A DNA stretch of 39,952 nt, taken from the IMG/VR virus record IMGVR_UViG_3300046001_009672, positions 1 through 39,952 of that record; one strand, 5' to 3'. Shown piece by piece: positions 1 to 39,952 of the stretch. The notes under the pieces are model-generated. The model had not been told where the DNA came from. It saw only the letters and a program-made list of their open reading frames with translations, and did no database searches. Made by a program: the position numbers and the translations under genes. Positions within the stretch are counted from its first letter, which is position 1, and every line of letters starts with the position of its first letter. This stretch comes from a virus.

Positions 1-259
1 TAATTTCTTTAACTAGTTTATCGATATTAACAACACAACCTAAACCAATAATTGATTTAATTCCATAAAATACACCAACAGGAACCAAATGAGTTACGAA
101 TTTATTACCATTATGATAAACAGTATGCCCTGCGTTTCCACCCCCATTATATCTAATAACGTGAGTGTATTCTTTACTTTGGGCTAAAAAATGAGCAACT
201 TTACCTTTACCTGTGTCTCCTGCTTGCAAATCTACAACTACATCAGCATATTTTATCAT
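1..259 (-). CDS. purA: Adenylosuccinate synthetase (PurA/PurZ family), N-terminal part, cut by window edge
   Basis: This reading frame starts with ATG at 257-259 and runs out of the window, so only about 86 residues are visible. They match the start of adenylosuccinate synthetase, which joins IMP (or a dGMP analogue in PurZ) to aspartate using GTP. The P-loop-like motif GDTGKGK is at residues 14-20 and NAGHT, with the catalytic-type His45, at 42-46, followed by a THLVP stretch. The DLQ-G-TGKG spelling resembles PurZ proteins of 2-aminoadenine phages, but the Asp that PurZ replaces is still present (Asp15), as in true PurA. The leader is GAAAAATAAGTT, the A-rich start signal used by neighbouring genes. 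Family call is firm; PurA versus PurZ activity is open. Confidence 0.88.
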   Translation of the reverse strand, partial: MIKYADVVVDLQAGDTGKGKVAHFLAQSKEYTHVIRYNGGGNAGHTVYHNGNKFVTHLVPVGVFYGIKSIIGLGCVVNIDKLVKEI

Positions 260-262
260 AAC

Positions 263-556
263 TTATTTTTCTTCAGTTTTTTTAAATTTAGGAGAACAAC
301 CAAGCAGGATTGTGTTTTTAAATAAATCCTGCCTATGTGACCTTATTTTATATTGTTTAATAACATCACTCATAATTTCAGAAAATTCATATTCACAAAT
401 TTCATGAGCGTTATAATCAATTACCTTTTTACCATTTTCATTTGTAGTAGCGTTTTTTAACAATTCATCAAAATCGGCTGGTGGGGTAGATGCTTTATAT
501 AATTTCCTGTAGCACTCAGTCAATGCTTTTTCTTCATTTGGGGTTACATACATCAT
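263..556 (-). CDS. Unrecognised 97-aa protein
   Basis: A 97-residue soluble, mixed-charge protein that I do not recognise. It has no signal peptide, membrane segment or cysteine motif. Its start overlaps the TGA stop of the upstream phosphatase (ATGATG shares bases with TGA), which suggests translational coupling. The second Met is an equally possible start. It ends 3 nt before the purA-like start codon, so the phosphatase, this gene and the purA-like gene probably share a transcript. Confidence 0.8.
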   Translation of the reverse strand: MMYVTPNEEKALTECYRKLYKASTPPADFDELLKNATTNENGKKVIDYNAHEICEYEFSEIMSDVIKQYKIRSHRQDLFKNTILLGCSPKFKKTEEK

Positions 557-1272
557 AATTTCCCTACTTTAAGTTCACCATCGTATATCAAATATTCCTT
601 TGAAGGTAAAGCATCAATCATATAGTATTTTCCTCCCATTGATTTATCTGTTGCTTTCATATCAATAGAGTTGACTTGGGTGTGGCCTATGATTTGGATG
701 AACCTACCTTTGATAGAATCTTTTCCTCTTTTTCTATTTGATATTAACAAAGACCGTGTACGAATCCAAATTGGTGATTGAACTACATCATCACCATACG
801 GGTCCCATCCATTGAATCTAAAAATAAATGGACTATATGTGAATGTTTCATTTAATTTCTCAACTAAATTATCACAATTCCAAGTGTTTTTAAACCACCT
901 ATCCATAAATACTGAAGATACACCTGCGTGGGTACATAGGAACTTATCAAACGAATATGCCATTTGAAGGTGTTCCATATTTTCTTTCAGCACCATTCCT
1001 ATATCAAATTTAAGAGCAGGTTGAAAACCACTATAGGTTTCACCAACATTCATATAATGAAAGTCGTGATTACCTACTAATAGGATAACTTCTTTACCGC
1101 TTGTCTTTTTATATTCAACTATTTCCTTAAAGTTGTGTATTTGATCTATACCTGGTACACTAAAACTATCAAAGTAATCTCCAATAAAGATAACCCTGTC
1201 AGGGTTTTCTTTTGCTACAATGTCCTTCCAAATTGGACGGCCGTGGATATCTCCAATGAATATTGTTTTCAT
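553..1272 (-). CDS. Calcineurin-like metallophosphoesterase
   Basis: A 239-residue protein with the ordered metal-binding motifs of PP1/PP2A-like and diadenosine-tetraphosphatase-like phosphoesterases: GDIHG at 7-11, GDYFDS at 31-36, GNHD at 67-70, THAGVS near 114-119 and IIGHTQ near 195. The two-metal active site therefore looks complete. Members hydrolyse phosphoproteins or dinucleotides; lambda phage carries a protein phosphatase of this class. The substrate here cannot be read from sequence. The gene heads its own transcription unit: a strong promoter match lies immediately upstream, with the -7 box only four bases before ATG. Confidence 0.9.
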   Translation of the reverse strand: MKTIFIGDIHGRPIWKDIVAKENPDRVIFIGDYFDSFSVPGIDQIHNFKEIVEYKKTSGKEVILLVGNHDFHYMNVGETYSGFQPALKFDIGMVLKENMEHLQMAYSFDKFLCTHAGVSSVFMDRWFKNTWNCDNLVEKLNETFTYSPFIFRFNGWDPYGDDVVQSPIWIRTRSLLISNRKRGKDSIKGRFIQIIGHTQVNSIDMKATDKSMGGKYYMIDALPSKEYLIYDGELKVGKL

Positions 1273-1276
1273 ACTT

Positions 1277-1308
1277 AAATATACAAAATAATTTCCGTAT
1301 TTCCAAAT
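1277..1308 (-). promoter_or_regulatory. Bacteroidota-type promoter for the phosphatase gene
   Basis: On the minus strand, ATTTGG (1303-1308) is followed after exactly 17 bases by TGTATATTT (1277-1285). The -7 box lies four bases upstream of the ATG at 1272, so the predicted transcription start falls at or next to the start codon. The message may be leaderless or nearly so. The 17-bp spacing is shared with the other promoter matches in this window. Confidence 0.7.
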
Positions 1309-1359
1309 CTTACTTACACAAATACATCATATTCCTGGTGTATAAGTGAAGGAAAACTG

Positions 1360-1388
1360 GACAAATAAACGAGTTATCAGTAATAAAA
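1360..1388. repeat. Copy 1 of a 29-bp repeat flanking a small membrane gene
   Basis: A 29-bp stretch matches 1573-1601 at about 25 of 29 positions in the same orientation; the shared core is CGAGTTAT-N-AGTAATAAAA. This copy covers the stop codon of the 52-residue membrane gene, and the other lies upstream of that gene's start. The role is unknown. Confidence 0.5.
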
Positions 1389-1535
1389 TTTGCTAAGTAT
1401 CCAGCAACCAAAAATGATTACTCCGCTTACTATAGCTGTTATGATACCTATAAAAACAATATCTCTATTTGTAACGTATGGTTCAAACCATTCACCACCA
1501 TCGTATTTGTCTAACCAGTCTTTTATATTTTTCAT
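1377..1535 (-). CDS. Small single-span membrane protein (52 aa)
   Basis: A short reading frame of 52 codons plus TGA, starting with ATG at 1533-1535. The first ~25 residues are polar with a WLDKYDGGEWFEP stretch. Residues about 27-47 form one hydrophobic helix (IVFIGIITAIVSGVIIFGCW) and the protein ends SKFYY. The charge layout suggests N-terminus outside or in the cytoplasm with one anchor. Function is unknown; small membrane proteins of this size in phages may be holin-like or exclusion factors, but nothing specific supports that. Direct repeats flank the gene. Confidence 0.6.
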   Translation of the reverse strand: MKNIKDWLDKYDGGEWFEPYVTNRDIVFIGIITAIVSGVIIFGCWILSKFYY

Positions 1536-1572
1536 AATCGGTAAGTTTAACTTCGGTGGGGGTTGGGGGTTA

Positions 1573-1601
1573 GATAAATATGCGAGTTATAAGTAATAAA
1601 A
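1573..1601. repeat. Copy 2 of the 29-bp repeat
   Basis: Same orientation and about 25 of 29 positions identical to 1360-1388. It lies between the stop of the 91-residue gene and the start of the 52-residue membrane gene. Next to it is a G-rich run on the plus strand (1555-1570, mostly G and T), C-rich in the transcript. Confidence 0.5.
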
Positions 1602-1652
1602 CAAAAATTATGAGTTTAATTTATTTGAAAAATCTGGCAGTGACTTCCCATA

Positions 1653-1928
1653 CTAATCCCCACCCATAACATCAATCTCTTTTAACTGCTCAAATAACTC
1701 TTTCACTTCAAAAGATTTTTTTTGCAACATTTCTGTAATAACTTCAATTTTACCAATCCTATATGCGTTAAATCTTTGATATTCTTCCTTTTTCATTTTA
1801 TCTTCCGCCACCAATAATAAATCCGCTTTTACTTCTGATGTTTCATTTCTTTTAATTACTTCAATAATATCTTCAACTGCTGTCGTGATTTTTATTGGTT
1901 CAGTTTGTTCTCCATTAAATTTTTCCAT
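1653..1928 (-). CDS. Unrecognised 91-aa helical acidic protein
   Basis: I place the start at the ATG of 1926-1928 because it is directly preceded by AAAAATAAAAATT, the start-site motif of this phage. The frame stays open for 21 further codons upstream, but that extension runs into an inverted repeat and encodes an unlikely sequence. The protein is Glu/Lys-rich and probably alpha-helical, with no cysteines or membrane segment. Function unknown. Confidence 0.72.
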   Translation of the reverse strand: MEKFNGEQTEPIKITTAVEDIIEVIKRNETSEVKADLLLVAEDKMKKEEYQRFNAYRIGKIEVITEMLQKKSFEVKELFEQLKEIDVMGGD

Positions 1929-1977
1929 AATTTTTATTTTTAAATTGTATAATTTTTGTTTTACATACTTATAACAA

Positions 1978-2010
1978 ATGATAAACAACATTAAAACGAT
2001 TGTTTATCAT
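1978..2010. repeat. 11-bp perfect inverted repeat with 11-nt loop
   Basis: ATGATAAACAA at 1978-1988 is mirrored by TTGTTTATCAT at 2000-2010, with an 11-base centre. It lies between the stop of the 84-residue gene at 2034 and the start at 1928. There is no U-run after the stem, so it is a poor intrinsic terminator. A protein-binding dyad or a leader hairpin in the message of the 91-residue gene fits as well. Confidence 0.6.
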
Positions 2011-2033
2011 CCCACGTTATGTGTAATAAAAAT

Positions 2034-2288
2034 TTAATCCCAAGTCCTACTAACATCTTCCAAGTTCTCACCAGTGAAAGATTTGAACCTAATTTTAAGA
2101 TTATCTATAGTATCAAGTTCAATACCCCATATCTCATGATCAGTATTTAGTTGATATAATTCTTTATCAGGTGTTATGATAATCTTAAAATTATCATTTT
2201 CCTTATGAAAAAACATTTGTCCAAGTTCTTCATTTTCCTTATACTGAACAAAGTATTGTGTTATTTGGTTCAAATCTTTTATATCCAT
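2034..2288 (-). CDS. Unrecognised 84-aa protein
   Basis: An 84-residue acidic protein with an alternating hydrophobic pattern suggestive of a small beta-rich fold (for example FKIIITPDKELYQL and IWGIELDTIDNLKIRF). No known motif. A-rich leader (AATATAAAAAAT) before ATG. It follows a weak promoter match just downstream of the previous stop codon. Function unknown. Confidence 0.75.
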   Translation of the reverse strand: MDIKDLNQITQYFVQYKENEELGQMFFHKENDNFKIIITPDKELYQLNTDHEIWGIELDTIDNLKIRFKSFTGENLEDVSRTWD

Positions 2289-2292
2289 ATTT

Positions 2293-2324
2293 TTTATATT
2301 TTCATTGTTTCGAGATTTCCAAAT
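2293..2324 (-). promoter_or_regulatory. Weak promoter-like site
   Basis: ATTTGG (2319-2324, minus strand) is followed at 17 bases by AAATATAAA (2293-2301). The -33 box and spacing match the family seen elsewhere, but the -7 box departs from TGTATATTT. It would serve the 84-residue gene. Confidence 0.35.
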
Positions 2325-2831
2325 TTAATCCCACCAACTCTTTAGGCCTGTTTTCTTGTCTTTTATGATACTACAAAATTCTCCCCATTCCTTTTTTTCC
2401 AATTCAGCTGAATATGCAAATACTTCACCATTGTGTTTTCTTTCTTCATCTGTTAGATTATCTTCATAAGTAAATGAGTTGCCATCACTATCCAGTGGAA
2501 TAAAATCACCATCACGATCAATTAACTCACCACATTTTTCTTCAGCCATATCCATATACACATAAGTATCCAATTGGTTTTTTAGGATTTCACTTGCTCT
2601 TTCCATTTTAGCAGCTTTAGGAATGCGGGTAGAATCAACTTCTGTACTTTTAGTTTTGGTTTTATCCTCCATATGTTCAATAGCTATCTGCATAAATTGT
2701 AATAGAGAATGGTAATCCCACCACCTAAATTCATAAAGTGGTTTTCTAAACCTCCAAATATTTTTGAAAAAGTTTATTGTACATTTTACCTGATAGATAA
2801 ATTCGGTATAGTAATATTTAAGGCTGTTCAT
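2325..2831 (-). CDS. Unrecognised 168-aa protein, aromatic-rich
   Basis: The N-terminal 50 residues are rich in aromatic and basic residues (IWRFRKPLYEFRWWDYHSLL), the rest is acidic, and it ends in SWWD. The middle (about 60-105) looks helical. There is no clear membrane span, although residues 1-35 could be amphipathic. The start overlaps the previous stop by 14 nt. I recall similar W/D-rich small proteins in large phages, but I cannot name a family. Confidence 0.8.
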   Translation of the reverse strand: MNSLKYYYTEFIYQVKCTINFFKNIWRFRKPLYEFRWWDYHSLLQFMQIAIEHMEDKTKTKSTEVDSTRIPKAAKMERASEILKNQLDTYVYMDMAEEKCGELIDRDGDFIPLDSDGNSFTYEDNLTDEERKHNGEVFAYSAELEKKEWGEFCSIIKDKKTGLKSWWD

Positions 2832-3216
2832 AGTCTGATATTAATTGGTTAAGTAAATCTTTTCTTTCCTCATCTGTCATAATTTTATATTTTGAGAGAT
2901 AATAATCATTTACTTTATTTTCTTCTAAATACTGATGTAGTTCTTCTATGGTTCTGCATAGTTCATTTCCATCTTTATCTGTCATTGTTAAGTCGGTTCG
3001 TTCTCCAAAATTCTTTTCATAACACCACCAATCAAATGTATCTCTACCTTCCCGACCATAGATTGAACCAATCAACATAGAGATAACACTTTCGTATGGG
3101 CCTGTAAAGTTTATATGGTCAATACCTGCTTCATATGCTTTATCTAATTTTTCTTGTTGTTCTTTAAGTTCAAAAACAATTCTTTCAAATACTTCCAGTC
3201 TTATGCTGTAATCCAT
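2818..3216 (-). CDS. Unrecognised 132-aa acidic protein
   Basis: An acidic soluble protein of 132 residues with no motif that I can assign. The sequence IGSIYGREGRDTFDWWCYEKNFG around residues 50-72 is its most distinctive part. It overlaps its upstream neighbour by 16 nt and its downstream neighbour by 14 nt, so it is probably co-transcribed and translationally coupled with both. Confidence 0.8.
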   Translation of the reverse strand: MDYSIRLEVFERIVFELKEQQEKLDKAYEAGIDHINFTGPYESVISMLIGSIYGREGRDTFDWWCYEKNFGERTDLTMTDKDGNELCRTIEELHQYLEENKVNDYYLSKYKIMTDEERKDLLNQLISDYEQP

Positions 3217-3506
3217 TCTGTTTTGTTTTTAAGTTGAATAGTTTCACTCCCATCATACTCATTGATAATAAAATCTTCACCTTCATCTACCCACACTACG
3301 ACTAAATCTCCAACTCCACCTGTATAAACATCCGGATAAGTATTCATAACATACTCTTCTGCTCCATCAAAATTTTCCGATTCAACCAACTCTACTAACT
3401 TTGGGTCAAATATTGCTTCAATGGGAGCTCCATAACTATGAAATCCAGCCCCAAACCCATATGAAATAAGAACTGCTACTTTACCATCTCTAATTACTTT
3501 GTCCAT
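3201..3506 (-). CDS. Unrecognised 101-aa protein, first gene of a unit
   Basis: A 101-residue acidic protein; the N-terminal part has a Gly-rich stretch (SYGFGAGFHSYGAP) and the rest is strand-like with many Asp/Glu. No family recognised. The ATG is preceded by the full start motif AAAAATAAAAGTT and a promoter whose -33 box lies inside a terminator hairpin. It is the first gene of a run that continues to the 2034 gene. Confidence 0.82.
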   Translation of the reverse strand: MDKVIRDGKVAVLISYGFGAGFHSYGAPIEAIFDPKLVELVESENFDGAEEYVMNTYPDVYTGGVGDLVVVWVDEGEDFIINEYDGSETIQLKNKTEWITA

Positions 3507-3528
3507 AACTTTTATTTTTTATTTACGT

Positions 3529-3560
3529 GAATATACAAAAAGAGGTTGGGATCTCCAACC
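3529..3560 (-). promoter_or_regulatory. Promoter overlapping a terminator hairpin
   Basis: On the minus strand, GGTTGG (3555-3560) and TGTATATTC (3529-3537) are spaced by exactly 17 bases. The -33 box is one arm of the terminator stem at 3542-3562, so the end of the SPFH unit and the start of the next unit share DNA. Confidence 0.6.
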
Positions 3561-3562
3561 TC
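3542..3562 (-). terminator. Rho-independent terminator after the SPFH gene
   Basis: A perfect 8-bp stem (GAGGTTGG / CCAACCTC) with a 5-base loop is followed on the minus strand by TTTTT. It begins 28 bases after the stop codon of the SPFH gene, so it should end that transcript. Confidence 0.8.
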
Positions 3563-3589
3563 AATTTGCAAAAACCACAATTATTTTTT

Positions 3590-4450
3590 CTATTTACCCA
3601 AATTATACATCATATTAGTTCCTGAACCCAGTTGTGTGGTAGGTAGAACTCCATTCCACTTATTAATGTATTCAAGTTGTAACAGCAATGGTGTTAAGGT
3701 TTGTTGTTTCATCCTATTGGCTTCAGCTTCAGCTTTGGCCGATGTCAACATTGCTTGGGCATTACCTTCAGCTTGAGCAATTTTAATTTTGGCTTCAGCT
3801 TCAGCTTGTTTTACCCTATTCTCAGCAGTAAGTGCAGATTGTACAGCATTGTTCTTAGCCTCAATAGCTTTCTTAAATGTTTCAGGATAAACGAGGTTTG
3901 ATGTGAATTGAGCCAAAATAAAACCTTCAGGTAGTAGATGTGATTCCAAAACCTTTCGAACCTTTACTTCAAATTGTTCACGATTAGAAATTAGTTCATC
4001 GGCTGTATATGAGTTGGCGACCAAACGGAACGCATCGTAAACAGCAGTTTTAAGAAACCCAGATTCAATTTCATCCAATGTGACCCGGTATTTACTGAAG
4101 ATATAAGGTGCTTTTTCTCGTTTTACTGAATAATTCAATAGTGGTGATACGTGAAACTCAGAACCATCTTTTGAGTTGACCACAAATGATTCATCTGGGT
4201 TGTCTTCACCATTGTTCTTATACTCTTTGTGTTGAACAAAGGTTGGGAACTCAATAATTTTTGTGGTGAATGGGTTGTAGAATACAAGCCCAGTTACTTC
4301 GGTAACATCATCTACACCTTTACCATCTCCATAGAGATTTACTTTGACACCAACGTGCCCCGCATCGATTCGTTCCCAAATTGAGAAACTGAGAAATAGA
4401 AGAAGCACACCAGCAATTAGCCCGGCTAAAATTTTAAAAGGATTTTCCAT
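3590..4450 (-). CDS. SPFH/prohibitin-like membrane protein
   Basis: A 286-residue protein with an N-terminal membrane anchor at about residues 6-24, followed by an SPFH (band 7) domain beginning AGHVGVKVNLYGDGKGVDDV and reaching to about residue 200. Then comes an Ala/Glu/Lys-rich coiled coil (about 195-250: KNNAVQSALTAENRVKQAEA), the normal prohibitin/HflK-HflC layout and length. SPFH proteins assemble as membrane rings and tune proteases or lipid domains; in a phage this could affect the host FtsH-HflKC complex or envelope. Its partner may be the small two-span protein encoded just upstream. A terminator hairpin ends the unit. Confidence 0.88.
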   Translation of the reverse strand: MENPFKILAGLIAGVLLLFLSFSIWERIDAGHVGVKVNLYGDGKGVDDVTEVTGLVFYNPFTTKIIEFPTFVQHKEYKNNGEDNPDESFVVNSKDGSEFHVSPLLNYSVKREKAPYIFSKYRVTLDEIESGFLKTAVYDAFRLVANSYTADELISNREQFEVKVRKVLESHLLPEGFILAQFTSNLVYPETFKKAIEAKNNAVQSALTAENRVKQAEAEAKIKIAQAEGNAQAMLTSAKAEAEANRMKQQTLTPLLLQLEYINKWNGVLPTTQLGSGTNMMYNLGK

Positions 4451-4463
4451 AGTTTTTTGTTTT

Positions 4464-4670
4464 TTAGTTTTGTTTTGTTGTGGTTTTTGTTTTAAAAATG
4501 AATTGTAAAATTAAGTAAGAAATGTATATTCCTCCAAGCAAAATAGTTACACCAACGAAAAAAGCAATTGTTGATGGCATATTCATCAGAAAGAAACTGA
4601 ATTTCATTAGTTCTGAAAATGCTAATCCAAGTAGGATACAGGAGAATGTTTTAATTAAAATGTTTTTCAT
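4464..4670 (-). CDS. Two-span membrane protein (68 aa)
   Basis: A 68-residue protein with two hydrophobic segments, about 7-28 and 34-58, a short turn with Asn-Met-Pro between them, and a basic Lys/Thr-rich C-terminal tail. No known family. It lies 13 bases upstream of the SPFH gene and may work with it at the membrane. Function unknown. Confidence 0.78.
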   Translation of the reverse strand: MKNILIKTFSCILLGLAFSELMKFSFFLMNMPSTIAFFVGVTILLGGIYISYLILQFIFKTKTTTKQN

Positions 4671-4673
4671 AGT

Positions 4674-5333
4674 TTATTTTTTATTTTCTAATTCTTCTAA
4701 ATAATCCTCAAGATCTTTTGAGGTCATAAATGTTTTATTAAAGTCAGGTTCAATTTTCTTAATTTGGTTAATCGTATCTTCTCTTTTACCAACTTTGTAA
4801 TAATAATCTTCAATAGCATCCGCCAAATCTTGAATGTATTTTGGAGCAGCAACTGAGATTCTTAGATCATACCATTGCCATTTTGTTTTATAATCTGTGA
4901 ATGTAATTCCTTTGGTTAGTTTTGTATGTAAATTATGTAGTGCCCAATTACGAACTCTTACAATGGATTTATCATTACCAAATACATCGAGAAATCTAAG
5001 AAACCAACGAGGGCACCACCAAGGTTTTGCTTCATAGTCCATAGCTAAAACCAATGGGACCATAACTTTATCGTAGTTATTGTAATCAGGTACAGAACCT
5101 AAATAACCATACTTTTCAGAAAATCTTTTGGGAAAGAATATGTAACGAATATCATCCCACTCTACATCACGAGTATAAACTATACCTTTCTTTCTACCTC
5201 TCCAAAATAGGAGAGATTGTCCAAAGTCTTTGACTTTATCAATAAGTGGACGATTGTCCTTAAAAGGGCCAAATTTACTTTTTTTCATATCAAAGGGGTC
5301 TGAATCGTATAAGTCAGGATTAATTTGTGTCAT
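4674..5333 (-). CDS. Unrecognised 219-aa protein
   Basis: A soluble protein with many aromatic residues (KPWWCPRWFLRFLDVFGND around 105-125) and an acidic helical C-terminus (about 165-219). It lies between a 74-residue gene (2-nt gap) and the two-span membrane gene (3-nt gap), so it is probably in the same unit. I recognise no catalytic motif. Confidence 0.82.
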   Translation of the reverse strand: MTQINPDLYDSDPFDMKKSKFGPFKDNRPLIDKVKDFGQSLLFWRGRKKGIVYTRDVEWDDIRYIFFPKRFSEKYGYLGSVPDYNNYDKVMVPLVLAMDYEAKPWWCPRWFLRFLDVFGNDKSIVRVRNWALHNLHTKLTKGITFTDYKTKWQWYDLRISVAAPKYIQDLADAIEDYYYKVGKREDTINQIKKIEPDFNKTFMTSKDLEDYLEELENKK

Positions 5334-5335
5334 TA

Positions 5336-5560
5336 TTAGTATGTAATATCGTCTACTCTTCCTTCTTGTAATTGTTCTTCAAACTCAGTAATGATCATAT
5401 CGTATAACGGGTCATTTTCATCTATAATGTCTTTACCATTAGCTGAAAATAGTGTATAGGTAAGGCTTGCAAAGTCTTGCTCTTCAACCAATTTATATTG
5501 GATTCCTTGGTAATTGACTTTAATTATAGATGTGTTTTGGATAATTTCAAATGTGTTCAT
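5336..5560 (-). CDS. Unrecognised 74-aa acidic protein
   Basis: A 74-residue acidic protein with a beta-like N-terminal half (IIKVNYQGIQYKLVEEQDF) and an acidic C-terminus. The ATG is preceded by CAAAATAAAAGTT, nearly the full start motif. No family recognised. Confidence 0.75.
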   Translation of the reverse strand: MNTFEIIQNTSIIKVNYQGIQYKLVEEQDFASLTYTLFSANGKDIIDENDPLYDMIITEFEEQLQEGRVDDITY

Positions 5561-5565
5561 AACTT

Positions 5566-5859
5566 TTATTTTGAATCTCTTTTTAATAGGTTTACGAAAG
5601 AAATTATATTATTGTTTAAGTAATTTTCCATTTTTTCCATATCTCTTTTGGTAGATTCACTTGCCATACTGAAACAGCATAAATCGTGTCTTGATTGATG
5701 ATACTCTATAGAATCATCATTACGGCGAGACTCTGCTTTAGGTATAAGATAAATTCGGCCATAACCCTCACTGTCATCAATTTCGTATTGCGGGAAGTTT
5801 TCTTCAACGTAAGCATAAAACCTAGAGTTTATTTGCCTATGATATTCTTTCTGTGTCAT
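5566..5859 (-). CDS. Unrecognised 97-aa protein, first gene of a unit
   Basis: A 97-residue polar protein; the N-terminal part reads as a helix plus strands (YAYVEENFPQYEIDDSEGYG). It has two cysteines (DLCCF) but no zinc-binding pattern. It is directly downstream of one of the best promoters in the window, with a start motif AAAAATAAAAGTT before ATG. It probably leads the unit that continues through the SPFH gene. Confidence 0.8.
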   Translation of the reverse strand: MTQKEYHRQINSRFYAYVEENFPQYEIDDSEGYGRIYLIPKAESRRNDDSIEYHQSRHDLCCFSMASESTKRDMEKMENYLNNNIISFVNLLKRDSK

Positions 5860-5881
5860 AACTTTTATTTTTATAATACTT

Positions 5882-5925
5882 AAATATACAAATGAAGTTT
5901 TGTCAAGCCAAATTATTTATATGAC
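5882..5925 (-). promoter_or_regulatory. Strong promoter with upstream GTCATA element
   Basis: ATTTGG (5908-5913) and TGTATATTT (5882-5890) on the minus strand are 17 bases apart. A GTCATA box (5920-5925) sits seven bases upstream of TTTGG, the same spacing as at 8447-8490 and 9060-9103. It drives the 97-residue gene starting at 5859. Confidence 0.72.
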
Positions 5926-5929
5926 GTTT

Positions 5930-7021
5930 TTATGCCCCTGTTATAAAAAACGATTCATGCCCTAAGATACAATACCAGCAACTATGGAATGTCTCTATAA
6001 TTTTATTATGAACTAAATTAAAATCACATTTGCTATTTCTAAAATAAAGTCGTGTGTTTGGGTTAGTTGAAGAAAGGGTTGATTTTATTAGGGCAAAATC
6101 AGAAAGTATATTATTATCTACTTCAATAGCAATTTCATCAAATTTTTGATTTAAAGTATAATCATAGTAAATACTGTGATCATAATATAATTCTTTTAAT
6201 AGTTGCTTTTCATATAATTTTATATCAGATTTAATCAAAAGAATATCTTTAGATTCTTTAGATTTACAAAAATCCCCAAAAGATAATATTCTTGCAGTTT
6301 CCATTATTGGGAGGAAGTAAGTATAAGTACTTAGCTTATCAGAACATTTTAATTCAGGAAATTTATTCTCAATAAATAATCTTTCTCTTTCAATGTCGTG
6401 CAAAGTTTCTATAGATACTCCTTTTCTTGAAATAGAATTAAAATCACTTTTATCATATTGGTATAAAGTTCGAGGTAAATAAAGCCATTTACCTATTGTT
6501 TCTGTGTGTCTTACAATATTAGTATCATTTTGAAAATAAAGTAAAGTTCCATCATCGAAATCTTTAATTACATTTTTAAAAGCACGACACATAGGAGTTA
6601 AATCAAAAGTACTACTATTAAAATTCCAATATTCGGGAGCAGTTGAAATTCCATTATTGTGATATGCAAAAGCAAAACAACTTATACCTGCAACTTCAGG
6701 ATATTTTAAGAACATATGATGATATACTTCCAAAATTTTAGGATAAGCATAATCATCACTATCAAACATTACAACAATATCTCCCGTTGTCCCTCGTTGT
6801 GGGTTATAAAAACATTCTTTTTTACGAGACTGCTCATAATATTTAACCCTATGGTCTTTAGCACATATTTCTAACAATTTTTCTCGAGCTGAATTTTCTT
6901 CGGAAAAGTCGTCAGTTACAATCCACTCCCAATTAGTATAAGTTTGATCTAGTACCTGTTGATAGACTGATTCTACTAAATGACCTCTTTTATAAAACGA
7001 TGTGCTTATACTGAATTTCAT
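5930..7021 (-). CDS. Family 2 glycosyltransferase
   Basis: A 363-residue protein with a GT-A fold start (SISTSFYKRGHLVESVYQQV), the NWEWIVTDD segment at 30-38 and the metal/nucleotide-binding DSDD at 87-90, as in GT2 enzymes. It transfers a sugar from a nucleotide donor; acceptor and sugar are unknown. The C-terminal ~170 residues are not recognisable. It stands outside the main glycan cluster among small phage genes, with the promoter of the next unit just behind its stop codon. Confidence 0.87.
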   Translation of the reverse strand: MKFSISTSFYKRGHLVESVYQQVLDQTYTNWEWIVTDDFSEENSAREKLLEICAKDHRVKYYEQSRKKECFYNPQRGTTGDIVVMFDSDDYAYPKILEVYHHMFLKYPEVAGISCFAFAYHNNGISTAPEYWNFNSSTFDLTPMCRAFKNVIKDFDDGTLLYFQNDTNIVRHTETIGKWLYLPRTLYQYDKSDFNSISRKGVSIETLHDIERERLFIENKFPELKCSDKLSTYTYFLPIMETARILSFGDFCKSKESKDILLIKSDIKLYEKQLLKELYYDHSIYYDYTLNQKFDEIAIEVDNNILSDFALIKSTLSSTNPNTRLYFRNSKCDFNLVHNKIIETFHSCWYCILGHESFFITGA

Positions 7022-7024
7022 TGT

Positions 7025-7336
7025 TTATAAATATTTATATGATTCAGCTAATGTTTGTTTGAATTTAGGTTTTACATTGTGGATATGCTGTACCCCCACC
7101 CCATATATTTCCTTAGCCTTAATATTAGTTCCAAAATAGAAAATAGGGCCGTTGTAATCAGCATAAATAGGAGTACCTTTATTCCACGTTACTATTCGTC
7201 TTTTACCATTAAAACTCCTAAATTCACGCTGAGTGAGTTGATACCAAGGCCCATCGTCTTTGTATTGCCCCTGAACACATTTTGCTGTGTCAAAGTCATA
7301 AGTAAGTTTTTCTAAATTACCACGTTTCTCCGCCAT
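7025..7336 (-). CDS. Unrecognised 103-aa basic protein
   Basis: A 103-residue basic protein with alternating strands, for example FRSFNGKRRIVTWNKGTPIY and a YGVGVQHIHNVKP stretch. There are no cysteine clusters or membrane spans. It overlaps the upstream 92-residue gene by 20 nt and ends 3 nt before the glycosyltransferase start. Function unknown. Confidence 0.78.
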   Translation of the reverse strand: MAEKRGNLEKLTYDFDTAKCVQGQYKDDGPWYQLTQREFRSFNGKRRIVTWNKGTPIYADYNGPIFYFGTNIKAKEIYGVGVQHIHNVKPKFKQTLAESYKYL

Positions 7337-7595
7337 CGTCTTCTATATCTTCAAATTCAAAACCCTCAATATCAGCACCTTCAAGTAGTCCGTGGTTTTC
7401 AAGTTCAAACCAGTACCTGTCTTTCCAAAGATTGACATCTACTTTATCAATAATTTTAATTCCTTCGATTGAGACATTTGCTAAACGAGCAATACCCCAA
7501 TTGAGCAGTTCTTCTGCTTCTTTAATTCTACCTTCTTTGAGATACAACCTAATCTTTTTGTAGTTAGTTGTAATTGGGTGTTTTTTCTTTTTCAT
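7317..7595 (-). CDS. Unrecognised 92-aa protein
   Basis: A basic N-terminus (MKKKKHPITTNYKKIR), a helical middle with KEAEELLNWGIARLANV, and a strongly acidic C-terminus (EFEDIEDDGGETW). The ATG follows the motif AAAATAAAAGTT. The charge split is the only notable feature; no family recognised. Confidence 0.77.
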   Translation of the reverse strand: MKKKKHPITTNYKKIRLYLKEGRIKEAEELLNWGIARLANVSIEGIKIIDKVDVNLWKDRYWFELENHGLLEGADIEGFEFEDIEDDGGETW

Positions 7596-7610
7596 AACTT
7601 TTATTTTAGT

Positions 7611-7808
7611 TTATAGTGTGCCTAGCTCTTTTTTCTCTTCCATCAAGTATTCTACTTGTTCCATTGGAGCAGAAAGCATTAATTGACGTAACATTTGCCA
7701 CTCCATACCAATTTCTTTTAGTATGAGTTCCATTGTTTCACCATCTACATTTTGTAGCATTTCAACGGCTGCGTTTACATTGTACGCGTGAGTTTGATAA
7801 TCTGTCAT
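7611..7808 (-). CDS. Unrecognised 65-aa helical protein
   Basis: A 65-residue, Met- and Glu-rich, almost certainly all-helical protein (AAVEMLQNVDGETMELILKE and following). It has the start motif AAAAATAAAAATT before ATG. No function can be proposed. Confidence 0.75.
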   Translation of the reverse strand: MTDYQTHAYNVNAAVEMLQNVDGETMELILKEIGMEWQMLRQLMLSAPMEQVEYLMEEKKELGTL

Positions 7809-7831
7809 AATTTTTATTTTTATTTTTTTGG

Positions 7832-8002
7832 TTAAATTTGAAAGCCTAATACCGATAATGTATTACCAATTTCGTCCATTAAACACATTTCTTTATTTGG
7901 GGTATCTCCTTCTGAATCACTGCATACATCAGCACGATCTTCCATGTATTCATATAGTTTTACTAATAAGTCAACTAATTCATTTTTTTGGTGCTCTGTC
8001 AT
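7832..8002 (-). CDS. Unrecognised 56-aa acidic protein
   Basis: A 56-residue reading frame starting with ATG at 8000-8002 and ending TAA at 7832-7834. The complete start motif AAAAATAAAAGTT precedes it, which is the main support. It is acidic and helical at the N-terminus (QKNELVDLLVKLYEYMEDRA). Function unknown. Confidence 0.72.
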   Translation of the reverse strand: MTEHQKNELVDLLVKLYEYMEDRADVCSDSEGDTPNKEMCLMDEIGNTLSVLGFQI

Positions 8003-8022
8003 AACTTTTATTTTTATTTGGT

Positions 8023-8310
8023 TTATACTAAGTTTAATTGACGTGCTCTACAATAACTTACCATCTTCCCATTAATAGGATTCAAGTATTTCTTTTGTGA
8101 CTTTGGCATTTTATCTTCTAATACCTTAGCTATACTTTGACTTGGTTCAAATTCTACAGATACAGGACCACTCTTACGAATATCTAAATCGTAATACCAA
8201 GTATCCATACTACCATCTTCATTAGTGTAAACACGAGTGAATTTGGTTGCGTTGACAAGCATTACTGCTTCTTCGCTTTTAACTAATTTTGGTCTTCCCC
8301 TTTGTGCCAT
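8023..8310 (-). CDS. Unrecognised 95-aa protein with AT-hook-like N-terminus
   Basis: The N-terminus AQRGRPKLVK contains GRP flanked by basic residues, the core of an AT-hook, so weak minor-groove binding is possible. The remainder is a strand-rich domain (TRVYTNEDGSMDTWYYDLDI) with a basic end. It overlaps the upstream gene by 28 nt. A DNA-binding role is inference only. Confidence 0.78.
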   Translation of the reverse strand: MAQRGRPKLVKSEEAVMLVNATKFTRVYTNEDGSMDTWYYDLDIRKSGPVSVEFEPSQSIAKVLEDKMPKSQKKYLNPINGKMVSYCRARQLNLV

Positions 8311-8438
8311 AACTTTGATTTAGTTTGTTTACGTGAATATTTAGTTTTATCGCCGTGATTTCTTTGAATCATCTTACGTCGTATCAAAGCCGCCATATGA
8401 CCTTCTTCTTTACTGCGTCTATCGTTTCTATCAATCAT
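8283..8438 (-). CDS. Small basic protein (51 aa)
   Basis: A 51-residue, very basic protein (IDRNDRRSKEEGHMAALIRR at the start, KYSRKQTKSK further on), so probably nucleic-acid associated. The frame is open up to 8480, but the promoter -7 box at 8447-8455 lies inside that extension, so I chose the ATG at 8436-8438. Function unknown. Confidence 0.62.
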   Translation of the reverse strand: MIDRNDRRSKEEGHMAALIRRKMIQRNHGDKTKYSRKQTKSKLWHKGEDQN

Positions 8439-8446
8439 AACAATGT

Positions 8447-8490
8447 AAATATACGAACAAGCCAAATGATTTCCAAACAAGGCATATGAC
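8447..8490 (-). promoter_or_regulatory. Promoter with upstream GTCATA element
   Basis: GTTTGG (8473-8478), 17 bases, then CGTATATTT (8447-8455) on the minus strand, with GTCATA (8485-8490) seven bases upstream of TTTGG. A second GTCATA lies at 8496-8501. A 14-bp stretch around it (8493-8506) is identical to 5917-5930. The palindrome array at 8506-8600 lies right behind. Confidence 0.68.
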
Positions 8491-8505
8491 GCTTATATGA
8501 CGTTT

Positions 8506-8600
8506 TAGCGCGTTGATCATCAACGCTCTAACGATTTATGTAACGCGTTGATAATTAACGCACTATAAAATCATGTAGAGCATTAGTAATTAACGCGCTA
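8506..8600. repeat. Array of three 25-bp palindromes at 35-bp period
   Basis: Three related units occupy 8506-8530, 8541-8565 and 8576-8600, so starts are exactly 35 bp apart. Each is an imperfect palindrome of the form TAG-N-GCGTT ... AACGC-N-CTA. In the first unit the arms are 12 bp with one mismatch around a single central base. The 10-bp spacers both end in ATG. The array begins five bases past the stop of the SWIM gene and ends at the promoter region of the 51-residue gene. Candidate roles are a set of operators, an origin or partition site, or RNA hairpins. Confidence 0.85.
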
Positions 8601-8604
8601 TATA

Positions 8605-9042
8605 TTACAAACCTAATTTCTTTTCTATTTCAAAAATGTGCTTACATTTTCGAATTTTTGATCTCCACACACCAGGACAATTACAACTCAATTTCGAACC
8701 ATTTTGGCGTACAATATACTGCATATCAGGATTACTTTCAGATTGAAATTTCCATACATTTGACTGCGCAGGAACAGGTGCTTCTACTTGAGGTTTAACC
8801 CATTCTATATCGTTCAATGTAGTTTCAGGTAATACCTCTTGCCACGATGGTATGATATATTTTTTACCATTAAGTGTTACTAAAGCAGGAGATATACTTC
8901 CTGTGTATTCATATTTGAATACTCGCGAGCCAACTATTGGACCATAATTAGAGCCGTGAGTAAACGGCTTACCATCAGGAACGTGTATAATTCGGTTTCT
9001 GAGTGTGCCGTACTTGTTTAAGTTGGTAAATATTCTAAGCAT
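8605..9042 (-). CDS. SWIM-type zinc-finger protein
   Basis: A 145-residue protein with a C-terminal SWIM finger: Cys120-x-Cys122, ten residues, then Cys133-x-His135. SWIM domains bind DNA or proteins and occur in recombination and helicase-linked factors. The N-terminal ~90 residues form an unassigned strand-rich domain with a Pro/Ala linker near 84-93. It is the first gene after its own promoter. A regulatory or DNA-binding job is likely, and it is a reasonable candidate to act on the palindromes just behind it, but that is inference. Confidence 0.82.
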   Translation of the reverse strand: MLRIFTNLNKYGTLRNRIIHVPDGKPFTHGSNYGPIVGSRVFKYEYTGSISPALVTLNGKKYIIPSWQEVLPETTLNDIEWVKPQVEAPVPAQSNVWKFQSESNPDMQYIVRQNGSKLSCNCPGVWRSKIRKCKHIFEIEKKLGL

Positions 9043-9059
9043 AACCTTTTAATTTGCCT

Positions 9060-9103
9060 AAATATACATTGTAGAATGTCATAAGCCAAATCATTGTTAT
9101 GAC
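9060..9103 (-). promoter_or_regulatory. Promoter with upstream GTCATA element for the SWIM gene
   Basis: ATTTGG (9086-9091), 17 bases, TGTATATTT (9060-9068) on the minus strand; GTCATA (9098-9103) again sits seven bases upstream of TTTGG. Confidence 0.72.
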
Positions 9104-9118
9104 TTAGTTATTACTTTT

Positions 9119-9946
9119 TTATTTCCATCTATCATATGTTTTACATATTTCCTTTGCATTATCTGTACCACAAAAATGATAAATATAAGGGTGCATATGA
9201 CCTCTAAATATATTATCAGCCCAATTAGGAGGATAATCAGAAGTTGATTCCCAATCAATTAATTCCCCAGTATTTGGATCAAAATGGTCTAATACCCATC
9301 CATTTTTTCCTGCTATATCAGGCATTATCCAATTCCATTTATCATTTAAAATTTTAATGTTTAGATAATGAGAGAAAAATACATTGGAGAGATTTTGATC
9401 GCCAAGGTTTGATTCTAAAGCATCTAAAATTTCAGAGTTTTGTTCTATAATGCTTAAAAAAGATATAAGTTTATCTTTGATTTTTGGAGGAGAACAAACA
9501 ATAACTCCATTATTTAAATAACGCTGAGAGTATTTATTTGGGTCAAATTGTAGAGTATTAGAAATACATTCAAAATTAAAATTATTAATTATATTTTTTA
9601 CAATAGTTTCTTTTATCCAATCATTATTAAATCTATTAGGATTTCCATCTAAAACCCCTGCCAATTCAAAATCTTCTAGTTCATTAAAGATATTAAGAGA
9701 CTGGTTATTTACTATTATATCACTATCTAAAATTAGGATTTTATCATAAGTAGAAAATTTTTCTATAACTTTAAACCGGGTAAAAAATAATTTGCTACTA
9801 ATATTGCGTCCCTTATTCTCTAAATGATTTATTTCAATGAAGTCCGAGTTCCATTTTTTTGCAATGGCTCTTATTGATTCAATCGAATTTTTATTTTCTT
9901 CAGGATTAGGGTAGGCATTTAGAACTATTATACAATTTTGGTTCAT
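9119..9946 (-). CDS. GT-A type glycosyltransferase (GT8-like)
   Basis: A 275-residue protein whose N-terminal half shows a GT-A layout: strand IIVLNAYPN, helix, then KILILDSDIIVN with the metal-binding DSD at 74-76. The hydrophobic strand before DSD and the following NNGVIVCSPP segment resemble GT8-like or related retaining transferases. Donor and acceptor are unknown. It overlaps the 63-residue gene upstream by 4 nt. Confidence 0.8.
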   Translation of the reverse strand: MNQNCIIVLNAYPNPEENKNSIESIRAIAKKWNSDFIEINHLENKGRNISSKLFFTRFKVIEKFSTYDKILILDSDIIVNNQSLNIFNELEDFELAGVLDGNPNRFNNDWIKETIVKNIINNFNFECISNTLQFDPNKYSQRYLNNGVIVCSPPKIKDKLISFLSIIEQNSEILDALESNLGDQNLSNVFFSHYLNIKILNDKWNWIMPDIAGKNGWVLDHFDPNTGELIDWESTSDYPPNWADNIFRGHMHPYIYHFCGTDNAKEICKTYDRWK

Positions 9947-10134
9947 TTGTTTTTACGCGACTTTACACCATAATTTACTAACAATTCTTCCTCTGTTACC
10001 ATATTTTTGATAGCAAATTGTTCGTTTTGTTGTGGCTTTCTACGTTTACCCCAGCCATATCTACTTGTTTTGTGTAACTCCTTAATGTAATCTTTTAAGC
10101 AAGCTAACCTTTGCATGTTTGATGTTTTACTCAT
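9943..10134 (-). CDS. Unrecognised 63-aa basic protein
   Basis: A 63-residue basic protein, with RYGWGKRRKPQQNEQF near the middle and a C-terminal VKSRKNK. It has an A-rich leader before ATG. It is probably nucleic-acid associated by charge alone; no family recognised. Confidence 0.72.
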   Translation of the reverse strand: MSKTSNMQRLACLKDYIKELHKTSRYGWGKRRKPQQNEQFAIKNMVTEEELLVNYGVKSRKNK

Positions 10135-10145
10135 AATTTTGTTAT

Positions 10146-10295
10146 TTAATGACCTTGCCCAACATAGGGCTTTACATAATTTTTATTTTGTTTAGAACTT
10201 GATGTTTTTGTTTTTGCGTGTACTCCTTTGCGTCTGACTTTTTTCTTTTCTTTATAGGTGAGACTGGATGCTGCTGTTTTTACTTTTGCTGCCAT
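10146..10295 (-). CDS. Small very basic protein (49 aa)
   Basis: A 49-residue reading frame starting ATG at 10293-10295, with TAA at 10146-10148. It is dominated by Lys/Arg (KEKKKVRRKGVHAKTKTSS) and ends KPYVGQGH. From memory, a similar GVHAKTKTSK...KPYxGQG protein occurs in T4-like phages of marine bacteria, but I cannot confirm that here. Its start codon overlaps the TAA of the upstream gene (TAATG). It is a likely nucleic-acid or ribosome-associated factor; function unknown. Confidence 0.72.
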   Translation of the reverse strand: MAAKVKTAASSLTYKEKKKVRRKGVHAKTKTSSSKQNKNYVKPYVGQGH

Positions 10296-10600
10296 TAGTT
10301 ATCTTTTAATTTTAATTGGTTGATAGCGTTTACGATTCTTTGACAATCCTCATATTGTTCTTCTTGAACATAATGGGGTAAATTTTCTTCTAAAGTTAAA
10401 GCAAAGAATTTCGTATCAACTGTTATATCAAAAGTGGTATTTTCCTCTTCACAATTTACAGTGAGAACATGAATATTTTTCTTTTTAGTATCTATATTAT
10501 TAAGTATAGACTCAACTATTGCTTTAGGTATTCTAAAGTCTTTTTGTTCTACAAGTTCTAAAAAATCATCTTGTGTAGCAACATTTAATTCAGGAGTCAT
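10295..10600 (-). CDS. Unrecognised 101-aa protein
   Basis: A 101-residue protein with an N-terminal helix (TQDDFLELVEQKDFRIPKAI) and strands (KNIHVLTVNCEEENTTFDIT). No motif recognised. It starts one base after the stop of the 51-residue gene and its stop overlaps the next start, so all three are probably translated together. Confidence 0.78.
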   Translation of the reverse strand: MTPELNVATQDDFLELVEQKDFRIPKAIVESILNNIDTKKKNIHVLTVNCEEENTTFDITVDTKFFALTLEENLPHYVQEEQYEDCQRIVNAINQLKLKDN

Positions 10601-10601
10601 T

Positions 10602-10757
10602 TTAAAATAGATTTAAAAATTTATTATTCATTTCTTTTGACCTTAATTTACGAAACTTTTCTTCATTTTCCAACATTTTTGTTGCTAATGAATCTAAGTG
10701 TTTACTTTTTTGAACACCATAATCTTTAACAATAGAATCGTGTTTTTTATGTTTCAT
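10602..10757 (-). CDS. Small helical basic protein (51 aa)
   Basis: A 51-residue frame with ATG at 10755-10757 and TAA at 10602-10604. It is Lys-rich and helical (KHLDSLATKMLENEEKFRKL). Support comes from its fit between neighbours (TAA, one base, then ATG of the next gene). Function unknown. Confidence 0.65.
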   Translation of the reverse strand: MKHKKHDSIVKDYGVQKSKHLDSLATKMLENEEKFRKLRSKEMNNKFLNLF

Positions 10758-10769
10758 GGTTATAAATAT

Positions 10770-11441
10770 TTATCTTCTTGAAACAAGCGAATATGGATCA
10801 TCATCTGTTTTATCTTCATACAAACCTAATTCTCTTAAGCGCCTAACATGATATTCATCTAACTCAAAGTTTACATTATCAGACGTTTTATACATTTTAG
10901 TACCCGTTTCAATTTGCTTTTCATCGCGGTCGTTGAATATCTCACCTACATATAAGTAATAACAGTTATAACACAGCATTTGCAAATTATCTAAATGATA
11001 GTAGTTATGGTCCCCATTCTTAAAATGCAAAAATAGAGGCATTTTATAATCTGTTACTCTCCGTTCGTGAAAACCACAATTATAGCATTTTTCTTCCAAA
11101 TAATTTTGTTCTATTAACCGGCGTTTTATTTTTTGAGGATCAAAATTAGTAGCGTTAATTCTACCTTCTACTATACCTTGAAGAGATGGTTCTGCTTTTC
11201 TGTTTGGATGAGAAGTTAAATGCTTTGGAATACCTTTACCACATTGATTTTTATGCAACTCAAATAATGTTTTACCTGTGGCTTCATCCACATAGTGTTT
11301 CATCCACATTTTAACGTGCGGATAAGAACAATGCAAATAACGAGTCATAGCCTTCACCGACTTAGTTTTTTCCATAGCAGAAAGTAATACTTCCTTGGCA
11401 AGTGGGCGAGGCGGTGCTCCTTTTCTTTTATTCGTACTCAC
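10770..11441 (-). CDS. HNH-type zinc-binding nuclease-like protein
   Basis: A 223-residue protein. Residues 1-60 look like a helix-turn-helix region (AMTRYLHCSYPHVKMWMKHY). Residues 115-165 carry a treble-clef zinc site, Cys119-x2-Cys122 and Cys157-x2-Cys160, framing HFKNGD (139-144) and HLDNLQMLCYNC, the HNH-endonuclease signature. Such proteins may be homing nucleases, packaging helpers or DNA-binding regulators. The 14-nt overlap with the upstream zinc-ribbon gene suggests coupling. Fold call is good; cutting activity is unproven. Confidence 0.82.
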   Translation of the reverse strand: MSTNKRKGAPPRPLAKEVLLSAMEKTKSVKAMTRYLHCSYPHVKMWMKHYVDEATGKTLFELHKNQCGKGIPKHLTSHPNRKAEPSLQGIVEGRINATNFDPQKIKRRLIEQNYLEEKCYNCGFHERRVTDYKMPLFLHFKNGDHNYYHLDNLQMLCYNCYYLYVGEIFNDRDEKQIETGTKMYKTSDNVNFELDEYHVRRLRELGLYEDKTDDDPYSLVSRR

Positions 11442-11772
11442 TATCGTTTAAATTAACTTCATGAAATCCATCAGGCAAATTAGGCAAAGTTTCATCCTCA
11501 GCAACTGCATCAGAATCGTCAGAATCAAAATATAGTTTTTCTAATTGGACTGGTTGTTTGCTTATTTGGTCTTCTGCTTCTTTCAAGCGTCTATATTCAT
11601 CTGCTTCTAGGATTATTGTTTCTACATAAGTATGATCTCCTTCTCCTCGCATTACATTTATAGCTCCTTTTTTTTCTGAGCCTGAGCAGTTGACACAAGT
11701 TTGGGTTTTAGGGAGTATTTCTACTCGTTTAGGATGAATTTGTTCACCACAACCTTTACAATACTTAATCAT
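11428..11772 (-). CDS. Zinc-ribbon protein (114 aa)
   Basis: Residues 5-29 form a four-cysteine zinc ribbon (Cys5-x2-Cys8 and Cys26-x2-Cys29). The remainder contains a helical segment (EADEYRRLKEAEDQISKQ) and a strongly acidic tail rich in Asp/Glu. It resembles small phage zinc-finger proteins and could bind nucleic acid or RNA polymerase. No specific family. It overlaps both neighbours (8 and 14 nt). Confidence 0.8.
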   Translation of the reverse strand: MIKYCKGCGEQIHPKRVEILPKTQTCVNCSGSEKKGAINVMRGEGDHTYVETIILEADEYRRLKEAEDQISKQPVQLEKLYFDSDDSDAVAEDETLPNLPDGFHEVNLNDSEYE

Positions 11773-12169
11773 TTTCTTTTTTATTTATTTTGTTTTTTAT
11801 TTTTTGAATTACATCCCAAAATTCTTCAGGATTTTTTATCATTATTTTTTCACCTTCATCTTCTTCATCTTCGGATAAGACTAAAGGATAGATTTCTCCG
11901 TCTTCATCTACTCGGTTAAATAAGTACCATTCAACTAGTCCAGCCGTCCATTCTCCAAAATGAAGACCAAATAAAAGTTCAATTACATCTAAATATGGTT
12001 CCTCTATATTTTCAATATCAAATCCTAATTCCAAGAAATTATTTCCTCTTTCTACACAAAATTCTAATATATTAATAGACTTGATAAAAATACTTTTTTC
12101 TAATAGATCTTTATCTTTAGGAGAGACTCTAATTTTTAGTTTACTACCAAATTTTTTAATATCATCCAT
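11765..12169 (-). CDS. Unrecognised 134-aa acidic protein
   Basis: A 134-residue protein with a very acidic stretch (LSEDEEDEGEKI) and a Lys/Asn-rich tail. The middle reads LFGLHFGEWTAGLVEWYLFN, which may be a small hydrophobic core. No family recognised. Its ATG overlaps the TAA of the upstream 52-residue gene. Confidence 0.78.
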   Translation of the reverse strand: MDDIKKFGSKLKIRVSPKDKDLLEKSIFIKSINILEFCVERGNNFLELGFDIENIEEPYLDVIELLFGLHFGEWTAGLVEWYLFNRVDEDGEIYPLVLSEDEEDEGEKIMIKNPEEFWDVIQKIKNKINKKEND

Positions 12170-12327
12170 TAAATTATTTTTTTAATCCCAAAAAGTTTTA
12201 AAAACTCTTTAAGAGAAAGTTGTTTACGCTCAGCAAAATGTTTTGCTGCTTGTAATCTTGAAGTTGATATTGTGCGAGAGATAGCTTCTCGTGTTTTATC
12301 GTTTTTGTGGTAAAATCCAAATAGCAT
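12169..12327 (-). CDS. Small helical protein (52 aa)
   Basis: A 52-residue frame from ATG 12325-12327 to TAA 12169-12171. The sequence ISRTISTSRLQAAKHFAERK then QLSLKEFLKLFGIKK recalls short phage proteins in which a residue run EAxxxFAxxKxLSxxxFLxLF recurs, but I cannot name the family. Function unknown. Confidence 0.66.
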   Translation of the reverse strand: MLFGFYHKNDKTREAISRTISTSRLQAAKHFAERKQLSLKEFLKLFGIKKII

Positions 12328-12347
12328 AATTATAAATACATTAGTGT

Positions 12348-13142
12348 TTAGTTTTGCATATTATTCTTGTAATTATTTATTATATTCATTTCTTTATAAT
12401 TTTTATACTCTAAATATTTTACATACTCTACTAACAAGTTAATACAATGATACAGCTCGGCTGAGTTTGTATGATGATCTCTTAAAGAATGGTTATCATG
12501 AACTGTTTCTAGTTTATCTTTATATAGTTGATCATCTAAAGGAATATGATTAATTGTTACATCATTTAGATATTCTTTGAAAGATATATTCCATGGATCA
12601 AGCTGAATTTTGTCACATATAGTAGTAAACCATGTATCTATATTGTTGTGGGGGCACAAATATCCCCATATGTTTACTATTTTTTTAGGAAAAATAGGAA
12701 AAGCTTCTTGATAATCATGTACGCACCCGTTTGGTTCTGGTGCCCATTTTGTTTTAGGGTAATAGATTTTAAATTCTTTCAATTTATCTTCTAATATCCT
12801 ATTCCAGTCTTTTGTGGCTATAAGAGTATCATCATTGATCCCAAAAACATACTTACCTTTAGCAATATGGATTAAATCCTCATTAAAATCTACTAAATTA
12901 TACCATCCTTTTAATCTAGAATTAACTACAAAAGTAATATTTTCGAAGTCATTATTTATATTTTTAATGTATTCTATGCTTTCGCTATCATCAAAATCTA
13001 ATTTAACTAAAATTTCAAAATTAGATAAGCCAGGATCAGCTAAAGATAAAAGAGAATCTATAGTAGATTTTAAATTTTTAAGTCTCTTTCTACTAGGAAG
13101 AAAAATAGAGATAGTATAGTATTTTTGAATTCTTTTATTCAT
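12348..13142 (-). CDS. Family 2 glycosyltransferase
   Basis: A 264-residue GT-A protein: ISIFLPSRKRLKNLKSTIDS at the N-terminus, FEILVKLDFDDSES at 42-55, and the metal-site variant NDD at 103-105 (FGINDDT). A His-rich region (HDNHSLRDHHTNSAE) follows near 215-230. The same PSR-type N-terminus occurs in the protein encoded at 20105-20920. It is the last gene of the glycan cluster in transcription order. Sugar and acceptor unknown. Confidence 0.86.
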   Translation of the reverse strand: MNKRIQKYYTISIFLPSRKRLKNLKSTIDSLLSLADPGLSNFEILVKLDFDDSESIEYIKNINNDFENITFVVNSRLKGWYNLVDFNEDLIHIAKGKYVFGINDDTLIATKDWNRILEDKLKEFKIYYPKTKWAPEPNGCVHDYQEAFPIFPKKIVNIWGYLCPHNNIDTWFTTICDKIQLDPWNISFKEYLNDVTINHIPLDDQLYKDKLETVHDNHSLRDHHTNSAELYHCINLLVEYVKYLEYKNYKEMNIINNYKNNMQN

Positions 13143-13144
13143 AT

Positions 13145-14824
13145 TTAAATTATTTCATATTCGATTTCTGTATCCGAAAGTCCCCAGGTGTCTGTATTAC
13201 GAGAAAACATTATATGATCATGCATCTCGTATTTATTGAAGTATTCTACCCACTCCCAAGCATCGTTGTATCTAGGGGGAGTTTTGTCTGCTGTCTCGTG
13301 TAAATCTTTAATATTTCCTCCTTGAGGTAAAATATTCTTATGAGACATATGATATAAGGGTAAGTTATAATGTGCTTCTAATTTATACCCATATAGTACT
13401 GCTTTTTTCTGGATGTTGGTGTCTATGAAGCATTTGTAGCACATATTTTCTTCAAATCCTCTTATTTTAAGAAATAAATTTCTAGTAGCTAATTGAAAAT
13501 CCCCGCAGCAATTTATTATACTATAATCATCATTAGGAGTTACTTTAGTAGGAAAGAATCTAGGAGAAGATGTCTTATTTAGATATTCCCTATACTCTTT
13601 TAGATTATATTGGTTTTTAATAACCTCAGAATATTCTATTTCTCTTCGACTTAGGGTATAAAATGTATTTTTATTACATGTTTTAAGAAAATTATTAAAA
13701 TCTTCTTTAAATGGAGGAATGATGTCTGATGTAGTGATTACTATCCATTCAGCATCTGTTCTTCTTAGTGCTATGTTTAGTGCTAAAGAATCATAACAAT
13801 TAGGGAGATCAGGGATATTTTCTGCTAATATGGAATGAATTTCTTTAGGTATGACTATATGTTTTAATCTATTAGTTTTAGGAAGTTCATCTAAAATTTC
13901 ATAAATAAAACTTTGAGTAGGAGAATTCCAATCTATATAAACAACTTCATCAAATGTTTCTAAAAGAGTAGTTAAATGTATAAGAAATCTTTCTTTTTCT
14001 TTATATCCATCATTTCTATTTGAAACAATAGCTGTAGTTTTACCTAAAACTATAGTAGGCAGATTATATTCATGTGTTTTTGATTTATGAAAGCAAAAAA
14101 AGTTACCATTATCTACTATGTTGTAAATATAATATTCAAATTCTTCTAAAGATAAAGGTCCTGTGCAGTCTGTTTTATTATCTAAAGGAGAAACATCATA
14201 TATTTCATATTCTAATAATTTTAAAACATCATAATAATCCTTAATTTCTTCTTTAGTCAATCCTTTAAATGCTTCTACCATTAAAACAGGTTTATTTTGT
14301 TTAATTAAAGAAAATAATGTTTTAAGTACTTCTTTATCATATCCTTCAGTATCTATTTTAATAAATTTAATTTTATCTAGTTCATCTTTATAATTTTCTA
14401 ATAAAAAATCATAAACATTTACCCCTGATACTTCTACAGGTGTTGAGTGAGCTTGCTTTATATGTTCTCCTAACTCAATATCATTAAAATTTCCTCCATT
14501 TGTGCCATTTCCCCATATGTTAGGATCAGTATAATAAAAAGTATAAGACTTAGTCTCTAAAGTGGCAGCATAGTTGTAAGGAATTATATTATAATTAGGA
14601 TTGTTTTTAGCATTTTGGTTTAATATTTGATATGTTTTGGGATTAGGCTCAAATGCTAAAACTTTTCCTCTAGGAACACAACTTCCAAATACTATACTAA
14701 AACTACCAACATGCGCCCCGATATCTAATACTATAGAATCTTGGGGAATTAGTTCTGAAAATTTTTTATGTCTAAACTGAAATGTTTCTAGGTTTAGATT
14801 CTCATGGAACGAGGGTGAAATCAT
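13145..14824 (-). CDS. FkbM methyltransferase fused to a glycosyltransferase-like domain
   Basis: A 559-residue two-domain protein. Residues about 25-245 match FkbM-type SAM methyltransferases: VLDIGAHVGSF (SAM-binding), AFEPNP, and FIKIDTEGYDKEVL. From about 255 the chain has a GT-A-like arrangement (TAIVSNRNDGY, EVVYIDWNS, EWIVITTSDIIPP, then CCGDFQLATRNLF). FkbM enzymes O-methylate sugars or other small acceptors, so the protein may add and then cap a sugar with a methyl group. The domain pair is unbroken, with no frameshift. The sugar is not known. Confidence 0.85.
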   Translation of the reverse strand: MISPSFHENLNLETFQFRHKKFSELIPQDSIVLDIGAHVGSFSIVFGSCVPRGKVLAFEPNPKTYQILNQNAKNNPNYNIIPYNYAATLETKSYTFYYTDPNIWGNGTNGGNFNDIELGEHIKQAHSTPVEVSGVNVYDFLLENYKDELDKIKFIKIDTEGYDKEVLKTLFSLIKQNKPVLMVEAFKGLTKEEIKDYYDVLKLLEYEIYDVSPLDNKTDCTGPLSLEEFEYYIYNIVDNGNFFCFHKSKTHEYNLPTIVLGKTTAIVSNRNDGYKEKERFLIHLTTLLETFDEVVYIDWNSPTQSFIYEILDELPKTNRLKHIVIPKEIHSILAENIPDLPNCYDSLALNIALRRTDAEWIVITTSDIIPPFKEDFNNFLKTCNKNTFYTLSRREIEYSEVIKNQYNLKEYREYLNKTSSPRFFPTKVTPNDDYSIINCCGDFQLATRNLFLKIRGFEENMCYKCFIDTNIQKKAVLYGYKLEAHYNLPLYHMSHKNILPQGGNIKDLHETADKTPPRYNDAWEWVEYFNKYEMHDHIMFSRNTDTWGLSDTEIEYEII

Positions 14825-14833
14825 ATTTAGATT

Positions 14834-15577
14834 TTATATTGTTGATACTCCTGATTTTTGTACTACAACAGTGGTACATTCTTGTGCAAATTTAATTGCT
14901 GATTCTATATTACTTGATTTAGCATATTCTGCTACTAAACCTGCTAAAAATGTATCTCCTGCCCCCGAAACATCTTTTACAGGAACATCTATTGTTGGGT
15001 AATTTTTATTTTGATAATTGCAACCATGTTTACCTCTTGTTTTTATAACTTTACTAAATAAAATAGAACTACTAGATAGTATTTCTTTATTTTGATTATA
15101 TTCAATGCTATTCAATTTTATAAATGTAATATTATCTGCCCAATTCCCCAATAGTTTTTTAGTATCTAAAAAAGTAAGAGGGTGTTGGGTTGAAATATAT
15201 TTAATATCTTCTTCATTTAAAAAACCTTTACAATAATCACTTATTACAATAGCATCATATTGTTTCCAATCTAATAGCGTTAAGTCATGATAAAAATTAA
15301 CATGTTCGCATTTATCATTTTCATCAACCCGTAAGAGCAAATGATTATATTTTGAGCAAACATATCTAATTTTTTTAATTTCAGTATGATTAGTTATAAA
15401 AGTTACTTCTGCTCCCAATGCTTTTAAATTTTCTACTACATTACCCGCCATTCCGGGGTTTGATTTCTCTATTTCGGGGACGATAATAGGGATGGGTGCC
15501 TCAGGGGCAAGCCTATTAACTTCTCCATATTTAAAAATGTCTATGCAGCTATCCCCTATAACTAGTATTTTACTCAT
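14834..15577 (-). CDS. HldE N-domain-like PfkB-family sugar kinase
   Basis: I use the ATG at 15575-15577; a TTG three codons upstream is less likely. The protein has 247 residues. It tracks the kinase domain of HldE/RfaE (D-glycero-beta-D-manno-heptose-7-phosphate kinase): NRLAPEAPIPII near 21-32, AGNVVENLKALGA, SDYCKG near 113-118, and the anion-hole plus catalytic Asp SGAGDTF (204-210). It is about 70 residues shorter than the usual domain, mostly through missing loops. The separate HldE C-domain-like gene at 28894-29283 may complete the pathway to an NDP-heptose. Other sugar phosphates are possible substrates. Eight-nt overlap with the upstream reductase. Confidence 0.82.
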   Translation of the reverse strand: MSKILVIGDSCIDIFKYGEVNRLAPEAPIPIIVPEIEKSNPGMAGNVVENLKALGAEVTFITNHTEIKKIRYVCSKYNHLLLRVDENDKCEHVNFYHDLTLLDWKQYDAIVISDYCKGFLNEEDIKYISTQHPLTFLDTKKLLGNWADNITFIKLNSIEYNQNKEILSSSSILFSKVIKTRGKHGCNYQNKNYPTIDVPVKDVSGAGDTFLAGLVAEYAKSSNIESAIKFAQECTTVVVQKSGVSTI

Positions 15578-16292
15578 ATATTTCAATTTTAATTTGTTTT
15601 TTATCGAAGCCTAGATTTTGTAAATTAGTTTTAGCTTGCTTAACCATTTCTTTCCATCCACATATAAAAAATTCTATGTCTAACCCATTGTAGGAATTAT
15701 TTTTTATTTGATTAAAATAATTATCTATTATAGATTCATATATTAAATGTACATACCCTTGTTTGTTCTCCCAAGGTTCTCTAGATAAAATAATATGATA
15801 TTTTAACTGAGGAAGATCTTTTTCTAATTGAGTCATTTCATTATAATATAATATATTATTTTTGTCTCGTGTCCCAAATACTAAGTGTATATCCCCTGTT
15901 TCAATATTATTTTCTCGTATATGCTCCAGCATAGATTTAAAAGGAGAAATACCAGTTCCGGTACAGATGAAAATATAATTTTTTTTAGTATTTTCTCCCA
16001 TTACCATTATTCCTGAGGGGCCGTCAAAATTAACTTCTGTTCCAATAGGAGATTTCCATAGATAATCAGTGCCCTTCCCTCCAGGCTTTTTAACTATGAT
16101 TAATTCATAAGTGTCTTGAGATGGAGAATTAGCAATTGAATAGTGTCTGATTCTACGAGAAGGTTTTTCATCAATAGGTAAATCTAAGGATATAAATTGT
16201 CCTGGTTGGAAAAAGGATTTTGATTCTGGTTTAAAATAGAAGCGGTTAGTAGTAGCTGTTTCTTTGATTATATTAATTAGTTTTGCTTTCAT
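15570..16292 (-). CDS. Ferredoxin/flavodoxin-NADP reductase-like flavoprotein
   Basis: A 240-residue FNR-type enzyme: FAD-binding RxYS motif (R49-H-Y-S52), a second flavin loop (KPGGKGT), and the NAD(P)-binding TGTGISP at 111-117 with FFICGWKEM near the end. It moves electrons between NAD(P)H and a carrier through FAD. It has no 2Fe-2S domain. In this cluster it might supply electrons to the radical-SAM enzyme through a host flavodoxin or ferredoxin, or to a sugar C3-deoxygenation step. Overlaps the nucleosidase gene by 20 nt. Confidence 0.85.
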   Translation of the reverse strand: MKAKLINIIKETATTNRFYFKPESKSFFQPGQFISLDLPIDEKPSRRIRHYSIANSPSQDTYELIIVKKPGGKGTDYLWKSPIGTEVNFDGPSGIMVMGENTKKNYIFICTGTGISPFKSMLEHIRENNIETGDIHLVFGTRDKNNILYYNEMTQLEKDLPQLKYHIILSREPWENKQGYVHLIYESIIDNYFNQIKNNSYNGLDIEFFICGWKEMVKQAKTNLQNLGFDKKQIKIEIYE

Positions 16293-16839
16293 TTAAAATG
16301 TCTTTTATTTTGTTAAAACCTATTTTACAATTTTCTTTCCAATCACTCGCATTTCCATCATCACTAACCCATTTGTATGAACTAAATTTTATATTAAAAC
16401 GTTTACAAACCTTAGCAATAGCAAAACATTCCATATCAAAGACAGAACATTTATTTATCATTTCCAAATACTTCTCAGAGTATTTTGATTTTTGTTTTTC
16501 ATCATAGAAATAATCTGTAGTAAAACAAGTATTATTATTCTTTGAATCTAGTATTATCTGATAGCTTGATGGTTCAAAGGGAGTATGACCATATTCTGCT
16601 ATGGGAGTAGGATCAATATCTTGGAATGTTTGACCTATTTTGATTATTTCTCCTGCCTTATGTTTTAATGAACCGCAAGACCCTATATTAATTATTTCTT
16701 TATAACCCTGGTTAAATGCAGTGTAAGCAGCCATCGATGCATTAATTTTACCCACACCACTAAAGATAACAGGATTTCCTAGTATCATACCCTGTGTCTC
16801 TACTTCATCAGGAACAGCTACTATAAAAACTTTATTCAT
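16273..16839 (-). CDS. MTA/SAH nucleosidase-like enzyme (PNP/UDP family)
   Basis: A 188-residue protein of the nucleoside phosphorylase family. GVGKINASMAAY, NIGSCGSL and the ribose/catalytic motif FDMECFAIA (E in DME) appear in order, then VSDDGN with the catalytic Asp position of methylthioadenosine/S-adenosylhomocysteine nucleosidases. It would cleave MTA, SAH or 5-prime-deoxyadenosine to adenine. It is shorter than E. coli MTAN (about 230). The adjacent adenine phosphoribosyltransferase (8-nt overlap) would take up the released adenine, which supports this substrate class. Confidence 0.82.
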   Translation of the reverse strand: MNKVFIVAVPDEVETQGMILGNPVIFSGVGKINASMAAYTAFNQGYKEIINIGSCGSLKHKAGEIIKIGQTFQDIDPTPIAEYGHTPFEPSSYQIILDSKNNNTCFTTDYFYDEKQKSKYSEKYLEMINKCSVFDMECFAIAKVCKRFNIKFSSYKWVSDDGNASDWKENCKIGFNKIKDILNESKTN

Positions 16840-17317
16840 ATTTAATTAAACTTTTAACGTTATTAGGTTTATGCAAAAATGCTAAATCAATGAGTACCAC
16901 TTTATCTATTACTTGATACCCCGCTTTTACACATAACTGCTCAACAGCATCCATTGTCCCCCCAGTAGCATATACATCATCTACTATTACAACTTTACCA
17001 TTGCCTTCCTGGATTTCTAGAGTGTCATTCCCATATTCTAGATCATATTTAATAGAAATGCAAGGAGGGGGTAATTTGCCTTTTTTGCGGACTATTTTTA
17101 AACCATTTTGGGTCTTACTAGCCATAGCAGAAGCGAATATAAATCCCCTAGAATCTATACCTATAAAATAATCTGGTTTATGGACTAGATTAAGCATCTT
17201 AATTATAGCTCTATCAAATATTTCTCCATTAGCTAGTAAAGGTTGTATATCCTTAAATATAATTCCTGGTTTAGGAAAATCAGGTACATCGTTAATATAA
17301 TTTTTAAAATCAAGCAT
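16832..17317 (-). CDS. apt: Adenine phosphoribosyltransferase
   Basis: A 161-residue enzyme close to bacterial APRT in length and order: the N-terminal DVPDFPKPGIIFKDI at 10-24, FIGIDSRGFIFASA, and the PRPP-binding VDDVYATGGT at 112-121. It turns adenine plus PRPP into AMP. I chose the ATG at 17315-17317 over a GTG one codon upstream. Eight-nt overlap with the upstream RmlC-like gene and 8 nt with the nucleosidase gene, so the two adenine enzymes are probably translated together. Confidence 0.92.
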   Translation of the reverse strand: MLDFKNYINDVPDFPKPGIIFKDIQPLLANGEIFDRAIIKMLNLVHKPDYFIGIDSRGFIFASAMASKTQNGLKIVRKKGKLPPPCISIKYDLEYGNDTLEIQEGNGKVVIVDDVYATGGTMDAVEQLCVKAGYQVIDKVVLIDLAFLHKPNNVKSLIKYE

Positions 17318-17786
17318 CACGTGAAGATAATATAGGGTTTTGGGTTGGCCAATATATTTTTATTTTTGGATCATTCCATTTTAAGGAAAACTGATCTTTA
17401 ACATCTGGGTATTCTCCAGGGTATGACCATTTGTAAAAAAATGTAGCTTCATCACTTAGAACTAGATGGCCATTGGCAAACATAGGGGGTATTAAAATTG
17501 ATTTTTTATTTTTTGATGATAAAATTATAGAATCCCATTTTAAATAATTAGGAGATTCAGGTTTATTATCTACTACTACTAAATAAACTTCACCAGCTAA
17601 ACAGGATATATGTTTCCATGATTTAAAATCACCATGTAATCCTCTTAGAACATGTTTTCGAGAAATAGAAACTTTATCATGATTAAAAGTTAAATCACTA
17701 TCTTCTTGTTTAAATAGGGTATAAAGTTCTCCTCTATAGTCCTCAAATGAATCCGGTTGAAAGATCTTTACTTCAGGAAATATCAT
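17310..17786 (-). CDS. RmlC-like dTDP-sugar 3,5-epimerase
   Basis: A 158-residue cupin of the RmlC family: ISRKHVLRGLHGDFKSWKHI holds the RGLH histidine and the Lys/His that contact substrate, with a later IPPMFANGHLVLSDEATF and WNDP near 135. RmlC epimerises C3 and/or C5 of 4-keto-6-deoxy NDP-sugars. Some residues of the second active-site loop are unusual, so single-carbon epimerisation is possible. It follows the ColD-like gene with a 4-nt overlap (ATGA), implying the same pathway. Confidence 0.85.
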   Translation of the reverse strand: MIFPEVKIFQPDSFEDYRGELYTLFKQEDSDLTFNHDKVSISRKHVLRGLHGDFKSWKHISCLAGEVYLVVVDNKPESPNYLKWDSIILSSKNKKSILIPPMFANGHLVLSDEATFFYKWSYPGEYPDVKDQFSLKWNDPKIKIYWPTQNPILSSRDA

Positions 17787-18955
17787 AAATTGTTTAATAT
17801 ATTAATCAATGTATCTATTTTTTCTTGGGGTAATGAAGGATAGTTTCCAATGTACCAACCAAAATTATGAACATGTTCTATATTAGGATAATTATTAAAA
17901 TCATAATTAAATTGTTTCATAAAAGGTTGTCTCATTTGATTTCCTCCTCCTGATAAGCCTCTTCTAAATTCTATTCCTTCTTTTTTTAGGGTAGCTTCTA
18001 AATGGTTTCTTTTTTCAAATGAGGATTCTTTTAGTATTACTATAAAAGCATAGTTACATTGACCTTTTAAATTTATATCTGTAATATATTTTTTAGAATC
18101 TAATTTAGACATAAAATAATTAAAATTAGATATTCTTTGCTTATTATTTTTATCTAATCGAGGCAATTGATTTAATCCAATCACTGCATTAATCTCTGTA
18201 CTCCTAAAATTATGAGCAGGTCTAATAAATATAAAATCAGAATTTAAATCGGGATTAGCATCAATAATTTCTTGTTTCATTTCATTATTGGTCATTTCTC
18301 TCATCATACCATGAGAACGTAAAGCTCTACATATTTGGTAGAATTTTTCATCATTAGTACAAATCATCCCTCCTTCAATAGTGGACATATGGTGAGCAAA
18401 ATAAAAACTAAAATTAGAAGCAAAACCAAAATTACCTACTTTAATATCATTGAATGTAGTTCCATGTGATTCACAAACATCTTCAATAAGTAAAATATTT
18501 TTTTCTTTACACAATTGAAGAAGATCCTCAGTTAAACCATTAATTCCTAAAACATGAGTTAAAAATATAGCTCGTGTATCAGGAGTAATTGCTTTTTTTA
18601 ATTTATCTAAATCAAAAGACAGATTATTTAGATTTATATCTACAAATACTGGGCTAAATCCGGCGAACATGACAGAAGATACATCTGAGATCCAGGTTAA
18701 TGGGGGGATAATAATTTCTCCATCACCATATAGATGTTTTAGGGCTAGCATAGTCAGCTCATTAGCTGAAGCCCCAGAATTGACCATTAAATTATATTTA
18801 GTTCCTAACCATTCTCCCCACTTATTTTCAAATTCAACTACTTTAGGGCCATTAGTAAGTTTAGGGATTTGATCTTGATTTAAGAAATCAACTATAGAAT
18901 TAACATCATCCCTAGTGATGTTATCATCCATTAAAGGTAAGTAATAATTGTTCAT
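17783..18955 (-). CDS. ColD-like PLP enzyme: sugar 3-dehydratase type with catalytic Lys replaced by His
   Basis: A 390-residue DegT/DnrJ/EryC1-fold enzyme. The usual Schiff-base lysine of SFxxxK is His188 in FSFYFAHHMSTIEGG (182-196), the change that defines GDP-4-keto-6-deoxymannose 3-dehydratase (ColD) and RfbH/AscC. No Cys-rich 2Fe-2S insert as in RfbH is seen; the region after RSHGMM continues to HNFRSTEINAVIG with few cysteines. ColD removes the C3 hydroxyl of a 4-keto-6-deoxy sugar. Length matches ColD (388). Donor nucleotide cannot be told. It sits among split E1-like subunits and an RmlC-like epimerase. Confidence 0.87.
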   Translation of the reverse strand: MNNYYLPLMDDNITRDDVNSIVDFLNQDQIPKLTNGPKVVEFENKWGEWLGTKYNLMVNSGASANELTMLALKHLYGDGEIIIPPLTWISDVSSVMFAGFSPVFVDINLNNLSFDLDKLKKAITPDTRAIFLTHVLGINGLTEDLLQLCKEKNILLIEDVCESHGTTFNDIKVGNFGFASNFSFYFAHHMSTIEGGMICTNDEKFYQICRALRSHGMMREMTNNEMKQEIIDANPDLNSDFIFIRPAHNFRSTEINAVIGLNQLPRLDKNNKQRISNFNYFMSKLDSKKYITDINLKGQCNYAFIVILKESSFEKRNHLEATLKKEGIEFRRGLSGGGNQMRQPFMKQFNYDFNNYPNIEHVHNFGWYIGNYPSLPQEKIDTLINILNNL

Positions 18956-18967
18956 ATTTATTTTTAA

Positions 18968-19504
18968 TTATTTTTCTCCGTAATAATCACCCCATTCTAC
19001 TAATATAGTTGGTCGGTTATCTGTTCTTTCATAAGCATATTGGAATGCTTCAAATATTTGGTAAGGTTCATCTAAACGAATAATATCAACCCAATCACAC
19101 ATAGCTTTAAAACCAGCAGTAAAATCAGCAATATGCTGGTGTTGGGGATGAAGAGGACGTTGTGAACCAATTGATGTTCTTATAATTACTTTAGGAGTAT
19201 AACCACCACTAGACATAATTTTTATTTTATCTAAGTGATTTATTACCTGATTGGCGGCTAATAGTAAAAAATTCCAGCGTGGATATATTGAAATGGGTAC
19301 AGTTCCATTCATAGCCATTCCTATAGTAATTCCCATCTGCATGTCTTCATTAACAGGCATTTCAAGCATTTTGCTTCTATCTACATCTTTAAGAGTATTT
19401 GTAATAGCTGTACCAGCATATTCAACTGCTTGTCCTAAAAATAATGTATTAGGCTTTTCATTAAGCCAATCCATTGAGCGTTTTAATTCATCAAAATATT
19501 TCAT
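18968..19504 (-). CDS. Thiamine-diphosphate enzyme, E1-beta-like (pyrimidine-binding) subunit
   Basis: A 178-residue protein matching the pyrimidine-binding domain of E1-beta/transketolase: LFLGQAVEYAGTA, EMPVNEDMQMGITIGMAMNG (Glu53 in the position that activates the thiamine ring), SIYPRWNFLL and the SQRPLHPQHQ loop. It lacks the C-terminal transketolase-C domain of full-length E1-beta (about 325 residues). It pairs with the E1-alpha-like gene 2 nt upstream. In sugar clusters such split subunits add a two-carbon branch (avilamycin AviB1/AviB2), so a branched sugar is a plausible product. Confidence 0.84.
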   Translation of the reverse strand: MKYFDELKRSMDWLNEKPNTLFLGQAVEYAGTAITNTLKDVDRSKMLEMPVNEDMQMGITIGMAMNGTVPISIYPRWNFLLLAANQVINHLDKIKIMSSGGYTPKVIIRTSIGSQRPLHPQHQHIADFTAGFKAMCDWVDIIRLDEPYQIFEAFQYAYERTDNRPTILVEWGDYYGEK

Positions 19505-19506
19505 AA

Positions 19507-20112
19507 TTAAAATTGAATTCGTTTCCCCGCACCCGCGTGTGGGTATTTAGTTTGATATTTATAATAGATAATTTTACGAGTTTCTTTAGCAAAATAAAGT
19601 TCATCAGTATTCCAAACTTTATATGTTTCTGTGCATACAGATTTACCATTATCTTCAATTATATAAGTAATAGGTAAATCATGATTAATAGAATATTTCC
19701 AATTCTCAAAGAAAGTACCAGTTTCAGATGTCATTTCTCCAACAAAACACCAAACATGGTTACTACCTCCTTTGCGTTTAATATCTAAAGCAACACCTGT
19801 TGCTATAGGAATATTACCTGTTACTATAGCAGAGGAATAAATATTATATTCAGGATAACATAAAGTAATAGATTTACCATCTAAAATATCTTGCTTTAAC
19901 TGCTCAGGAGGAACCCCTTTAAGTAAACATTGATAATGAGATCTCCAAGTACAAAAAATCCAATCTTCATCTTTTATATTTTGAAAGATTTGAATTATTT
20001 GTTCTTCATTTCCATCATATAAATGAATGGGAGCCTTAATCATAGCATTATTAAAACATTCCGCTATGTCTGTTTCAAAATCTATTAATTGATTTTTGTT
20101 TAATTTATTCAT
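19507..20112 (-). CDS. Thiamine-diphosphate enzyme, E1-alpha-like (pyrophosphate-binding) subunit
   Basis: A 201-residue protein related to E1-alpha. It keeps CTWRSHYQCLLKG (54-66, like YRDHG...G), PIATGVALDIKRKG and the cofactor motif region FVGEMTSETGTFFENW...LPITYIIEDNG (123-156). The usual GDG is GEM here, so the Mg-binding Asp is Glu126, with the Asn of the motif kept (Asn155). It is shorter than normal E1-alpha (about 330). Reaction probably involves a keto-acid donor such as pyruvate, but that is inferred from family only. Overlaps the upstream glycosyltransferase by 8 nt. Confidence 0.82.
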   Translation of the reverse strand: MNKLNKNQLIDFETDIAECFNNAMIKAPIHLYDGNEEQIIQIFQNIKDEDWIFCTWRSHYQCLLKGVPPEQLKQDILDGKSITLCYPEYNIYSSAIVTGNIPIATGVALDIKRKGGSNHVWCFVGEMTSETGTFFENWKYSINHDLPITYIIEDNGKSVCTETYKVWNTDELYFAKETRKIIYYKYQTKYPHAGAGKRIQF

Positions 20113-20920
20113 TGATTAAAAATTTTTTTCTTTTTTCCCACATTTTTGTAAAATTATCATCTACATCCCAAAAAGAATATAAACTACCATCTATATTAAT
20201 TGTAGCATTTTTTTTATAACTTTTTTCTACTCGTTTAGATATATCATCTTGTTCTATTCTTTTATTATGTACGCTATAATGTATGATTTTTATAATATCA
20301 ATAGTAGATATTATATAAAATTTATTTGAATTTAATATAAGTTCATATAAAATAGTATCACCCCCCCAAGTTGGTATTTCTCTAGGATAAAATTCATCTA
20401 AGTCTTTACAATAATTAGAAGATAATATAGGGAAACAACAACTTAAATCTCTATGCGAGTTAATGGATTCACCATTTTCATTAAAATGAGTATCATCATT
20501 TATTCTGAAATAGTAATATTTTTTATTGGTTTCTATATTAGAAAATATATCAGGTAATGCTTCCATTATTGCTGAATAAAAATATCCATCCCAGTTTTCG
20601 TTAGCAATAGCACAATCATTGCCTAATATCCAAGTAAAATAAGAATCGGAAGCTAATTTTAATCCTAAATCATAATAATCATTAGGTAAATCTAATTCCT
20701 CTTTTTGTTTTCTACTAACAAACTTAAAATCATAAGTTATTTGAGAAGATATTTCATGAAATAAATCTAATGTTTGTTTATCATCGTGATCACAAATAGA
20801 AATAACTTCAATCCAATCTTTATTATAGGTTTTTTCTTCTATTGATAGAAGTAATTTTTTAACTAAATCATATCTACCTCGAGATGGAAATATAATAGTA
20901 ATTAATTTTTCTTTATTCAT
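20105..20920 (-). CDS. GT-A-fold glycosyltransferase-like protein
   Basis: A 271-residue protein starting TIIFPSRGRYDLVKKLLLSI, as in GT2-type transferases, with a nucleotide-pocket-like ICDHDD and a GND (WILGNDCA) near 110-120 plus RINDDTHF near 153-160. It belongs with the PSR-start transferase at 12348. No membrane segment. Donor unknown. It is the first gene of a unit with its own promoter just upstream and leads into the E1-like pair. Confidence 0.8.
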   Translation of the reverse strand: MNKEKLITIIFPSRGRYDLVKKLLLSIEEKTYNKDWIEVISICDHDDKQTLDLFHEISSQITYDFKFVSRKQKEELDLPNDYYDLGLKLASDSYFTWILGNDCAIANENWDGYFYSAIMEALPDIFSNIETNKKYYYFRINDDTHFNENGESINSHRDLSCCFPILSSNYCKDLDEFYPREIPTWGGDTILYELILNSNKFYIISTIDIIKIIHYSVHNKRIEQDDISKRVEKSYKKNATINIDGSLYSFWDVDDNFTKMWEKRKKFLINE

Positions 20921-20925
20921 ATAGT

Positions 20926-20957
20926 GAATATAATTAAAAATTCTTAAAAAGCCAAAT
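20926..20957 (-). promoter_or_regulatory. Promoter inside the glycan cluster
   Basis: ATTTGG (20952-20957), 17 bases, ATTATATTC (20926-20934) on the minus strand. The -33 box starts just past the stop codon of the 284-residue gene. The -7 box is close to but not identical with TGTATATTT. Confidence 0.6.
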
Positions 20958-20958
20958 T

Positions 20959-21813
20959 CTAATAAAAAGCTCTAAATAAATATTCGTTATGAGGAGTATT
21001 AGATATATTAGAAAATATATTTTCTTTAATAGATTTAAAATTATTATTTCCATCATAATAATGCATAGCATTAGTATATAATCCATATCTCCACCAACAC
21101 ACTAACCTTGATTTTTGTTGAAGGGGCTGGCCACGATGTATAGCAAAGGTATCCGCTAAAATAGCAGTACCTGCTTTCCCCGTTATAGTTATTGATTTGT
21201 CTGATTCCGATCCGTCTTGAGTTCCTGGGTAAAACACATGAGGACCTGTTGTTTCATCAACATCTGTTAAATATATAAATAGTGCTAAAAATCTAAAATC
21301 ATCATGATCTCTATGATTGTTTTGAGTTCCGTATGTGTTACCTTTATATATGTGCCACCATGAATTTAATGAATATAGCGTTGGAAAGCACCCTAAATAT
21401 GCTTGAGATAAAGATAAAATATAAGGATCAATTATTTTATTTAAAATTATTGGTTCATTTAATAAAGCCGTTGGAGGATAACTTAATGTATTAAAATTAT
21501 ACTCAGGAGTTAATTTTCTTAAAACTTGATCACTATATTTAGGTACATGAGTATTGTACCCTTCCTGCCCAATCAATTTATTTTTAATTTTATCAACTTC
21601 ATTTTGAGATAAAAAATTATCAAATATTAGATACCCATCTGTTTTTAATTTTATTTCATCTTCTTTCTTATGAATTTGTTTTACAGGAGAAATATAACTA
21701 TTTACTATTTCACTAATTATAGGAGGGTACTTATTTCTAAGATCTACATTTAAGTAGGTATGAATATTAATATTGGGTATTAAAGAAGAAATTTGGGGTT
21801 CTGGGGTGTTCAT
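20959..21813 (-). CDS. Phytanoyl-CoA dioxygenase (PhyH)-like Fe(II)/2-oxoglutarate oxygenase
   Basis: A 284-residue protein. NNHRDHDDF gives an HxD pair (His167, Asp169), with a distal His226-Arg227 in AIHRGQP, the iron and 2-oxoglutarate ligand set. The strand LALFIYLTDVDETTGPHVFYPGT is typical of PhyH. Such enzymes hydroxylate or modify small molecules, including sugars and lipids. The substrate here is unknown; placement between a methyltransferase and a glycosyltransferase suggests a sugar or acceptor. A-rich leader before ATG. Confidence 0.85.
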   Translation of the reverse strand: MNTPEPQISSLIPNINIHTYLNVDLRNKYPPIISEIVNSYISPVKQIHKKEDEIKLKTDGYLIFDNFLSQNEVDKIKNKLIGQEGYNTHVPKYSDQVLRKLTPEYNFNTLSYPPTALLNEPIILNKIIDPYILSLSQAYLGCFPTLYSLNSWWHIYKGNTYGTQNNHRDHDDFRFLALFIYLTDVDETTGPHVFYPGTQDGSESDKSITITGKAGTAILADTFAIHRGQPLQQKSRLVCWWRYGLYTNAMHYYDGNNNFKSIKENIFSNISNTPHNEYLFRAFY

Positions 21814-21840
21814 AATTATATTTTATTTATTATTTTTATT

Positions 21841-22449
21841 TTAAACTATTTGTTTTACCCAAATTGGAATTTTTTGACCATCAGGATCAGGAAATACATT
21901 GATATCAAAACCAAAATGATCATAAACTGCTTTTATAACTCCATAGTGTTTACCATTAACATAATCCTGTTCTAACCATTCTGGGTTGATGTTATTTATT
22001 AGATTTATATCTTCTAGATCATGACCGCATAATAATCCTCCTGGTTTCATTTTAGGTAAGCATAATTCAATATCTTTGTAAACACTAGAGTATCTATGAT
22101 CAGCATCTATAAAACATATATCTAAACTATTATCAGGTATTTCAGGAATCATATCCCATGATTTACCTCTTTTAATAGTTGTTATATCAAGATAAGGCTG
22201 GATGTTATTTATAAAATTATTATAGATGCTACCAGCTTTAGTTTCATTATAGGCATGTGGTCCAGTTACATTTTCATTACCGTTAAACCAATCTATAGCA
22301 TATAAATGTCCATTATTTTGTTTAATTATATCAATATAAGCTTTAGTAGTTGAACCATCATATGTTCCTATTTCAGCAATCACCATGCCTTCACTTTGAT
22401 TAGCTTTTACTACATCTACAAAAGCTAAAATTGGTTTCATTATTCCCAT
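21841..22449 (-). CDS. Class I SAM-dependent methyltransferase
   Basis: A 202-residue protein with the SAM-binding VIAEIGTYDGSTTKAYI (about 23-39), an acidic second strand YAIDWFNG and CFIDADHRYSSVYKDIEL (Asp after strand 4), then GGLLCGHDLEDIN. This fits the Methyltransf_24/cephalosporin-hydroxylase-like group found in glycan clusters. The methyl acceptor is unknown. ATG at 22447-22449 with an in-frame ATG three codons later as an alternative start. It follows the radical-SAM gene. Confidence 0.85.
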   Translation of the reverse strand: MGIMKPILAFVDVVKANQSEGMVIAEIGTYDGSTTKAYIDIIKQNNGHLYAIDWFNGNENVTGPHAYNETKAGSIYNNFINNIQPYLDITTIKRGKSWDMIPEIPDNSLDICFIDADHRYSSVYKDIELCLPKMKPGGLLCGHDLEDINLINNINPEWLEQDYVNGKHYGVIKAVYDHFGFDINVFPDPDGQKIPIWVKQIV

Positions 22450-22458
22450 AACTCTTTA

Positions 22459-23997
22459 TTATTTTACTATTTTTCTTTTTAATTTCACTTTTAACATATT
22501 TAATATATTGTCTATAGCTACTTGTCCAAATTTATTTTTAACTTTTTCTAAAAATGGAGGATAAGAATGATATTCATCGAATGCTTTATCTCTAAACTCT
22601 AATACTTCAGCCGCAGATAATGTTTCTGTAGGAAGAGGTAAGGTTTCATACCCATGAAATGAATACCCTTCATAAGTGTCAGGTAAAGGAATACCTTTTT
22701 CAACAGCATCTTTATATAATTTACTACCAGGTAAAGCCATTGCGGCATATGCATTCCACCCAAATGTACATAATTCTTTTGAAAATTCTAGGGTTTTTTG
22801 CATTGACTCTTTAGTATCGCCTGGTAGGCCAAAAATATAATTTGCCATTACTTCAATATCAGCCTCATGTACTTGTTTAATAACTTGGGTAATATCTACA
22901 TCTTCAAATTTGCCTTTAGATACTTCTAACCTTACAGTTTTATCAGCACTTTCAATACCTAAAGCCAGCCATTTAATGCCTGCATCTCTGATTAATTGAA
23001 GTAAATCGGGACGACGAACGGTGTCTACTCGAGAGTATGCCCACATTCTTAAAAATTTTCCATATCCTTTATCTCGGAGCATTTCACAAAGAGGAACATA
23101 ATATTTTCTATTTAAGAGGAACATTTCATCAGTTATTTTAATAGTATAAACTCCTAATTTAACTAACTTATCAAATTCTTTTATAATAAATTCAGGAGAC
23201 CAAAATCTCATTAAGCTATAATGTCCTGCTACTCCTATTTCTTCTTCATCATTCCTGTTTAAAATATTAATCATACAGAAATCACATCCGAACTGACACC
23301 CTAATGAGGTTTGGATGGCAGCATATGGTGATCTTTTATCTTGATCATATTCAGCGTGCCACATAGGTGCTCTGTATAGATCAAGAGGTTTTTCTTTATA
23401 TGGAAGTAAATCCCAAGCGTACCCTGGTAAGTCTATATCCATCCTATCACTTGGTACTACCTTTTCAGGAGGATTTATTTTAGGGGTACCATTCTGCCTC
23501 CATACTAAACCCTTAATATGGCCTAAGTTATTAATATCAATTTTATCTTCTGCTAATACATTTAATAATGAATATACTCCTTCATTAGTAAAACCAAAAT
23601 CAATTGAAGGTTCATCATTTAATGCTTTGATAGGCACAGCTTGTATATATGATCCAATATAAGAAATAGGGATATCAATATTTGCAGATTTAATAGCATT
23701 TGAAATATACACTGCTCCACTCATATTAACTGTTCCTGCATTGACATTTTGTCCATACACAACAAAACAGATTAAACGAGGATTTAAATTATTTATTCGG
23801 TCAATAATCTCAGTACTTTTTAATTGTTCTGCATTAGCATCAATTAAACCAACATTATATCCTTTAGAACGACACGCTTCAGATAATAATAATGCCCAAG
23901 TAGGAGGTTCAATAGCAGCATAATCATTCGCTAAATTTTGATAGATACCATCCGCATTGCCCGGACATATAAATAGTATATCTAGTTTATTATTCAT
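22459..23997 (-). CDS. Cobalamin-binding-domain radical SAM protein
   Basis: A 512-residue protein. Residues 1-160 look like a B12-binding-type Rossmann domain (DILFICPGN, YNVGLIDANAEQ, IRNLNP-like ICFVVYGQ), without the DxHxxG base-off motif. The radical SAM core has CxxxCxxC at Cys234, Cys238 and Cys241 (LGCQFGCDFCMINIL). This class methylates or rearranges small molecules and sugars. Its by-products (5-prime-deoxyadenosine, SAH) are targets of the nucleosidase at 16273, and the flavoprotein at 15570 could help reduce its cluster. Substrate unknown. Confidence 0.88.
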   Translation of the reverse strand: MNNKLDILFICPGNADGIYQNLANDYAAIEPPTWALLLSEACRSKGYNVGLIDANAEQLKSTEIIDRINNLNPRLICFVVYGQNVNAGTVNMSGAVYISNAIKSANIDIPISYIGSYIQAVPIKALNDEPSIDFGFTNEGVYSLLNVLAEDKIDINNLGHIKGLVWRQNGTPKINPPEKVVPSDRMDIDLPGYAWDLLPYKEKPLDLYRAPMWHAEYDQDKRSPYAAIQTSLGCQFGCDFCMINILNRNDEEEIGVAGHYSLMRFWSPEFIIKEFDKLVKLGVYTIKITDEMFLLNRKYYVPLCEMLRDKGYGKFLRMWAYSRVDTVRRPDLLQLIRDAGIKWLALGIESADKTVRLEVSKGKFEDVDITQVIKQVHEADIEVMANYIFGLPGDTKESMQKTLEFSKELCTFGWNAYAAMALPGSKLYKDAVEKGIPLPDTYEGYSFHGYETLPLPTETLSAAEVLEFRDKAFDEYHSYPPFLEKVKNKFGQVAIDNILNMLKVKLKRKIVK

Positions 23998-23998
23998 A

Positions 23999-24937
23999 TT
24001 ACAGATTTGTAAAATCTTTATTTTTAAATTTATTTATAAGTTGATACCCAGCAATTAACTCCTGGATGCCATCTTCTAGATCAAACTCAGGTTTCCAACC
24101 CTTAGATTCTAATTTAGCATTTGAAACCATATAATTTCTTTGGTCAAAATCTTGTTTAAAATTATTTTCGACAATAACTAAATCAGGAACAAATTGTTTA
24201 ATTTTATTTGCTAATTCTAATTTAGTACAATTTGCTGAACTTAGCCCTACATTAAACGCATTATTATTACATTTTTCATAATTTTCAATCATAAATAAAA
24301 AGGTGTTTGCAATATCTCGAACGTGGATATAATTACGAATGTAGTGGGATTCAAATAATACTAAATATCCGTCTGTAACAGCTTTATACACAAAATCTTG
24401 TACTAGTAAATCCATCCTCATTCTATAAGACATTCCAAACACAGTTGCTAAACGTAAAGCAATCCCGTTACCTGAATCTAGTATTGCCTTTTCAGCATTG
24501 CACTTTGTTTCAGCGTATAATGAAAGTGGTTTAAATGGGGATTCTTCAGTAATAATTTCTGTTGACGAGCCGTACTGACTATTAGTGTTTGGGATCAGAA
24601 TCATTTGATTTTTACTAGCCCATTGGGTAATATTTTTTACTTGCTCATAATTTACTTTTATAGTCAATTCAGGCTGAGCCTTGCAAGCAGGCATTCCTAC
24701 GATAGCTGCTAACGGGATTATAATATCGTGTTGTTCTACTAATGATTTAAGCAAAGTTTCATTAGTAACATCTCCTAAAACAAATTTAAAATTTTTATTA
24801 TAAGTAAAAGGTGCTACTGATATTTGCTTATATGCTAGATTATCTAAAACAGTTACTTGATATTTTTTATTTAGTAATACTTCTGTTAAAATGGAGCCTA
24901 AGTAACCCGCCCCGCCGGTGATTAAAACTTTTTTCAT
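23999..24937 (-). CDS. NAD-dependent epimerase/dehydratase (extended SDR)
   Basis: A 312-residue SDR with the GGAGYLGS nucleotide loop (8-15), LGDVTNE, and the YAETK active-site Tyr/Lys near 140-145. The region IPNTNSQYG, where sugar 4,6-dehydratases have T-D-E, reads N-S-Q, so an epimerase, reductase or other NDP-sugar reaction is more likely. Late motifs (NAFNVG, GWKPEFDLEDGI) fit the family. Start is supported by the promoter at 24964-24995. It probably makes or reshapes the NDP-sugar used by this cluster. Confidence 0.88.
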   Translation of the reverse strand: MKKVLITGGAGYLGSILTEVLLNKKYQVTVLDNLAYKQISVAPFTYNKNFKFVLGDVTNETLLKSLVEQHDIIIPLAAIVGMPACKAQPELTIKVNYEQVKNITQWASKNQMILIPNTNSQYGSSTEIITEESPFKPLSLYAETKCNAEKAILDSGNGIALRLATVFGMSYRMRMDLLVQDFVYKAVTDGYLVLFESHYIRNYIHVRDIANTFLFMIENYEKCNNNAFNVGLSSANCTKLELANKIKQFVPDLVIVENNFKQDFDQRNYMVSNAKLESKGWKPEFDLEDGIQELIAGYQLINKFKNKDFTNL

Positions 24938-24963
24938 ATGTTATAACAATTGTTTATATTAAT

Positions 24964-24995
24964 AAATATATATACAAAAACTAAGATATCCAAAC
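24964..24995 (-). promoter_or_regulatory. Promoter upstream of the SDR/radical-SAM unit
   Basis: GTTTGG (24990-24995), 17 bases, TATATATTT (24964-24972) on the minus strand. It lies between the stop of the GT10-like gene and the SDR start. Confidence 0.65.
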
Positions 24996-24999
24996 TTAA

Positions 25000-25893
25000 T
25001 TATAAGTCATTTAACTCTATTATTTCTTTAAAAAATAAATTTAATTTATATTCAAAAGAATCCATTAAAGCTATTTGGTAATTATAATCAATATATTCTT
25101 TTCTATCATAGTAATCACTAGGAGTAAGATTATTAACAATATATAATAATTCTTCTTTAGTATTAAAAGTTATAATTCCTCTTTCATCGTAATATTCTCC
25201 TATATTGGGGCACCCCCAATAAATTGGTAGTGTTTTAGTACAAAAGGCTTCGCCTATTTTTTCAGTATACCAATTATTATGTTTTACATTTTCAACACAA
25301 ACATGAAACATAGTATTATTAAAACAAATTCTTTTACCAAATACTTGAGGACTTGATGTTAGATGTTCTGGTATATGAGATAGATCTTTAGAGTAATTCC
25401 CATATCCTGGTCTAACATTATTGATTGGGTCAAAATCTTCTAAAGTATGATACCACTCTTTTGGGATTGTGATTTTATCTTTGAGTAGATAAATTTGGTT
25501 TCTAAGATTGTGCCCTTCTGTTATTGTTTTAATGCCACTTAAAAAGCTTATTTTAAATATTTTTTCTGTATTTTCAAACGTTTCATAATATTTTTTTGAA
25601 TCTTGTTGATAATTACAAGTAAACAATACAGTATTAGGGTATGATGACACTATTTCCTCATTCCAAGTTAATATTCCATTAAATAAAGAATAATTTTGTT
25701 TAATCCAATTATGCATCCCAAAAAATTCATTAGGTTCATGAAGCATAATAAAATTATAAGGATTAATTTGTAGTTGCTCTATATTTTGAGGGATATAATC
25801 ATAAAAAAAAGTTATAGGTTTATCCTTATAATTTTCTAAAACTTTAAAATAAGGATCTGTTTGTGGGCGAAAATTTGAAAATAATTTAAACAT
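25000..25893 (-). CDS. GT10-like fucosyltransferase-type enzyme
   Basis: A 297-residue protein. The C-terminal half has the alpha-1,3/4-fucosyltransferase signature: FHVCVENV (a FxFxVEN variant), a nearby YTEKIGEAFCTKTLPIYWG and later GIITFNTKEEL. The N-terminal half (about 1-150) is a more variable acceptor domain. GT10 enzymes use GDP-fucose or related GDP-deoxy sugars, which would fit a ColD-type GDP-deoxyhexose route; the donor here is unproven. No membrane anchor. It shares one base with the upstream gene. Confidence 0.86.
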   Translation of the reverse strand: MFKLFSNFRPQTDPYFKVLENYKDKPITFFYDYIPQNIEQLQINPYNFIMLHEPNEFFGMHNWIKQNYSLFNGILTWNEEIVSSYPNTVLFTCNYQQDSKKYYETFENTEKIFKISFLSGIKTITEGHNLRNQIYLLKDKITIPKEWYHTLEDFDPINNVRPGYGNYSKDLSHIPEHLTSSPQVFGKRICFNNTMFHVCVENVKHNNWYTEKIGEAFCTKTLPIYWGCPNIGEYYDERGIITFNTKEELLYIVNNLTPSDYYDRKEYIDYNYQIALMDSFEYKLNLFFKEIIELNDL

Positions 25894-26771
25894 TATAAGC
25901 TATTTAAGAAATTATTAACTGAGGTGTTAAAATTATTTTGGGCAATATTTATAAATTCATCTTTTCGATTTATAGTGTCTAAATAATTTTCATAGTGATT
26001 GTATCTAAATTTATTATTTTCGATAATAATTTCATTAGTTAAAACATATTGAGAAGCATTAAAACCTTTTTGTTTACCATATTCACAACAAGCCATAATA
26101 AAAGTATCATCCATATAATATGACCCCATCTCATCTGGGATTATTGTTTTTTTAATTAAGTCATTAGATAATAAGGTGGCCCATCCGCTAGCAAATTTGA
26201 ATGTATTTATTTTTCTTAGGCTAGCTTCACCCATTAATCCTGTGGTTAAGTAAGGATCTCTATCAAAATAATTTTTATGAGAAGCATCCTCTTTTAGCGC
26301 CTCTCCATTAGTAATTATATCCCAAGTACCATCCCATAATCTAGTTGTTTCAGGGGTTATTATAAAGTATTTCTCAGTATCTTTAATTAATTTATAACTT
26401 TCTATTATATTGTATAATAAAGTATCACTAAATATGATATCTACATCTAACCATAAAAAAGCATTAGGTTTATAAGTTTTTTCAGCTAATCTATGAGAAT
26501 CAGTGCATCCTAGTACTTCATTATTTTTACTAACCCAAAAATTAGTTTCAGCCCAACTTTTAGTTAATTTTTCTAATCTAAAAAGTTTTTTAGTAAAGAA
26601 ATCTTCATCTAATTTACTTTGTTTCCAATTTATTAAATTACAATTAAGTACTACTTCAACTAAAATTTTATCATTTTTATTAATATATTTACTACTTTTC
26701 TTTAGTTGTATAAGAGTTTGTTCTAATTGATCAATTTCTTGAGGAAGGATATGAATTAAAATTGTTATCAT
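25893..26771 (-). CDS. GT-A-like glycosyltransferase, distant
   Basis: A 292-residue protein with a GT-A-like core: ITILIHILPQEIDQLEQTL at the N-terminus, then AFLWLDVDIIFSDTLL with DVD near 113-115. The C-terminal part (DEMGSYYMDDTFIMACCEYG) looks like the acceptor-side helix with an acidic pair. Match to GT2/GT8 families is weak. It overlaps neighbouring genes by 1-4 nt. Confidence 0.72.
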   Translation of the reverse strand: MITILIHILPQEIDQLEQTLIQLKKSSKYINKNDKILVEVVLNCNLINWKQSKLDEDFFTKKLFRLEKLTKSWAETNFWVSKNNEVLGCTDSHRLAEKTYKPNAFLWLDVDIIFSDTLLYNIIESYKLIKDTEKYFIITPETTRLWDGTWDIITNGEALKEDASHKNYFDRDPYLTTGLMGEASLRKINTFKFASGWATLLSNDLIKKTIIPDEMGSYYMDDTFIMACCEYGKQKGFNASQYVLTNEIIIENNKFRYNHYENYLDTINRKDEFINIAQNNFNTSVNNFLNSL

Positions 26772-27463
26772 AAAAATAATTCTAATAATTTAATAGTTTC
26801 TAAACTTAAATAATGGTTGTACTCAAAATCTATATTTTTTGAAAAACATAAATCTATAGATTCTTGTAAAGGATCGTTATTTGGATTAGATAAATCTATA
26901 GTATTATTATCTATACAAATTAACTTTTTCTTTTTTCCTCTATAATTTCTATTGTAATTAATTTTTACTTTAATATTACCATAATCAAAAGTTATGATTA
27001 ATTTATTAGTAGTATTTTTTACATAATGTATATTACTTATTTGATAAACCCCTATTAAATGAATAAGAACATATAAGTCATGATATAATAAATCATTTAC
27101 TAAAGTATCATTATATGGACCTTTTTTTAACCAAATAAATTCAATATTGTTTGCTAAGGGTATGTTTATATTTTTAATTTCATCTCTTAATAAAAAAATA
27201 TTGTCTATATATAAACATGTATTTTTTTCCTTAGCTAAATTTATTAATTCTAAAGATGAATTATAATTTAATGTTAAAGGTTTTTCACAAAATATATTTT
27301 TTCCTTTTTGAAGACATTCTTTAACTATATCATAATGAGTAGGAGGTGGAGTAGCAACAAAAATCCACTCAGCATCTTCTGGTATAGAGTTGATTGTATT
27401 ATTAATTAATTTGGAGTTAATTATTTTACCCCAATATCCATGGCCTATTAATCCTGTTTTCAT
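26768..27463 (-). CDS. Gfo/Idh/MocA-type oxidoreductase, short
   Basis: A 231-residue protein with N-terminal NAD-binding GHGYWGKI, the FVATPPPTH strand and the signature IFCEKPLTL. This family reduces or oxidises sugars at a single carbon. It is about 100 residues shorter than usual; the C-terminal half is reduced, ending at LSLETIKLLELFL. The overlap with the FAD gene (4 nt) and intact frame argue against simple decay, but activity may be changed. Likely a sugar-nucleotide step. Confidence 0.8.
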   Translation of the reverse strand: MKTGLIGHGYWGKIINSKLINNTINSIPEDAEWIFVATPPPTHYDIVKECLQKGKNIFCEKPLTLNYNSSLELINLAKEKNTCLYIDNIFLLRDEIKNINIPLANNIEFIWLKKGPYNDTLVNDLLYHDLYVLIHLIGVYQISNIHYVKNTTNKLIITFDYGNIKVKINYNRNYRGKKKKLICIDNNTIDLSNPNNDPLQESIDLCFSKNIDFEYNHYLSLETIKLLELFL

Positions 27464-28497
27464 ATCATGATATTATCATCAAAATTTCTGTTTAATAAGC
27501 CTTTTTTTATTTGTTTAGCAACTTTAACACAAGTATTTATTTTGCCTGAAAAGATTGTTATAAAATTAGGATTAGTAGGGTAGGTAATAATTTTAGAGAG
27601 TCGTTCATCATCTTTTGTAATAGGGATAGCTCTAGATGTTCTCCAATAATCTATAAACTTAACATCTTTAATAAAAGGAAAATATCTAGAAGAATCTTGC
27701 TTAATCATTTCTAAATTATAAGAAATATCTTCTAGAGGGGCTAAATTAATTTCTTCTGTTTCTTTTAAAACTGAGTATTTAGCGTGGTATAAAAGAAATT
27801 GATTGGGGGTATTTCCTTTAGGCATGATGCTACAGAAGGGCCCATCCATAACTGTTAAACCAATTTTAGGATGATTATATTCAAATATAGGGATAATAAC
27901 ATCTTGTAATTTGAACTTTAAAGAAGGTACCCCCATTATATCATTTATGTCGTTTATTCCGGCATAAGAACAATTAATGATAAAATCATAATTCAAATGT
28001 TCTTTAGAAAATTGAGTATTTAATTTTAATTTGACTTGAGAATTATTTAATTTATTTTTTATAATGTTTTTTAATATTTCCCAATCAAAAATAGGTTCTT
28101 CTACTTTAAATGAATTTTCAATTAATAATGGGTTTAATATATCTGAAGCAGGGTATTCTGGATGGTAATCAATGCCCACTTTATTACAAAAATTCTTATA
28201 TTCAACTGAGTTGATTTGGCTTTGTTCTGCTGATACTGCATAGTAATTTGGGAAATTACTTATAATGGATTCTTTATACATCATTAAAAATGAGATTAAT
28301 CCATCTAAACTTTGAGAAGCAGTTCTTATACTTCTAGGGTAATGATATCCGTAATGTATTCTATTATGATTACATTTTGAAGCCCCATCCATTATATCTG
28401 GGTTTTTTTCTATCAGTGTAATATCTAGATTATATTTGGATAATTCTAAAGAGATAGAGCATCCAAAAATTCCCCCTCCTATTACTAGTATTTTCAT
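27460..28497 (-). CDS. FAD-dependent oxidoreductase (DAO family)
   Basis: A 345-residue protein from ATG at 28495-28497 (a TTG two codons upstream was not used). It starts with the Rossmann FAD motif KILVIGGGIFGCSISLEL and IEKN, followed by a substrate-side SKCNHNRIHYGYHYPRS. DAO-family enzymes oxidise amino or hydroxy groups, for example glycerol-3-phosphate or amino sugars. The end (TIFSGKINTCVKVAKQI) has the usual second FAD strand. Its ATG overlaps the upstream TAA. Substrate unknown. Confidence 0.85.
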   Translation of the reverse strand: MKILVIGGGIFGCSISLELSKYNLDITLIEKNPDIMDGASKCNHNRIHYGYHYPRSIRTASQSLDGLISFLMMYKESIISNFPNYYAVSAEQSQINSVEYKNFCNKVGIDYHPEYPASDILNPLLIENSFKVEEPIFDWEILKNIIKNKLNNSQVKLKLNTQFSKEHLNYDFIINCSYAGINDINDIMGVPSLKFKLQDVIIPIFEYNHPKIGLTVMDGPFCSIMPKGNTPNQFLLYHAKYSVLKETEEINLAPLEDISYNLEMIKQDSSRYFPFIKDVKFIDYWRTSRAIPITKDDERLSKIITYPTNPNFITIFSGKINTCVKVAKQIKKGLLNRNFDDNIMI

Positions 28498-28901
28498 TAC
28501 CAACTAATTTCCCAATCTTTAAATTCAGCTGCTAGACAATCGATTTTATAATCTTTTCTGCCGCCTACTACTTCTTGTATTTTATTTTTAGCTACATTAC
28601 GAATACCATTCAAACCATGTGTTAATTCTAAATTATTACCATCTTTAATACCTTTTCTATAATTTGACTCATTGTGCCATATATGAAGGTTCATTTGTGA
28701 TAATACAACTATAGCACGAATGGTCTCAGCAGTTACTTTACTATCTTGTTCATCTAATAAAAGCTGGATATCATGGGTTATTTCGGCTATTTCTTTAGCA
28801 TATTCTTCTTTGTGTTCAGTAATAAATACTTCTTTGAGTTGAACTATTGATAGTCTATCAACTAGTTCACTTAACGTAGGTAAATATTTTCTTTTATTCA
28901 T
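28497..28901 (-). CDS. Unrecognised 134-aa helical protein, possibly DUF4254-related
   Basis: An all-helical, soluble protein beginning TLSELVDRLSIVQLKEVFIT, with a NLHIWHNESNYRKG stretch near 72-85. The LVDRLSI...LK pattern reminds me of the DUF4254 family of surface-glycan clusters, but from memory only. It lies between the FAD oxidase and the nucleotidyltransferase and overlaps the latter by 8 nt. Function unknown. Confidence 0.72.
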   Translation of the reverse strand: MNKRKYLPTLSELVDRLSIVQLKEVFITEHKEEYAKEIAEITHDIQLLLDEQDSKVTAETIRAIVVLSQMNLHIWHNESNYRKGIKDGNNLELTHGLNGIRNVAKNKIQEVVGGRKDYKIDCLAAEFKDWEISW

Positions 28902-29283
28902 TATTCAATATTTGTGTTGTGGATTTATTAGGTATTTTTTGAAAAAATTTTATTTCAGGAATATATTCTTTACCTATAATAGATTCATAAGTATAATCAT
29001 CTCCTATTATCATTATGTCTGGGGTGTAATTTTTGATTTGGTTGATTAGTTCTTCATCAGAATCAAAAGTAACTACATCTGTAATGTACTTAATTGTTTT
29101 TAAAAATCCAACTCTATCTTCTAAACTATTAAAGGGGCGTTTATTTCCTTTTTTTTCCTTAATTCGTCTATCTGAATCTAGTCCTACTCTGATTGTGCCA
29201 AAGGAAGAAGCATATTCAAATAGTTTAATATGACCTATATGAAGAACATCAAATGAGCCATTTATCCAAACTTTCTTATTCAT
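28894..29283 (-). CDS. HldE C-domain-like nucleotidyltransferase
   Basis: A 129-residue cytidylyltransferase-fold enzyme: GSFDVLHIGH with the HxxH pair at His15 and His18, the RPFNSLEDR segment, GDDYTYE near 93-99 and STTQIL near the C-terminus. This matches the nucleotidyltransferase half of HldE (heptose-1-phosphate adenylyltransferase) more than TagD. It would activate a sugar-1-phosphate, perhaps the product of the kinase at 14834. GmhA, GmhB and HldD were not seen here. Overlaps the cupin gene by 8 nt. Confidence 0.82.
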   Translation of the reverse strand: MNKKVWINGSFDVLHIGHIKLFEYASSFGTIRVGLDSDRRIKEKKGNKRPFNSLEDRVGFLKTIKYITDVVTFDSDEELINQIKNYTPDIMIIGDDYTYESIIGKEYIPEIKFFQKIPNKSTTQILNNE

Positions 29284-29662
29284 ATTGGCTATCCCCCTTT
29301 AAAACTCTATAACTATCTTCTTCGTAATGCTTTGTTGATATTTCAAATATTGTAGCTCCTTCTGTTAGTGCTTTTAGTTGATGGGGCTGCCCTCTTTCTA
29401 AATCTATAACATCACCTTCATTTACTATAGTCATTTTTGATGTTGCACTTTCAGTATTAATCCAATGATATTCAAATTGACCTTTAGCTATATACCATGT
29501 TTCTTTTTTAAGTAGATGATAATGCATTGAAAATTTTTTATCTTGATTAAATACTAAAAGCTTACCACAGTATTCGTCATTATTTACAATCCATAATTCA
29601 TACCCCCAAGCTTTAAGATGTAATTCACCTTGATGGGGTAGAGGTTCATATTTGTGTCCCAT
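29276..29662 (-). CDS. Cupin-fold protein
   Basis: A 128-residue single cupin: MHYHLLKKETWYIAKGQFEY has the first metal-site histidines plus Glu, and LERGQPHQL holds the later histidine. The pattern resembles small mannose-6-phosphate/lyxose-isomerase-like or WbuC-like cupins of glycan clusters. Isomerase or epimerase activity on a sugar is likely but unassigned. Overlaps both neighbours by a few nt. Confidence 0.8.
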   Translation of the reverse strand: MGHKYEPLPHQGELHLKAWGYELWIVNNDEYCGKLLVFNQDKKFSMHYHLLKKETWYIAKGQFEYHWINTESATSKMTIVNEGDVIDLERGQPHQLKALTEGATIFEISTKHYEEDSYRVLKGDSQYE

Positions 29663-30288
29663 TATAAAGTATCGTAATAATTGTTTTGTTTTTCTTGTCG
29701 CTCAATTGTTTTAGGATGGTACAACGCCCAATCCTCTTCCATAGGAAGATACGCAAATTCTTTTTGCCCACTAAGTCTTTCATGTACTCTATTTACCCAC
29801 TTTATTTCAGGAGATTTTCTGTAAATACGAGTTTGATAATCAGGCCAATTCACCCATCCGTTTTCATTTACATTCCAGCCCCACTTTTGAATGTGTTCTT
29901 GAGTCAAGCCAGTTACTGTATTAACTCTAGGCACAATATATAAATCAACTGATGAATTGTGTTCTAGAATAGAGGGTAATTTTTCGATTAGGTTTTCATG
30001 AGGAATTTCGTCAGCATCAATCTGAAAGATATAATCACCAGTACATAGCATATTTAAATAATTTTTATGATCTGCAAAATTATTATTAAATTTGCTACTA
30101 TACCATCTATATTCCTGGTTTGTTACAGAATTAGCTCTCAACCATTCTTCTACTGCTTCGCTCCCTCCCTTTGAATCGTATAAAATTACAATTTCATCTT
30201 CGGTTCGTTTCCGATCTATAAGAAAATTAACTAAACGTTGTAATTCGTTTAATTCATCTTTTACTGTTATTCCGTAACTTATTTTCAT
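29662..30288 (-). CDS. Family 2 glycosyltransferase
   Basis: A 208-residue GT2 protein. It opens SYGITVKDELNELQRLVNFL, has a DEIVILYDSKGGS strand, and places DADE at 91-94 (FQIDADEIPHENLIEKLP). The later WVNRVHERLSG stretch occurs in LgtF/WaaE-like core-oligosaccharide glucosyltransferases. It is a compact enzyme without membrane domain. Sugar unknown. Confidence 0.88.
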   Translation of the reverse strand: MKISYGITVKDELNELQRLVNFLIDRKRTEDEIVILYDSKGGSEAVEEWLRANSVTNQEYRWYSSKFNNNFADHKNYLNMLCTGDYIFQIDADEIPHENLIEKLPSILEHNSSVDLYIVPRVNTVTGLTQEHIQKWGWNVNENGWVNWPDYQTRIYRKSPEIKWVNRVHERLSGQKEFAYLPMEEDWALYHPKTIERQEKQNNYYDTL

Positions 30289-30291
30289 AGT

Positions 30292-30750
30292 TTATTCAGG
30301 TAATACACCAATATACGAAAGAGCATCTATAAATTCAAATTTATCAAAATTCTTTAAAGTAGTCATATCCATCCTAAATTGGTAGTATTGATTTTTCTTT
30401 CCAGGAATAGGATATTTTTCCTTTTCTTCATCTTTTACAGGAACGGCTCGCACTGCCCCCCACATCCAATTTAATGTTGACGAACCATTAGCAAACACCA
30501 TACCTTTAGTAGGTTCATTTACTACCGAAGGCATCCATATCTTTCCATCCTCATCTGCCCAAAATAGATCTTTATATAATTCAGGAAGTACTTCTATTTG
30601 TTCTTCATAGAATCTTTCTCCTTCTTTCATTAGTGAATTTGAAATAAATCCACATCCATAGCACATATAATTTTTAATTTCAGGTGATACTTCTTGCATA
30701 TAACAGGCATCACTTTGTCTTTGACAAGGGCATATAGTTAAATTATCCAT
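30292..30750 (-). CDS. Unrecognised 152-aa cysteine-motif protein
   Basis: Start placed at the ATG of 30748-30750, which gives an 8-nt overlap with the upstream GT4 gene; the frame is open up to 30780. Cys7, Cys9, Cys16 and the pair Cys30-x2-Cys33 suggest a zinc-binding knuckle in the first 35 residues. The rest, WMPSVVNEPTKGMVFANGSS and a YYQFRMDMTTL stretch, is unassigned. I recall comparable zinc-finger proteins in large myoviruses. It may be a regulator or structural factor. Confidence 0.72.
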   Translation of the reverse strand: MDNLTICPCQRQSDACYMQEVSPEIKNYMCYGCGFISNSLMKEGERFYEEQIEVLPELYKDLFWADEDGKIWMPSVVNEPTKGMVFANGSSTLNWMWGAVRAVPVKDEEKEKYPIPGKKNQYYQFRMDMTTLKNFDKFEFIDALSYIGVLPE

Positions 30751-32053
30751 TTTGTAAAGTAGGTTTTTTAGGTAATTCAATTTTTTTAATAGAAGGGAGC
30801 TTTAATTCTACTTGTTTTGGAAAATCGGGTACATTTCCCTCTAAGATTTGACCTATTTTTTCTTTCATTTTATCCCAGCTAAATTCTGTTTTAGCTTTAT
30901 AAGCTTGACGCTTAGCCCCATCAGTATAGTTTTTATAATTTTCAAATACATCTTTTAAATAATGCCCTATTTGAGCTTGATCTACTGAGAACCATTGGCT
31001 ATCTTTTACTATCCAATCATTAACTACACTTGGATGTACAGGGGCTAATTGGCCCCCCATCATAACAGACATTTGAGGATCAAGAAAATCAGTATGACCA
31101 CTCCAAGCAGTTGTTATAATTGGTTTTTTACATTGAGTAAATTCAAGCAATGGGCGTCCAAATCCTTCACCTTTAGTTAAATTGACCATAGCTTTTACTT
31201 TAGGATGGTTATAAATTTCATTCATTTCGCTATCTGTAAATTCACCGTGTAAAAGATAAATATTAGGTAGATCTTTAGAATTAACTGTTTTTCTGATTTG
31301 TTTGATTCTTTTAAGAACTTCTTCCCGATCAACATATGAGGCTCCAGCTAATATTGATGCTTTTAGAATTAAAGCTGGTTTTTGTTTTTTGTTCTTAAAG
31401 ATCTCATAGAAGGCTTTAATTAGTAAGCCTACATTTTTTCTATCTTCTCCTAAATCACCCTGTAACCAGTGTCCTACAAACAAATAAGCGAATGATTCAG
31501 GGATAGAATTTAAAGAATCATATAGATCACTTTGAGGGATTTTATCTAATAATTTGTAAATATCTAAATCTACACCCTCAAACAGTACTTCTATTGGCTT
31601 TTCAGGGGCAATTATTCTTACAACTTGGTTTGTTTGTTGGTTTCTTTCTTCAAACTTAGCATTTAAAAATACATCTTTAGCATGCTTTGAAGATACAATA
31701 TTTAAATCCATTCTATTTAATCCATCAACCCAAGTAGGGTTACAAACTGTGGTTTCAATACCTGCTGTAAACCCAATATTAAATTTTCCTATAGGTTGAA
31801 ATTCATTTGGAATTGTTACTTGGGCCCAAATTTCAGGTTGGCGAGGAATCTGTCCGTTTAAAATATGTTTAGTTAAAAATTCCCATTCAGGATTATCTTG
31901 AATAAATCCCCAAGGTGTTCCTCCCCATCTTTGGGGCAGTATTTTTACATCGTATTTATCTAATTCGATTATAGCTTTTACTAAATCGCGACTTCTACTT
32001 CCGTAGCCGGCGTAGCAGTCAATAGGGCAACTGATTATAAATAATGGTTTCAT
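30743..32053 (-). CDS. Family 4 glycosyltransferase
   Basis: A 436-residue GT-B protein. The N-terminal IISCPIDCYAGYGSRSRDLV is a typical acceptor-domain start; the C-terminal domain carries LFEGVDLDIYK, FVGHWLQGDL and the donor-site ExxxxxxxE motif in EGFGRPLLEFTQCKKPI. Retaining transferases of this family build O-antigen and capsule. It shares one base with the GT4 gene upstream, giving a tandem pair. Confidence 0.9.
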   Translation of the reverse strand: MKPLFIISCPIDCYAGYGSRSRDLVKAIIELDKYDVKILPQRWGGTPWGFIQDNPEWEFLTKHILNGQIPRQPEIWAQVTIPNEFQPIGKFNIGFTAGIETTVCNPTWVDGLNRMDLNIVSSKHAKDVFLNAKFEERNQQTNQVVRIIAPEKPIEVLFEGVDLDIYKLLDKIPQSDLYDSLNSIPESFAYLFVGHWLQGDLGEDRKNVGLLIKAFYEIFKNKKQKPALILKASILAGASYVDREEVLKRIKQIRKTVNSKDLPNIYLLHGEFTDSEMNEIYNHPKVKAMVNLTKGEGFGRPLLEFTQCKKPIITTAWSGHTDFLDPQMSVMMGGQLAPVHPSVVNDWIVKDSQWFSVDQAQIGHYLKDVFENYKNYTDGAKRQAYKAKTEFSWDKMKEKIGQILEGNVPDFPKQVELKLPSIKKIELPKKPTLQNG

Positions 32054-33489
32054 TAATATATTATTTTATGGTTTATAACTCTATTAGGATATGTATTTGC
32101 ATTAATTAATTCAAATTTTTCTCTAGGTTGCCAAGTAGCAAACAGTTCATCAAAAGCATTTATTATTCTTTCACCTTGTATTTCACTTGTAAAACCAGCT
32201 TCTTGACTTAAAGCCCACTCTCTACCTTTCCTACCCCTAGCTTTACGTTCTTCTTTACTTAAATTATATATTGCTTTTATTTGCTTAGCTGCATCTTCAG
32301 CACTACACAAATCATCCCAAATATATGGGGTTAAGGGAGAGCCTACAAGATTTCTACTAGTTGGATAAACGGGAAAGGCCCACTCACCATGTTTTTTAAT
32401 TGTACCTCTATGGTTAGAAGGAAAATCAGCATCAAAATCAACCCACGATCCATTTTCGAACTCAAAACGCATTTGATCTTGCATACCACCTGTTACATTA
32501 GCTATAATAGGATTACCTACTAATAATGCTTCTGTCAATGATAATCCCCACCCTTCGTTTGATGTTAATAAAATCTGAGCATCTGAACTATTATATAATA
32601 GGTTCATTTGTTCAGGAGGAAGAGGCATGCTAGAAAATGTAATATTATATTTGTCATCGTCCATTAATAATTCTCTAACTGCTTCCAAATCTGTTCCAGC
32701 ATCATCTACTATTGCTGTATGTAATACAAAAGCACATTTTTTAGCTTGTTCAACAGACAATGAGTCGATAAACAATTTGTATGCTAGTAAAGAATCAGGA
32801 ATCTGTTTACGACGAATATTTCTAGAGTTAAAGAATAAAACAAAATCGTATTTTTTATTCCCAAATAATTGTTTTTTAAATTCTACAAGTTGAGAATCTT
32901 CTTGCTCTAATGGTTTAAATATTTTATGATTTAATCCGTGGGGAACATACTTTATAATTCTATTTTTTGCTTTATCACTTAAAACAAGTTTATTAATATT
33001 TACTGTTTGTTTTGAAATCCCCATTAATAGATCACATGCTTCATAAAATGCTTTATTGTAATGGGGAGCGGGGTAGTCATCCCAAATATTCAAATATGCT
33101 ATTGGAATATGTTTTCTAATTTCATTTTCAATTTGAAACAACCAAATAAAATAACGTGGATCAGTAATCAACATTATAGCATCTGGTTTTTCTGTTTGTA
33201 TAAGTTGGCGAATCATTTCGGGGTTCCCATACCCTGTTACAGGGTACAAAAATACAGAACTGTCAGTTAGTCCTGTAATTTCATTAGTACTAGGGGATAA
33301 ATCAAATCTTTTACCTTCATCTGGGTGATTGATTGCTCCTCCGATATTAACCCAATTGAAATGTTGAGCTGTGTGGAGAACAATTTCTTTAGCTACAGTG
33401 GCTATTCCGGAATGTACCCGGATATCATCACATATCAAAAGAATTTTTTTCCTCTTTTCGGGAGGCAAATGTTTAAAACTATTATTCAT
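32053..33489 (-). CDS. Family 4 glycosyltransferase
   Basis: A 478-residue GT-B protein and the first gene of the glycan cluster. Visible motifs include LLICDDIRVHSGIATVAKEI, the VPHGLNHKIFKPL donor loop and NEGWGLSLTEALLVGNPII with the E-x7-E pair. It is longer than most GT4 proteins and has a C-terminal tail (LFATWQPREKFELINANTYP). No strong promoter match was found directly upstream, so it may be transcribed from the RHH gene's promoter region. Confidence 0.9.
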   Translation of the reverse strand: MNNSFKHLPPEKRKKILLICDDIRVHSGIATVAKEIVLHTAQHFNWVNIGGAINHPDEGKRFDLSPSTNEITGLTDSSVFLYPVTGYGNPEMIRQLIQTEKPDAIMLITDPRYFIWLFQIENEIRKHIPIAYLNIWDDYPAPHYNKAFYEACDLLMGISKQTVNINKLVLSDKAKNRIIKYVPHGLNHKIFKPLEQEDSQLVEFKKQLFGNKKYDFVLFFNSRNIRRKQIPDSLLAYKLFIDSLSVEQAKKCAFVLHTAIVDDAGTDLEAVRELLMDDDKYNITFSSMPLPPEQMNLLYNSSDAQILLTSNEGWGLSLTEALLVGNPIIANVTGGMQDQMRFEFENGSWVDFDADFPSNHRGTIKKHGEWAFPVYPTSRNLVGSPLTPYIWDDLCSAEDAAKQIKAIYNLSKEERKARGRKGREWALSQEAGFTSEIQGERIINAFDELFATWQPREKFELINANTYPNRVINHKIIY

Positions 33490-33507
33490 AAAAACTTTTT
33501 AAAATGT

Positions 33508-33693
33508 TTAATCTAAATTGACATGATTGTGGACCATTTTTCTAAATCCTTCGTCCGTATTATACAAATGAATCGTTCGGTCTACAAGTTTTTGTAACGA
33601 GAATTTGTATTTTATTGTGTTGATTTTGAATTCTTCAAACAAGTCGCTTTGTACTTTTACGCTTGTTAATATTTTTTCTGCTTTTGTACTCAT
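33508..33693 (-). CDS. Ribbon-helix-helix type regulator (61 aa)
   Basis: A 61-residue protein with the small N-terminal strand KILTSVKVQSDLFEEFKINT followed by two helices (KFSLQKLVDRTIHLYN), a pattern of Arc/MetJ-like RHH repressors. The ATG follows AAAAATAAAAATT. An AT-rich palindrome (33714-33729) lies immediately upstream, overlapping the -7-like box, which suggests autoregulation. It lies between nuclease and glycan genes, so it might control the cluster. Confidence 0.72.
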   Translation of the reverse strand: MSTKAEKILTSVKVQSDLFEEFKINTIKYKFSLQKLVDRTIHLYNTDEGFRKMVHNHVNLD

Positions 33694-33713
33694 AATTTTT
33701 ATTTTTAGATAAC

Positions 33714-33730
33714 GTATATTTGAATATACA
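33714..33730 (-). promoter_or_regulatory. Promoter -7 box overlapping a palindrome, probable operator
   Basis: GTATATT (33714-33720) and AATATAC (33723-33729) form a 7-bp perfect inverted repeat around two bases. It includes TGTATATTC (33722-33730, minus strand). No TTTGG lies 17 bases upstream, so the -33 part is weak. Confidence 0.5.
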
Positions 33731-33743
33731 TATTGTCAAAATT

Positions 33744-34691
33744 TTAAAGAATTGATTGTTTATTACAAAGATCAGACCTATTGTTAAAAGGACACCATTT
33801 ACATTGTTCTGATGGTTGTGGTTGATAATCTGTATCTTTATGCTTACTAGCAGAATTAAAACATTCTTCTATAAAACTTTCTACTAATCTAGCGGAATAA
33901 TTCATACTATTTTTTCCGTCTGATGGTCTGAATGTTTGTATTCTTGATTGGGGGAACTCACTTTTTTCCCAGATTTTACGTTTTACTATAAAAAATTCAA
34001 CACTTATCTGTTCAATAGGAATATTGTATTGTTGGGCAAAAAATCTTTTATAAAATAATAATTGAGATGTTTTTACTTTATCTTTTTTATGTTTGTCGCC
34101 CCAAGAATTAGTTGATGTTTTTATATCGTAAATATAAAATTTATTTGAATTTTCATTATATAATACGAGGTCAATATAACCTTTGTACATTACGTTGGAA
34201 AAACGGGGTAAAGGCGAAACTACTAATGGTATCTCACATCCTACTAAGTGCCAATACCTTTTACTAAAATATGCTCCTTTTTTCTTTTTAAGAAAATCTA
34301 ATATAGCTACTCCATCTTCATAAAATTCACTCATTTCTGCCGGATCGCTAAAATGAACCTTCTTATTATTTTTATAATCTTTTAAATAATTTTCTGAGAA
34401 TCGAGTTTTGAAGTAAGCATTTAAATCTAGCTCATCTGCTACTTTAACACTACGCTCATATAATGTAGTTAGATAATGTTGTATCACTTCGTGTATTGAA
34501 GTTCCAAAGGTCATATGAATCGAATAGTCTGTTACCCCATGTCCATCTCTATATTGCAATGCCCATTTTTTAGGGCATTGGTGATAGGTTTGAATTTGAC
34601 TAAAAGATATAGTTTTTTGAGTAGCGTAATTTACTTCTAAAACTTTATATTTTTTAATATCTTTTAGTATTTGTGGGATTTTATTTGCCAC
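33744..34691 (-). CDS. Cas4/RecB-like PD-(D/E)XK nuclease with probable Fe-S cluster
   Basis: A 315-residue nuclease. The start is GTG at 34689-34691; the next ATG would delete the conserved SFSQIQTYHQCPKKW segment. Motifs are His67, Glu153, Asp174 (GYIDLVL) and DIK at 189-191 with KTS. Cys39 and a C-terminal Cys297-x2-Cys300-x8-Cys309 match the 4Fe-4S ligands of AddB and Cas4. This suggests a DNA-end-processing exonuclease in replication or recombination. No CRISPR or cas1/cas2 genes are near. The 11-nt overlap with the MazG-like gene suggests coupling. Confidence 0.88.
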   Translation of the reverse strand: MANKIPQILKDIKKYKVLEVNYATQKTISFSQIQTYHQCPKKWALQYRDGHGVTDYSIHMTFGTSIHEVIQHYLTTLYERSVKVADELDLNAYFKTRFSENYLKDYKNNKKVHFSDPAEMSEFYEDGVAILDFLKKKKGAYFSKRYWHLVGCEIPLVVSPLPRFSNVMYKGYIDLVLYNENSNKFYIYDIKTSTNSWGDKHKKDKVKTSQLLFYKRFFAQQYNIPIEQISVEFFIVKRKIWEKSEFPQSRIQTFRPSDGKNSMNYSARLVESFIEECFNSASKHKDTDYQPQPSEQCKWCPFNNRSDLCNKQSIL

Positions 34692-34902
34692 TAAGGGTTT
34701 GTTTTAATTTTTCTAGATATAGAATGCTATCATGAAGTTCCTCCTGGATATGGATAATCCAGTCTACTACTGATAAGTCAGTTCTATCTAAATCAGTCCC
34801 GTATTTGTTTTTACCAAATTTAGCTCTAGTAACGAATTTATCTATAACTGTATCTACAATAGAATCTGTTACTTCTATTTCTCTCGTTTTATTTTGTTGC
34901 AT
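34681..34902 (-). CDS. MazG-like small protein (73 aa)
   Basis: Start at the ATG of 34900-34902, which leaves a 14-nt overlap with the upstream gene; the frame is open to 34959. The core KFVTRAKFGKNKYGTDLDR followed by DWIIHIQEELHDSILYLEKL matches the short MazG-like family common in T4-like phages (NTP pyrophosphohydrolase related, EExxD helix). It may trim nucleotides or form an inactive subunit. It directly precedes the nuclease gene. Confidence 0.8.
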   Translation of the reverse strand: MQQNKTREIEVTDSIVDTVIDKFVTRAKFGKNKYGTDLDRTDLSVVDWIIHIQEELHDSILYLEKLKQTLSGK

Positions 34903-35152
34903 CTTCTTTATCGTATAGTTCTTGAAATTCTTCTCTAAGTTCCTTAGGCAATAGCTCAATTAATACCTTGCCGGTTTTAATATCAAAAAATACAGGTACG
35001 GGAACAATACCATCTTCAGCGGTACCGGCAATAAATTTAGATACCTTTCTTAGTATTACACCCTCTTGAAACACCATATTACCTTCAGGTGATTTGATGG
35101 GGGTTGTAGTTTTAATGTCAATGTTAAGTTGTTGTTGTGGTTGTTTATTCAT
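34889..35152 (-). CDS. Unrecognised 87-aa protein
   Basis: An 87-residue protein with a Gln-rich N-terminus (NKQPQQQLNIDI), a strand-turn region (VVPVFF-like PVPVFFDIKTGKVLIELLP) and an acidic tail. It overlaps the MazG-like gene by 14 nt. No family assignment. Confidence 0.78.
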   Translation of the reverse strand: MNKQPQQQLNIDIKTTTPIKSPEGNMVFQEGVILRKVSKFIAGTAEDGIVPVPVFFDIKTGKVLIELLPKELREEFQELYDKEDATK

Positions 35153-35158
35153 TTTGTT

Positions 35159-35356
35159 TTAATTTATTTGTTCATATTCAATTGTTTGTACTTCTCGACA
35201 GAAATATAACATACCATCTTTTCTAAATGTGTGAGAACATAACCAAAGATCCTTTAATTCATTAACCATTTCACTAGGTAATGTTTTTGATTCTTTTATT
35301 GTTCGGTATAATTGATAGTAATTATTGTTTGCTTCTATCAGTTGTCCTAGATTCAT
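35159..35356 (-). CDS. Unrecognised 65-aa protein
   Basis: Start chosen at ATG 35354-35356, giving a 35-nt overlap with the thioesterase gene; a longer frame opens at 35404 but would overlap by 83 nt. The protein is helical with cysteines at LWLCSHTF and LYFCREV. No motif recognised. Confidence 0.55.
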   Translation of the reverse strand: MNLGQLIEANNNYYQLYRTIKESKTLPSEMVNELKDLWLCSHTFRKDGMLYFCREVQTIEYEQIN

Positions 35357-35735
35357 TAAATTTTCGTTTAACTTGTTCTGAAATTGGTATAGGTCCGCCT
35401 TCATCGTCTATTCTAACGAAGGTCATAGATGTAGTTAATATAATGGCCTCTTCTTCTTTAAATACATTATATGATCTAACTTCAACATCAAATGTAGCTG
35501 ATGTGTTTCCTATATCGTTTAATTCACAATATATTTTAAGTAATGAACCTTCTTTGGCTGATTTTTTAAAGATACATTTATCAATAGCTATTGTAACCAT
35601 ATTTTTAGAGTGGCATACTTCCATAGCATAAGCAGCTACAGCAGCATCTACCCAAGATAATAGTTTACCTCCAAATAGGTTTCCGTGAAAACCTAAATCC
35701 ATTTTTTTAATCGGGTGTGTAGCTAATAGTTTCAT
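35322..35735 (-). CDS. Acyl-CoA thioesterase, hotdog fold (YciA/BACH-like)
   Basis: A 137-residue hotdog protein. It keeps the N-terminal FHGNLFGGKLLSWVDAAVAA, with the HGN/Asp30 region of YciA-type acyl-CoA hydrolases, and a following TIAIDKCIFK strand. It would release CoA from acyl-CoA. In a phage it may change host lipid metabolism or recover CoA. Neighbours give no pathway clue. Its start lies one base past the stop of the 82-residue gene. Confidence 0.87.
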   Translation of the reverse strand: MKLLATHPIKKMDLGFHGNLFGGKLLSWVDAAVAAYAMEVCHSKNMVTIAIDKCIFKKSAKEGSLLKIYCELNDIGNTSATFDVEVRSYNVFKEEEAIILTTSMTFVRIDDEGGPIPISEQVKRKFNESRTTDRSKQ

Positions 35736-35984
35736 TTAAATTGTATAGTCTCCGTATATCGAATATTTTTTCGGTTCAGGATCAGGTTCTGTTGAATTTT
35801 TAATAGCATATAATTTACTGTTCATGGGCTCAAGTCTATATGCTATTGGTTTTAAAGTTGCCATTTCAAAATAAGCATTCAGAGCATCCGTGAGCGACGG
35901 ATGGACTTTTTCGTCACCTACTAAAGACCATCTATCACTCGGCGGAACTCTCTCAGCTATTAGAATATTTATTTCTTTTACCAT
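35736..35984 (-). CDS. Unrecognised 82-aa protein
   Basis: An 82-residue protein with a possible N-terminal strand (KEINILIAERVPPSDRWSLV) and a Pro/Glu-rich C-terminus (STEPDPEPKKYS). No motif recognised. It begins 10 bases after groEL and is probably co-transcribed with it. Confidence 0.76.
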   Translation of the reverse strand: MVKEINILIAERVPPSDRWSLVGDEKVHPSLTDALNAYFEMATLKPIAYRLEPMNSKLYAIKNSTEPDPEPKKYSIYGDYTI

Positions 35985-35994
35985 TACGATAAAA

Positions 35995-37926
<1,932 letters not shown>

Positions 37927-37930
<4 letters not shown>

Positions 37931-38223
37931 AGTTCTATTAAGGTTTTAATTTTTTGTTGTATTTGTTTCCATTCTGTAATATAATCTTTAATATTATTAA
38001 AATTTTCTTTTTGTTCTACTTTCAATTGGGCGATTACCTTTAAACACATTCCAAAACTAGAATAGTGACCCTTAGCTTTTTGATATTGTTTATCACTATC
38101 CCCAGATGAACTTACGTTTTCAAAGACAGTATAACAATGTTGATCCTTACTGATATAGAAAGGTTCAATTAAAGGATCACTAATAGTAGTGATAGAATCA
38201 GATTTTGTTTTTCTTTTATTCAT
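37927..38223 (-). CDS. Unrecognised 98-aa protein, first gene of the groES-groEL unit
   Basis: A 98-residue protein with SDPLIEPFYISKDQHCYTVFEN and KGHYSSFGMCLKVIAQLK. I recall this kind of small protein in other large phages, without known function. It overlaps groES by 4 nt and has an A-rich leader (AAAAATAAAAAGAT). Its place at the front of the chaperonin unit is the main clue. Confidence 0.78.
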
Positions 38224-38274
38224 ATCTTTTTATTTTTAAAATTTTTGGAAGCGTCCTTAATTTGCTCATATCAT

Positions 38275-38305
38275 GAATATACTAAAGATCTAATAAATTT
38301 CCAAG
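38275..38305 (-). promoter_or_regulatory. Promoter for the chaperonin unit
   Basis: CTTGG (38301-38305), 17 bases, AGTATATTC (38275-38283) on the minus strand. The site overlaps the last codons of the FkbM gene. It is about 50 bases from the ATG at 38223, leaving a long leader. Confidence 0.6.
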
Positions 38306-38929
38306 TTTTCTTGAATTTATAAAAAGAAAATCAGATTGATTTAAACGATGGTTCCAATAAAAAAGAGATCCTACTTCGTAAATATAAAAATCTAAATTAT
38401 ATAAATACGATATAATTTCACTAGCCAAAGGAGCCCCAGTATTATATTTAAGAACGGATAATTCTAATTGCAAAATATCACAATCTAAAATAGTTTTTAA
38501 TCCTCCTTTAATTATATCTAACTCAGCACCTTGAACATCTATTTTTATATAATCAAATTTTTTATTAAGTGAATCTAAAGTCTTAATAGGAAGAACATAT
38601 TCTGCACAGTTTTTATACCATACCGTATTTTCTTTATATATAGAACCTCCACTACATACATTATTATGTTCAGGAATATAAAAAGTTGTTTCTCCATCTT
38701 GCTTTCCTAAAAGAGTAATTATAGAATTAGGGTTTACTTCAAATAATTGAGATTTACAATTTGGATTCCCTTCAATGCTTAAAATATTACTGTCTGGGAA
38801 GATATTTTTAAATTCTTGGTAGAATTGGCCTATATTAGCCCCCACATCTAATATTTCTTTAGGGTATATATTTAAATCTTTAAAAGATTTAATCCATCTT
38901 TCTGAAATGAAGTTATAGTGATTATGCAT
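38282..38929 (-). CDS. FkbM-type methyltransferase
   Basis: A 215-residue SAM-dependent methyltransferase: ILDVGANIGQFYQEFK near 21-36, LSIEGNPNCKSQLF, and YIKIDVQGAELDIIKGG near 125-141. The family O-methylates sugars and other compounds. It is separate from the glycan cluster, lying between the clamp and groE. It may modify the same surface structure or be independent. Two nt from the clamp gene. Confidence 0.87.
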   Translation of the reverse strand: MHNHYNFISERWIKSFKDLNIYPKEILDVGANIGQFYQEFKNIFPDSNILSIEGNPNCKSQLFEVNPNSIITLLGKQDGETTFYIPEHNNVCSGGSIYKENTVWYKNCAEYVLPIKTLDSLNKKFDYIKIDVQGAELDIIKGGLKTILDCDILQLELSVLKYNTGAPLASEIISYLYNLDFYIYEVGSLFYWNHRLNQSDFLFINSRKLGNLLDL

Positions 38930-38931
38930 AG

Positions 38932-39672
38932 TTATTTTTCTCTTGCTACAAGGTAGTAAACACTTTTTAAATTTTCTTTATAAAATTCTAATTTCATTAA
39001 TCCTTCAGTTGTAATGTAAATGTTTCCGTTATCTACATCTTTATTGTTACTTAATATATTTTTTAATAAATCAGAATTATAGTACATTCTGAATGTTTTG
39101 CTTGAATTTTCAAAGGTTGCGTGGGGGATAAAATAAGATGTTTTATTTCCGTATTCAATATTGCCTCCAAATTCAAATTGTATTTGATCATCTTCTGCTA
39201 TTCCCATACACGATTTAACAGCTACAGTATCGCTTTCTGGTAATGCAGATTTGGCTTTAATCAGAGCTTGAATTGTTTCAGGTTCAAGATTAGCTTGAAT
39301 CCCGTATTGGATTTCTCCTGTTATTTCTCCTGCTTTAGGAACTATCATTAAATCGGCTAAAGCATAGTCTACATTAAATTGGTTATCTGAAATGACCAGT
39401 TTGGTTGGGATGTTTTTGTGTTTTTGGTAATCAAGTTTTACATCGCGACCTAATATAGATATTAATTTATTAAGTTTAGTAGTGTCGCTAATAGCTATTA
39501 TAGAATTTTCTAATTCAATATCATCGTATTCTACTTTGCCTATCATCTCGCGAGTAGGAGAAGCAAAATTAATAGTAAGATGATTATCTTGAATAGTCCA
39601 TTTTACAGATTCGTTTAGACCTCCTAGGTAATATTTTGAAATAATTGATGTTAAATCAGATTTTGCTATCAT
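38932..39672 (-). CDS. DNA polymerase sliding clamp (T4 gp45-like)
   Basis: A 246-residue protein with the two-domain clamp layout of T4 gp45: N-terminal LTSIISKYYLGGLNESVKWT, the central DLMIVPKAG hinge stretch and C-terminal strands SYFIPHATFEN, IYITTEGLMKLEFY. It encircles DNA and tethers the polymerase. Length is close to gp45 (228). It directly follows the polymerase gene (4-nt overlap). The match is to the family, with low identity expected. Confidence 0.83.
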   Translation of the reverse strand: MIAKSDLTSIISKYYLGGLNESVKWTIQDNHLTINFASPTREMIGKVEYDDIELENSIIAISDTTKLNKLISILGRDVKLDYQKHKNIPTKLVISDNQFNVDYALADLMIVPKAGEITGEIQYGIQANLEPETIQALIKAKSALPESDTVAVKSCMGIAEDDQIQFEFGGNIEYGNKTSYFIPHATFENSSKTFRMYYNSDLLKNILSNNKDVDNGNIYITTEGLMKLEFYKENLKSVYYLVAREK

Positions 39673-39952
39673 TGGAATGTAAAAAATTTATTGACGTTTT
39701 TGTTAAATACGGGTTGTCCCCACTTTATATCATTGTATATCGTTTCTATTTTATTTTTTAAGACTGAATCGAAAATTATGTCTCTATCTAGGTATTCTTC
39801 TATTATGCTTAGTATTTCAGGGGCATCTTCATATCCATTTAATGCTAAAACATCTACATGATACGGATTAGGTTTTAAATAGGCAAGGTATATTTTATCT
39901 CCCATTTGAAAAGTAGGATATTTCTTATCTAATTTTTTGTATTTTAAAATAT
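39669..39952 (-). CDS. DNA polymerase (T4 gp43-like family B), C-terminal end, cut by window edge
   Basis: The frame is open to the window edge, so the true start is outside; the ATG at 39903-39905 is internal. Ninety-three C-terminal residues are visible. GDKIYLAYLKPNPYHVDVLA, then YLDRDIIFDSVLKNKIETIY and a final NKFFTF, mirror the C-terminal thumb of T4-like phage gp43 polymerases, in which the last FF motif binds the clamp. The clamp gene follows immediately. Confidence 0.75.
   Translation of the reverse strand, partial: ILKYKKLDKKYPTFQMGDKIYLAYLKPNPYHVDVLALNGYEDAPEILSIIEEYLDRDIIFDSVLKNKIETIYNDIKWGQPVFNKNVNKFFTFQ

Follow-up and report, generated by a model that had tools for sequence, protein, structure and literature searches.

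The OR and OL operators of phage lambda each place three odd-centred pseudo-palindromes, about 24 bp apart, beside a phage promoter, which they overlap. The array described here comes from a 39,952-nucleotide stretch of viral DNA (IMG/VR record IMGVR_UViG_3300046001_009672, positions 1 to 39,952; hereafter the window). It resembles the lambda operators in having three odd-centred pseudo-palindromes adjoining a phage promoter, but its units are 35 bp apart and lie wholly upstream, none of them overlapping a promoter element in the window, and several such arrays occur per genome.

A second point of comparison is class I activation by CRP, which shows a 10.5-bp periodicity and falls off in one-turn steps (PMC6301791). 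The sites of the CRP distance series at lac are, like those described here, dimer-type palindromes upstream of the −33/−35 element at positions one turn apart (PMC6301791). The differences are that CRP acts from one site, whereas up to three or four are found here, and that the promoter here is of the Bacteroidota type. For that type, PMC6847099 gives a −33 element TTTG and a −7 element TAnnTTTG/TANNTTTG for the primary sigma factor.

The nearest named relative is Flavobacterium phage immuto (Immutovirus), the GroEL of which is about 61% identical. It shares with the window the order of its GroES/GroEL, RHH, glycosyltransferase and HNH genes and has a DUF932 gene, but unlike the window it has no palindromes, and no GTCATA repeat was seen at the promoters inspected. 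In the window, the HNH and RHH-like genes are separated by a stretch of about 20 kb (12348–33489) that is rich in glycosyltransferase, methyltransferase and sugar-nucleotide genes; the immuto counterpart is shorter, at about 12 kb.

The analysis presented below indicates that the array is very probably a cis-acting operator of the promoter downstream of it. Our preferred reading, to which we assign a probability of roughly 0.6, is that of a cooperative operator array for a putative dimeric regulator, placed upstream of the promoter at class I-like positions, the regulator being more likely an activator.

The palindrome array and its promoter

The features of the locus are as follows.

8023 to 8310, minus strand: second downstream gene, 95 amino acids; kept in the two closest relatives (contigs G002 and G003) and weakly in G019 and G020
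8283 to 8438, minus strand: first downstream gene, encoding a small basic protein of 51 amino acids; kept in G002 and G003; no family match
8446 to 8453, minus strand: −7 promoter element TATATTTA, 19 bp past TTTGG; aligned with the consensus in PMC6847099
8473 to 8477, minus strand: −33 promoter element TTTGG; aligned with the Bacteroidota −33 TTTG of PMC6847099
8485 to 8501, minus strand: direct repeat GTCATA-N5-GTCATA with an 11-bp period, between the array and −33, at about −60 to −44
8506 to 8530, no strand assigned: palindrome unit A, promoter-proximal, TAGCGCGTTGATCATCAACGCTCTA; kept in L001 and L002
8531 to 8540, no strand assigned: spacer S2, 10 bp, reading CATAAATCGT on the minus strand; family consensus CAYAAAYCRT
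8541 to 8565, no strand assigned: palindrome unit B, the middle one, on which the dyad of the entire 95-bp array is centred
8566 to 8575, no strand assigned: spacer S1, 10 bp, reading CATGATTTTA on the minus strand
8576 to 8600, no strand assigned: palindrome unit C, distal, reading TAGCGCGTTAATTACTAATGCTCTA on the minus strand; same letters in L001
8605 to 9042, minus strand: upstream gene, its stop abutting the array, with the SWIM-type motif CxC..CxH; no Pfam match

The original prediction described three 25-bp palindromes at an exact 35-bp period, and this description holds. Three imperfect palindromes with the consensus TAGNGCGTTNATNATNAACGCNCTA start at 8506, 8541 and 8576, at start-to-start spacings of exactly 35/35, and the arrangement lies beyond chance. 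The 17-bp core GCGTTNATNATNAACGC is exact in the first and second units and has two mismatches in the third. At up to three mismatches the window contains six core matches against 1.05 expected, a number reached in no shuffle. In a sequence-blind test of the window, the array at 8506–8600 came out as the top-scoring set of three evenly spaced 25-bp palindromes, with 29 of 36 pairs; the maximum in 30 first-order Markov sequences of equal length was 26. The motif TAG-N-GCGTT, first thought to be shared by all units, had to be relaxed, because the second unit starts with TAA and the third has GCATT; the common half-site is TARNGCRTT. As had been noted, ATG closes each of the 10-bp spacers on the plus strand.

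The array was first regarded as a true tandem structure. It is not merely tandem: the 95 bp also form one large inverted repeat in which the first unit resembles the reverse complement of the third, and the outer units mostly turn their TAGA half toward the array centre. Across the family arrays, spacer S1 agrees with the reverse complement of S2 at 5.3 of 10 positions (3.0 when shuffled); the spacers of the window itself, symmetric at 3 of 10 positions, are among the less symmetric ones. The mirror layout of the outer units suggests an ordered complex of three dimers.

The array is non-coding and its right edge lies 5 bp from the stop codon (8605) of the SWIM-type ORF, in agreement with the first description. 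The promoter placed next to it is also present, and it can now be located more precisely: it reads on the minus strand, at about 8501–8446. On that strand the array is followed by 4 bp, GTCATATAAGCGTCATA (the 11-bp direct repeat), 7 bp, TTTGG, 19 bp and TATATTTA; that is, the array sits 5′ of a promoter of the form GTCATA-N5-GTCATA-N7-TTTGG-N19-TATATTTA. The −33 TTTG, the −7 TAnnTTT and their fixed spacing are those of the Bacteroidota primary-sigma promoter as set out in PMC6847099. The window promoter differs from the consensus given there in that its −7 element ends in A, the final G not being kept, and in having the GTCATA direct repeat in front, a feature not described in the passages of PMC6847099 on this promoter. 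The repeat is possibly a contact site for the α subunit of RNA polymerase or for a second factor. The transcription start is predicted at about 8441 (minus strand). With the ATG at 8438 the leader would be only about 3 nt long, so that either position, start codon or start site, may be slightly off.

Promoters of the same form but free of palindromes are found at window positions 5936 and 9114 (both minus strand), the latter being the promoter of the SWIM-type gene itself. Close variants without palindromes are present in L246, L253, L262 and L264. The GTCATA/TTTGG-N19 element is a general promoter class of these phages.

Distribution among related phages

Two contigs were reached through the SWIM protein, and both retain all three units at their 35-bp period; further contigs were reached by DNA pattern scans. 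The original prediction had staked itself on conservation in related phages, and both the units and the period are conserved there. Group A consists of seven uncultured phage contigs with 12 three-unit arrays, all 12 of which are spaced 35/35; the contigs are all fragments and mutually related, and the 12 arrays amount to fewer than 12 independent observations. Contig G001 has four arrays in 17.8 kb and G015 has three in 34 kb. Contig G005 (IMGVR 3300046003_006630) corresponds over L011 3339–6391 to window positions 1–3053 at 99.87% DNA identity and extends the window leftward by 3.3 kb, with an array at L011 350–444, about 2.9 kb past the left edge. As this contig is nearly identical to the window and carries another array, the phage type of the window has at least two.

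In group B (G006, G007, G008 and G016), a cluster comprises one, two or four units, and the spacing is 25, 48 or 49. The palindromes of group C are of the ACGTT type and stand back to back, at a 25-bp spacing, before a RecA-like operon; the group was fetched by the RecA-like protein only and is thus unbiased with regard to palindromes. In the group C sequences (L334, L326, L330, L339 and L388) the palindrome is of the same kind, but the promoter that follows it is another one, TTGACCGCGACT..TATCTTTATTATATAA. A matrix scan of 11 contigs found no palindromes beyond the group A arrays and the group B clusters of one to four units, and none in shuffles; the matrices were built from the same sites that were later scanned, the control being the empty shuffles and the related genomes.

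The site is absent from seven further related-phage contigs of 159–179 kb, which were searched with two slightly different patterns, and from immuto over its whole 160 kb. Contig G024 (IMGVR 3300032308_002078, 165.7 kb) is a palindrome-free relative. As immuto and G024 possess related genes and promoters but no palindrome, the control would be dispensable or have been replaced there. Dozens of TTTGG-N19-TATATTTA-type promoters, many of them in one region, are found in G024 (L374–L382). Searches of named phages by DNA and by the SWIM protein gave no match, a single 19-base match (E = 3) being taken as chance. Among the matches listed for the pattern AACGCNCTA-N{5,35}-TAGNGCGTT, most were chance, and no paper on such palindrome arrays was found in the literature.

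This distribution bears on two alternatives. The first is that a host regulator, exploited by the phage, binds the array. The palindrome is nearly unchanged across phages with proteins that are only 30–60% identical and is patchy among close relatives, both of which would fit a host factor. However, bacterial and archaeal genomes (one per species, 84,980 species) contain only 13 isolated single matches in unrelated phyla, which is about the chance level. The SOS boxes of Bacteroidota are CTAA-N5-TTAG and GGA-N5-TCC, and by inspection the units do not match them (PMC8565304). We consider a host regulator to be improbable.

The second alternative, an iteron replication origin or a partition centromere, was among the functions initially proposed and draws on the regular spacing of the repeats. 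It does not survive the comparison. The arrays are not confined to a single locus per replicon: there are four in G001, three in G015 and at least two in the phage type of the window. Up to four of them stand within 17.8 kb, and each precedes a promoter of its own with which it is in phase; such recurrence before promoters speaks against both an origin and a centromere. Relatives have zero, one, two or four units, some related phages lacking the array altogether, and no skew change is seen at the array. This is the least probable of the readings, with next to no likelihood.

Helical phase, probable mode of control and RNA folding

Downstream of all 12 group A arrays, and in the same orientation, come GTCAT-N6-GTCAT, TTTGG (or CTTGG/GTTGG), 19 bp and a −7 element, and the group B clusters likewise lie consistently beside promoters in the same orientation. 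In group A, seven arrays have their last palindrome 28 or 29 bp before TTTGG, and the other five have it 39 bp before; in the window the nearest unit ends 28 bp before TTTGG. The group B distances, counted on the sequence, are 29, 40, 29, 19 and 29 bp. The gap classes of 19, 28–29 and 39–40 bp are steps of one helical turn. Because the group A contigs are related, phasing was assessed with one value per locus type; this gave R = 0.96 at 10.5 bp, a value reached in none of 100,000 uniform draws. No locus was found by means of its palindrome-to-promoter distance. In group C, palindrome and −7 element are 49 apart in one phage; a close relative has 38, and this difference of 11 bp is once more one turn. 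The exception is L330, which at 32 falls outside the group C ladder of 38, 39 and 49. In the 1060–1180 region of L330, the single palindrome stands directly after a tRNA-like 3′ end.

With the −7 element numbered as in F. johnsoniae, the centre of the nearest site lies at about −68, −77/−78 or −88/−89. The class I centres of CRP are −61.5, −71.5 and −82.5 (PMC6301791), and the analogy is therefore one of ladder and not of register. The positions one turn apart, upstream of −33, make it most likely that the regulator activates through contact with RNA polymerase. In the mechanism that we propose, each 25-bp palindrome would bind one dimer of a single regulator, with TAGNGCGTTRAT as the half-site. 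Three dimers would lie side by side at the fixed 35-bp spacing, the outer sites being mirror images about the middle one. The complex would act on the minus-strand promoter just downstream of the array, where the regulator would activate transcription by touching RNA polymerase in the class I style. A cooperative operator was one of the functions put forward in the original prediction; the sites are conserved, stand before promoters, are helically phased and recur before orthologous genes, and the cooperativity itself we infer.

The same operator array could instead serve a repressor in the manner of lambda OR/OL, three cooperative dimers reaching over the GTCATA repeat or looping between arrays. 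The three odd-centred operators are reminiscent of lambda in their cooperative-looking spacing, looping would be possible between the several arrays of a genome, and repression by looping or by blocking GTCATA would leave much of the same pattern. Against this, no site overlaps −33 or −7 in any array, the nearest one ending 19–40 bp upstream of TTTGG, and promoter phasing at a distance is more typical of activators. Furthermore, no repressor gene was recognised alongside, in contrast to lambda: among the genes scanned, those around the window array and in some relatives (the contigs being fragments), none had a repressor-family match. A repressor, the main rival reading, appears doubtful, and activation remains the preferred mode.

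The array could also act as RNA: the upstream transcript would then end in three hairpins, or in a single long one, serving as a terminator, protector or processing site, and a series of RNA hairpins had been suggested at the outset. The array can indeed fold: in most arrays the 95 nt form one long hairpin (z of −2.5 to −10), and the arrays always closely follow a stop codon. The basis of the long hairpin is the resemblance of unit C to unit A, and of spacer S1 to S2, in reverse complement. Covariation was at or below that of shuffles by all measures, whichever structure, the long hairpin or three separate ones, was assumed. Complementary bases occupy pair 4/22 in 2 of the 31 distinct units, against 9.6 expected; at the variable pair positions the two palindrome halves vary independently, and A–C mismatches within units are at least as common as G–U. 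The independent variation of the halves and the avoidance of complementarity at 4/22 fit degenerate protein half-sites, not stems. Despite the striking free energies, neither the two explicit structures nor the single-palindrome pair counts showed compensating base changes, which indicates that RNA hairpins are not what is selected. No intrinsic terminator (stem plus T tract) is present in 8300–9200, the array has no Rfam family match, and relatives with a single palindrome still keep the promoter phase. A function as RNA is accordingly very unlikely.

Putatively controlled genes and candidate regulators

The palindromes recur before orthologous genes in different phages. A DUF932 gene is preceded by three units in G004 and by one each in G006 and G016. 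A RecA/KaiC-like ATPase gene follows three units in G001 and in G015, where the units lie one short ORF upstream of it, and two units in G016 and in group C. A small gene follows three units in G005, G001 and G015 and one unit in G008. Judged from these gene neighbourhoods, the array most likely controls a small gene set that would include the RecA-like ATPase and DUF932 genes in relatives.

Several proteins were considered as the regulator. The RHH-like protein (33508–33693), the HTH-HNH protein (10770–11441) and the SWIM protein are all present in the palindrome-free G024, and the RHH and HNH proteins also in the palindrome-free immuto; as they occur in relatives without palindromes, presence singles out none of them. 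The AlphaFold monomer of the RHH-like protein is all-helical (pLDDT of 74, pTM of 0.41), and its fold is not settled by the model. A small HTH-like protein of 81 amino acids (L297 9701–9946; L369 15451–15690) is 88% identical between groups B and C, many other proteins common to the two groups being far less alike. It has no Pfam match and only a weak HTH match in PHROGs, is absent from immuto and G024 and was not found in the group A fragments. Many phages that carry it, however, have no palindromes. All of the group A contigs are fragments, so that the regulator gene may lie outside them.

A more specific version of the activator reading can be offered tentatively. The regulator might be a phage-encoded activator of a new family, three dimers of which would form a symmetric 95-bp platform that docks on RNA polymerase via the GTCATA repeat, the number of sites (one to four) tuning the individual genes of a regulon with recombination genes among its members. 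If true, this would be a bacterial-virus counterpart of a fixed-geometry enhancer complex.

Descriptions of transcription control in large Bacteroidota phages are few, and the promoters of these phages depart from the textbook form. The palindrome arrays, the GTCATA repeat and TTTGG-N19-TATATTTA provide a defined and testable promoter grammar that is common to uncultured phages. The quantised spacing predicts that a half-turn insertion would abolish control and that a full-turn insertion would not. The grammar names candidate controlled genes, and the array offers a DNA bait for the putative regulator.

Follow-up and report, generated by a model that had tools for sequence, protein, structure and literature searches.

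In this phage, a nucleosidase gene that overlaps a gene for adenine phosphoribosyltransferase (APRT) belongs to a glycan operon and is linked to the radical-SAM sugar module of that operon. This linkage is well supported by gene counts on viral contigs, and the best reading of the counts is that the nucleosidase is the linked part of the pair while APRT is optional. We favor, with moderate confidence and on the strength of sequences and structure models, the idea that the pair would be a salvage step for the spent SAM of the radical-SAM enzyme in the phage nucleotide-sugar module, with APRT as an optional adenine salvage. The enzymes are of known kinds; what appears new, judged by the literature searched, is that a phage carries APRT and the nucleosidase as a pair within a glycan operon with a radical SAM.

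The stretch that we analyzed (the window) is a linear IMG/VR virus record of 39,952 bases with a GC content of about 30%, in which the minus strand holds nearly all long reading frames and the region 5930-33489 carries many glycosyltransferases and nucleotide-sugar enzymes. In the order of transcription, the core genes, all on the minus strand, encode an SDR nucleotide-sugar epimerase/dehydratase (23999-24937; matches to galE, dTDP_gluc_dehyt and models of this kind, none reaching its cut-off), a 512-aa radical-SAM enzyme (22459-23997; PF04055, 65.1 bits, cut-off 29.5), a class I methyltransferase (Methyltransf_24, 21841-22449; PF13578, 68.2 bits), PhyH (20959-21813), the product of a further gene (20105-20920) and the E1-alpha-like (19507-20112; PF00676, 48.6 bits) and E1-beta/transketolase-like (18968-19504; PF02779, 41.7 bits) halves of a TPP enzyme. 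These are followed by a DegT-family protein of the ColD/E1 type (17783-18955; PF01041, 241.3 bits), an RmlC-like epimerase (17310-17786; PF00908, 134.3 bits), APRT (16832-17317; 161 aa from an ATG, with a GTG at 17320 as the alternative start), a 188-aa nucleosidase (16273-16839), a 240-aa FAD/NAD reductase (15570-16292; PF00970 and PF00175) and, as context, a PfkB/HldA-like sugar kinase (14834-15586; PF00294, 64.7 bits). RmlC and APRT overlap by 8 nt when counted from the ATG of APRT, APRT and the nucleosidase by 8 nt (16832-16839), and the nucleosidase and the reductase by 20 nt. The initial annotation had described an 8-nt overlap between a nucleosidase and APRT in a cluster with a radical-SAM gene, an FkbM domain and a class I methyltransferase; the sequence and Pfam matches bear this out in every part. 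A second FkbM methyltransferase gene (38282-38929) was missing from that list.

In its AlphaFold2 model (24 sequences in the alignment, pLDDT 91.6), the nucleosidase has the fold of MTA/SAH nucleosidases (MTAN) together with their conserved residues. It matches PF01048 (PNP_UDP_1) with 50.7 bits against a cut-off of 25.1, its model aligns with MTAN 5cce (Z 20.3, rmsd 2.5, 180 aligned), and the Foldseek matches listed (1.5e-13) consist of MTA/SAH nucleosidases and the futalosine hydrolase of H. pylori. Glu12, Met136, Glu137 and Asp160 are invariant in 24 nucleosidase sequences from all three phage context groups described below, and Glu137 and Asp160 align to MTAN 3bl6. We take Glu12, Met136-Glu137 and Asp160 to be the counterparts of E. 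coli Glu12, Met173-Glu174 and Asp197, of which Glu12, Glu174 and Asp197 are catalytic. As the protein scores below the curated cut-offs of the NCBIfam MTAN families (NF005522, 59.9 against 161; NF004168, 58.1 against 129; NF004079, 39.3 against 169; TIGR01704, 36.1 against 73.8), we describe it as likely to work like an MTAN and do not class it as a family member. It matched no family in PHROGs. Its substrates, its reaction and its benefit to the phage are predicted here from sequence and model.

The assignment of APRT draws on NF002636 (179.4 bits, cut-off 125) and Pribosyltran (52.7, cut-off 26.3), while its score for TIGR01090 (153.5) falls short of 185.85. The PRPP-binding motif VVIVDDVYATGGTM is invariant in 10 sequences, and the best solved relatives are APRT chains (E 5e-37). 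Scanning viral contigs with the single APRT sequence gave no relative, whereas a scan with an alignment did find relatives. The start codon of the nucleosidase sits within the end of the APRT gene. Of 27 loci looked at, two lacked the nucleosidase, and 19 of the 25 pairs in the others share the identical overlap of 8 nt, so the overlap is not due to chance. Four of these 19 pairs lie on contigs without PF04055, and most simply the overlapping pair would be the older unit. APRT is probably an optional partner that came with the nucleosidase as an older two-gene phage cassette; it appears dispensable because the L007, L020, L021, L022 and L023 contigs do without it.

The radical-SAM enzyme combines PF04055 with the CxxxCxxC pattern in the form CQFGCDFC, and the three cysteines are invariant in 9 sequences. 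Its score for a B12-binding domain (28.9 bits) lies below the cut-off of 32.1, and its structure model is poor (pLDDT 61.8). The nearest solved chain is AprD4 (6fd2, E 8e-12), with a score for the AprD4 diol dehydratase family of 61.2 against a cut-off of 500, and the nearest NCBIfam model is HpnJ, far below its cut-off. Among solved structures, the DegT protein is best matched by ColD (2gms, E 7e-61), and the alignment pairs the catalytic His. Its motif FAHHMST is invariant in 10 sequences, and the His aligns to His in 2gms and to Lys in 2r0t, which is the replacement of the PLP-binding Schiff-base Lys that characterizes sugar 3-dehydratases of the ColD/E1 type; for RfbH (E1, NF011936) it scores 192 against a cut-off of 423. 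Because it has a His where aminotransferases have a Lys, this protein probably takes off a 3-hydroxyl group. Taken together, 17783-20112 and 22459-24937 may encode an uncharacterised deoxysugar pathway common to phages and bacteria. Related phages seem to swap whole sugar modules: near-identical flanks (GroEL, two glycosyltransferases and a 134-aa gene) enclose a radical-SAM module with the nucleosidase in L137, L149 and L169 and a different TPP/DegT module with neither in L153 and L166.

Searching from the nucleosidase, we found a radical SAM on all 21 of 21 viral contigs, most of which carry homologous clusters. A search from APRT gave a radical SAM on 19 of 26 contigs; the seven without PF04055 measure about 4, 6, 18, 31, 57, 57 and 120 kb, and those of 18 and 31 kb bear the same nucleosidase. 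In all, pairs were seen on contigs lacking PF04055 of 120, 57, 57, 31 and 18 kb and on two short contigs. Starting from the radical SAM, PF01048 was present on 34 of 80 contigs (the best 80 of 172 relatives). For a matched control we used 80 contigs (the best 80 of 561) that carry a homologue of the island gene at 28497-28901 and counted PF04055 at E 1e-3 or better. PF01048 occurred on 8 of the 25 control contigs with PF04055 and on none of the 55 without it (Fisher, 3.7e-5), and among contigs of at least 50 kb it occurred on 12 of the 24 from the radical-SAM set but on 0 of the 19 control contigs without PF04055 (p 3e-4); these p-values are merely a guide, as the counts include near-copies and homologous clusters and are not independent. 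Seven of the eight control contigs with PF01048 have a radical SAM of the window type, while on the remaining one (G149) the nucleosidase match is weak (29.2 bits) and the radical-SAM matches are of other types. PF01048 was lacking on the remaining 17 of the 25 control contigs with PF04055. The 134-aa product of the island gene (28497-28901, minus strand), which has 561 relatives in IMG/VR viral contigs and marks phage glycan islands, matched none of the 50,697 named phage records, and no Pfam family reached its cut-off.

Among the 46 phage loci in which the radical SAM is flanked by 8 kb or more on each side, 12 have both genes, nine the nucleosidase only, three APRT only and 22 neither. Six of the last group (L092, L093, L095, L104, L123 and L124) carry PF01048 elsewhere on the contig, in four cases with an APRT match near it, one of these being partial and below cut-off. 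The loci were also grouped by the identity of their radical SAM to that of the window. At 70% identity or more (25 loci), the nucleosidase is present in 19, APRT alone in three and neither in three (L063, L083 and L124); the nucleosidase is present in 2 of 13 loci at 60-70% and in 0 of 8 below 60%. Homologues of FkbM-GT, TPP, X26 and APRT likewise track the nucleosidase, as expected for one conserved cluster, and gene-by-gene counts thus assign the linkage to a single SAM enzyme in part only.

We classified the phage loci according to their context. Type I is that of the window, mostly with APRT-nucleosidase 3′ of DegT-RmlC (L002-L014, L017-L023). In type II, a shorter nucleosidase of 169 aa lies directly upstream of SDR-radical SAM, or of the radical SAM alone in L091; no APRT match was found on any of its 12 contigs (L065, L067-L070, L072, L073, L082, L088, L091, L116 and L117), one of which measures 174 kb. 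Type III comprises APRT-nucleosidase pairs for which the stretch fetched contains no radical SAM of the window type (L038, L042-L048, L050 and the complete phage C48C1). In an unrooted tree of 35 of the 38 distinct nucleosidase sequences, a branch with 99/96 support separates type II from the rest, and type I clusters with the type III pairs. The simplest reading is that nucleosidases reached the SDR-radical-SAM neighborhood at least twice. On the radical-SAM tree, which covers 101 of 155 rows, was built by a quick method and has many open forks and one very long branch, the presence of the nucleosidase needs at least six changes. On the short contig L024, a partial nucleosidase match lies two genes from a different radical SAM with a twitch domain (313.9 bits, cut-off 170).

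The picture in bacteria was different. We scanned bacterial genomes for loci of the same radical SAM and took the best 80 of 127, many of them from Pelagibacteraceae; the set includes some short records and perhaps a few viral contigs that were binned with bacteria. Within the stretches fetched, a DegT homologue was present in 64 of the 80 loci, a TPP-alpha homologue in 47 and APRT in three, but the nucleosidase in none. PF01048 was found somewhere in 40 of the 46 of these bacterial genomes that were searched whole. This suggests that the bacterial pathway leaves disposal to a gene elsewhere, while the phage brings its own. TPP-alpha, TPP-beta, DegT, radical SAM and SDR also recur jointly in bacterial loci that resemble surface-glycan loci, with combinations of TPP and DegT in 38 to 47 of the 80.

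Radical-SAM enzymes begin by splitting SAM into methionine and a 5′-deoxyadenosyl radical. According to the salvage reading, the phage enzyme would turn SAM into 5′-deoxyadenosine, as well as SAH if it methylates too, and the 5′-deoxyadenosine would inhibit it. The nucleosidase would split this by-product into adenine and a 5-deoxysugar, allowing the module to keep turning, and APRT would then combine the adenine with PRPP to give AMP. It has been described that 5′-deoxyadenosine inhibits radical-SAM enzymes and that a nucleosidase can relieve this inhibition, as has the shortage of biotin and lipoate that follows build-up of the compound in E. coli (PMC8102628, PMC6079011).

Alternatively, the pair may be a general purine-salvage cassette of phages, which would convert adenine from any 5′-deoxynucleoside of the infected cell to AMP for nucleotide supply and would be in the sugar operon by hitch-hiking. 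Such a role, which we judge unlikely, agrees with the pairs on contigs without PF04055 (G004 with 120 kb, G006, G007, G008 and G009), with the pair of C48C1, which comes after ribonucleotide reductase genes, and with the PurA fragment within the window. It is harder to reconcile with the complete absence of PF01048 from the 55 control contigs without PF04055 and with a second, APRT-less clade of nucleosidases beside the same radical-SAM genes; a nucleosidase that is commonly without APRT fits poorly to adenine harvest as the main aim. A counter-defence reading, in which APRT would rescue AMP from ATP-nucleosidase effectors of the host, was set aside, as no evidence for it was found. The initial annotation had treated the pair as a unit, and here its tie to SAM chemistry is weaker than claimed, given how often APRT is missing and that 7 of 26 contigs in the search from APRT have no radical SAM. 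The expectation that the pair would not occur just as often without SAM-using enzymes held, yet the pair is found without radical SAM.

The same annotation had linked the pair to SAM-using enzymes in general, which raises the question of the methyltransferases. MTAN-fold enzymes act on SAH and the cluster has methyltransferase domains (Methyltransf_24 and FkbM), so that the nucleosidase might clear SAH from these and not the waste of the radical SAM. The window's FkbM-GT homologue tracks the nucleosidase (14 of 15 loci with it, 7 of 31 without), and in L045, on a contig without PF04055, the gene immediately ahead of the pair is an FkbM gene. The Methyltransf_24 homologue, in contrast, does not track it (4 of 21 loci with the nucleosidase against 3 of 25 without), and in 17 control loci, homologues of FkbM or the methyltransferase occur with both the radical SAM and the nucleosidase absent. 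The proposed link thus stands for the radical-SAM sugar module and is weaker for methyltransferases, failing for the class I enzyme, and we consider it improbable that the nucleosidase clears methyltransferase SAH and not radical-SAM waste. Still less probable, in our view, is that the nucleosidase carries out a chemical step of the pathway, in which the radical SAM would adenosylate an intermediate and the nucleosidase would take the adenine off, by analogy with HpnH/HpnG or MqnE/MqnB. The top fold matches include the futalosine hydrolase of H. pylori, and there are weak matches to HpnG and futalosine hydrolase models, both of which miss their NCBIfam cut-offs (HpnG, 23.3 against 187.1; fut_nucase, 29.1 against 124.7). 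The bacterial contrast argues against the nucleosidase as an obligate step of the sugar pathway, as do the close phage loci L063 and L083, which have no nucleosidase on the whole contig, although a cell enzyme encoded elsewhere could serve instead.

The reductase next to the nucleosidase may extend the salvage reading. Its homologues occur in seven records (19 locus rows, the window included) and in all seven lie directly after the nucleosidase, with gaps of -20 to +194 nt; no 2Fe-2S domain was matched in the window protein. One of them, on the 276-kb phage contig L050, is 35% identical; no window-type radical SAM was found in the 20-kb stretch there, and five PF04055 matches lie outside it. 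In L046, on a contig without a PF04055 match, the third gene after the nucleosidase encodes a flavodoxin (85.2 bits). Flavodoxin and its reductase reduce the clusters of radical-SAM enzymes in E. coli. The sequence matches suggest that the phage reductase may supply electrons to the radical-SAM cluster. A bolder, tentative idea is that these genes form a mobile support kit for radical-SAM enzymes, in which the nucleosidase would remove 5′-deoxyadenosine, APRT would recycle adenine and the flavin reductase, with flavodoxin in at least one phage contig, would provide electrons, so that a product-inhibited sugar pathway from bacteria could run fast during infection without the upkeep enzymes of the host.

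Choi-Rhee and Cronan reportedly found in 2005 that the bacterial Pfs/MtnN clears 5′-deoxyadenosine for biotin synthase. The phage protein resembles Pfs/MtnN in its MTAN fold and in the proposed removal of an inhibitory radical-SAM by-product. It differs in that Pfs/MtnN has a housekeeping gene that is not located with the radical-SAM gene, while the phage gene is short, scores below MTAN cut-offs, lies in the operon and is often fused in translation with APRT. The nearest case in the literature searched, which omits most subscription journals and in which no phage APRT-nucleosidase module in a radical-SAM glycan operon was found, is the Lake Baikal phage VP_139, which likewise has MTAN, radical-SAM and methyltransferase genes as well as MetK, read as a boost of the SAM cycle in phages of methylotrophs; unlike the window, it has no APRT or glycan operon named in the part of the account used here (PMC7678222). 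The gene clusters for 5-deoxyribose salvage (DHAP shunt) also dispose of radical-SAM waste, but as described in the section consulted they recycle the sugar half, whereas APRT would recycle the adenine half (PMC6079011). No aldolase family was found among the 40 window proteins scanned with Pfam. A looser parallel is found on a Brachyspira plasmid, where genes for a radical SAM, an epimerase and RfbC form a block (PMC4267127); no Brachyspira record was among the 15 matches listed of 101 plasmid matches.

Among the 50,697 named phage records, only phage C48C1 (OQ984149, Kyanoviridae) matched both proteins. Its APRT and nucleosidase genes, annotated as hypothetical, have the same order as in the window and overlap by 11 nt. 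Unlike in the window, they lie beside ribonucleotide reductase, and the one radical-SAM match (a 328-aa protein) is about 22 kb off and belongs to another family. The gene annotated as NAD synthetase after this pair (L015, 15446-15940) belongs to the SegE GIY-YIG endonuclease family by Pfam (119.7 bits) and is probably misannotated, and we therefore dropped a reading of NAD repair. A further candidate, Acinetobacter phage MD-2021a (CAKLQH020000009, L016; pfs_2), has its gene among 5S rRNA, ileS, ribF and other bacterial genes; as the stretch looks like host chromosome, we did not take it as a phage precedent.

Auxiliary genes of phages are usually read as pathway boosters, while here the phage seems to bring a gene that disposes of the waste from a single enzyme in its glycan pathway. 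The pair offers a direct test of whether the clearing of a by-product limits radical-SAM flux in infected cells, and short MTAN-fold genes may help to locate radical-SAM modules in phage genomes that lack annotation.

A PurA-like gene at the left end of the window had been taken as a sign that the phage may supply its own adenylate. The gene is there, represented by 86 N-terminal residues of PurA at the edge of the window (2-259, minus strand; PF00709, 80.2 bits), about 16 kb from the pair, and the link to adenylate supply is a guess. The solved chains that match this fragment best carry the name adenylosuccinate synthetase (E 1e-16), compared with 8e-11 for 6fm1, which we take to be a phage PurZ, and 4e-6 for the PurZ of S-2L (7odx); over its 86 aa, the fragment thus appears nearer to ordinary PurA than to PurZ (2-aminoadenine). 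A metallophosphoesterase gene (553-1272) adjoins it. At the other end, along with the second FkbM gene, the phage encodes a 4HBT thioesterase (35322-35735) and a GroEL (35995-37647) that is 60.6% identical to the GroEL of Flavobacterium phage immuto.

Follow-up and report, generated by a model that had tools for sequence, protein, structure and literature searches.

A phage gene set with a candidate pathway to a C4-branched 3-deoxyheptose combining heptose, thiamine diphosphate and radical-SAM enzymes

The closest described system is the modification of GDP-heptose in Campylobacter jejuni (Cj1427, the Cj1430/MlghB epimerase and the HS:5 C3-dehydratase; PMC10680097, PMC7949155); Cj1427 together with the C. 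jejuni 3-dehydratase yields GDP-3-deoxy-4-keto-heptose in vitro (PMC10680097). Keto sugars are branched by E1-type and transketolase-type thiamine diphosphate (ThDP) enzymes (PMC12247030). The alpha-KADH2 enzymes AviB1/AviB2, Pau11/Pau12 and KbDH-alpha/beta are split E1-alpha/E1-beta pairs with sugar-gene neighbours and no E2 or E3, for which C2 addition to a keto sugar has been proposed or shown (PMC12247030, PMC4753412). YerE and ErwE, the enzymes of yersiniose and erwiniose, combine a 3-deoxy-4-keto sugar with a ThDP aldehyde and are single chains of the decarboxylase superfamily acting on CDP-hexoses (PMC12247030). Reports of ThDP sugar-branching enzymes have so far come from LPS (YerE) and from antibiotic clusters; a review mentions viruses only as a place still to look.

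The window analysed here is the whole of a 39,952-nucleotide viral stretch. It shares with the Campylobacter system a C4-dehydrogenase (54% identical), an epimerase whose family is closest and a PLP-dependent 3-dehydratase. The Campylobacter pathway ends with a C4-reductase, whereas the window has no C4-reductase-like gene and carries a ThDP pair and a radical-SAM enzyme instead. Like the alpha-KADH2 enzymes the pair is split and adjoins sugar genes, with no lipoyl E2 or E3 among recognised window genes or typical cassette neighbours; it is, however, shorter, and is located in GDP-heptose and phage glycan clusters rather than in antibiotic clusters for deoxyhexose-type sugars. The logic of YerE and ErwE is the same, but here two separate E1-type chains are involved.

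The original prediction placed a ColD-type enzyme, an RmlC-like epimerase and E1-alpha/E1-beta-like subunits side by side at 17310-20112. All four genes were present on the minus strand with Pfam matches, directly adjoining one another or sharing a few bases, open, full-length and with tiny spacers (Table 1). The extent given was too narrow and left out the radical-SAM, nucleosidase/APRT and sugar-kinase genes that belong to this run; the functional set covers about 14834-24937, and genes possibly involved in supply lie at 28894-29662. The nucleotidyltransferase among the latter possibly serves activated-heptose supply, and the cupin is a possible sugar isomerase. The helical protein 'F5' occurred at 44 of the 83 phage E1 loci and at none of the 80 bacterial loci; its AlphaFold2 model (pLDDT 82) gave no significant PDB fold match.

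Table 1. Features of the cassette and its surroundings in the window
Feature	Position	Strand	Evidence
SDR enzyme, predicted GDP-heptose C4-dehydrogenase, Cj1427-like	23999..24937	-	PDB 6vo6 match and motif
B12-binding-domain radical-SAM enzyme, HpnJ-like	22459..23997	-	PF04055 E 1e-17; PF02310 E 1e-6; best NCBIfam model HpnJ E 2e-29, below cut-off
Short E1-alpha-like ThDP subunit	19507..20112	-	E1_dh E 7e-13; AlphaFold2/Foldseek; residue conservation
Short E1-beta-like ThDP subunit, catalytic Glu53	18968..19504	-	Transket_pyr E 1e-10
ColD-type sugar 3-dehydratase	17783..18955	-	DegT/ColD-like PF01041 E 2e-71; His188 codon 18392-18394
RmlC-like epimerase, putative GDP-4-keto-heptose type (C5 or C3/C5)	17310..17786	-	PF00908 E 4e-39
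Adenine phosphoribosyltransferase (APRT; adenine salvage)	16832..17320	-	NF002636 E 4e-53, 179 bits vs cut-off 125
MTA/SAH-nucleosidase-like protein	16273..16839	-	PF01048 E 2e-13; NF005522 E 2e-16
FAD/NAD(P)H flavin-reductase-like protein (FNR)	15570..16292	-	PF00970 and PF00175 only; without 2Fe-2S domain
PfkB kinase, HldE kinase-domain-like	14834..15586	-	TIGR02198 rfaE_dom_I E 7e-39, below cut-off
HldE-C-like nucleotidyltransferase	28894..29283	-	TIGR02199 rfaE_dom_II E 2e-25, below cut-off
Cupin, WbuC/lyxose-isomerase-like	29276..29662	-	PF07883 E 3e-6; WbuC E 2e-6
Conserved phage helical protein 'F5', near cassette	28497..28901	-	Recurrence across phage loci

The product of 23999..24937 matched PDB 6vo6 over 305 aa with 54% identity (E 1e-104), the next PDB match being at E 2e-18. 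We take 6vo6 to be Campylobacter Cj1427; the search listing labels it only as a putative epimerase/dehydratase. The protein has the motif NTNSQYG without the Asp-Glu pair of 4,6-dehydratases, which places it with the Cj1427 type, for which alpha-ketoglutarate-dependent oxidation of GDP-heptose is characteristic; TNS[GQA]YG was found in most phage and bacterial copies. A 4,6-dehydratase had been expected to come from the host; this gene, upstream of 17310-20112, would instead supply the pathway's missing first enzyme, probably a C4-dehydrogenase acting on GDP-heptose and leaving O-6 in place. The RmlC-like protein was matched best in the PDB by the Campylobacter heptose epimerases 7ang, 7an4, 8db5 and 7m14 (E 6e-46), with 1dzr as the nearest RmlC (E 1e-24). 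RmlC genes were frequent in phage loci and rare in bacterial loci (6/80), so the C5-inversion step is not core.

The best solved relatives of the window PLP enzyme were ColD entries (2gms and 3gr9, E 3e-56), which scored far above 3bcx and 3bb8. His188, predicted earlier to stand at the Schiff-base Lys position, aligned exactly with the residue mutated in the ColD H188N and H188K entries (3b8x, 2r0t) and was present in all 94 viral homologues and in 60 of the 64 bacterial ones. The 2Fe-2S cluster cysteines of RfbH-like relatives (loci L014, L021 and L027) were absent. The ColD part of the earlier 'ColD/RfbH-type' assignment was retained and the RfbH part dropped: judged from its sequence, the enzyme is a ColD-type 3-dehydratase and not an RfbH/Fe-S-type one. 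It has in common with ColD (GDP-4-keto-6-deoxymannose 3-dehydratase) the DegT fold, His188 and the lack of cluster cysteines, and differs in its likely substrate, a 4-keto-heptose keeping O-6. FNR was considered as an E3-type partner and rejected, because the dehydratase has no Fe-S cysteines and the reductase no 2Fe-2S domain.

The E1 subunits measure 201 and 178 aa. E1-alpha contains the ThDP motif GEM...EDN (at about 19648-19740), and the top Foldseek match of its AlphaFold2 model (pLDDT 92) was human PDH E1-alpha (1ni4, TM 0.80); E1-beta matched PDH E1-beta (1ik6) at E 1e-9. G(D/E)M...EDN and H59 of E1-alpha were invariant or nearly so over 83 phage and 66 bacterial loci, as were E53, H90 and H124 of E1-beta over 76 phage and 59 bacterial loci. 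The split thiamine enzyme first predicted is a real ThDP family, and on these residues the pair is expected to be ThDP-competent. Split subunits with the ThDP and Mg residues of alpha-KADH2 enzymes are present (with one conservative D-to-E change), but E1-beta spans the Transket_pyr domain only and has no C-terminal transketolase domain, and the pair is not filed as an alpha-KADH2 member, though it may work like one. To our knowledge, the known members have full-length subunits.

Two features of the pair count against the pathway: characterised branching enzymes have a C-terminal domain that the short E1-beta lacks, and the window E1-alpha has Glu for the usual Mg-ligand Asp (GEM for GDM). The window copy is the only phage copy with GEM, but 33 of 66 bacterial orthologues have it likewise; since half of the bacterial orthologues carry GEM, it was rejected as an inactivating mutation. 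Plasmids searched with E1-alpha gave no match, and acoA matches in an Acinetobacter 'phage' were discarded because they belong to an ordinary acetoin operon whose contig carries bacterial genes.

The radical-SAM motif CX3CX2C (residues 234-241) was conserved in all 107 aligned homologues. HpnJ is the nearest model only, its equivalog cut-off of 577.6 bits being reached neither by the window protein (103 bits) nor by a bacterial copy (172 bits). MTA/SAH-nucleosidase genes were enriched in loci with the radical-SAM gene. The flavin-reductase-like protein is a possible electron donor; its connection with the radical-SAM enzyme is no more than suggestive (co-occurrence p 0.06, not significant after clustering).

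The gene set recurs in Nitrospirota, Verrucomicrobiota, SAR11, Burkholderiales, Cyanobacteria and hundreds of phage contigs. Bacterial operons combine the GDP-heptose synthesis genes HddA, HddC and GmhA with the C4-dehydrogenase, 3-dehydratase, radical-SAM enzyme and E1 pair, HddA-like genes being found in 58 of 80 bacterial loci; because of these synthesis genes the substrate is most likely GDP-heptose. It counts against this that HddA and HddC are absent from the window; from the HldE-like kinase and nucleotidyltransferase found there, ADP-heptose would be expected unless GDP-heptose comes from the host. The E1 pair adjoins the 3-dehydratase in most operons, and of the 64 phage loci with the 3-dehydratase, 52 also had a ThDP pair, belonging to any of three types; each phage set of about 80 loci contained 2 with a C4-reductase-like gene. 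Among 399 Burkholderiales genomes the dehydrogenase was found in 20, and in 19 of these the cluster contained a split ThDP pair; the lone exception (G236) was also without the 3-dehydratase and the radical-SAM gene. Four ThDP types, about 25% identical, fill one slot: the short E1, a split transketolase, a long E1 and a full PDH-like E1. This filling of one slot and the Burkholderiales co-occurrence are the strongest evidence for the pathway. The most divergent relatives, from cyanophages, combine a fused E1 with an alcohol dehydrogenase and lack a clear C4-dehydrogenase; their function may therefore be a different one.

The reactions proposed below, their order, the pyruvate donor and the nucleotide are all inferred from the gene identities, active-site residues, conservation and co-occurrence found here. 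The locus probably represents a phage-borne version of a bacterial route from GDP-D-glycero-manno-heptose (or a close NDP-heptose) to a 3-deoxyheptose that carries a two-carbon branch on C4. The Cj1427-like dehydrogenase would oxidise C4, the ColD-type enzyme, using PMP and glutamate, would remove the hydroxyl at C3, and the RmlC-like enzyme would invert C5. The short E1-alpha/beta would then decarboxylate pyruvate and transfer the hydroxyethyl-ThDP carbanion onto the ketone at C4 to form 4-C-acetyl-3-deoxyheptose, this ligation standing in for the usual C4-reductase. The B12/radical-SAM enzyme would modify the branched sugar, either closing a ring or adding a C-methyl group; the nucleosidase, APRT and flavin reductase would remove by-products of SAM and provide electrons, and surrounding glycosyltransferases would use the product. 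The carbon branch foreseen by the original prediction is still the most likely result.

The 3,6-dideoxy, yersiniose-like hexose foreseen with it, made from a host 4-keto-6-deoxy sugar, is very improbable. ColD's own substrate is GDP-4-keto-6-deoxymannose, and YerE uses the same acceptor logic in yersiniose (PMC12247030), but the same gene run appears to encode a C4-dehydrogenase unable to dehydrate C6, the window epimerase is of the heptose type and genes for GDP-heptose synthesis are present in the bacterial operons. The dehydrogenase and epimerase led to its rejection; with the operon genes they make the expected product a 3-deoxy, 4-C-branched heptose with the C6 hydroxyl kept. Erwiniose was set aside because ErwE makes it from CDP-hexose. 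An E1 pair acting upstream, as a transketolase- or DXS-like supplier of a sugar phosphate precursor and not on the nucleotide sugar, is unlikely. It would suit the cyanophages, where the fused E1 adjoins a PfkB kinase (as in S-SM2 and P-TIM68), an HldE-C-like nucleotidyltransferase and GmhA, and the operons in which split transketolases take the same slot; host metabolism, however, already makes sedoheptulose-7-phosphate, the pair's usual neighbour is the 3-dehydratase, and the C4-reductase is missing, as expected when ligation consumes the ketone. There is very little chance that the genes are non-functional passengers that came from the O-antigen locus of a bacterium: the E1-alpha of the window nests close to bacterial copies and has Glu at its Mg ligand, but all genes are intact and closely spaced, catalytic residues are kept over many phage loci and the Glu variant is common in bacteria.

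The last step of the branched-3-deoxyheptose pathway could take two forms. It is quite possible, if less than even, that the radical-SAM protein is a B12 C-methyltransferase and the product a methylated branched sugar with no ring; it has a B12-binding domain, methyltransferases are numerous among cobalamin radical-SAM enzymes and the SAH-nucleosidase co-occurs with the gene. HpnJ nevertheless outscores all methyltransferase NCBIfam models for both the phage and the bacterial protein, and the nucleosidase equally fits clearance of 5'-deoxyadenosine. A caryose-type carbocyclic nonose route is a more doubtful proposal: after C4 oxidation and C3 deoxygenation, an acetyl unit (C8, C9) would be placed at C4 and the HpnJ-like enzyme would join C7 to C8 in a cyclopentane. 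Caryose (4,8-cyclo-3,9-dideoxynonose), which is made by Pseudomonas (Trinickia) caryophylli, has nine carbons, is 3-deoxy, keeps the C6 and C7 oxygens and has C4 joined to a two-carbon unit, so a heptose treated by ColD-type and E1 enzymes and then closed to a ring would agree with it in carbon count and retained hydroxyls. Caryose as the end product is speculative; no biosynthetic pathway for it was found in the papers searched.

In the open-licence literature searched, no paper on phage branched-sugar/thiamine enzymes was found, nor was the combined gene set described. If the proposal is true, this would be an undescribed nucleotide-sugar pathway joining GDP-heptose chemistry, ThDP carbon branching and a radical-SAM step, in which one metabolic slot is filled by four barely related ThDP enzymes, and it would provide defined enzymes for branched, perhaps carbocyclic, bacterial sugars. 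Should the caryose-type reading hold, a large phage would carry a carbocyclic-sugar pathway in which interchangeable ThDP enzymes set the branch and the nucleosidase, APRT and flavin reductase assist. The pathway would suggest that phages build elaborate sugars like those on their hosts.

All four genes of the original prediction were present in the window (39,952 bases, from an IMG/VR virus record), in which nearly all genes lie on the minus strand. Their coordinates are listed below with those of other genes of the region.

Coordinates of sugar-pathway and neighboring genes in the window
Feature	Position	Strand	Match
RmlC-like	17310-17786	minus	
DegT/ColD-like	17783-18955	minus	
E1-beta-like	18968-19504	minus	
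E1-alpha-like	19507-20112	minus	
SDR gene, Cj1427-like dehydrogenase	23999-24937	minus	
HldE-kinase-like	14834-15586	minus	
HldE-C-like nucleotidyltransferase	28894-29283	minus	
Nucleosidase and APRT, overlapping	16273-17320	minus	
HNH-endonuclease-like, adjoining the glycan region	10770-11441	minus	phrog_14736, E 2e-7
559-aa FkbM protein	13145-14824	minus	
Gfo/Idh/MocA-type and DAO-type oxidoreductases, overlapping	26768-28503	minus	
134-aa all-helical protein	28497-28901	minus	none in Pfam, PHROG or fold searches
GroEL	35995-37647	minus	phrog_5725, E 2e-156

The phage-encoded GroEL fits a phage genome of large size; contigs of relatives that bear the cassette run to 221-358 kb. The FkbM methyltransferase domain of the 559-aa protein is N-terminal, and its long C-terminal part may be a glycosyltransferase; the family recurs in 23/80 ColD-type phage loci. 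The oxidoreductase pair recurs in a few related phages. The strongly conserved family of the helical protein was found in 44/83 phage E1 loci vs 0/80 bacterial loci.

The SDR protein shared 54% identity with PDB 6vo6 (E 1e-104, against E 2e-18 for the second-best entry), which we take to be Campylobacter Cj1427, a GDP-heptose C4-dehydrogenase. Its active-site motif, NTNSQYG, lacks the Asp-Glu of 4,6-dehydratases, as in most phage and bacterial copies; the window itself encodes a predicted C4-dehydrogenase, where a 4,6-dehydratase, perhaps derived from the host, was first supposed. The RmlC-like protein matched Campylobacter GDP-4-keto-heptose epimerases at E 6e-46 vs E 1e-24 for RmlC. With this dehydrogenase and a heptose-type epimerase, the most probable sugar is a heptose rather than the yersiniose-like one proposed originally. 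The nucleotide of the phage pathway may differ from GDP.

ColD structures were the best solved relatives of the PLP enzyme, with no non-dehydratase relatives emerging, and His188 aligned with the position altered in the H188N and H188K entries of ColD. No iron-sulphur RfbH-type cysteines were found in the window protein, which, judged by sequence, is of the ColD type, as first proposed. In some related phages the ColD-type 3-dehydratase is accompanied by a further, longer one that is RfbH-like (L012:17579-18892 and L014:14863-16173, both minus strand); that of L014 has Fe-S-type cysteines.

The E1-alpha model adopted the PDH E1-alpha fold (AlphaFold2 pLDDT 92; TM 0.80 to 1ni4), reduced to the core domain, and the C-terminal domain is missing from E1-beta. 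Phage and bacterial homologues share the ThDP and catalytic positions, and nothing pointed to a pair unable to bind ThDP. The window E1-alpha reads GEM where other phage copies read GDM; GEM is regarded as a natural variant because 33/66 bacterial orthologues share it.

Relatives of E1-alpha were encoded on 285 IMG/VR stretches. Within ~10 kb of E1-alpha, 83 phage loci encoded the dehydrogenase (50), the RmlC-like protein (49), the ColD-like protein (27) and the radical-SAM enzyme (12); conversely, the short E1 pair was present in 41/64 phage loci collected by the ColD-like protein. Eighty bacterial loci from many phyla, with recurring gene order, held ColD-like (61), radical-SAM (54), dehydrogenase (50), HddA-like kinase (58) and HddC-like transferase (33-40) genes. 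In bacterial operon L145, checked family by family, the best scores were to HddA, HddC, GmhA and GmhB, the genes of GDP-heptose synthesis. As annotated, the gene set is common to phages and bacteria. Different neighbors surround the divergent forms of the cyanophages S-SM2 and P-TIM68, which may serve another function.

In the proposed route, GDP-heptose would be oxidized to the 4-ketone and converted to the 3-deoxy-4-ketone, as obtained in vitro with Cj1427, which has GDP-heptose C4-dehydrogenase activity, and a C. jejuni 3-dehydratase (PMC10680097). C5 epimerization would follow, after which C4 would receive an acetyl group from pyruvate; branching of keto sugars is known for ThDP enzymes of both the E1 and the transketolase type (PMC12247030). 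The original interpretation was judged partly right, in its ColD-type enzyme and its predicted two-carbon branching. The Campylobacter route ends with a C4-reductase; none was found in the window and few among the phage loci, as expected if the ketone is spent on carbon-carbon bond formation. Against the open-licence papers searched, this is a new combination of enzymes whose kinds are known.

The radical-SAM enzyme, which carries a CX3CX2C motif and matches the B12-binding domain weakly, came closest to HpnJ among the NCBIfam models, with a score far under the cut-off. HpnJ forms the cyclitol part of bacteriohopanetetrol cyclitol ether (PMC12583986). Were the radical-SAM enzyme to join C7 to C8, a caryose skeleton would result. 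Caryose is 4,8-cyclo-3,9-dideoxynonose (PMC9026286), and the predicted product would share its nine carbons, deoxy C3, retained C6 and C7 oxygens, tertiary C4 and C8, and terminal methyl; the likeness is a match of structure, not proof of identity, and C-methylation by this enzyme is at least as likely as C7-C8 closure. The nucleosidase was found in 18/37 phage loci with the radical-SAM gene vs 2/27 lacking it (p 3e-4, and 0.04 when clustered at 85% identity), and APRT showed a similar association. These co-occurrences suggest clearing of S-adenosylhomocysteine or 5'-deoxyadenosine, possibly by a SAM by-product recycling module.

Of the four genes counted in 399 Burkholderiales genomes, the dehydrogenase was commonest (20 genomes), followed by the radical-SAM gene (18), the 3-dehydratase (12) and the short E1-alpha (5). 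Operons without the short pair had another split ThDP pair at the same position: the split transketolase of L252, L255 and L276, the longer E1-like pair of L253, L254 and L257, or the full PDH-like E1-alpha/beta of L258 and a further seven genomes, the types being ~25% identical to one another. A split pair was thus in the cluster in 19/20 dehydrogenase-bearing genomes, counting G230 (pair ~20 kb off) and G283, G330 and G357 (parts on separate short contigs). In the sole exception, G236, the 3-dehydratase and the radical-SAM gene are missing as well, and the product is probably an unbranched heptose. Among the 64 phage 3-dehydratase loci, 52 had a ThDP pair (three types in all), and 3 of the other 12 were on pieces <11 kb. 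No p-value was assigned to this co-occurrence because related genomes are not independent. From these counts ThDP ligation therefore appears to be a near-constant part of the pathway in which the enzyme, and perhaps the donor, is exchanged; this is considered the strongest argument for the pathway.
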